Part shown: piece by piece, positions 1-27,340 of the stretch
Layout: each line of letters begins with the position of its first letter
Numbering within the stretch: position 1 is the first letter of the stretch
Source of the DNA: a virus
Length of the DNA stretch: 27,340 bases
Reading direction: 5' to 3' (one strand)
IMG/VR virus record: IMGVR_UViG_3300044731_001525
Span: 1 to 27,340 of that record
The notes under the pieces: model-generated
Database searches by the model: none
What the model saw: the letters and a program-made list of their open reading frames with translations, nothing else
What the model was told of the DNA's origin: nothing
Position numbers and translations under genes: made by a program

Positions 1-2
1 GA

Positions 3-137
3 GACATAACTTTTAGCATAGAGGCGCTACCTGTACCGCCGATCCTTTATAAGATGATTTATGACTATATTAAAAAGCAGCTAGACCCTAATTTTGGGAC
101 AGCGCAGCAATCTCTAGTCTTTTCTGATGATGATTAG
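3..137 (+). CDS. 3' end of an unidentified phage gene (5' partial)
   Basis: An open frame runs from the left edge to TAG at 135-137 and encodes about 44 residues ending in the acidic tail FSDDD. The visible part reads DITFSIEALPVPPILYKMIY and then a short lysine/glutamine-rich helix. It lies just upstream of the connector genes, so a head or head-adjacent role is likely by position only. No family is recognised from so short a piece. The start lies outside the window. Confidence 0.5.
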   Translation, partial: DITFSIEALPVPPILYKMIYDYIKKQLDPNFGTAQQSLVFSDDD

Positions 138-203
138 ACTTGTTTTTTAGATAAAAACCTGGAGACTGCGTGCTAGTTTAGTAATCAAAAACAGAGGGAA
201 AAC

Positions 204-596
204 ATGCGAATAAGTCTCAGGCAGGCAGCGGACATTTTTAAGGCTCTAGGTAGTCTTATTGAAATCGAATTGGAATCAGAAGCGGCACTAAAGGTGGCTA
301 TTCTCTATGATGATCTTAAAAATCAAGTAACAGCGGCAGAAAAGGGCCTTCAAGCAAGAGCAGCGGAGCAGGGCGCAAACAATACAGATAATCAAGACCT
401 GGTAAGAGAATTCAACAGGTCCGCCGAAGAATTTGTGGAAACGACTTTTATTAACATTCCTGATGTTGGTTTAAAAATAACAGACATAGGATTTAGACAG
501 ATTAAACCTGCAGTTTTCGTCGGGGTTAGCTGTCTTTTTGGCGCGCAACCATCACAACCAATAAATGAAAAGGGCGCATCGTGGAATACAGACTAG
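204..596 (+). CDS. hypothetical phage protein between head and connector genes
   Basis: A 130-residue protein preceded by GAGGGAAAAC before ATG 204, a reasonable ribosome binding site. The N-terminal two thirds look helical and charged (QAADIFKALGSLIEIELES, then a coiled-coil-like stretch at about residues 35-60). The C-terminal part (about 80-115) looks like a small beta unit (NIPDVGLKITDIGFRQIKP). The shape loosely recalls short phage proteins such as DUF1617, but I cannot assign it. It overlaps the next gene by 16 nt, so it belongs to the structural operon. Confidence 0.6.
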   Translation: MRISLRQAADIFKALGSLIEIELESEAALKVAILYDDLKNQVTAAEKGLQARAAEQGANNTDNQDLVREFNRSAEEFVETTFINIPDVGLKITDIGFRQIKPAVFVGVSCLFGAQPSQPINEKGASWNTD

Positions 597-1246
597 CACT
601 AGTCACAGCTCCAGCCGCAGAGCCTGTCTCCGTTGCGGAGGCGAAAAGCCATTTGCGCATCAGTTCTAGCGCGGATGATTCTTACATAGGGACTATTATC
701 ACCGCGTCTCGCTCTCTTGCAGAGCAATTTACTAAGCGCGCTTTTATCAATCAAACCCATAAAATATTTTTCGACGCCTTCCCTGGGTATGCCAGCGGAG
801 ACGAAGCAGGATGGTGGGATGGAGTGCGCGAAGGGCGCATTTCTGCGGCTATAACCACAAAAAGAAGTATCGTACTGCCCTTAGCTCCGCTTGTGAGTGT
901 ATCAAGCATAAAATCTTATGGCGTAGATGATACGGCTTACACAATGAGCAGTAACCTATATCAAGTATCTACTTATTCTGGTCCATATTCTGGCTGCGGT
1001 AAGGTAAGCCTGCGTGATGGTCAGACTTGGCCAAACACGGCTCTGCGCCTTGCTGATGGCGGTGAAATAGTCTTTGTGGCAGGCTACGGCGCGGCTGCAT
1101 CTGATGTGCCTGCGCCGATTAAGCAAGCAATTTTATGTATTATTGCCGAAATGTACGAAAATCGGGGGGACTGCGGCGCTGATATGCCCGCAATTTCTAC
1201 GCGGCTTTTGTTGCCATTTAAGCTTGAGAGTGTCAGCCCATGGTAA
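581..1246 (+). CDS. head-tail connector protein (gp6-like)
   Basis: Resembles the phage connector family (HK97 gp6-like, PF05135/TIGR02215), which forms a ring under the portal that receives the tail. The signature is near the N-terminus: LVTAPAAEPVSVAEAKSHLR followed by DDSYIGTIITASRSLAEQFT (about residues 7-46). A beta-rich middle and a C-terminal helix with AEMYENRG, typical of the family, follow. At 221 residues it fits the longer members. The start is GTG 581 with AAAGGG upstream, overlapping the preceding stop. It is followed by a head-tail adaptor and a gp10-like protein, the usual order. Confidence 0.88.
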   Translation: MEYRLALVTAPAAEPVSVAEAKSHLRISSSADDSYIGTIITASRSLAEQFTKRAFINQTHKIFFDAFPGYASGDEAGWWDGVREGRISAAITTKRSIVLPLAPLVSVSSIKSYGVDDTAYTMSSNLYQVSTYSGPYSGCGKVSLRDGQTWPNTALRLADGGEIVFVAGYGAAASDVPAPIKQAILCIIAEMYENRGDCGADMPAISTRLLLPFKLESVSPW

Positions 1247-1596
1247 AAACCTGCTGCGATTTGAGCTCTGGACTATTGAGAGAGGAAATAGAGCTGCAAA
1301 GCAAGGGTAACACTCGCAGAGCAGGCGGGGGCATGACGACTACTTTTACTACATATGCAACAGTCAGAGCCATGATAACGCCAAAACGCGCAAGTGAGTT
1401 TGCGCGCGCCATGAAGCTTGAGCAGCACACCACGCACGAAATAGCGATTAGATACTCGCCAGACCTAAGCATTTCCGTTGGGCATAGAGTAAAATTTGGC
1501 TCAAGATATTTTCACATCACTGGACTTATGAACTTAGAAGAGGCTAATAAATGGTTTATTGTTAGCTGCTCAGAAAATCCAGAGGCCGCAGCATGA
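1240..1596 (+). CDS. head-tail joining/adaptor protein (SPP1 gp16-like)
   Basis: A 118-residue protein matching the phage head-tail joining family (PF05521): RAGGGMTTTFTTYATVRAMI, then a conserved core with HEIAIRYSPDLSISVGHRV and a C-terminal FGSRYFHITGL strand pair. Members act as the stopper or adaptor closing the connector after packaging. Start ATG 1240 overlaps the connector stop by 7 nt, implying translational coupling. The spacing to the following gp10-like gene is also an overlap (4 nt). The family call rests on the core pattern and the neighbours. Confidence 0.85.
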   Translation: MVKTCCDLSSGLLREEIELQSKGNTRRAGGGMTTTFTTYATVRAMITPKRASEFARAMKLEQHTTHEIAIRYSPDLSISVGHRVKFGSRYFHITGLMNLEEANKWFIVSCSENPEAAA

Positions 1597-2039
1597 AAAT
1601 AAATGTCGAGGTGCAAGGCATAGATAATATACGCAGGGAGCTAAAAAAAAGAGGTGATTCAGCGGAAAGGTCGGTCAAGGCCGCTGTGCTTGGCGGCGCG
1701 CTGATGGTACAAGCTGAATCGAGGAGATCAATACAGCGCGGGCCTAAAACTGGTCGGCGTTATAAAAAATCAAAAAATGTTACCCATATAGCGTCCGCTC
1801 CAGGTCAGCCGCCCGCCACAGACACAGGGCGCTTAGTCTCTGGAGTTTTAATATCTGCAGAGCAAGGTGGATATGCTGTAAGGGTGGGGACTAATATTAA
1901 GTACGGCAAAGATTTAGAGTACGGCACGAGAAAAATGGCGGCACGTCCGTGGCTTTTTCCCGCGCTAAAAAATAATGGCGATAAGCTGCTACGCAGCATA
2001 AGATTAGCAGTTAAAAGGGCTTTAAATGGCAGGGTTTAG
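1593..2039 (+). CDS. HK97 gp10-like tail protein
   Basis: A 148-residue protein of the HK97 gp10 type (PF04883), a head-proximal tail component. The N-terminus has VEVQGIDNIRRELKKRG. The middle has the family's SAPGQPPATDTGRL segment (about residues 70-85), and the C-terminal part has YGKDLEYGTRKMAARPWLFP, the typical E-x-G-T-x-x-x-x-A-R-P-x-L-x-P motif. It is basic, with many Arg and Lys. ATG 1593 overlaps the previous stop by 4 nt, and its own 3' end overlaps the next gene by 14 nt. Confidence 0.92.
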   Translation: MKINVEVQGIDNIRRELKKRGDSAERSVKAAVLGGALMVQAESRRSIQRGPKTGRRYKKSKNVTHIASAPGQPPATDTGRLVSGVLISAEQGGYAVRVGTNIKYGKDLEYGTRKMAARPWLFPALKNNGDKLLRSIRLAVKRALNGRV

Positions 2040-2457
2040 CGGTTTTGAGGTGATAAAAGCTATTGATGCAGTCGTTTCTGCGGATGCAACTTTGCTGGCT
2101 ATGCTTGGCGCTGGCACAAATGCGGGCATTGTTTCTAATCCGCAAGAGTCAGAGCCAGCATTTCCTTACATTGTGATTGGGGACTATTCGGCGTCCGCAT
2201 GGGATACAAAAGATAAAAATGGCGCAGAGGTTTTGGCTACTATACATGCCTGGAGCCAATCGGGAGACCCCGAACAATGCAGCAATATACTGAGCAGATT
2301 GCATTTTTTACTGCATAATGCGCAGCTATCCGTTGCTTCTAATGACTTTTTATTGATATTGTGGGACGGACTAACAGATATTATAAAAGATAATTCTGAT
2401 GGATTATTTACTTATCACGGTGTAATAAGATTTAAATGCATAACAAGGGAGCAATAA
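2026..2457 (+). CDS. tail completion/terminator protein (DUF3168)
   Basis: A 143-residue protein of the DUF3168 family (PF11367), related to tail terminators that cap the head-proximal end of the tail tube. Diagnostic pieces are the N-terminal helix with AIDAVVSADATLLAML, the PAFPYIVIGD strand (about residues 44-53) and ATIHAWSQSGDPEQCSNILS with a C-terminal RFKC strand. ATG 2026 lies inside the gp10-like gene, and the stop is one base before the tail tube ATG. This connector-gp10-DUF3168-tube order is standard in siphoviruses. Confidence 0.88.
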   Translation: MAGFSGFEVIKAIDAVVSADATLLAMLGAGTNAGIVSNPQESEPAFPYIVIGDYSASAWDTKDKNGAEVLATIHAWSQSGDPEQCSNILSRLHFLLHNAQLSVASNDFLLILWDGLTDIIKDNSDGLFTYHGVIRFKCITREQ

Positions 2458-2883
2458 ATGGCGGCAAAACAAGGTAGAGAATTTTTATTAAGACAGGGAA
2501 CGCTTGCAAGCGGGACTAATGTTGCTGGACTAAGAGCAACCAGTTTTTCTATTGGCGCTGAATCAGTTGATGTAACAAATAAAGACTCCAACGGCTATAG
2601 GACTTTACTTGAAGGCGCAGGAACGCTAAGCCTAAGCGTGAGCGCTGAAGGTGTTTATGATGATCTCGCTGTAAACGACACTTTGCGCGGCTATGCAATG
2701 GCTGGCTCTATCAACACTTTCACAATGATTTTTAATTCCAACGGGACTACCGCCGACACCTTGCAAGGCTCATTTTTAATTACAAGCTACGAAAGAGCGG
2801 GCGACCACAACAACGAAGAGACTTTTTCGATCACTCTCGAAAGCAGTGGCGCTTGGACTTATGCAGCAGATCAGGCATTATAG
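2458..2883 (+). CDS. major tail tube protein
   Basis: A 141-residue protein resembling the TP901-1-type major tail protein (PF06199), whose rings build the tail tube. It shows QGREFLLRQG at the N-terminus, the strand GLRATSFSIGAESVDVTNKD (about residues 24-43), then GYRTLLEGAGTLSLSVSAEG, and a C-terminal EETFSITLESSG strand. ATG 2458 follows the previous stop directly with AAGGGAG upstream. Short length and lack of an extra Ig domain suggest a minimal tube protein. As the main tail subunit it should be strongly expressed. Confidence 0.85.
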   Translation: MAAKQGREFLLRQGTLASGTNVAGLRATSFSIGAESVDVTNKDSNGYRTLLEGAGTLSLSVSAEGVYDDLAVNDTLRGYAMAGSINTFTMIFNSNGTTADTLQGSFLITSYERAGDHNNEETFSITLESSGAWTYAADQAL

Positions 2884-2895
2884 GAGTAATATAAC

Positions 2896-3255
2896 ATGGC
2901 AGCTTTAACAGTACAAAATTTAGCACGTTCAGGCCTTGAGTTTACAACAGTTTCCGCTGCAGCTGGCGGCGATACTTTTGCGAATGAGGGGAGGACTTTT
3001 CTTCACATTGCCAATGCCAGCGGGGCAGACATTACTGTAACCTTCGCCGCGCAAGTAACCAGCACGACTAAGCCAGGATTCGGCACGCTTACAGCAAGTA
3101 ATCAAGCTGTAACAGTCACAGCTGGAGAAAACAGGCTAATAGGCTTTTTTGAGCCTGCTATTTTTAACAATTCCTCTGGCGCTGTTGCCGTCTCTTATTC
3201 CGCCGTGAACAGCGTGACGGTAGCAGCTATTCGCTGTCCAATGCCTGCAAAATAA
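2896..3255 (+). CDS. probable decoration or accessory virion protein
   Basis: A 119-residue, all-beta, low-charge protein rich in Ala, Thr, Val and Asn, with a good site (GGAG) before ATG 2896. The pattern ANEGRTFLHIANASGADITVTFAAQ and FFEPAIFNNSSGAVAVSYSA resembles small beta-sandwich virion proteins annotated as structural or decoration proteins in phages. It sits between tube and chaperone, an unusual place for a head decoration protein, so tail decoration is also possible. No catalytic motif is seen. Function is inferred from composition and context. Confidence 0.6.
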   Translation: MAALTVQNLARSGLEFTTVSAAAGGDTFANEGRTFLHIANASGADITVTFAAQVTSTTKPGFGTLTASNQAVTVTAGENRLIGFFEPAIFNNSSGAVAVSYSAVNSVTVAAIRCPMPAK

Positions 3256-3275
3256 CATTACAATTTAGGTAAAAA

Positions 3276-3671
3276 ATGGTAGAACGAATTTCCCCCGAGT
3301 TAGTAGTTGATCTAGACGGCCACAAAGTAACCCTTTGTGGCACACTAGCGGTTCTTAAGAAACTGCAAATAGTTTATGACTGCGATATAGTCCAGTTTCA
3401 GGAAAAGATTATCGAGGCGCGTTTTGATGTGCTGGCTCAGATGTTCGAAATCTGCGCTAATAGTCCAGAAGTAAAAGCTGCTGATTTTGAAGCATGGATA
3501 TTGGATCATTGCGGCATTGATGAGGCTAAATATATTCTAATTGAGTTTTGGATTATTTCAGTTTCTCCCCAAAAAAAAAGGGAGAACAACAGAGAAATGA
3601 TCCAGGGGAAGATAGCGAACCTGCGGAAGGCCGCTGCTTTCCTTGGCGAGAGTACAGAGAGATTTGCTTAG
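3276..3671 (+). CDS. tail assembly chaperone, short form (gpG-like)
   Basis: A 131-residue protein located between the tube and tape measure genes, where the lambda G/GT chaperones lie. It starts ELVVDLDGHKVTLCGTLAVL, a form seen in GpG-like/GTA-type chaperones, and is mostly helical afterwards. Chaperones of this kind coat the tape measure during tail assembly. A run of nine A residues at 3571-3579 near the 3' end lets ribosomes slip by -1 into an overlapping frame that ends at 3865. The ribosome binding site before ATG 3276 is weak (TTAGGTAAAAA). Confidence 0.75.
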   Translation: MVERISPELVVDLDGHKVTLCGTLAVLKKLQIVYDCDIVQFQEKIIEARFDVLAQMFEICANSPEVKAADFEAWILDHCGIDEAKYILIEFWIISVSPQKKRENNREMIQGKIANLRKAAAFLGESTERFA

Positions 3672-3865
3672 GCGTCCTGGGCTGGAGTCCGTGCCAATTT
3701 TGGGCTGCTACGACCTGGGATATAATGGATGCTTTTGAGGGCTGGAAGGAAAAAACTGGCAGGAAAAACAAAGCTAATAAGCCGCCGACGAAGCAAGAAT
3801 ACAGAGACTTAAAGAATAAGTTTAAGGGACTAATAGAGAGGGCAGAAAGTGGCGGAATTAACTGA
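3548..3865 (+). CDS. tail assembly chaperone T part, expressed by -1 frameshift (GT form)
   Basis: This frame lies -1 relative to the G-like gene and shares its 3' portion. Downstream of the slippery run it encodes CLGVLGWSPCQFWAATTWDI and then MDAFEGWKEKTG, a pattern typical of phage/GTA tail chaperone C-terminal parts (LG-x-x-P-x-x-FW-x-x-T-x-x-E/D). After slipping on the A-run near 3572-3578 the fusion would be about 196 residues. An independent start at 3548 has no good ribosome binding site. The 3' end overlaps the tape measure start by 17 nt. Confidence 0.75.
   Translation: MDYFSFSPKKKGEQQRNDPGEDSEPAEGRCFPWREYREICLGVLGWSPCQFWAATTWDIMDAFEGWKEKTGRKNKANKPPTKQEYRDLKNKFKGLIERAESGGIN
3571..3579 (+). 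other. programmed -1 frameshift slippery run (A9)
   Basis: Nine consecutive A residues follow CCCC and precede GGG. In the G frame the codons are CAA AAA AAA AGG; slipping back by one gives AAA AAA AAG GGA. The heptamer A AAA AAA at 3572-3578 is a canonical -1 slippery site. Its place near the end of the G-like gene and the meaningful protein in the new frame support programmed shifting. I did not identify a clear downstream stimulatory hairpin. Confidence 0.75.
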
Positions 3866-5654
3866 ACTCTCGGTAAAAATATCGGCTGATTCGCGCGAAT
3901 TAAAGCGAGAACTCGGCGCAATCACGACTGCAACAGAAAAAACTACTGACGGGATGAAGCGCGCTTTTGGGGCGCTTGGAAACGTAGTTGCTGGCATCGG
4001 ATTAGCAAATCTTGCATCTGATATAAAGAACGCAAGCGTCCAGATGCAGGGGCTAGAGGCTAGACTAAATGCGACGACTGGCGGTGCAACGCAAGCAAGC
4101 GAGGCTATGACGTTCTTGCGGCAGATGGCGGATGCGCAAAAAGTTGATTTGATCGCTTTAAGTGATGCATATCTAAGGCTTTTACCAGCCGTGCAGACTA
4201 ATAAAATCTCGATGGAAGAGATGCGCGAAATCCTGCGCTTGATGAATGATAACTTTGCGGCATTACAGCTATCTACAAGCGAGCAGCAGCTTGCATTCCT
4301 TGGACTATCTCAGATGCTCACAAGTGGCACAGTGACGATGGAAGATATGCGGCAAGTAACTGATCGTTTGCCTGGCTCTTTTGATGCTATCGCCACAGCA
4401 ATAGGAGTATCTGCAAGCGATTTGCGTAAGATGATTTCGACGGGCACGGTGACGGCGGAGATGCTTAAAGGGCCTTTGCTTGAGGCCATGAGAAAGAACG
4501 AGGGCGCTGCAAAAAAGATGAGCGATACATATACTGCATCGATTACGTCCTTAGGCAACGTTTTTCGCGAGATGAGTTCTTCTTTGGGCCTAGTCGATGC
4601 TTTGTCAATGGCGATAAGAGGGCTGGAATTAGTCCTTATTACCCTCTGGAAGGCGTCCCTTTCTGTGCGTTTGGCATTTAATCTGATGACGGATGATCAA
4701 GAAGAATCCTTAAAAATCTCAAAAGAGCTAGAAAAAGTTACTGGTAAACTTGCCGAAAGGAACCGCGAGCTTGCCGCTAGCATGCCTGTCTTTGGGCTGG
4801 GGAATAAGGCCAAAATAGAGCATCCGCTAACTAAGTCCGCCGAGGGAGCAATTGAGAAAAATAAAGAACTGCAAGACATGGTTGACGATACAAAAGACAA
4901 AGAAAGTGATAAGGACAAAAAGGCCAGAAAAGAAAGAGAGAAATTAGCAAAAGAAGAAGAGGAAGGCAGAAAGAGACTGGCAAAGGACACCGAAAAAGAA
5001 GAAGCTGACAGGGTTGCGGACTTAAAAAAACAGACAGATGATTGGCTAGAAAACAATAAGACCGCATATGACGAGATTACAGAGCAAATAGGCTGGCAGT
5101 CGGAGCAATGGGCGGACGATATAAGCGCAGCTCTTGCAAGGGGTGAAGTGAGTTTTAAAAGCTTTAGAAATATGGCTAATAATATCCTGATGGACGTTTC
5201 GCAGGCTATTATCCGCGCCTCGATTGTTTCTCCGATAGTCTCTGGACTAACAAGCGCAATCACTGGCGGCATAGGAGCCGCATTTGGCTCTTCAAGCGGC
5301 TTAGCTCAACGCGGCGCGGGTGGCGCTCCGATCCCTGTGCTAAGGCCAACCACCAACATCAAGGGCTTTGCAGCGGGAGGGCAGCCGCCTATTAATCGTC
5401 TGTCAGTAGTCGGTGAAAATGGTCCAGAATTATTTATGCCTAAAATGGCGGGGACGGTTATCCCTAATGGCCAGGGACTTGGTGGCGGCGTGAGCGTCAC
5501 GAACGTTTTTAATATTTCTCCTGGACTAGAGTCCACGATTGCCGCCGCAATCATGAACGCCGCTCCAATCATTGAGCAGCGCGCGAAACAGGGAGTTTTT
5601 CAGGCTTTGGAGCGTGGCGGATCGGAAAGTAGATCTATTGGGCGGAGGGCCTAA
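3849..5654 (+). CDS. tail tape measure protein
   Basis: A 601-residue tape measure protein that fixes tail length. Residues about 60-215 match the tape-measure N-terminal domain (TIGR02675): ALSDAYLRLLPAVQTNKISM, LGLSQMLTSGTVTMEDMRQV, TDRLPGSF. Hydrophobic helices follow near 250-285. A long Lys/Glu coiled coil covers about 340-410, and the Gly/Ala-rich C-terminus has FAAGGQPPINRLSVVGENGP, a common end motif. Start GTG 3849 has GAGAGGG upstream and overlaps the chaperone stop. From the rule of about 0.15 nm per residue, a tail near 90 nm is expected (inference). Confidence 0.92.
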   Translation: MAELTELSVKISADSRELKRELGAITTATEKTTDGMKRAFGALGNVVAGIGLANLASDIKNASVQMQGLEARLNATTGGATQASEAMTFLRQMADAQKVDLIALSDAYLRLLPAVQTNKISMEEMREILRLMNDNFAALQLSTSEQQLAFLGLSQMLTSGTVTMEDMRQVTDRLPGSFDAIATAIGVSASDLRKMISTGTVTAEMLKGPLLEAMRKNEGAAKKMSDTYTASITSLGNVFREMSSSLGLVDALSMAIRGLELVLITLWKASLSVRLAFNLMTDDQEESLKISKELEKVTGKLAERNRELAASMPVFGLGNKAKIEHPLTKSAEGAIEKNKELQDMVDDTKDKESDKDKKARKEREKLAKEEEEGRKRLAKDTEKEEADRVADLKKQTDDWLENNKTAYDEITEQIGWQSEQWADDISAALARGEVSFKSFRNMANNILMDVSQAIIRASIVSPIVSGLTSAITGGIGAAFGSSSGLAQRGAGGAPIPVLRPTTNIKGFAAGGQPPINRLSVVGENGPELFMPKMAGTVIPNGQGLGGGVSVTNVFNISPGLESTIAAAIMNAAPIIEQRAKQGVFQALERGGSESRSIGRRA

Positions 5655-5655
5655 A

Positions 5656-6261
5656 ATGCCAATTTACATGCCAAGCTTTCCAGCTTTCCGCAATTCGACT
5701 TTTGGACTACAAACAAACACGCAGCGTTTTGAATCGCCGTTTTCGCGCTATGTGCAGCGCCAGCTTTTAGCTGGCAGCAGGTGGCAGGCATCATACACTT
5801 TGCCGCGCATGCATAGAGATAGTGCAGCATATTGGCAGGCCTTTTTTCTGTCCTTGGAGGGCGGCGTAAATACTTTTTATGCTTTTGATCCTGATGCTAT
5901 ATCGCCGCGCGGGGTTGCGAGCGGGAATCCTTTAGTCCTTGGCGGCAGCCAGACGGGAAGTAGTCTTAATACCGATGGCTGGACAGCAAGCACGATTAAC
6001 ATCTTAGTGCCTGGAGACTACATGAGCATCAATGGCGAACTAAAAATGATAACACAGGCCGCAAGCTCTGACGGTAGCGGGAATGCCACGCTCAGTTTTA
6101 AGCCAGCTCTGAGAGAATCTCCCGCAGATAATGAGCCTATTATTTTGTATAGAGCATCTTGCTTGATGATACTTGATAGCGATTCGCAGGCCAGTTGGTC
6201 AGCGGACTATAATAGCGTCTATGACGAAATGACTTTTACAGCACATGAGGTTTTTGTATGA
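5656..6261 (+). CDS. minor tail protein / distal tail-like protein
   Basis: A 201-residue protein. I take ATG 5656 because GGAGGG lies just upstream and the tape measure stop ends at 5654; the in-frame upstream extension would overlap the tape measure. The N-terminus contains STFGLQTNTQRFESPFSRYV and WQASYTLPRMHRDSAAYWQA, then FFLSLEGGVNTFYAFDPD, a pattern seen in phage proteins directly after the tape measure. The rest is beta-rich. By position it should be the distal tail component linking the tube to the DUF2163/J-like tip. Exact family uncertain. Confidence 0.7.
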   Translation: MPIYMPSFPAFRNSTFGLQTNTQRFESPFSRYVQRQLLAGSRWQASYTLPRMHRDSAAYWQAFFLSLEGGVNTFYAFDPDAISPRGVASGNPLVLGGSQTGSSLNTDGWTASTINILVPGDYMSINGELKMITQAASSDGSGNATLSFKPALRESPADNEPIILYRASCLMILDSDSQASWSADYNSVYDEMTFTAHEVFV

Positions 6262-6827
6262 GCCGCGATTTAACTGCATCGACTTTAGCTGCGTCAATCG
6301 CCGCTGCTAATGCGCCTATTTTTCTGCTTAAACTTGCTCTTGATGGCGGCACAATCGGCTTCCACTCACGCCTTGGGGCGCTTACTTATGATGGCCAGGT
6401 TTATACTGGCGCTGGCTCCCTTGCGTCGATTGGCGCAGTAAGGGAGGCGGGCGATATGTCGCGGCCAACTCTCGAGGTTGGCTTATCTGGGCTAAACATC
6501 TCTCTTGTGTCAATTATTTTTGGGCAGCATTATCAGGGCAGGAGCGCTACATTGTATGGCGGCTTTATAAATCTTGAGACAAATGTTTTGATCACTAGTC
6601 CAGCAATTTTATTTGAAGGCAAAATTGATAATGCACAAATTGAAAAATCTAGTACAACTGCAAGCATAACGCTCCGCATCGAAAATGAATTCGCGGACTG
6701 GGAACGGCCAAGAGTAAGGAGATACAACAATGCAGACCAGCAGAGTAGATACCCAACCGACAAATTTTTCAGTTTTGCCGAGCAGGCAGCAACAAAAACA
6801 GTCTACTGGGGCCGCAAGTCTTTTTGA
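6258..6827 (+). CDS. DUF2163-like tail hub/baseplate protein
   Basis: A 189-residue protein resembling DUF2163 and related tail-tip hub proteins of phages and gene transfer agents. It has the N-terminal TLAASIAAANAPIFLLKLAL, a beta-rich middle, ILFEGKIDNAQIEKSS (about residues 116-131), and the C-terminal RRYNNADQQSRYPTDKFFSF, close to the family's typical end with D-K-x-F-x-F-x-x-x-x-x-x-x-x-V-Y-W. It overlaps the previous gene by 4 nt. Its last 98 nt overlap the next gene in another frame, although the conserved C-terminus shows this region is genuinely coding. Confidence 0.8.
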   Translation: MSRDLTASTLAASIAAANAPIFLLKLALDGGTIGFHSRLGALTYDGQVYTGAGSLASIGAVREAGDMSRPTLEVGLSGLNISLVSIIFGQHYQGRSATLYGGFINLETNVLITSPAILFEGKIDNAQIEKSSTTASITLRIENEFADWERPRVRRYNNADQQSRYPTDKFFSFAEQAATKTVYWGRKSF

Positions 6828-7224
6828 TAAGCGGAAAATTGCAAAAGACTATATCGCAAAAAATCTTAATCAGAATTTTGTTTGGGGGCGGCGTGATTGC
6901 GTGCTTTTTGTCGCGGACTATCTTATCGAGCTTGGCCATGAGGACTACGCAAAATTAGTAAGAGGCACTTACAAAAACAAAGAGACAGCGCGTGCAATGC
7001 TAGGTTTTGCTGGCTTTGACTCCATAAAATCTTGCGTCGATTCTTTTTTAGTCCAAAAGGATGTTTTGCGCGCGCAGACTGGTGATATAGTGATGAATGG
7101 ATATAACTGCCTTGGTATAGTCGCAGAGGGCAAGGCATATTTTTTGAATGAAAGTAAAGGCTTGATTGGATTAAAGCCTGATCGGATGCAGTGCTGCTGG
7201 GAGAGTTCGCCTTGCGCTATATAG
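6730..7224 (+). CDS. NlpC/P60-like tail tip protein (DUF6950)
   Basis: A 164-residue protein of the DUF6950 type, related to NlpC/P60 papain-like hydrolases in phage tail tips. Residues 50-60 read FVWGRRDCVLF; C57 matches the nucleophile position. Later RAQTGDIVMNGYNCLGIV corresponds to the region where NlpC/P60 enzymes carry the catalytic His, but here C-L precedes G-I, so activity is doubtful. ATG 6730 has AAGGAG 9 nt upstream, the best start although it overlaps the hub gene by 98 nt. The J-like gene follows, the usual neighbour. Confidence 0.75.
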   Translation: MQTSRVDTQPTNFSVLPSRQQQKQSTGAASLFDKRKIAKDYIAKNLNQNFVWGRRDCVLFVADYLIELGHEDYAKLVRGTYKNKETARAMLGFAGFDSIKSCVDSFLVQKDVLRAQTGDIVMNGYNCLGIVAEGKAYFLNESKGLIGLKPDRMQCCWESSPCAI

Positions 7225-10091
7225 TCTTTTTTATCTTTGCATTGCTATTTAGTATTGCGGCTCACGCCGATCCAATAACAATCGGCTTGGGCGTTGCCTC
7301 TATTGCAGGCGCGGCAGCGGCGGCTGCTGCACCGACCATTCTTGCGGGCAGTATATTTGCAACCACTATCGGGGCCGCAGTTTTTGGCGGACTTGTTACG
7401 GCCACGCTTGGTTTTGTCGCATCGACCGTTTTTAAACCAAAAGCGCCAAAGTTTGATTTTTCGAGCTATCAAAACGGCGTGACCTTACAAACGCGCACAG
7501 CAGATGAGCCACACAAGATTATCTATGGCACAGCGCGGGTCGGAGGAAATCTTTCTTTTATGCAGACTGAATCAAGCGGTTTTAGGTCCGATGGATCGGC
7601 TAAGTCTGGAGATAATCCTTTTTTACATTTGATGGTATCAATCGCAGGGCATGAGCTCGAGGAGATTACAGCAGTTTATTTCGATGATCAGGCTCTAACG
7701 CTTGATGGCAGCGGCTTTGTTACAAGCGCTCCTTTTTTTCGCGATGGATTTAGTTATGCACGGATTATAAAACATCTCGGGACTACTACGCAAGCCGCCG
7801 ATTCCGTCGCTCTTGCGCGGGTGAGTGGCTGGGACTCTAATTTTCAGGGTAGGGGGATTGCTTACCTGCATGTGATACTAGAGTTCAATACGGATATTTT
7901 TATCAATGGCGTTCCTAACATTTCGGCGCTTGTAAAAGGCCGAAAAGTCTATGACCCTCGCAGCAGTACGACTGCTTGGAGTAATAATCCAGCTTTATGC
8001 GTAAGGGACTATTTGACAGCTGATTTCGGCTTTGCAGTGCCCTCGTCTCGCATAGATAATGTTAGTTTTAGCGATATTGCGGATTTGTGTGATGAGGCTG
8101 TTACAAAAAAGGATGGCAGCACCCATGCGCGTTTTACCTGTGATGGCGTTTTATCTATGGAGCAGTCGGCTATAAATAACCTTGACATACTGACAAGCTC
8201 GTTACTTGCTCCCGTAACATACTCGCAAGGCAAATTCCGCTGTCACGCGGCGGCATATAATATTCCCGTGCTAGATGTCACCGACGATATGTTGGCTGGA
8301 CCAATAAAAATAGTTCCTAGGATGGAGCGTAAAGACCTTTTTAACGCCGTAAAAGGCGGGTTTGTTGACGCAAGCAACCTGCACACACCGACCTCTTTTC
8401 CTACGGTACTCAATGCAACTTATGAGGCCGAAGACGGCGGGACGCGCATAGAGAAAGAGGTTAATTTCCCCATGCAAATTGACCCTGAAAGATGTCAAAG
8501 GATGGCTAAAATAATCCTAGAAAAAGCCAGGCAATCAATAATGATTGACATGCACTTAAACATCTCTGGCATGCAACTTGCGGTCTTTGACGTAATAACA
8601 AGGACTGATGCGGATTTCGGCTGGGTCAATAAAGAGTTTAGAATAGTCCATTGGGAGTTCGAGCCGACTTCTGGTGTAAAAATAATGGCGCAGGAAGAAA
8701 ATTCTGCTTCGTATGACTGGAACTCTGGGGAGGCGACTATTTATGATTCTGCACCAAATACCAATCTTGCAAATCCATTTTCTGTTTCTGCTCCTGGCGC
8801 ACCGAGCGCGGTTGAGTCTCTTTATAGTACGATTGAAAGCGGCGGAGTTAAGGCTAAAGCCGTTGTCAGCTGGTCGCCCTCCTCAGATTCTTTTACCGAT
8901 TCATATGTCCTGGAGTACAAACTAACCACTGATTCAGATTATATAGTCTTGCCTAGGACTATAGATACAAGCTTTACTATTTTTGATGTGAAGCCTGGCA
9001 ACTATAACTTCAGGGTGCGCGCGCAAAACTCTGTTGGCGTTTTATCAGACTACGCATCCTCGGTGATTGCTTTATATGGACTTTCTGCGCCGCCTGCTAA
9101 CGTTGCGGGCTTTTCGCTTAATCAAATCCACAATAATGCGCACCTGTCCTGGGATTTGGCTACGGATCTTGATGTCAGGATCGGTGGCACGGTGCGGCTT
9201 AGATATACTCCACTTACAACGGGGGCGAGCTGGTCAGCCGCCGTAGATATAACCTCGGCTCTAGCTGGCGTTGCTACTCATGCAGTAGTGCCACTTTTAG
9301 CGGGTACTTACATGGCTAAGTTTCTCGATTCGACGGGCACGGAGTCCACCGCCGCCGCTGAAATAACCTCGTCTGTCGCAAATATAGTCCCCCTTAATGC
9401 CATTTTAACAAGGGATGAACACCCTACTTTCAGCGGCGCAAAAACCAATATGACAGTTGCGTCAAGCAACCTAAAACTGACGGGAGCTGGGCCTTTTAGC
9501 ACGTCTGGAGTCTACGAGTTTGCGAGCTATTTAGATGTTGGAGTTGTTACAACATCAAGAATATCGATGGAGATGCAGGCTACTGTGGCAAACGGAAATG
9601 ACACATTTGACGAAAGACCTGGACTCTTTGACGATGCCGCTGGACGCTTTGATGGCGAAGACGTGACTGGCATTGATGTTTATTTTTATGTATCTAGCAC
9701 AAGTGATGATCCTGCTGGCTTGCCAACCTGGAGTCCCTGGAGAAAAGTTATCGTTGGCGACTACACCGCGCGCGCGTTTAAGTTTAAAATCGAGGTGGCG
9801 TCTTCTGACGACGCCTTAAATATATCTATATCTAGTCTTTCTGCTGTCGTTGATGTGCCAGACCTAACCGACAGTGGTGTTATAACGACTAGCTCTAGCG
9901 CTGCAACAAGCGTGACATTTAACAAAGTTTTTACTACAACTGCTGTGGCTGGCGGAACCATGCAGAACGCCCAAACTGGCGATTTTATCACAATCACAGG
10001 AACAACAATTACGGGATTCACTTTAAATGCTTATAACTCTGGCGGGACTAGAATAGTGAGAAATGTAAAATGGGAAGCACATGGATATTAA
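7212..10091 (+). CDS. J-like tail tip / host specificity protein
   Basis: A large tail tip protein (about 959 residues) that probably contacts the host surface. I choose TTG 7212, with GGGAG 8 nt upstream, because it gives a neat N-terminus MRYIVFFIFALLFSIAAHA; GTG 7191 is the longer alternative without a good site. A second Ala/Gly-rich hydrophobic stretch follows. Residues about 60-500 carry the tail-protein core (HKIIYGTARVGGNLSF; CVRDYLTADFGFAVPSSRID). About 540-640 looks like fibronectin type III (SYVLEYKLT, YNFRVRAQNSVG). The C-terminal part ends with IVRNVKWEAHGY, a form common in J-like proteins. Confidence 0.88.
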   Translation: MRYIVFFIFALLFSIAAHADPITIGLGVASIAGAAAAAAAPTILAGSIFATTIGAAVFGGLVTATLGFVASTVFKPKAPKFDFSSYQNGVTLQTRTADEPHKIIYGTARVGGNLSFMQTESSGFRSDGSAKSGDNPFLHLMVSIAGHELEEITAVYFDDQALTLDGSGFVTSAPFFRDGFSYARIIKHLGTTTQAADSVALARVSGWDSNFQGRGIAYLHVILEFNTDIFINGVPNISALVKGRKVYDPRSSTTAWSNNPALCVRDYLTADFGFAVPSSRIDNVSFSDIADLCDEAVTKKDGSTHARFTCDGVLSMEQSAINNLDILTSSLLAPVTYSQGKFRCHAAAYNIPVLDVTDDMLAGPIKIVPRMERKDLFNAVKGGFVDASNLHTPTSFPTVLNATYEAEDGGTRIEKEVNFPMQIDPERCQRMAKIILEKARQSIMIDMHLNISGMQLAVFDVITRTDADFGWVNKEFRIVHWEFEPTSGVKIMAQEENSASYDWNSGEATIYDSAPNTNLANPFSVSAPGAPSAVESLYSTIESGGVKAKAVVSWSPSSDSFTDSYVLEYKLTTDSDYIVLPRTIDTSFTIFDVKPGNYNFRVRAQNSVGVLSDYASSVIALYGLSAPPANVAGFSLNQIHNNAHLSWDLATDLDVRIGGTVRLRYTPLTTGASWSAAVDITSALAGVATHAVVPLLAGTYMAKFLDSTGTESTAAAEITSSVANIVPLNAILTRDEHPTFSGAKTNMTVASSNLKLTGAGPFSTSGVYEFASYLDVGVVTTSRISMEMQATVANGNDTFDERPGLFDDAAGRFDGEDVTGIDVYFYVSSTSDDPAGLPTWSPWRKVIVGDYTARAFKFKIEVASSDDALNISISSLSAVVDVPDLTDSGVITTSSSAATSVTFNKVFTTTAVAGGTMQNAQTGDFITITGTTITGFTLNAYNSGGTRIVRNVKWEAHGY

Positions 10092-10112
10092 TAATCTTTG
10101 GAGTAGAATATA

Positions 10113-11372
10113 ATGGCGCAAAGTGATTTAGTTTTAAGTAACCAGACTTTTCCAGCGATGCGCTCGGAAATGAACGATGCCTTGCAGGCGCTTGGAAGCC
10201 TTTCTAGCGGCGCATCAGCGCCTAGCACAACTTATGCTTATCAGCTATGGGCAGATACAACAACTGGACTTCTGAAGATCCGTAACGCCGCTAACTCTGC
10301 TTGGATAAATATCGGTACTCTTAGCGCAACGGGGCTTGGACTATTGTCAAAAAGCGGCGGAAGTTTAACTGGCGCGATAGATTGGGCCAAGGGCGCAGAT
10401 ATTGCTAGCGCAACCACGGCAGATATAGGAGCGGCGGGGGGCAATTTTATATTTATCACGGGGACTACGGCTATCGCGAGTTTTGGTACGGTGCAGGCGG
10501 GGACTACTCGGATAGTTAGATTTACAGGGGCTTTATCTCTCGCGTACAATGCCACAAGCATGATTTTACCAACGGCTGCGAGCATTACAACGGCTGCTGG
10601 AGATACTGCGGTTTTTGTTAGTCTTGGCTCTGGTAATTGGGTTTGCGTATCATATCAGCGCGCAAGCGGCGTGGCTTTAGCAGGGGCTGTGGCTCCCAAT
10701 CAGCAAGCCTTCACTTCGTCTGGCACATGGACTAAACCTAGCACTGGGACATATGCGCGCGTGCAAGTATGGGGTGGTGGCGGTGGTGGCGCTGGACTTG
10801 CTGGCGTCCCTGGCAGCGGTGGCGGTGGCGGATCATATAAAGAGGCCACTTTTTTACTCGCAGATCTTGGTAGCTCTGTATCCGTTACGATCGGCTCTGG
10901 TGGCGCTGGTGGCGGCACAGCTGGCGCTGGCGGCACTACCAGCTTTGGCTCACACATCTATGGCTACGGAGGCAGCGGTGGGAGCGCTGGCGGCGAAAGA
11001 GGCGGAAGCGGCGGCGGCTACCTTGCAACAGCAACGGTAGCAGGCAATGACATTGTTTCTGCTCCTGAGACTGGACTAGCACACGAAGGCAAAGGCGCTA
11101 AAGTATCGAGTGTTAACTCGGCGATTGGGGGCTACTACACTGGCGGTGGTGGTGGCGGTGGGGGCTTTGCCGCCGCGCCTTCCGTTTACGGTGGCGGTGG
11201 TGGCGCTGGCTCCAGCGGAAGCGGCGGCGCATCAGTCTTTGGGGGCGCTGGAGCCAGCGCCAGCGGCGGCGCTGGCACGCAGCCTGGCGGCGGCGGCGGT
11301 GGGAGCGCTGGCGGCGGTGGCGGGAGCGCGGGCGCGGGCGGCGCAGGAAAATGCGTTGTCTGGACTTGGTAA
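10113..11372 (+). CDS. tail fibre/adhesin with polyglycine-rich C-terminal domain
   Basis: A 419-residue protein. The N-terminal 90 residues (SDLVLSNQTFPAMRSEMNDA, then APSTTYAYQLWADTTTGLLK) match phage fibre proteins that describe a virion attachment region. Residues 90-200 are beta-rich. From FTSSGTWTKPSTGTYARVQV (about 202) on, it becomes a glycine-rich domain with many GGGG runs and ends KCVVWTW. This resembles receptor-binding domains with polyglycine type II helices, as in T-even gp38-like adhesins. It is the likely receptor-binding protein. The DNA is locally very GC-rich because of Gly codons. Confidence 0.8.
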   Translation: MAQSDLVLSNQTFPAMRSEMNDALQALGSLSSGASAPSTTYAYQLWADTTTGLLKIRNAANSAWINIGTLSATGLGLLSKSGGSLTGAIDWAKGADIASATTADIGAAGGNFIFITGTTAIASFGTVQAGTTRIVRFTGALSLAYNATSMILPTAASITTAAGDTAVFVSLGSGNWVCVSYQRASGVALAGAVAPNQQAFTSSGTWTKPSTGTYARVQVWGGGGGGAGLAGVPGSGGGGGSYKEATFLLADLGSSVSVTIGSGGAGGGTAGAGGTTSFGSHIYGYGGSGGSAGGERGGSGGGYLATATVAGNDIVSAPETGLAHEGKGAKVSSVNSAIGGYYTGGGGGGGGFAAAPSVYGGGGGAGSSGSGGASVFGGAGASASGGAGTQPGGGGGGSAGGGGGSAGAGGAGKCVVWTW

Positions 11373-11409
11373 AGTACAACTTATAAGTTAATTAAAAAAG
11401 GAACAAAAA

Positions 11410-11589
11410 ATGGCGGTTTATTGCATAATAAAAGATGGTGTTGTTGTAAATGTGACTGAATGGGACGGTATTACGCCCTATAGTCCATCAGAGGATTTTG
11501 ATTATTTTATTGCATCATCTGGCGGCGCGGGTATTGGCTGGACTTATTCCGATGGAGCATTCACACCGCCAGCGCCCCCACCAGAATAA
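11410..11589 (+). CDS. small fibre-associated protein (59 aa)
   Basis: A 59-residue protein encoded directly after the fibre gene, with AAGGAAC before ATG 11410. It reads MAVYCIIKDGVVVNVTEWDG, then GGAGIGWTYSDGAFTPPAPP. This form, a strand pair with VVVNV-x-EWDG followed by GIGW-x-Y-x-x-G-x-F-x-x-P, is common next to phage fibre genes, where such proteins are annotated as virion-associated or assembly proteins. It is probably a fibre assembly partner. The call is from pattern and position. Confidence 0.7.
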   Translation: MAVYCIIKDGVVVNVTEWDGITPYSPSEDFDYFIASSGGAGIGWTYSDGAFTPPAPPPE

Positions 11590-11592
11590 GGC

Positions 11593-11625
11593 GTAAAATT
11601 TTACTTTTTTTTTATAAAATTTTAT
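11593..11625. terminator. AT-rich double palindrome after the fibre operon
   Basis: GTAAAATTTTAC (11593-11604) is a perfect 12-bp palindrome followed by nine T residues, and ATAAAATTTTAT (11614-11625) is a second perfect palindrome. They stand right after the last tail gene and before the lysis region. With no unpaired loop the hairpin would be weak, so this is a possible terminator, operator or simply AT-rich spacer. Confidence 0.3.
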
Positions 11626-11649
11626 TATATATTAATCGGAGTTTTTATC

Positions 11650-11790
11650 ATGACAAAAGGACTTAAACCGCGTGGAAACCGCACAAAACCGAACTTCTTC
11701 AGGCGCGCCGACCCAAAAAAGGCGGTGGTGGAGCCTAAAGCCAAGACGCAGGCAAAGCCGAAAAAGCCAGCCAGGGCCGCTAGAGATTAG
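11650..11790 (+). CDS. small basic protein (46 aa), lysis region
   Basis: A 46-residue protein with GGAG 8 nt upstream of ATG 11650, a better initiation signal than the overlapping membrane-protein frame. It is highly basic (KPRGNRTKPNFFRRADPKK, then Lys/Ala/Pro repeats to ARAARD) with no hydrophobic segment. The composition resembles small nucleic-acid-binding or histone-like tails, but no family is recognised. The downstream membrane protein frame begins inside it, so its translation could be coupled to this gene. Confidence 0.5.
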   Translation: MTKGLKPRGNRTKPNFFRRADPKKAVVEPKAKTQAKPKKPARAARD

Positions 11791-12451
11791 CGTTTTCTTG
11801 CTGCTACTACTGCATATCTTGCAGGCTTTTCATGCAATGATCGGGCAATTTACAGATTTATCTTGGGCTATATGGGATTTTACAAACACAATTTCCTTTG
11901 CCTTTATAACTACATTATTTTTCTGTAGAATAGATTATAAAGAACCAGCTTTGAAGCTGGTTTCTTTTTGTCTGGTTTGCATTTCTTATTGGTCGATTCT
12001 TGCGCTTTTTGTGCTTACTTTTATCACAGAAAGCTTGCATTTTGCTTGGTTTACGGCTTTCCCTTTGCTGACTTTTTCAGCTGCTTTTTATGTCTTCCGT
12101 AAAGTCCGCTATGATACCACGTATTGTCGTACGTTCGCCATTTCAGCCAAGGATGGCTGCTATTTGCGCTACAAGTCCCCGAGAGGGTTGCAAGGACTTG
12201 TTATAGTGGCTTTGGGTGGCAAAAGAGGCGGGGGCTGTAGCCTGATAATAAATGCTAAAGAATTTTGTTTTTCTGGCGGAAAAGTTGTAGAAAGAAAGCA
12301 TTCTTTTTCAACGGACGGGGCTATTTATGAGCGAATTGGACAAATTAAAATCGATGCAGCGCGTCAACTGGTCGGCAAAAGATGGACTATCTGGCGTAAC
12401 TGCTTTTGGCTTAGACGATTCGCCGTCGAGCAAGGCGCGCTCGGAAGATGA
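11672..12451 (+). CDS. predicted four-helix membrane protein, lysis region
   Basis: A long open frame of 259 codons. Hydrophobic segments lie at about residues 40-58, 73-87, 96-118 and 123-141, followed by a soluble C-terminal half with Gly and basic residues. Only GTG 11672 opens the whole frame, with a distant AGGA. The first 40 residues overlap the 46-aa basic gene, so the true start may be near 11798 (TTG), just before the first helix. The last 125 nt overlap the next gene. Position suggests a lysis or superinfection role, but no family is recognised. Confidence 0.5.
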   Translation: METAQNRTSSGAPTQKRRWWSLKPRRRQSRKSQPGPLEISVFLLLLLHILQAFHAMIGQFTDLSWAIWDFTNTISFAFITTLFFCRIDYKEPALKLVSFCLVCISYWSILALFVLTFITESLHFAWFTAFPLLTFSAAFYVFRKVRYDTTYCRTFAISAKDGCYLRYKSPRGLQGLVIVALGGKRGGGCSLIINAKEFCFSGGKVVERKHSFSTDGAIYERIGQIKIDAARQLVGKRWTIWRNCFWLRRFAVEQGALGR

Positions 12452-12776
12452 GGAGATGTTGATAATCATGCGACTCATGCAAGCCCCGAAATTCCGCGAA
12501 GATTTGGCCGCTTTAGTCGATAAGACTATGCACGGTTTTGTGCAAAAAATATGGAGATATTTATCTGCGGTTGCTGGCGTTATTTCAATTTTGCTTACTT
12601 ATATTTTCTTACAAACAAGCGCCAATCTGACTAATTTAAGTGCTTCAGTTGTGCGTCTTGGTAATGAGATTAGTTCTCTGGGTGCAATAGTCCAGAGCGT
12701 CGAAAAGCAGGCAGACAAGAATCAAGCAAAAACCGAGCGCTTGGAAGAGCGCATTTACTCAAGGGGAACAAGATGA
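12327..12776 (+). CDS. single-TM coiled-coil membrane protein (holin/XhlA-like candidate)
   Basis: A 149-residue protein with one clear transmembrane helix, WRYLSAVAGVISILLTYIFL at about residues 77-96. A C-terminal region follows with heptad-like spacing (LTNLSASVVRLGNEISSLGA and on to the Lys/Glu-rich end), suggesting a coiled coil. The N-terminal 75 residues are soluble. Such one-helix coiled-coil proteins are found in lysis cassettes, including XhlA-type partners of holins. It is joined to the following DUF5675 gene by an ATGA overlap. Assignment is by topology and context only. Confidence 0.6.
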   Translation: MSELDKLKSMQRVNWSAKDGLSGVTAFGLDDSPSSKARSEDEEMLIIMRLMQAPKFREDLAALVDKTMHGFVQKIWRYLSAVAGVISILLTYIFLQTSANLTNLSASVVRLGNEISSLGAIVQSVEKQADKNQAKTERLEERIYSRGTR

Positions 12777-13168
12777 AGGAAGTAGAATTACTGCGCTATC
12801 ACATGTCAGAAAAAGTCACTCTTGGACTAATCAAGTGGGATGATGAGTTATTCTTCTCTCTTGAGTTGCCTTGGCGTGATAACGAAAAAGAAAAGTCTTG
12901 CATTCCGCCTGGTGATTATGTTTGCGTGGATTACTCTTCGCCCAAATATCCGCAAGCATTTTTAGTCAGAGGCGTACCAGGAAGGGAGGATATTTTAATC
13001 CATCCTGGCAATCAGGTGCAAGATACAAAAGGCTGCATTTTACCAGGCACGCTTTGTGATGTTAACACTCCCATTAGTCACGTATTACAATCAAGAGTGG
13101 CAATGGAAAGACTAAAAGGCCTAAGTAAATTTAAGCCATTTTTGCTGAAGATTAGGGAGGAAATATGA
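12773..13168 (+). CDS. DUF5675 protein, candidate endolysin
   Basis: A 131-residue protein matching the DUF5675 family found in phage lysis regions. Motifs: EKSCIPPGDYVC (about 40-51), VDYSSPKYPQAFLVRGVPGR and ILIHPGNQVQDTKGCIL (74-90). H77 and C88 are spaced like the His and Cys of YkuD-type L,D-transpeptidase folds, so a peptidoglycan role is plausible (inference). No other lysozyme or amidase gene is visible, which makes it the best endolysin candidate. It is linked by ATGA overlaps to the coiled-coil membrane protein and to the 3-TM holin. Confidence 0.75.
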   Translation: MKEVELLRYHMSEKVTLGLIKWDDELFFSLELPWRDNEKEKSCIPPGDYVCVDYSSPKYPQAFLVRGVPGREDILIHPGNQVQDTKGCILPGTLCDVNTPISHVLQSRVAMERLKGLSKFKPFLLKIREEI

Positions 13169-13608
13169 TCTTTGGGGCGCTGATTGGTCTTGCTGGGTCT
13201 GCGATGAATCGAGCGGCGAATTACGCAGAAAAAAGACAGGAAATGCAATCGGATGAGGCAAAGAGAGAGCATGAATTCCGTATGGCAACGGCTGAGCATC
13301 AAATGCAGAAAGAGTCCGCCGAAACTCAGGCTGACTCTGATCTGCGCTCCGCAAGCTATAAGCATGATGCTGAAACTGTCGGTGCTAGCAAATGGGTTAT
13401 AAATATTATTAGGTTAGTCCGTCCAATCGTGACGGGCTATGCCCTTGTACTTGAGACCATTATTTGGTTTGCGCTGCTACAGACGGGCAACGAAAAGCTG
13501 CAGGAAGTCGTTGTTTTGGCGGTGTTAGACACAGCCGCCTGCGCGATTACGTGGTGGTTTGGTGACCGCTCCGCAACATCATATACACGCAGGATGATCA
13601 CAAGATGA
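13165..13608 (+). CDS. 3-TM holin-like protein (GTA-holin type)
   Basis: A 147-residue protein. The N-terminus has a short hydrophobic segment (FGALIGLAGSAM). A charged helical region (EKRQEMQSDEAKREHEFRMA) follows, and two hydrophobic segments lie around VRPIVTGYALVLETIIWFAL and LAVLDTAACAITWWFGDRSA (about residues 88-107 and 118-137). The final WWFGDR motif and the RP before the second segment are typical of the 3-TM holin family linked to gene transfer agent release (PF11351-like). It is coupled by ATGA to the DUF5675 gene, which fits a lysis cassette. Confidence 0.75.
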   Translation: MIFGALIGLAGSAMNRAANYAEKRQEMQSDEAKREHEFRMATAEHQMQKESAETQADSDLRSASYKHDAETVGASKWVINIIRLVRPIVTGYALVLETIIWFALLQTGNEKLQEVVVLAVLDTAACAITWWFGDRSATSYTRRMITR

Positions 13609-14138
13609 ATGAAATCGAGCCTAAAAAAAGACTGTCGCTAAAATATGACGGCGGCACGATGATGACGGCTGAGCACACGGCCAAGATAATAAAAAGACTT
13701 AACGACTTTTTGCGAACATCGTTGCCAGCGAGCTATTGCCGTAATTGGTTTGCGCGCCGAAGCGGACTAAGTCCGCAGATACTTTTTAAGATCATGACAA
13801 GTCCGCCGAAGCGATTATCTGTAAAAGTCGCGGAGAAGATACAGCGGGCCATTGATGGAGATGATATAAGAGCGATTTGCTTGATCACTCAGACTGAGTC
13901 TGGCTTTTATGTAGCGGAGCTTGATAGAGAGTACAGTACCGTTCTGGCTGCGCTGATCGAGGCTTATGCCGCTGGTTACACCCACGCAAGCCCGCCGAAT
14001 GCTGGCATTGTAGATACGATATATATATATGAGATTATAAAAATTATCGAGAAAGATAAGATTCGGCATTTTTCCATTTTTAAAATTGCAAAAAAGATAC
14101 TAGAAACGCACCACAAAAGAGCGTCCAGCGCCCTGTAA
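13605..14138 (+). CDS. hypothetical protein with helix-turn-helix-like segment
   Basis: A 177-residue protein starting with ATGA overlap on the holin gene. Residues about 48-82 (NWFARRSGLSPQILFKIMTS, then KRLSVKVAEKIQRAI) look like a helix-turn-helix of the lambda-repressor or Cro type. The C-terminal half is helical with hydrophobic stretches (IVDTIYIYEIIKIIE). It could be a DNA-binding regulator of late or early genes. It closes the late operon, and the next gene begins after a promoter module. Function is inferred from the helix-turn-helix resemblance only. Confidence 0.55.
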   Translation: MNEIEPKKRLSLKYDGGTMMTAEHTAKIIKRLNDFLRTSLPASYCRNWFARRSGLSPQILFKIMTSPPKRLSVKVAEKIQRAIDGDDIRAICLITQTESGFYVAELDREYSTVLAALIEAYAAGYTHASPPNAGIVDTIYIYEIIKIIEKDKIRHFSIFKIAKKILETHHKRASSAL

Positions 14139-14166
14139 TCCGCTCCGCGCCTAGCTTTCCCGCCAT

Positions 14167-14280
14167 ATAAAAAATATTTTACATTTTGTAAAAAACTGCT
14201 TGCAATCTTTTTTGCGTGAGCTATAAAGATTGCCACAGGCAAACAGCTTGAAACATAAAAAACAAAAAACGGAGACAAAC
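14167..14280 (+). promoter_or_regulatory. promoter/leader module, copy A
   Basis: Contains TTGCAA (14200-14205), a 16-bp spacer and TATAAA (14222-14227), a sigma70-type promoter. GCAATCTTT (14202-14210) and AAAGATTGC (14225-14233) form a perfect inverted repeat spanning the core promoter, a likely operator. TTGCC-ACA-GGCAA (14230-14242) is a small hairpin at the start of the leader. The ribosome binding site CGGAGACAAAC precedes ATG 14281. About 83 nt differ from copy B at one base. Confidence 0.75.
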
Positions 14281-14718
14281 ATGGATACAATTTTTGACGA
14301 TATTATTGCTCTTGGCACTAAAAAAACATGGGTCAGGAAAGAACTGGACAGGATTTTTACAGCATTTGGCAAGCAGTTGGCGACAAGAGCAATGCAGGCT
14401 GAAATCAAGCTTGACATTGACACTGTGTACGAGTTGGAGTCCTTTTCTCGCGACGCCCATTGGGGATGTGCAAAAAGAATTTACAATATTAGGCTCTATG
14501 CGGAGCCTGATTTAACAGAGCTTACACTAGAGCGCATTGATATAGATGAGCACGGGCGAGTCACGCGCGTGGATCTGTGCGTGCTCGATGCCGATACGGA
14601 TTTTCGGGTTGTGCGACTAGCAGCGCAATCCTTACCTAATGCTTTGCATGCTTTCAAAACTTTTATAGCCGCCGAACTGCAGGAATTAAATGACATTAAA
14701 TTGGATAGCTGCGGCTAA
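14281..14718 (+). CDS. hypothetical early/accessory protein
   Basis: A 145-residue acidic protein. I take ATG 14281, which follows the conserved CGGAGACAAAC site of the promoter module; the upstream in-frame start would lie within the leader. Segments include KTWVRKELDRIFTAFGKQLA, a helical first third, and YNIRLYAEPDLTELTLERID, a beta-rich middle, then helices. No family, membrane segment or metal site is recognised. As first gene after copy A of the promoter module it is likely transcribed early. Confidence 0.7.
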   Translation: MDTIFDDIIALGTKKTWVRKELDRIFTAFGKQLATRAMQAEIKLDIDTVYELESFSRDAHWGCAKRIYNIRLYAEPDLTELTLERIDIDEHGRVTRVDLCVLDADTDFRVVRLAAQSLPNALHAFKTFIAAELQELNDIKLDSCG

Positions 14719-14734
14719 AGTAGGCGGACTATCT

Positions 14735-14761
14735 GTAGCGGTCACGATTTGTGACCGCTAC
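14735..14761 (+). other. perfect 11-bp stem-loop between accessory genes
   Basis: GTAGCGGTCAC and GTGACCGCTAC form a perfect 11-bp stem with loop GATTT. No T-run follows on either strand, so it is not a standard intrinsic terminator. It lies in the 76-nt gap before the gene at 14795, and could be an RNase III processing site, an mRNA stabiliser or a protein-binding site. Confidence 0.6.
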
Positions 14762-14794
14762 GAAAGGAACATTAACAAAAAACGGAGACAAAAT

Positions 14795-15109
14795 ATGATT
14801 CCCTCCCTGAGAAAAAACGGAAATTCCGATTTTCCTGATTTTGCGGACGCCATAGTAGAGCACGGCGAAAAGTTCGCACGCTGGTTTATTAAAGATAACG
14901 CTAATTTAATTCTCGAGGACCTACTTTCCTTCGAACCGTTGCTGAAAGGGCTTTCAGCCGCCGTTGCGCACGAGCTGGATGAAAAATACGGCTATTTTTG
15001 CCCTCTTAAAAGGGAACTTTACGAAAACGGCGCGGAGGCAGAATTTTTCAGCATTTGGAATAAAATGCTGCTGCTAAAAGAATGCGGACTAGTCTTAGAA
15101 AAAAAGTAG
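14795..15109 (+). CDS. hypothetical protein (104 aa)
   Basis: ATG 14795 follows AAAAAACGGAGACAAAAT, the same ribosome-binding context as in the promoter modules; the longer in-frame start at 14690 would run through the hairpin and is less likely. The protein is acidic and helical (FADAIVEHGEKFARWFIKDN, then LLKGLSAAVAHELDEKYGYF). No family recognised. It is the second gene of the first promoter module group, behind a strong stem-loop. Confidence 0.65.
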   Translation: MIPSLRKNGNSDFPDFADAIVEHGEKFARWFIKDNANLILEDLLSFEPLLKGLSAAVAHELDEKYGYFCPLKRELYENGAEAEFFSIWNKMLLLKECGLVLEKK

Positions 15110-15136
15110 AACTAACAACAAAAAACGGAGCTTATT

Positions 15137-15508
15137 ATGAGTAAAAGATTTTTTTATGCGCTTGTGGCTGAATTTACTGGCGTCAGCGCGGTCGAGTATC
15201 AGCGCGGATTTGCAAACACAAAAATCGCAGTCGCTTTCCGCTGCAAGCAAGACAGGGAGGACTTTTTAGACATGACACGCGACTTAAGCGCAAAGACTAT
15301 AACCCGCCGTGAAGCAAAGAAGCTGACTACCGACTGCAGCCATTTATTCGCGGGGACTTTTGTACCCTTTTGGGAGCATGAGCATGGGGTGGTGGAGGGA
15401 ATCGAAATCCTGGAGAGGTACTGGGTTAATGATGTAGCGGAGCATCCCTCTATGGTGTGGGCCTTGGCTAATGAAGCTAAAGTGAGCGGGCTAAAAGCAG
15501 TCCAATAG
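15137..15508 (+). CDS. hypothetical protein (123 aa)
   Basis: ATG 15137 follows AAAAAACGGAGCTTATT, a good ribosome binding site. The protein is mixed alpha/beta with segments FFYALVAEFTGVSAVEYQRG, FRCKQDREDFLDMTRDLSAK and a C-terminal ILERYWVNDVAEHPSMVWAL. No known motif is identified, and no signal peptide or membrane helix. It ends the first small gene cluster; a structured non-coding stretch and promoter module B follow. Confidence 0.65.
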   Translation: MSKRFFYALVAEFTGVSAVEYQRGFANTKIAVAFRCKQDREDFLDMTRDLSAKTITRREAKKLTTDCSHLFAGTFVPFWEHEHGVVEGIEILERYWVNDVAEHPSMVWALANEAKVSGLKAVQ

Positions 15509-15532
15509 AATTTAATCTGTAAAGGCCAAAAA

Positions 15533-15612
15533 ATGGAAATTGATAAAATTAAGAGATAATGGCGGGCACAACGCCGTAAAGCGCTGGAAACGGCCCGCCA
15601 TGTGCTTGTGCC
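15533..15612 (+). other. leader-like micro-ORF and competing stem-loops
   Basis: The 266-nt gap after 15508 holds an 8-codon ORF (15533-15559, MEIDKIKR) with AAAGG upstream. It is followed at once by ATGGCGGGC (15559-15567) pairing with GCCCGCCAT (15593-15601). An alternative stem GGCACAA (15565-15571)/TTGTGCC (15606-15612) is mutually exclusive with it, and GCCGT/ACGGC (15573-15577/15590-15594) could form a third pairing. There is no T-run, so it is not a plain terminator. Whether it is a regulatory RNA is inference. Confidence 0.4.
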
Positions 15613-15659
15613 GAAAAAATCGAAGCTTTGTACTTATAGCCATATAATTCCCCCGCGCA

Positions 15660-15774
15660 ATAAAAAATATTTTACATTTTATAAAAAACTGCTTGCAATC
15701 TTTTTTGCGTGAGCTATAAAGATTGCCACAGGCAAACAGCTTGTAATAACAAAACAAAAAACGGAGACAAAAAA
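15660..15774 (+). promoter_or_regulatory. promoter/leader module, copy B
   Basis: TTGCAA (15693-15698), 16-bp spacer and TATAAA (15715-15720), with the same GCAATCTTT/AAAGATTGC inverted repeat and TTGCC-ACA-GGCAA hairpin as copy A, ending in CGGAGACAAAAAA before ATG 15775. A CCCCCGC box and an A/T-rich tract lie just upstream, as in copy C. It drives the genes from 15775. Confidence 0.75.
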
Positions 15775-16083
15775 ATGACCACACCACAAATCAAAGCAAC
15801 TGCGTACACTGCGTACTACGTTAAAATTATCGGCCAGGGTACATGGGGCCCCTACGGATTGCCTGTGGCTATGACTATGGCCGAAGAATTATGCAGGGAT
15901 TTTGGCCGCGAAACTATAGCGTGCATCTACGACGAGGAGCCATACATTGAGGCCGATGATAGGGACGCGCGTGAGATTTACCACGTGTATGTATCAGGGG
16001 TCACGGGATTGCCTATTATTTATGACTTACGAGCTGAACGACGGCTCCCGCAATTTTGCCAGCAGGGCAAAAGGGCAAAATAA
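15775..16083 (+). CDS. hypothetical protein (102 aa)
   Basis: ATG 15775 follows the module B ribosome binding site; the longer in-frame start lies in the leader. The protein has TAYTAYYVKIIGQGTWGPYG, a central AEELCRDFGRETIACIYDEE and IYHVYVSGVTGLPIIYDLRA, suggesting a small beta-rich fold with one helix. The C-terminus is basic (QQGKRAK). No family recognised. First gene of the second promoter group. Confidence 0.65.
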   Translation: MTTPQIKATAYTAYYVKIIGQGTWGPYGLPVAMTMAEELCRDFGRETIACIYDEEPYIEADDRDAREIYHVYVSGVTGLPIIYDLRAERRLPQFCQQGKRAK

Positions 16084-16138
16084 AAAACAAGCGCACGTGA
16101 GATTTACTACTTAAATAAAAACAAAAAAAGAGGCATTT

Positions 16139-16573
16139 ATGGAAGCTGCAGAAATCCAAGCGCAGATAGCGCGCGGAAAAGAAAAAGGCTATATTAGGCA
16201 ACTGCCTGATGGCAGGCTTGCTGTTAAAATAGTCCCCGTCCTGAGCGATAGCTGGTTGGTTGTAAGGCGCGATGCGCCTAAGAGCTTTTTGGTAGAGAGG
16301 AGTAATTTTAAACATATATTTTCCCAAAGCTTAAACGCCATAAAAATCGAATACGAAGAGACACTGATAGCTATATGCTATCCGCCAGAAAGTCCCAATG
16401 CTGGCATAGATGCTGATATTGCAGAGTGCATTGCTTCAGCGTCCGAGGGCCGCTTGGCAATAATATCTCATGATGAGTTAATTGTAGAGGCACACGGCCA
16501 TTATTTAGATGCTACTTGGGGCCTTAAATACCTAGAAAAAATCAAAGAGGAGGATTTTTTGTGCCCGCTCTAA
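16139..16573 (+). CDS. hypothetical protein, paralog 1 of a tandem pair
   Basis: A 144-residue protein with AAAAGAGGC before ATG 16139. Its N-terminal 60 residues (IRQLPDGRLAVKIVPVLSDS, then RRDAPKSFLVE) match the same region of the next gene, including an identical 23-nt stretch at 16203-16225 and 16625-16647. The C-terminal halves differ. No fold family recognised. It overlaps the next gene by 13 nt, so both are co-translated. A duplicated small accessory gene. Confidence 0.7.
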   Translation: MEAAEIQAQIARGKEKGYIRQLPDGRLAVKIVPVLSDSWLVVRRDAPKSFLVERSNFKHIFSQSLNAIKIEYEETLIAICYPPESPNAGIDADIAECIASASEGRLAIISHDELIVEAHGHYLDATWGLKYLEKIKEEDFLCPL

Positions 16574-17064
16574 AATTTACGCAAGATATAGAATATTACA
16601 AAAAGCAAGGGCGTATTAAGACTTTGCCTGATGGCAGGCTTGCTGTTCAGGTAGATTCCTTAGGCCATATTTTGTTGGCTATCAAGCATGATGCGCCCAA
16701 AAGCTTTCTCGTCGAAAGCCACGAGGGAGGCAACTATGATCACACATCCTGCGGTAGTCGGGACGTGGCGGTAGAAGTTATAAAAAATGGCTGCAAAAAA
16801 TATTGCGCAGACTACAACAAGGGAAAAGCACTTGAAGCGCTGGGGAGTAATGCAAGCCAGGCGGATATAGACTTTTTTATCGATACTACGCTAACGGCAT
16901 GGGCGAAATCCATCTTGTACGAAGTATCGCAAAAAGAAATAATTTTGTTACTTGCTTCCTATCGGGGGGACTTTTTTGAAAAATATTGCGACAAAATAAG
17001 TGCCGCCAGTTTAGTCCAAGAGGGAAAAGACTCCACACATCAGACTTATGCGCGATTATACTGA
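16561..17064 (+). CDS. hypothetical protein, paralog 2 of a tandem pair
   Basis: A 167-residue protein starting at GTG 16561 with the strong site GAGGAGG 7-8 nt upstream. Residues about 18-55 (RIKTLPDGRLAVQVDSLGHI, KHDAPKSFLVES) align with the preceding gene. The remainder, with helices around YCADYNKGKALEALGSNASQ and a Lys/Ile-rich middle, is not shared. No known function. It is followed by a 175-nt gap. Confidence 0.7.
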   Translation: MPALKFTQDIEYYKKQGRIKTLPDGRLAVQVDSLGHILLAIKHDAPKSFLVESHEGGNYDHTSCGSRDVAVEVIKNGCKKYCADYNKGKALEALGSNASQADIDFFIDTTLTAWAKSILYEVSQKEIILLLASYRGDFFEKYCDKISAASLVQEGKDSTHQTYARLY

Positions 17065-17114
17065 GCCGCCAAGATGCTTTTAATGGCAGATAGACTTTTT
17101 CAAAACTTTTAATC

Positions 17115-17165
17115 GCAGAAAAGCAATCCATTGATTATATTGATTATTATCCGTCTCTTTTCTGC
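17115..17165. other. inverted repeat in the 17065-17239 gap
   Basis: GCAGAAAAG (17115-17123) and CTTTTCTGC (17157-17165) form a perfect 9-bp inverted repeat, with an AT-rich loop containing the tandem TTGATTATATTGATTAT. No T-run follows. The gap holds no ORF. It may be a binding site or weak attenuator. Confidence 0.35.
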
Positions 17166-17239
17166 AATCCCGCCGTTTTATTCTGCATTAATTTTAAAGG
17201 GCCGAAAGAAAATAAAGATAAAAAATAGGAAGAGTTTTT

Positions 17240-17698
17240 ATGGCCGAAAAAGATTTTATTACTTTGCAAGACGCAGGCAAGATTTTTGGGCTTAGCTCCG
17301 CCGCTCTGCGCGGACTTTTTCACAGGAACAAGCCGCAGACTTTATACGGCCTGCATTACATTAAAAGCGGCGTCTCTGGCTCAAAGAATCTTCTTTGCGC
17401 AAAAAAAGTTGCTGAGATTAAAAAAGAGCTGGCAGAAAGTGGCAAGAGATTTTGCTGTACTTTGGATGCAGAGTTTATCGGCCTCCGCCAGGCGGCGGCC
17501 TTGCTTGGCGTGCATTACCACCAGATGCGCTACCTATATCGTGCAGGCTATCTAAGGGCAGCGGAGATAGAGCCACTTAAGATAAAAAAGAGCAGCGGCG
17601 TTTTTGTTTTTTTTAAAAAGCAGGATATTATCTCGCGTAAAAAAGCTGTAGCAAAGCCGCGCTTTTATAGCAAAAAAGCCACTTCCCCCGCCAAATAA
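17240..17698 (+). CDS. tandem excisionase/MerR-type helix-turn-helix protein
   Basis: A 152-residue protein with two similar units. Unit 1, about residues 6-50, is FITLQDAGKIFGLSSAALRG with LHYIKSGVSGSKNLL; unit 2, about 79-130, is FIGLRQAAALLGVHYHQMRY with a strand ending FVFFKKQDI. Each resembles a small winged-helix domain as in excisionases and MerR-like HTH_17 proteins. The C-terminus is lysine-rich. It probably binds DNA and could regulate the promoter modules, but that is inference. AGGAAGAG lies before ATG 17240. Confidence 0.6.
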   Translation: MAEKDFITLQDAGKIFGLSSAALRGLFHRNKPQTLYGLHYIKSGVSGSKNLLCAKKVAEIKKELAESGKRFCCTLDAEFIGLRQAAALLGVHYHQMRYLYRAGYLRAAEIEPLKIKKSSGVFVFFKKQDIISRKKAVAKPRFYSKKATSPAK

Positions 17699-17809
17699 AA
17701 TTCTTTTTGTTTTTTATAAAAAAGTACTTGCATTTATTTTTATACGAGCTATAAAGATTGCCACAAGCAAACAGCTTGCAACATAAAAACAAAAAACGGA
17801 GACAAAAAA
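17698..17809 (+). promoter_or_regulatory. promoter/leader module, copy C
   Basis: TTGCAT (17728-17733), 16-bp spacer and TATAAA (17750-17755), then ATTGCCACAAGCAAACAGCTTG and CGGAGACAAAAAA before ATG 17810. The leader matches copies A and B, but the -35/spacer half is diverged, and the GCAATCTTT half-site of the inverted repeat is lost. A TTCCCCCGCC box lies just upstream, as for copy B. Confidence 0.7.
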
Positions 17810-18322
17810 ATGGCTTGGGAATATCCAAAACACGCATGCGGACACGATGGCGAGAGAGTACAAATGTATGGGCCGTACAAAGATAGGGCTTACAAGTTGG
17901 CGCGCATGGAAGAGCAAGATTGCGCGCAGTGCAGGATAGCGGCTATCAAAAACGAAATTAGTGATTTACCAGCCTTGCAAGGCACAGATAAGCAGATTGT
18001 ATGGGCTGATGATCTGCGAAAACAAGCACTTGCTAAGCTTGATAAGATAGCTGCGGCTAAAGTAGATATGGGCGGCGGCAAACCAGAGGCATCAGAGGTA
18101 GTTGAATCAATATTTTGCTTAATTTTTGCTAAAATTAAAAAGCAGGCACAAGCGCGCTTTTGGATTGACGGCGTAGTGGATTATTACTCGGGCAAAAGCA
18201 AAAGTTATATAGTTAACTATTTTTTACAAAGGAACGGAAAGGCATTGCAGGCAGAGGGCGCGCAAAATTTGTCTGATTGCCTGCGAATAATAGAAGCAGA
18301 TGCAGATAAATTTGATTTATAA
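17810..18322 (+). CDS. hypothetical protein with N-terminal zinc-ribbon-like Cys motif
   Basis: A 170-residue protein with C10-G-H and C38-x-x-C41 in the first 45 residues, spaced like a small zinc ribbon (HACGHDGERVQMYGPYKDRA, then EEQDCAQCRIAA). A conserved segment follows: PALQGTDKQIVWADDLRKQA. This pattern (zinc-ribbon head plus GT-x-KQI-x-WA-x-x-L/IR) occurs in a family of uncharacterised proteins in bacteria and phages. The C-terminal ARFWIDGVVDYY fits it. First gene of the third promoter group. Confidence 0.65.
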   Translation: MAWEYPKHACGHDGERVQMYGPYKDRAYKLARMEEQDCAQCRIAAIKNEISDLPALQGTDKQIVWADDLRKQALAKLDKIAAAKVDMGGGKPEASEVVESIFCLIFAKIKKQAQARFWIDGVVDYYSGKSKSYIVNYFLQRNGKALQAEGAQNLSDCLRIIEADADKFDL

Positions 18323-18344
18323 TACATAGCGCGGAGAAAAAAAA

Positions 18345-18579
18345 GATGAAAACAAGGCAACCAACAGTAATTGCAATTTACAAAATTGGCGGAGTTTACC
18401 GCGCTACAATAAGCGGGCATTTTGGCGGTGGCGGTCAGAACATTTTTTGCGGGCGTGATGAGCATGCTGCAGCAGGGCTGCTGATCTCTTATATCTGGCG
18501 TTACGGGCGCAATAATCCTCTTGGTTATCATTACGTTGCACCGCCAGAGATAAAAAATTTAATACCAGCTGTAATTTAA
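18345..18579 (+). CDS. hypothetical protein (77 aa)
   Basis: A 77-residue basic protein with GCGGAG upstream of the ATG at 18345. It reads PTVIAIYKIGGVYRATISGH, then a Gly-rich GGGGQNIFCGRDEHAAAGLL and ISYIWRYGRNNPLGYHY. The short repeats of aromatic residues and Gly suggest a small compact fold. No family is recognised. It stands second in the third promoter group. Confidence 0.6.
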
Positions 18580-18598
18580 TCTAAGAGGGGGAGCTTAT

Positions 18599-18673
18599 AT
18601 GTTTAAAAAATATATCCCGAAAAAAACAAAAAACGGAGACAAAAAATGGATAAAAAACACTTTTACAAAATGA
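18599..18673 (+). CDS. 24-codon upstream ORF overlapping the next gene start
   Basis: ATG 18599 has the strong site GAGGGGGAGC upstream. The frame encodes 24 residues (MFKKYIPKKTKNGDKKWIKN and four more), very basic, and runs through the conserved leader CAAAAAACGGAGACAAAAA and the start of the next gene in another frame. It may be a leader peptide that couples or tunes translation of the 18646 gene, or simply a by-product of a tandem start region. Confidence 0.35.
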   Translation: MFKKYIPKKTKNGDKKWIKNTFTK

Positions 18674-19011
18674 CAAAAAAAGACCTCGCTTTTGAGGCCT
18701 TGCTTGACGAGTTTCTACCTGCGCCGCTTGGCTGGATCCATTGGGGCCTTGGCACTTTGCGCACAGCGGAGGGAAAAGGCAAGATAGATGGCTTTTATGT
18801 ACGTGGCACTCGTGGCGGGAGCGGCGGTGGCTCTTTAAAAGAGTTTTTTCGGGATTACAGCGTGCAGGAGGCGAATAAATTTTTGTTTGTAAGACTTTTT
18901 CGCGGCCACATACTTTTAGTCGGGAGAAGAGGAAAGGACGGAAAGGGAGTTGATCGCTGCAGTAATGATGATGTGATAAATATCCATCTCTCAATGCCCG
19001 ATAAAGAGTAA
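18646..19011 (+). CDS. hypothetical protein (121 aa)
   Basis: ATG 18646 follows the conserved ACGGAGACAAAAA leader. The protein is basic and alpha/beta: KDLAFEALLDEFLPAPLGWI, a Gly-rich GGSGGGSLKEFF and RLFRGHILLVGRRGKDGKG. No family recognised. It ends shortly before a G-rich hairpin and the DUF6378 gene. Confidence 0.6.
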   Translation: MDKKHFYKMTKKDLAFEALLDEFLPAPLGWIHWGLGTLRTAEGKGKIDGFYVRGTRGGSGGGSLKEFFRDYSVQEANKFLFVRLFRGHILLVGRRGKDGKGVDRCSNDDVINIHLSMPDKE

Positions 19012-19026
19012 TAATCAAATGCTAGA

Positions 19027-19054
19027 GGGGGGGGGCGGATTCGCCTCCCTTTAT
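19027..19054. other. G9 tract in a G-rich stem-loop
   Basis: Nine G residues (19027-19035) form the 5' side of a stem with CGCCTCCC (one G-T pair) around the loop GATT, followed by a few T residues. It may be a weak terminator or attenuator between the 18646 gene and the gene at 19069. A homopolymer of nine G could also slip during replication. Confidence 0.35.
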
Positions 19055-19068
19055 AAAAAGGAAAAAGA

Positions 19069-19341
19069 ATGCAAGAAAAATCAACAGACCAAATAATTTC
19101 TGAGCGCGAAAAAACGCACGGAGACTATTCAGACTGCGCCGCGACTTACAACAGAATAAAAAAAATCCTCCGCAGCACCGTTGACATGCCAGATGAACTT
19201 TTGCTTGCACGCGACATGATAGCGCTAAAGCTTGCTAGGATAGCCTCTGGAGATGCAGGATTTTTGGATCATTGGGCAGACATTGCTGGCTATGCGCAGC
19301 TTGCAGTAGATTACTTGCAGAGCAAAAAAAATGCCGATTGA
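19069..19341 (+). CDS. DUF6378-like protein
   Basis: A 90-residue protein resembling the DUF6378 phage family: ISEREKTHGDYSDCAATYNR near the N-terminus and LLLARDMIALKLARIASGDA then HWADIAGYAQLAVDYL in the C-terminal half. These motifs (R-E-x-T-H-G-D-Y/F, A-x-x-M-I-A-L-K-x-A-R-I, H-W-x-D-I-A-G-Y-A) are the recognisable hallmark. Role unknown in phages. ATG 19069 has AAAAAGGAAAAAG upstream. It overlaps the next gene by 11 nt. Confidence 0.75.
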   Translation: MQEKSTDQIISEREKTHGDYSDCAATYNRIKKILRSTVDMPDELLLARDMIALKLARIASGDAGFLDHWADIAGYAQLAVDYLQSKKNAD

Positions 19342-19711
19342 CAGAGCTGCAGAGGCGGCCCTGGCATTGCAAAGATACATTAGGCAGCAGATTAGTCTGG
19401 ATCAAGTCATGCAGTATATAGATGTTCCTGGCTTTCCGCATCCTCTGATTTTTTTGCGGCAGATTAGTCTGGTTAGTCACCCTGATTACGCCACAAAAAT
19501 AGAAAAAAAAGTGCTACAAACTGGCTGTAGGTGGAACAGAAAAATCTACAAAGATACGATTTTTTTAAGACTGGCGGGCAGGTCTGTTGGCCAAATAAAA
19601 GTTACCGAAGAGGAGATAAAAGAACATGAATGGCGCATAAAGACGATACATATCTACACCGATAAAAGCCGTTTTCATCCGAAAAAAATTTGCGCTTTGC
19701 ATTGTAACTAA
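19331..19711 (+). CDS. hypothetical protein (126 aa)
   Basis: A 126-residue protein starting inside the DUF6378 gene. The N-terminal part is helical (AEAALALQRYIRQQISLDQV), and the C-terminal half is basic (ATKIEKKVLQTGCRWNRKIY, then EEIKEHEWRIKTIHIYTDKS). A tail with HPKKICALHCN carries two Cys and two His residues. No family recognised. It ends the accessory cluster before the replication region. Confidence 0.6.
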   Translation: MPIDRAAEAALALQRYIRQQISLDQVMQYIDVPGFPHPLIFLRQISLVSHPDYATKIEKKVLQTGCRWNRKIYKDTIFLRLAGRSVGQIKVTEEEIKEHEWRIKTIHIYTDKSRFHPKKICALHCN

Positions 19712-19778
19712 AAATTGCTTTTTACCATATCAACTGATATAAAGGAGATAAGTTTTTTTAATTTTTGATCTTGTTTAT

Positions 19779-19835
19779 GGGGCGGATAGGCTGATCCCCG
19801 AAAACCGCGCACGCAACGCGGACTCCGCCCCACCA
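19779..19835 (+). other. tRNA-like or regulatory structured element upstream of the replication gene
   Basis: GGGGCGGA (19779-19786) pairs with TCCGCCCC (19824-19831), followed directly by ACCA (19832-19835), like a tRNA acceptor stem and CCA end. Inside, CCGCG (19805-19809)/CGCGG (19817-19821) with a 7-nt loop resembles a T-arm, but is offset by 2-3 nt and lacks a TTC motif. No anticodon arm is present. GGGG/CCCC (19779-19782/19796-19799) could pair instead. A T6 run follows at 19836. It could be an attachment-site core, an RNA element or a terminator. The 157-nt gap 19712-19867 holds no other ORF. Confidence 0.35.
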
Positions 19836-19867
19836 TTTTTTGCGCATCCTTAGCGAAAGGAATCCAA

Positions 19868-20992
19868 ATGCAGATAAAAAACTGGCAGAATCTCCAGCAC
19901 TACAAAGATCGCCGCCCGGAGTGGATAAAGCTATATAGCTCTTTGCTCCAGACATATGAGTATGTCGGACTTACCGACACGTCAAAGCTACTCCTTTTTA
20001 CTCTATACCTCCTCGCATCTCGCACAATCGAGGGCACCATCCCATACGATCTATCATATATACGGCAGCAGGGCGCTATATCAGCTCCTATAACCTCAGA
20101 GCATATCCAAGAGCTTGTAGATAAAGGATTTTTAGCGCTGACCGATAAAGAGCAGTGTCCGCTAGCAAGTTGCTATCAAGATGCTAGCAACTTGCTAGCA
20201 GAGTGCTACAGCGAGCAAGAGGCGGCAAAAAATGTCGGTCAAAATGTTAATATTTCTGGCGGCGAAAACGCCGATATTTCCCCTGGACTAAACCGACATG
20301 ACGCGGAAAAAACTGTTATAAATCAAGACCTGGTGCAAAGTGCTAGCAACTTGCTAGCAGAGTGCTATCAAAGTGCTAGCCTAGAGAGAGAGACAGAGAT
20401 AGAGAAAGAAAGAAAGAAAGATAAAACCGCGAAAACCGAAAAGTCGGTTTCCTCGGATTTTGTTTTCCCCGAGGATTTTTTGGATTTTTGGAAAAAATAT
20501 CCCGAAAAAATGCGAAAAGAAAAAAAAGAGGCGCTGAAAGCCTGGAAAACAGCCGCAAAGAAGGTCGGGGCTGAAAAAATCCTAGCCTGCTTAGATGCCG
20601 CTAATCGGCGCTGGGCGGCCGTTCCGAGGGGCGCGCAGGACTGGCAGCCACCGCCGCCATATCCTGCAAAGTGGCTCAAACACGAGCCTTGGCTTGATAG
20701 CGAGGGCCTGCCAGGGCTTTTTGATGCAGCGCCTGTTGCCGTCGTGGAGGTGCCAGGAGACCCGCTCTTTACCGCGGTTAGAGGGCGGCTTATGGAGCTT
20801 TACGGCGAGGGGGTTTTTAGGTCATTTTTCGAAAAAATGACTTGCTCAAAGTCGGGAAATATCGTTGTATTTCAGGTAAATATGGAGATAAAACAGCGGA
20901 TGATTACCCAAAATTACGGCTCCATGCTTAGATCCATCTTAGCGGGGATTGATCCAGAATTGATGTATGGCGGGGTAAAACATGCACAGTAA
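19868..20992 (+). CDS. replication initiator-like protein (lambda O-type)
   Basis: A 374-residue protein. The N-terminus (NWQNLQHYKDRRPEWIKLYS, then DTSKLLLFTLYLLASRTIEG) is the winged-helix region seen in phage replication initiator or organiser proteins. A charged, low-complexity middle (about residues 95-195) carries repeated ASNLLAECY units. The second domain begins with DFLDFWKKYPEKMRKEKKEA (about 203-222), the FW-x-x-Y-P motif of initiator/loader proteins, and ends with a helical C-terminus. It probably binds the repeats in its own gene and recruits the host helicase (inference). ATG 19868 has AAAGGAA upstream. Confidence 0.75.
   Translation: MQIKNWQNLQHYKDRRPEWIKLYSSLLQTYEYVGLTDTSKLLLFTLYLLASRTIEGTIPYDLSYIRQQGAISAPITSEHIQELVDKGFLALTDKEQCPLASCYQDASNLLAECYSEQEAAKNVGQNVNISGGENADISPGLNRHDAEKTVINQDLVQSASNLLAECYQSASLERETEIEKERKKDKTAKTEKSVSSDFVFPEDFLDFWKKYPEKMRKEKKEALKAWKTAAKKVGAEKILACLDAANRRWAAVPRGAQDWQPPPPYPAKWLKHEPWLDSEGLPGLFDAAPVAVVEVPGDPLFTAVRGRLMELYGEGVFRSFFEKMTCSKSGNIVVFQVNMEIKQRMITQNYGSMLRSILAGIDPELMYGGVKHAQ
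20161..20380 (+). repeat. iteron-like palindromic repeats, candidate replication origin
   Basis: TGCTAGCAA-C-TTGCTAGCA, a 9-bp perfect palindrome with a 1-nt centre, occurs at 20182-20200 and 20341-20359. The repeat extends to 27 identical bases (20182-20208, 20341-20367). A diverged half-copy lies at 20161-20177 and single GTGCTAGC/GTGCTATC units at 20362-20380. A long purine-rich GA tract follows (20381-20422). Iterons inside an initiator gene followed by an unusual-composition tract resemble the lambda origin in gene O. The spacing of 159 nt keeps the reading frame. Confidence 0.6.
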
Positions 20993-21131
20993 GGCGGATT
21001 TTCTCCGCGCACAGAAGTAAAGTAAGAGCCTTGGCTATGGCACTACGTGCGGACATGCCGAAGCGCTAAAACAGAAGAAAAAGGGCCTGCAATGTCTAGC
21101 GATTTTTTTTAACATCTTGACGGAGTAAAAA

Positions 21132-21278
21132 ATGACACGCAATACAAAAAAAAGAATCAGGAAATTATGCAGAAAAGCAAGGAGAATCGTAGGTTTTGCC
21201 TGCTTTCTGCCTCTGATAATTATTGCATTTTTTATTAATGCGATTGTCCCCGCTCCACAAAAAAACCCTCTTGCTTAA
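21132..21278 (+). CDS. small single-TM basic protein (48 aa)
   Basis: A 48-residue protein with CGGAG before ATG 21132. The N-terminus is strongly basic (MTRNTKKRIRKLCRKARRIV), followed by one hydrophobic helix (GFACFLPLIIIAFFINAIV) and a short tail. Topology like small phage inner-membrane or toxin-like peptides. No family is recognised. The 139-nt region 20993-21131 before it has no ORF. Its end overlaps the 3' end of the minus-strand nuclease gene by 44 nt, so the two are convergent. Confidence 0.55.
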   Translation: MTRNTKKRIRKLCRKARRIVGFACFLPLIIIAFFINAIVPAPQKNPLA

Positions 21279-21693
21279 GTATGTCCAGGCCCTGATCTAC
21301 GGAGCGGAAAAGGTGATAAGTGTCTCCGCACTTTTCGACCTTCTCCTGGAAGGCTTTTTGCTCTGGAGATTGGCGGCCTGTCTTTGTCTTGGCCTCAAGC
21401 CAGAGAGTTAGACCTGGGCGCTTAAAAAGATAATCTGCAGTGCCAGATATTGCGCCCATTGATCTATCTATGCCTCCAGCAATCATACGCCGTTTGCAAC
21501 CCACGCAAGTGCAAGCCCCCCGTGCGTTTCTCCTGCCTCCAGTACATGCGCCCGCTCTCTGCCCGTTGGGGATGTGCAAAAAGTAAGCCCCTGGTATCAT
21601 CTGGCGGAGTCCCTCGAGCATCAACACGGCACTAAAAAAAGCTTTGCAAATGTCTTTTTCGAGCGGCTCAACTGATAATTTGCTTTTATTCAT
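21235..21693 (-). CDS. VRR-NUC domain nuclease
   Basis: A 152-residue protein on the minus strand, the only gene against the general direction. The PD-(D/E)xK VRR-NUC fold (PF08774) shows as FLHIPNGQRA (about 38-47), MGAISGTADYLF with D87, LWLEAKTKTGRQSPEQKAFQ with E100-x-K102, and a C-terminal strand with HLFRSVDQG. Unusual is a Cys cluster (C50, C61, C63, C66) inserted between the first motif and the catalytic Asp. Family members act in DNA repair and recombination. AAGGTG lies before its ATG at 21693. It sits between a small membrane protein gene and the recombination genes. Confidence 0.85.
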   Translation of the reverse strand: MNKSKLSVEPLEKDICKAFFSAVLMLEGLRQMIPGAYFLHIPNGQRAGACTGGRRNARGACTCVGCKRRMIAGGIDRSMGAISGTADYLFKRPGLTLWLEAKTKTGRQSPEQKAFQEKVEKCGDTYHLFRSVDQGLDILKQEGFFVERGQSH

Positions 21694-21722
21694 AGTTTTT
21701 CACCTTTTTAGTTATTTTGTTC

Positions 21723-21751
21723 TTGCATTTGTTTTTTATAGGATGTAAAAT
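21723..21751 (+). promoter_or_regulatory. predicted sigma70 promoter for the 21790 gene
   Basis: TTGCAT (21723-21728), 17-bp spacer and TAAAAT (21746-21751), in an AT-rich stretch just after the divergent minus-strand nuclease gene. The -35 box and T-rich spacer look like those of module copy C. It lies about 40 nt before ATG 21790. Confidence 0.5.
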
Positions 21752-21789
21752 GTTTTTTATCATTTTAAAAAAATAAAAGGAGACAAAAA

Positions 21790-22077
21790 ATGATAGAGCA
21801 TTTAAAAATCCAAAGAGAAATAAAAAATTTAATCGAACGCACAAAAAGAGGGGACTACATGGATGCATCTTTAAAAAATAAAGACGTACTTGAGATGCTA
21901 CATAAAGTACTGCTTGCCAATGCGCAGCTCGAGCAGGCGGGAGGGCCAGGAGTATCTCAGCAAGATATGCGCCGCGCGCTTGATATCATGGTTGATTCGA
22001 TGGAGGCCAGACTTAAAGCCAAAAATCCAAATGTTGTTGATTTTATCAAGCACAAAAGGAGCAGGAGCCATGCGTAG
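21790..22077 (+). CDS. hypothetical helical protein (95 aa)
   Basis: A 95-residue, largely helical protein after AAGGAGACAAAAA and ATG 21790. Sequence pieces: KIQREIKNLIERTKRGDYMD, LKNKDVLEMLHKVLLANAQL, QQDMRRALDIMVDSMEARLK. The C-terminus is basic (KHKRSRSHA). No family recognised. It opens the plus-strand block that leads into recombination genes and overlaps the next small gene by 8 nt. Confidence 0.65.
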   Translation: MIEHLKIQREIKNLIERTKRGDYMDASLKNKDVLEMLHKVLLANAQLEQAGGPGVSQQDMRRALDIMVDSMEARLKAKNPNVVDFIKHKRSRSHA

Positions 22078-22213
22078 ATCGATGGAAAATTTCTTTTGCC
22101 TGGCTCTTATGATGAGTTTTTTTTGGCTGCAGATGCAGTTTTTCGCGGCTTTAGACCCTATGGAGGTGGTGCAAGATTACACGGGCGAAAAATATTTTGC
22201 GAGTGCAAAATAA
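22070..22213 (+). CDS. small membrane or exported protein (47 aa)
   Basis: A 47-residue protein with the strong site AAGGAGCAGGAGCC before ATG 22070 (overlapping the previous stop). The N-terminus MRRSMENFFCLALMMSFFWL is a basic start followed by a hydrophobic segment, like a signal peptide or small membrane anchor with a possible lipobox-like Cys at residue 10. The tail LDPMEVVQDYTGEKYFASAK is soluble. Function unknown. Confidence 0.55.
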   Translation: MRRSMENFFCLALMMSFFWLQMQFFAALDPMEVVQDYTGEKYFASAK

Positions 22214-22219
22214 AAAGCC

Positions 22220-22247
22220 TTGCGCAAACAGTAAAAAACTCTATAAC
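22220..22247 (+). promoter_or_regulatory. predicted sigma70 promoter of the recombination operon
   Basis: TTGCGC (22220-22225), 16-bp spacer and TATAAC (22242-22247), followed 29 nt later by ATG 22277 with AAAAGGAGACAAAAA. It would drive the ATPase, SSB-like and nuclease genes. Confidence 0.5.
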
Positions 22248-22276
22248 AAAATGACAATTCTAAAAGGAGACAAAAA

Positions 22277-23158
22277 ATGACTAAATTTAAATTGCGTGCT
22301 GTTGCCCCGCATGACGTCGAGGCAAATAAACCAAAAATGTTAATCTATGGCAGAGCTGGCGTTGGTAAAACCTGGACAGCACTGGACTTTCCTTCCGTTT
22401 ACTACATAGACTCAGAGGGAGGCGCGAACCTCCCGCACTATATGGATAAACTCAAAAAGTCTGGCGGAGTGTACTTGGGGCCAGATAATGGCGCGCTGTC
22501 TTTTGATGTCCTGCTCGAGCAAATAAGTTTGCTATGCTCAACAAGCCACGGATATAAAACACTAGTAATAGATTCAATAAGCAAGATTTTTGCGGCGGAT
22601 ATAGCGGCGGAATCTAGTAGACTTGGAGACAAAAACGGCTTCGGCGCTGATAAAAAGCCTGCAGTACGTAAGATGCAGCAGCTCGTGTCTAAGCTGCCGC
22701 ACCTCGACATGAATGTAATCCTGGTGGCACATGAGGCCCCTCAATTTGGTACGGACTCCAAGGGAGAAAGGACCGAAATAGGAACTACTTTTGACTGCTG
22801 GTCTAAGCTCGAGTATGAGTTGCACTTATGCCTGCAGATACGCAAGCAGGGCGAGAGCAGGGTCGCGCAGGTCAAAAAGTCCAGGCTTACAGAATTTCCA
22901 GATGGCGCGGTTTTCCCCTGGACTTTTGCAGAGTTTTCAAAGCGCTACGGTTCTATACTTGAGCGCGAGCCGCAAGCCTCTTCCGTCGCCACGCCTGAGC
23001 AGCTCGAAGAGTTTTTTAAACTTATATCTGAGCAAAATATTTCTGAGGAGCAGCAATTAAAATGGCTGCAAAGCGCAGGAATACTTGCTTTTGAGGATAT
23101 GCCACGCGCGCGCATGGATAACGCAATCAACTTTCTTAAAAACAAAAAAGGAGACTAA
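22277..23158 (+). CDS. AAA_24 / Sak4-like recombination ATPase
   Basis: A 293-residue protein of the phage nucleotide-binding family (PF13479, Sak4-like). Walker A is GRAGVGKT at 25-32, followed by DFPSVYYIDSEGGANLPHYM, and the Walker B-like TLVIDS is at 95-100. VILVAHE around 150 and TTFDCWSKLEYELHLCLQI are typical of these RecA-like annealing ATPases. The C-terminal 90 residues (EQLEEFFKLISEQNISEEQQ and on) are helical. Such proteins help ssDNA annealing and recombination. It stands directly before a DUF669 SSB-like gene, the usual partner. Only 2 nt separate the two. Confidence 0.88.
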   Translation: MTKFKLRAVAPHDVEANKPKMLIYGRAGVGKTWTALDFPSVYYIDSEGGANLPHYMDKLKKSGGVYLGPDNGALSFDVLLEQISLLCSTSHGYKTLVIDSISKIFAADIAAESSRLGDKNGFGADKKPAVRKMQQLVSKLPHLDMNVILVAHEAPQFGTDSKGERTEIGTTFDCWSKLEYELHLCLQIRKQGESRVAQVKKSRLTEFPDGAVFPWTFAEFSKRYGSILEREPQASSVATPEQLEEFFKLISEQNISEEQQLKWLQSAGILAFEDMPRARMDNAINFLKNKKGD

Positions 23159-23160
23159 AA

Positions 23161-23634
23161 ATGAAGTTTACACCAAAAACAAAAGAAGAACTGCAGAAGG
23201 AAGCATTCGAAGCGAGAGGCATTTTGCCAGATGGAATCTATGATTTTGAGGTTTCGACGGCTGAAGAGACTGTGTCAAAAGCTGGTAATGCAATGCTTAA
23301 AATTAAACTGCTTATCTGGGATATGAACGGACACGCTAGAGTAATCTACGACTATTTATTGATAGATATGCAGTATAAAATATTCAATTTTTGCGCCGCA
23401 ATAAAAAACTCTGAAGCTTATGACGCTGGCGAGGTTGTCGCGGAAAATCTTGTCGGAAAGTCTGGTAAAGCAAGGATTGTCACGCAAAAAGACAAGTCTG
23501 GACAGTATGGAGATCGGAACGTCGTCAAGGAATATGTTTTGCCTGGTGCTGTCTCGATGTCTGCGCAGGAAAGAAAATCTAGTCCAGATGATAGCGTTAG
23601 GCCGCTATCAATAGACGATGAAATTCCTTTCTAG
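23161..23634 (+). CDS. DUF669 SSB-like protein
   Basis: A 157-residue protein of the DUF669 family (PF05037), usually next to Sak4-like ATPases. Core motifs: LPDGIYDFEVSTAEETVSKA, LKIKLLIWDMNGHARVIYDY, then CAAIKNSEAYDAGEVVAENL and a GKARIVTQKDKSGQYGDRN stretch. It ends with DDEIPF (152-157), the acidic tip seen in single-strand DNA-binding proteins that recruits partner proteins. It probably coats ssDNA for the ATPase. AAAAGGAGACTAAAA precedes ATG 23161. Confidence 0.85.
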   Translation: MKFTPKTKEELQKEAFEARGILPDGIYDFEVSTAEETVSKAGNAMLKIKLLIWDMNGHARVIYDYLLIDMQYKIFNFCAAIKNSEAYDAGEVVAENLVGKSGKARIVTQKDKSGQYGDRNVVKEYVLPGAVSMSAQERKSSPDDSVRPLSIDDEIPF

Positions 23635-23641
23635 TCTACTA

Positions 23642-23677
23642 TGGCGGCGGTTTGGTTTTGTCTCCTTTCCGCCGCCA
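23642..23677. other. 9-bp stem with an 18-nt loop after the SSB-like gene
   Basis: TGGCGGCGG (23642-23650) and CCGCCGCCA (23669-23677) pair perfectly around an 18-nt T-rich loop. It lies in the gap before the nuclease gene. No T-run follows. It resembles the other GC-rich intergenic stems of this window (15559-15601 and 19779-19831). Confidence 0.45.
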
Positions 23678-23730
23678 CCAAATCCTGAGAGACAAAATAG
23701 CCCTAAAAACTCTAATTTTTGAGAAACAAA

Positions 23731-24039
23731 ATGTTTTTAGTCTTAGTCGCGGCTGCAGCCTTAAGCTGCTCGGCAATTGATGGTGACACTCTAAAATGCG
23801 GTAAAGAGCGCATTAGATTAACGGAGATTGATTCGCCTGAGATGCCGTCCTACAGCGGGAGAGCGGCAAAAGAAAAAATGAAAACAATGATTGCTGGCGA
23901 AAAAGTCCATTGCGTTAGGCGCGGCAAAGATCGTTATGGCAGGACTTTAGCGGCCTGCAGTAACAGCGGCGGCGACTTGTCAAGGCAAATGTTAAATTCT
24001 GGGCATGCGCGAAAATACTACAAAAAAAACAAGAGGTAA
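23731..24039 (+). CDS. thermonuclease (SNase) with N-terminal hydrophobic signal
   Basis: A 102-residue SNase-family protein (PF00565). ATG 23731 is preferred to TTG 23719. The N-terminus MFLVLVAAAALSCSA looks like a signal peptide. Catalytic region: IDGDTLKCGKERIRLTEIDS with D17-G-D19-T20, R29, D34 and E37, and GRAAKEKMKTM; DRYGRTLAA supplies R71. These correspond to the staphylococcal nuclease D21, R35, D40, E43 and R87 positions. The protein is shorter than typical SNase domains, but the key residues are present. It lies within the recombination block. Confidence 0.85.
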   Translation: MFLVLVAAAALSCSAIDGDTLKCGKERIRLTEIDSPEMPSYSGRAAKEKMKTMIAGEKVHCVRRGKDRYGRTLAACSNSGGDLSRQMLNSGHARKYYKKNKR

Positions 24040-24040
24040 A

Positions 24041-24748
24041 ATGATAAAAGAACCGCAAATAGGCCAGATAGTTTATGGCGTGAATCCTATCAAAGGGGGG
24101 AGTAGTATTGTCGCAGCGGGCATAATAAAATTTGTAGTCAAGGAAAAAAAAGAAGAGGTGTACTATTCGCATGATAGCGATTCGCAAAAAAAAGAAGAGG
24201 TGTACTACTTACGCAGCGAAAAAAGCTTATATTGGAATGCAATGGATGCCTCCCTGCACCCGCGAAATGGCAGTCATTTTGAGCTCATGTTGCACCATAG
24301 CTGGATACCAGTCTTCGAGGACTACATGGACGCTTGCAAATGCGCAATCACGCAGCAGATGGAGTGGAAAGCAAACGGCCTCGCCTACTTATTCAGGGAT
24401 CAGGCAAAATTAGTCCTTGATTGGGAAAAAAGCCGAAAAGAAACGGCAGAGAAATATGTAAAAATCAAGGAGCAGCGTGAAAAGATTTTTTCCGCCTATT
24501 GCCATATTTCCGAGCTCAATCATTCGCTGCCAGAAAAAAACCCCCGCCTTTTGTGCAGCTGCAGAGAGCACGCTGGCAGGCTCAATGCCGAAGAAATCGA
24601 AGCCTGGCGCAAAGAACACCCTAGCGGGTACAGCGCCGAGCAAAATGTCGATCGGATTTGGGCGCGAGTTGACAAGGCTATAGCCGAAATTGTCAGTGAT
24701 ATAAAATCAGTCCGCCTTCGCAAAAAGATAAAGGGGCATTGGAGATGA
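24041..24748 (+). CDS. hypothetical protein, paralog A of a MI(K/R)EPQIGQ pair
   Basis: A 235-residue protein. I choose ATG 24041, with AGAGG upstream, because its start MIKEPQIGQIVYG matches the paralog start MIREPQIGQKVFS at 25093. The N-terminal third has a 14-residue tandem repeat KKEEVYYSHDSDSQ / KKEEVYYLRSEKSL from a 42-nt duplication (24144-24165 and 24186-24207). The middle has IPVFEDYMDACKCAITQQME. The C-terminal part has LLCSCREHAGRL and is coiled-coil-like. Similar layout to the paralog, including a Cys pair (CSC versus CDC). Function unknown. Confidence 0.7.
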   Translation: MIKEPQIGQIVYGVNPIKGGSSIVAAGIIKFVVKEKKEEVYYSHDSDSQKKEEVYYLRSEKSLYWNAMDASLHPRNGSHFELMLHHSWIPVFEDYMDACKCAITQQMEWKANGLAYLFRDQAKLVLDWEKSRKETAEKYVKIKEQREKIFSAYCHISELNHSLPEKNPRLLCSCREHAGRLNAEEIEAWRKEHPSGYSAEQNVDRIWARVDKAIAEIVSDIKSVRLRKKIKGHWR

Positions 24749-24751
24749 CAA

Positions 24752-24790
24752 ATATTGATGCGCCAAAAACAGAAAACAAAGGAGACTAAA
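24752..24790 (+). repeat. 39-bp leader repeat, copy 1
   Basis: A 39-bp direct repeat identical to 25050-25088, running from ATATTGATGCGCC through GAAAACAAAGGAGACTAAA. Copy 1 lies between two stop/start junctions and carries the ribosome binding site for the gene at 24793. It also opens a 14-codon frame starting at 24745. Confidence 0.7.
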
Positions 24791-24792
24791 AA

Positions 24793-25056
24793 ATGACAAA
24801 TTATTATTACTTTAGAAAGCCAGGCTCGGAAGAAATACAAGAAATTCTGGCTGCTTCGCCCACTGAAGCGTTCGGCGAGTACGCCCAAAATTTATTGAGG
24901 GGGGCCGATGAGAATATACGCCGAAAAATGGTGAATGGCCTTACAGTAGAGTGCCTTAAGGATGCTGTTCTTTGGGAAAAGTGGGCTATTTTTACTGATT
25001 TGCAGCGTTTTGTTTTTAAAAAAATGACCGCTGACGATGAAATTGGATCATATTGA
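24793..25056 (+). CDS. hypothetical protein (87 aa)
   Basis: An 87-residue protein following AAAGGAGACTAAAAA. It reads YYYFRKPGSEEIQEILAASP, FGEYAQNLLRGADENIRRKM and LTVECLKDAVLWEKWAIFTD. Mostly helical, acidic, no family recognised. It lies exactly between two copies of the 39-bp leader repeat, so its insertion or duplication may be recent. Confidence 0.6.
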   Translation: MTNYYYFRKPGSEEIQEILAASPTEAFGEYAQNLLRGADENIRRKMVNGLTVECLKDAVLWEKWAIFTDLQRFVFKKMTADDEIGSY

Positions 25057-25088
25057 TGCGCCAAAAACAGAAAACAAAGGAGACTAAA
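25050..25088 (+). repeat. 39-bp leader repeat, copy 2
   Basis: Second identical copy of the 39-bp repeat at 24752-24790. It ends the 24793 gene and provides AAAGGAGACTAAAG before ATG 25093. Confidence 0.7.
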
Positions 25089-25092
25089 GAAA

Positions 25093-25632
25093 ATGATAAG
25101 AGAACCGCAGATAGGCCAAAAAGTTTTTAGTATGGAGTACTCCGAGCGTGCGTATGTTGCTGATTGTATCGGCGAGTACGAGATATTTAAGCGGGGGCGG
25201 GGGGATGGAGAGTATATACTTAAGCAAATGTGCGGTATCAATTCCTCTTTCTATCACTACGGCGGAGTTTATTTACTTAGGCAGGCGGACGGCAGCTTTA
25301 AAGTAGAGCGGAGCGGGAAAATACTACCAACTTTTGAGACTTTTTCAGACGCTTTAAGATGCGCAGCGACAGAAAGAATTAATCGTGCTGCGGAGGATAT
25401 TGGCGCTTTCGTGGACTATCAATGCAAATTGGGCGAATTAATCAACAAAAAAGACAAGGAAATAGCAGATTGCAAGCAAAAGTTAACCGAGCTTGGAGAG
25501 GGATGGTACTGCGATTGCAATCAGGAGTTCCACGATTATAGCGGCAGCAACAGAAGCAAAGAAAATAGGGCTTTTATTGAGAAAATTATAGAAATGCGCC
25601 CTCGCGCGAAAAAACAGATAGAAGGAGACTAA
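25093..25632 (+). CDS. hypothetical protein, paralog B of a MI(K/R)EPQIGQ pair
   Basis: A 179-residue protein, shorter than its paralog at 24041. Shared features: MIREPQIGQKVFS at the start, the mid-region with LPTFETFSDALRCAATERIN (compare IPVFEDYMDACKCAITQQME), a charged helix (INKKDKEIADCKQKLTELGE) and a Cys pair in WYCDCNQEFHDYSG. The tandem 14-residue repeat of paralog A is absent. No known function; the Cys pair may bind a metal. Confidence 0.7.
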   Translation: MIREPQIGQKVFSMEYSERAYVADCIGEYEIFKRGRGDGEYILKQMCGINSSFYHYGGVYLLRQADGSFKVERSGKILPTFETFSDALRCAATERINRAAEDIGAFVDYQCKLGELINKKDKEIADCKQKLTELGEGWYCDCNQEFHDYSGSNRSKENRAFIEKIIEMRPRAKKQIEGD

Positions 25633-25633
25633 A

Positions 25634-26029
25634 ATGGAAAAAATAATCGCAATTATTCGATTAAAGCAAACCGCCGCGAAAATAGTCTGCTCTTTAGAAA
25701 AAGCTATTGTAATTGATCATGCAAAAAATCATTGCTGCGAAGAGATTATAATAGATGATCCTAAAAAAAGAGGCACGCAGTCTAAATTTAAATTAAGTCC
25801 AGAAATCCCTAAGCACGAACAGGCAGAAAAGGCGGTAAATAAGTCTCTTAAGCATATCGCCGCCACACTCGAAAAATATGCCGACGGCGGAAGGGTGAGA
25901 GTTGATGACTGGTGCGAGGCAACCCCGTTTCTTGGCGCAAAATCGACTATAAAAAGCTGCTATATAATTGCTATTTATTATGTGATAAGAATTGATCCGC
26001 CAATTCCCGCCGAAAAACTGATTGGGTAA
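25634..26029 (+). CDS. hypothetical protein (131 aa)
   Basis: A 131-residue protein with AGAAGGAGACTAAA before ATG 25634, one base after the previous stop. It reads MEKIIAIIRLKQTAAKIVCS, helical and basic in the first half, then NKSLKHIAATLEKYADGGRV and a C-terminal CYIIAIYYVIRIDPPIPAEK with a hydrophobic strand. No family recognised. It belongs to the operon ending with the ParB-like gene. Confidence 0.6.
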   Translation: MEKIIAIIRLKQTAAKIVCSLEKAIVIDHAKNHCCEEIIIDDPKKRGTQSKFKLSPEIPKHEQAEKAVNKSLKHIAATLEKYADGGRVRVDDWCEATPFLGAKSTIKSCYIIAIYYVIRIDPPIPAEKLIG

Positions 26030-26038
26030 AGAAAAATC

Positions 26039-26647
26039 ATGACAAAAAAACATCACTCAGAAGAAATCGAAATAACAAAGATAAAACCGTACGCAAAAAA
26101 CCCGCGAAAAATATCTGATGAGGCGGTTAACGCTGTAGTCCGCAGTATAGCTGAGTTCGGTTTCAGGTCGCCTATAATAGTCGATGAAAATTATGAGATT
26201 ATCGCTGGACATACCAGGCTAAAAGCAGCGCATAGACTTAATATGCAGTTTGTACCAGTGCATATTGCATCAGGACTAAATAAAAAGCAGATAAAAGCAT
26301 TGCGTTTGGCAGATAATAAAGTTGCAGAGTTTTCCGACTGGGACGACGATTTATTAAACACGGAGCTGCTTGATATAAATGATGTGGACTTAATGGAGGC
26401 ACTCGGCTTTGATATTGATATTGATGTTGCTGATATGGCGGAGGAAGGCGGAGATGTAGAGCCGCAAGAAAAAACCGTGACTATGTTAGGAGATGTTTGG
26501 ATTCTGGGCGGGCATAGACTAATTTGCGGAAAGCCAGAGAAAGAAAGCGATATGATTGTAAAGCGCTGGCAGAAGGAAACAAAAAAAGACGCCATACACG
26601 AGACTTCTGGTTCGACTTTTAATGAGCTGGACAGCTGGACAGCTTGA
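26039..26647 (+). CDS. ParB-like N-terminal domain protein lacking its methyltransferase domain
   Basis: A 202-residue protein with a ParB-like domain: IKPYAKNPRKISDEAVNAVV, then IAEFGFRSPIIVDENYEIIA and GHTRLKAA at 57-64. Residues 147-165 (VTMLGDVWILGGHRLICGKP) match the linker that in many phage proteins leads into a DNA methyltransferase domain. The next residues DMIVKRWQKETKKDAIHETS, then TFNELDSW, resemble the usual C-terminal tail of such ParB-methyltransferase proteins. The catalytic DPPY-type domain in between is missing, giving an apparent in-frame deletion. Function may be restricted to the ParB part. Confidence 0.8.
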   Translation: MTKKHHSEEIEITKIKPYAKNPRKISDEAVNAVVRSIAEFGFRSPIIVDENYEIIAGHTRLKAAHRLNMQFVPVHIASGLNKKQIKALRLADNKVAEFSDWDDDLLNTELLDINDVDLMEALGFDIDIDVADMAEEGGDVEPQEKTVTMLGDVWILGGHRLICGKPEKESDMIVKRWQKETKKDAIHETSGSTFNELDSWTA

Positions 26648-26714
26648 CGGATTAGATTTTTTTAAGTAAAGTTTTTTATGGTTTTAAAAAAACTTTTTAA
26701 AAAAACAGCAAAAA

Positions 26715-27089
26715 ATGACAGAAAACATAAGAAAATTACCACCACAAGCTTTTAAGCCTGGTCAATCTGGCAATCCAGCTGGCAGAAAAAAAGGTTCGAT
26801 AAACTTTAAAACTCTGATGGTTGAGCTGCTCAATCATCAGATTGACAATCCATCTGGGACTTTTTTTAGGAACAAGAAGAAAATAACTGCATCTCAGGCC
26901 CTGCTCATAGCGCTTTATAAAAAAGCAATCAAGGGAGATGTGACGGCGATAAGAGAATTCTTTGAGCGGGCTGATGAAGTCCTGCCTCAGACCGTGAATA
27001 TAGTCTCTCGAGTTCCCTCGCCTGAAGATGAAATTATAATCCGTGAGTTTTTAAATAAGCAAAAAATGTCGGAAAATGCAGGAAGCTGA
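26715..27089 (+). CDS. DUF5681 protein (small-terminase-like)
   Basis: A 124-residue protein of the DUF5681 family (PF18932). Its N-terminal motif QAFKPGQSGNPAGRKKGSIN is diagnostic. The rest is helical (TASQALLIALYKKAIKGDVT, IREFFERADEVLPQ) and acidic near the end. It stands directly before the large terminase gene, so a terminase small subunit or accessory role is likely. The site before ATG 26715 is weak. The 67-nt spacer before it is AT-rich, with AAAGTTTTTT/AAAAAAACTTT pairing. Confidence 0.8.
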   Translation: MTENIRKLPPQAFKPGQSGNPAGRKKGSINFKTLMVELLNHQIDNPSGTFFRNKKKITASQALLIALYKKAIKGDVTAIREFFERADEVLPQTVNIVSRVPSPEDEIIIREFLNKQKMSENAGS

Positions 27090-27340
27090 CGACAAAGAAA
27101 GAGTGCTACAGGCGATTTTACGCCATGACCTGGCAAGCTTTACGCATAAAGTCTTCAGGACGGTTGACCCTAGCACAGAATTTTCCAGCAATTGGCATAT
27201 TGATTTAATAGCGGACTATTTAACGGCATGTTCAAAAGGCGGTATAAAGCGCCTGATTATTAATATCCCGCCGCGATTTATGAAGACTATTTCGGTATCT
27301 GTTGCATGGCCTGCGTGGTTGTTGGGGCACGATCCTTCTG
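27076..27340 (+). CDS. terminase large subunit (N-terminal part, 3' truncated by window)
   Basis: The frame from ATG 27076 runs off the right edge (88 codons seen). The N-terminus VFRTVDPSTEFSSNWHIDLI, then GGIKRLIINIPPRFMKTISV at about residues 55-74, and SVAWPAWLLGHDPS, is the classic start of large terminase ATPases with the PPRFMKT Walker A variant. It packages DNA into the prohead. It overlaps the DUF5681 gene by 14 nt. The nuclease domain and the head genes must lie beyond the window. Confidence 0.9.
   Translation, partial: MQEADDKERVLQAILRHDLASFTHKVFRTVDPSTEFSSNWHIDLIADYLTACSKGGIKRLIINIPPRFMKTISVSVAWPAWLLGHDPS

Follow-up and report, generated by a model that had tools for sequence, protein, structure and literature searches.

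The window analysed here, the complete 27,340 bases of a record from an uncultured bacterial virus, contains three clusters of small genes, all oriented in the same direction (plus strand) and each headed by a copy of the same repeat, referred to as the module. The first cluster consists of A1 (14281-14718, 145 aa), A2 (14795-15109, 104 aa) and a third ORF (15137-15508) for which no relative was found. The second comprises B1 (15775-16083, 102 aa), B2 (16139-16573, 144 aa) and B3 (16561-17064), an N-terminal paralog of B2. It is followed by a gene for a protein with weak matches to HTH_17/excisionase domains (17240-17698). The third cluster is made up of C1 (17810-18322, 170 aa), a second ORF without a detected relative (18346-18579) and a third ORF with its own ribosome-binding box (18646-19011). 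Comparison of the cassette proteins with Defence, Pfam, NCBIfam and PHROGs yielded essentially nothing except for C1, which matches phrog_16123 (unknown), and the HTH protein. No match to A1 or B1 was found in genome_contigs or the phage collection, and the structure model for A1 (pLDDT 50) was too poor for a structure search. Other duplications are also present in this phage, such as 42-nt leaders before the genes starting at 24793 and 25093 and the paralogous pair at 16139 and 16561.

The initial annotation had noted three near-copies at these places. They are indeed present, and the full repeat proved to be 130 nt long (n = 3). Copy A (14155-14284) heads 14281-15508, copy B (15648-15777) heads 15775-17064 and copy C (17683-17812) heads 17810-19011, with the modules residing in large intergenic gaps of 142, 266 and 111 nt. 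At its 5' edge, copy C runs into the final codons of the HTH gene. Relative to copy A, copy B is 96% identical over 112 nt and copy C 86% over 95 nt; the corresponding BLAST E-values (1.7e-47 and 6.1e-28) exclude chance as the origin of the repeats. Two of the 87 positions that run from ATAAAA through the leader distinguish A from B, and only one of them falls within the first 84, in line with the roughly one difference in 83 bases originally given. The 27,340-base record holds no fourth copy, and the remaining matches in it comprise the ribosome-binding box only. A pattern search of viral_contigs with the exact core gave no match in other viral contigs, blastn with module A gave none in the phage collection, and no Rfam family matched up to an E-value of 1.

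A stretch of some 33 nt that begins shortly ahead of the -10 element and reaches about +16 is identical in all copies except for a single site, unlike the upstream part of copy C, which has diverged. The hypergeometric p value for this chosen stretch is 0.004-0.007 and rises to 0.05-0.09 when any stretch is allowed, such that the conservation of the block is suggestive only. Recent duplication, as initially proposed, is plausible for A and B, while C is more diverged. That the copies are nothing but recently duplicated sequence with no selected role is very improbable in our view. The near identity of A and B and the presence of other duplications in the phage would fit this idea. However, all three copies stop at the start codons of unrelated genes, copy C has kept the -10/hairpin block despite its upstream divergence, and the one substitution within the hairpin described below preserves pairing.

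The proposed arrangement of TTGCA(A/T), a 16-nt spacer and TATAAA was confirmed in all three copies (14200-14227 in A, 15693-15720 in B and 17728-17755 in C). The -10 element agrees with the consensus at five of six positions and is appropriately placed at 16 nt, whereas the -35 element is poor (TTGCAA, 4/6; TTGCAT, 3/6). A consensus promoter scan of the window did not list the module promoters and, taken alone, TTGCAA/TATAAA is no better than chance as a promoter prediction. Designation as a promoter thus rests on repetition and context. The predicted transcription start is an A located 8 nt past the -10 element, i.e., 14235 in A, 15728 in B and 17763 in C. Upstream of the -35 element, copy A carries A/T tracts (14170-14195) resembling an UP element, an arrangement of UP, -35 and -10 elements that is known for phage promoters (PMC2988021). 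The tracts include A6 at 14190-14195, which corresponds to -45 to -40 if +1 is 14235. This run is invariant in an alignment of six promoters and may act as a proximal UP subsite (for UP subsites see PMC4390567). The full UP consensus is matched at 10-11 of 14 positions, with the best match in A and B offset upstream, and A/T-rich DNA matches it easily.

The leader hairpin originally assigned, TTGCC-ACA-GGCAA, had to be discarded: the closing pair of its loop is lost in copy C, which weakens it, and with TATAAA as the -10 element its 5' arm precedes every plausible start, such that it would not be fully transcribed. A better leader hairpin is CARGC-AAACA-GCUUG, which begins 0-1 nt from the predicted 5' end of the RNA and is rare by comparison with shuffled sequences. 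In copy A (CAGGC-AAACA-GCUUG, 14236-14250) it has a predicted folding energy of -5.1 kcal/mol and a shuffle fraction of 0.004; the values are -6.4 kcal/mol and 0.0015 for copy B (15729-15743) and -5.4 kcal/mol and 0.001 for copy C (CAAGC-AAACA-GCUUG, 17764-17778). The lone substitution in the core, A17766 in copy C for G14238 in copy A, turns a G.U into an A-U pair and thus keeps the pair in this hairpin, while the same exchange breaks TTGCC-ACA-GGCAA. The structure is small, with a short stem of 5-6 bp.

As stated in the initial annotation, a perfect 9-bp inverted repeat, GCAATCTTT/AAAGATTGC, spans the region from -35 to -10 in copies A (14202-14233) and B (15695-15726) and is missing from copy C, where the left arm is lost. 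Between 1.6% and 6.5% of Markov-shuffled modules hold such a repeat by chance and copies A and B are not independent, which makes it weak evidence. It is conceivable, though we regard it as doubtful, that a phage DNA-binding protein, either the HTH protein or another one, coordinates the promoters as a regulon through the inverted repeat or the -10/+16 block. This would be compatible with the interpretation we prefer, i.e., a duplicated promoter with a 5'-terminal stem-loop. The strict conservation from -10 to +16 in all copies, the perfect repeat in A and B, a weak -35 element as would suit a regulated promoter and the position of the HTH gene next to copy C, together with its weak HTH_17/excisionase matches, all point in this direction. 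However, the repeat is gone in C and within the reach of chance, and the -10 element plus the hairpin explain the conserved block equally well. Relatives of the HTH protein were found neither by pattern search in viral_contigs nor in two related viral contigs, G001 and G002, and its single-sequence structure model (pLDDT 37) is unusable for a structure search. Co-location is its sole tie to the module, and the role as shared regulator originally suggested for it is not supported.

A dependence of the module on a phage-encoded or alternative factor, such as a middle/late activator or polymerase, with the conserved block as its binding site, is less probable still. Although it would account for the weak -35 element combined with the conserved -10/+16 block and for a core sequence that occurs in no other viral contig, the near-consensus -10 element, the 16-nt spacing and the A-tract at the UP position rather speak for plain host sigma70. 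Furthermore, the TTGAC-type promoters of the related contigs share the layout, and no polymerase or sigma factor gene was recognised among the scanned non-structural genes of this record, which represents a partial genome.

The element CGGAGACAAA, originally listed as part of the module, also precedes the genes at 14795 and 18646, and close variants are located before 21790, 22277 and 23161. We conclude that it is the phage-wide ribosome-binding box, and its occurrence ahead of genes without a module rules out a module-specific site. The box of A1, AAACGGAGACAAA, is located at 14267-14279 and is repeated at 14780, 15759, 17794 and 18631.

Independent evidence for the modular accessory-gene array proposed in the initial annotation, in which promoter and leader precede unrelated small ORFs, came from G001 and G002. 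Both hold A1, B1, B2 and the gene at 24793-25056, which has no module in the window, in changed order. G001 additionally contains A2 and C1, the latter 89% identical, and G002 a fused A2-like gene. The module itself is absent from both contigs, which instead have their own repeated A-tract promoters of the TTGAC type. Searches for close relatives via tail, ParB-like and Sak4-like proteins returned none or distant ones only, and two further contigs, L006 and L007, show no such repeats. Promoter P1 of G001 and G002 has the same layout as the module, with A/T tracts, -35 element, 16-nt spacer, -10 element and a stem-loop, here of 9 bp, starting at +3 (-13.0 and -10.6 kcal/mol); no 5' stem-loop is present at P2 and P3 of G001. 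With a matrix derived from the G001/G002 promoters only, copies B and A rank second and third among 54,558 window positions and copy C 152nd. The reverse test, a window matrix applied to G001, was weaker (P1 rank 10, P2 338, P3 178), and homology of the module with the G001 promoters is therefore not established.

Homology of the exchanged genes mostly ends some 22 nt ahead of the ATG. For the majority of junctions, identity is 0.77-1.00 in these last 22 nt and drops to 0.48, near random, beyond. The shuffled unit hence consists of ribosome-binding box and ORF, while the promoter stays with the phage, and the original view of the regulatory cassette as the modular unit is not supported. We likewise disfavour, as very unlikely, the possibility that the module is itself a mobile or recombination unit, be it an attachment site or a cassette like the PeSL elements of T4-type phages, reportedly promoter and stem-loop combinations at places where small genes shuffle, as Arbiol in 2010 and Comeau in 2014, both cited in PMC4503421, are said to have described. 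Direct repeats flanking gene blocks could recombine, and PeSL cassettes resemble the present case in combining promoter and stem-loop in a region of gene shuffling between phages. However, G001 and G002 carry the same genes without the module, the breakpoints coincide with the ribosome-binding box, the promoter is not carried along, the stem-loop is part of the leader rather than a terminator, and on the plus strand the sequence immediately preceding the modules holds no intrinsic-terminator-like stem-loop with a T-run.

Taken together, the module is likely a phage-specific, sigma70-type promoter with an UP-like A-tract and a 5'-terminal stem-loop that is present in duplicated form at the head of three accessory operons, which it would drive. 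TTGCAA/T-16-TATAAA would be recognised by host RNA polymerase carrying the housekeeping sigma factor, aided by the A6 tract, and the first transcribed base would be the A lying 8 nt beyond the -10 element. The promoter is probably strong, and the timing of expression may be early or accessory. The RNA would open directly with the small stem-loop and could thereby be shielded from 5'-end-dependent decay; an unstructured A-rich leader and the ribosome-binding box would follow. Genes would be swapped between phages as ribosome-binding box plus ORF. It is conceivable, though less likely than not, that the box, a standard short sequence shared before every cassette, serves as a recombination seam by which otherwise different phages exchange single genes into operons. 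If so, an acquired gene would at once be transcribed and translated, with the 5' stem-loop stabilising it, while the phage keeps its own repeated promoter.

This style of gene control is already known, and some details are informative. PAK_P1 repeats are likewise several near-identical intergenic promoter repeats of clade-specific sequence in a variable region, with conservation reaching past -35 and -10, but have the form TTGACA-N17-TAgAAT, in contrast to the weak -35 element, 16-nt spacer, A-tract and 5'-terminal stem-loop of the module, and the phage lineages differ. Early promoters of T4 (PMC2988021) are similar in being many, alike, strong (for the module, strength is a prediction), composed of UP, -35 and -10 elements and served by host sigma70 polymerase, but have a good consensus match and TGn, while the module has a poor -35 element and no TGn. 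The SAS/ESAS elements of cluster K mycobacteriophages (PMC3203893) are alike in layout only: a ribosome-binding-like box precedes many non-structural genes of different families, and a longer upstream element, the ESAS, whose sequence varies between subclusters, accompanies a subset of boxes. However, the box is AAACGGAGACAAA rather than GGGATAGGAGCCC, ESAS are 17-bp imperfect inverted repeats and not promoters with a leader hairpin, copy C lacks the inverted repeat, and the sequences are unrelated. Stem-loops at or within a few nucleotides of the 5' end, followed by an unstructured leader, stabilise the ompA and papA mRNAs, according to references listed in PMC3997798. The predicted leader of the module has the same arrangement, with a short stem, and may confer similar protection.

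The locus is a small, testable example of how a reservoir of small genes of unknown function may be kept expressible by phages whose hosts are uncultured and probably alphaproteobacterial: each phage would have one fixed promoter, copied ahead of each operon, and exchange the genes downstream of it at a standard ribosome-binding box. Exact transcription starts and leader structure are predicted. The dN/dS ratios of the exchanged ORFs (0.20-0.64) identify them as real genes, and A1, A2, B1, B2 and C1, which are under purifying selection in different phages, merit functional study.

The complete virus record (27,340 bases) encodes a tail-tip protein of a tailed phage, and because the nearest named phages for this protein are Roseobacter and Pelagibacter phages (26-35% identity), the host is likely alphaproteobacterial. 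The region between the end of the lysis-side genes (14138) and the replication gene (19868) holds an array of small plus-strand ORFs, in which three clusters each start behind one plus-strand copy of a 130-nt repeat (copy A, 14155-14284; B, 15648-15777; C, 17683-17812). The initial annotation had described three near-copies of a promoter/leader module before unrelated small genes, and this is borne out: a search of the whole record with copy A as query recovered B (E 1.7e-47) and C (E 6.1e-28), and A1, B1 and C1, the genes that directly follow the copies, have no mutual similarity. The same search yielded no further copies in the record, other matches comprising the ribosome-binding box only.

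Each copy consists of A/T tracts, TTGCA(A/T), 16 nt, TATAAA, 7 nt, an A, the leader, the box and ATG. Of 87 positions, 2 separate A from B. C shows 19 differences from A and 18 from B, most of them upstream of the -10 hexamer. Apart from the R position, AGCTATAAAGATTGCCACA(R)GCAAACAGCTTG is identical in all three copies. Changes cluster outside this conserved stretch, but only suggestively so: p is 0.05-0.09 if the 33-nt stretch is free to lie anywhere. A consensus scan gave 25 promoter-like sites versus 25.7 in shuffles; the module hexamers were absent from its list and do not stand out as a single promoter prediction.

The leader hairpin originally proposed, TTGCC-ACA-GGCAA, had to be abandoned, as it weakens from -3.9 to -1.3 kcal/mol in C and its 5' arm would fall upstream of the predicted start. 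Folding instead yields CARGC-AAACA-GCUUG on the plus strand of all three copies (A, 14236-14250, -5.1 kcal/mol; B, 15729-15743, -6.4 kcal/mol; C, 17764-17778, -5.4 kcal/mol), the stem beginning at +1 or +2 if +1 is the predicted start A, 8 nt after the -10 hexamer. Among shuffles of the first 24 nt, 0.4% (A), 0.15% (B) and 0.1% (C) folded as well. The core holds a single substitution (G14238 in A and G15731 in B, A17766 in C), by which a G.U pair becomes A-U; as the copies are related, it counts as one pair-keeping event, not three.

Searches with C1, A1 and B1 retrieved two related viral contigs, G001 (IMGVR_UViG_3300044731_001718, 28,141 bases) and G002 (IMGVR_UViG_3300017747_003602, 36,874 bases), which match one another at 92-99% over long stretches. 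Most of their genes differ from those of the window. A search of both for the module found it absent. Shared with the window are A1 (90% identity in G001, 86% in G002), B1 (74% and 87%), B2 (47-49%), the 24793 gene (72-76%), C1 (89%, of the two only in G001) and A2 (90% in G001, fused to another domain in G002). The order is A1, A2, B1, B2, C1, 24793 in the window and C1, 24793-like, B1, A1, A2, B2 in G001. A dN/dS of 0.20-0.64 shows that these ORFs are real genes. In the G002 fusion (33341-34039; L016, a stretch of G002, from 10515), the A2-like C-terminal part is joined to a domain whose relative in the window is protein 19331 (19331-19711), a domain-level exchange within the same array. Both window ends match G001 (1-152 with 18607-18456 at 98.7%; 27214-27340 with 28141-28015, 100% over the last 127 nt, also that contig's end). 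These matches suggest that the record lacks a shared head/packaging segment and that its assembly broke at a shared word.

AAACGGAGACAAA, previously assigned to the module, is by its position a ribosome-binding box. With at most 2 mismatches it occurs eight times on the plus and once on the minus strand of the window (expected, 0.6 per strand), and all eight plus-strand sites precede an ATG by 1-3 nt; the counts are seven and one in G001, six and one in G002. For most genes in differing surroundings, the 22 nt preceding the ATG keep an identity of 0.77-1.00, which drops in the following bins to the level expected at random (mean 0.48). Exceptions are A2, which travels together with A1 at high identity throughout, and B2, whose box is less conserved (identity 0.68 and 0.32). 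Many genes share the box, so its identity alone is no proof of a move together with the gene; the finding is the abrupt fall beyond it. Gene 32195 of G002 sits directly behind P2, a repeated promoter of the relatives, and is absent from G001, the promoter being nearly unchanged between these close relatives. That the box might be a seam at which different phages exchange single genes is a doubtful proposition drawn from three genomes, and the aspect nearest to new. Between A1 and A2 (14735-14761) lies a perfect hairpin, GTAGCGGTCAC-NNNNN-GTGACCGCTAC, whose arms are the same in G001 (4992-5018) and G002 (33281-33307) and whose loop varies.

A repeat search revealed an element of G001's own at 1431-1482, 4199-4250 and 9767-9818, the first two also present in G002. 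Aligned on -35, the relatives' promoters (P1 to P3) carry an (A/C)TAAAAAATA-like sequence 33 nt upstream of TTG, then an A-tract, TTGACA or TTGACG/TTGAAG, 16 nt and a -10-like hexamer. P1 is followed in both contigs by a stem-loop from +3 (-13.0 and -10.6 kcal/mol); folding gave none after P2 or P3. A matrix built from these five sites alone ranked B second, A third and C 152nd among 54,558 window positions, and the reverse test was weaker (ranks 10, 338, 178). The promoter architecture is thus common to window and relatives, which does not prove common descent of the promoters.

We consider it probable that the simplest account applies: three operons would each be headed by a copy of one sigma70-type promoter that is specific to this phage and includes a proximal UP-like tract, the leader RNA opening with a small stem-loop followed by a strong ribosome-binding box. 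We infer the use of sigma70, the promoter strength, the start site and the protection of the RNA from PMC2988021, PMC4390567 and work listed in PMC3997798. Repeated phage promoters have already been described, in variable regions of PAK_P1-like phages (PMC4309531) and as T4 early promoters (PMC2988021), and the module would be a further case of that kind; it also resembles cluster K SAS/ESAS (PMC3203893) in layout. A PeSL cassette was rejected on two features, the lack of a terminator-like stem-loop just upstream on the plus strand and breakpoints at the box.

As initially annotated, both A and B carry a perfect inverted repeat, GCAATCTTT/AAAGATTGC, overlapping the promoter, and C has lost it. 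As support for an operator it is weak, because 1.6% (arms with at least 3 G/C) to 6.5% of shuffled modules hold a comparable repeat. Control by a DNA-binding protein is possible, and the HTH protein at 17240 (17240-17698) is a candidate regulator by position only; it has no relatives in viral_contigs or in G001 and G002. The non-coding stretch before its gene (17115-17221) recurs at 86% identity in G001 (13970-14073) and G002 (3535-3638), where the gene that follows encodes an unrelated repeat protein. In L013, a stretch of G001, divergent TTGACA promoter-like sites at 9271 (minus) and 9297 (plus) by a small HTH gene (8981-9202, minus) look like a regulatory switch, and arrays of 21-bp repeats (12252-13407 and 14143-14476) encode GDVSxI/GNVSxI-type repeat proteins.

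The gap before module B holds a strong inverted repeat, ATGGCGGGC...GCCCGCCAT, without a T-run (15559-15602). A 42-nt leader is duplicated at 98% before two genes (24752-24793 and 25050-25091), and proteins 24005 and 25093 are paralogs. Within 3548-3671, where 3276-3671 overlaps ORF 3548-3865 in another frame, a nine-A run after CCCC (near 3571-3579), just before a tape-measure-like gene, is a candidate site for a frameshift like that of lambda G/GT. Repeats of 11 bp (GTGCTAGCAAC-like) at 20155-20208 and 20336-20389 lie inside the replication initiator-like gene (19868-20992) and resemble lambda O-type origin iterons.
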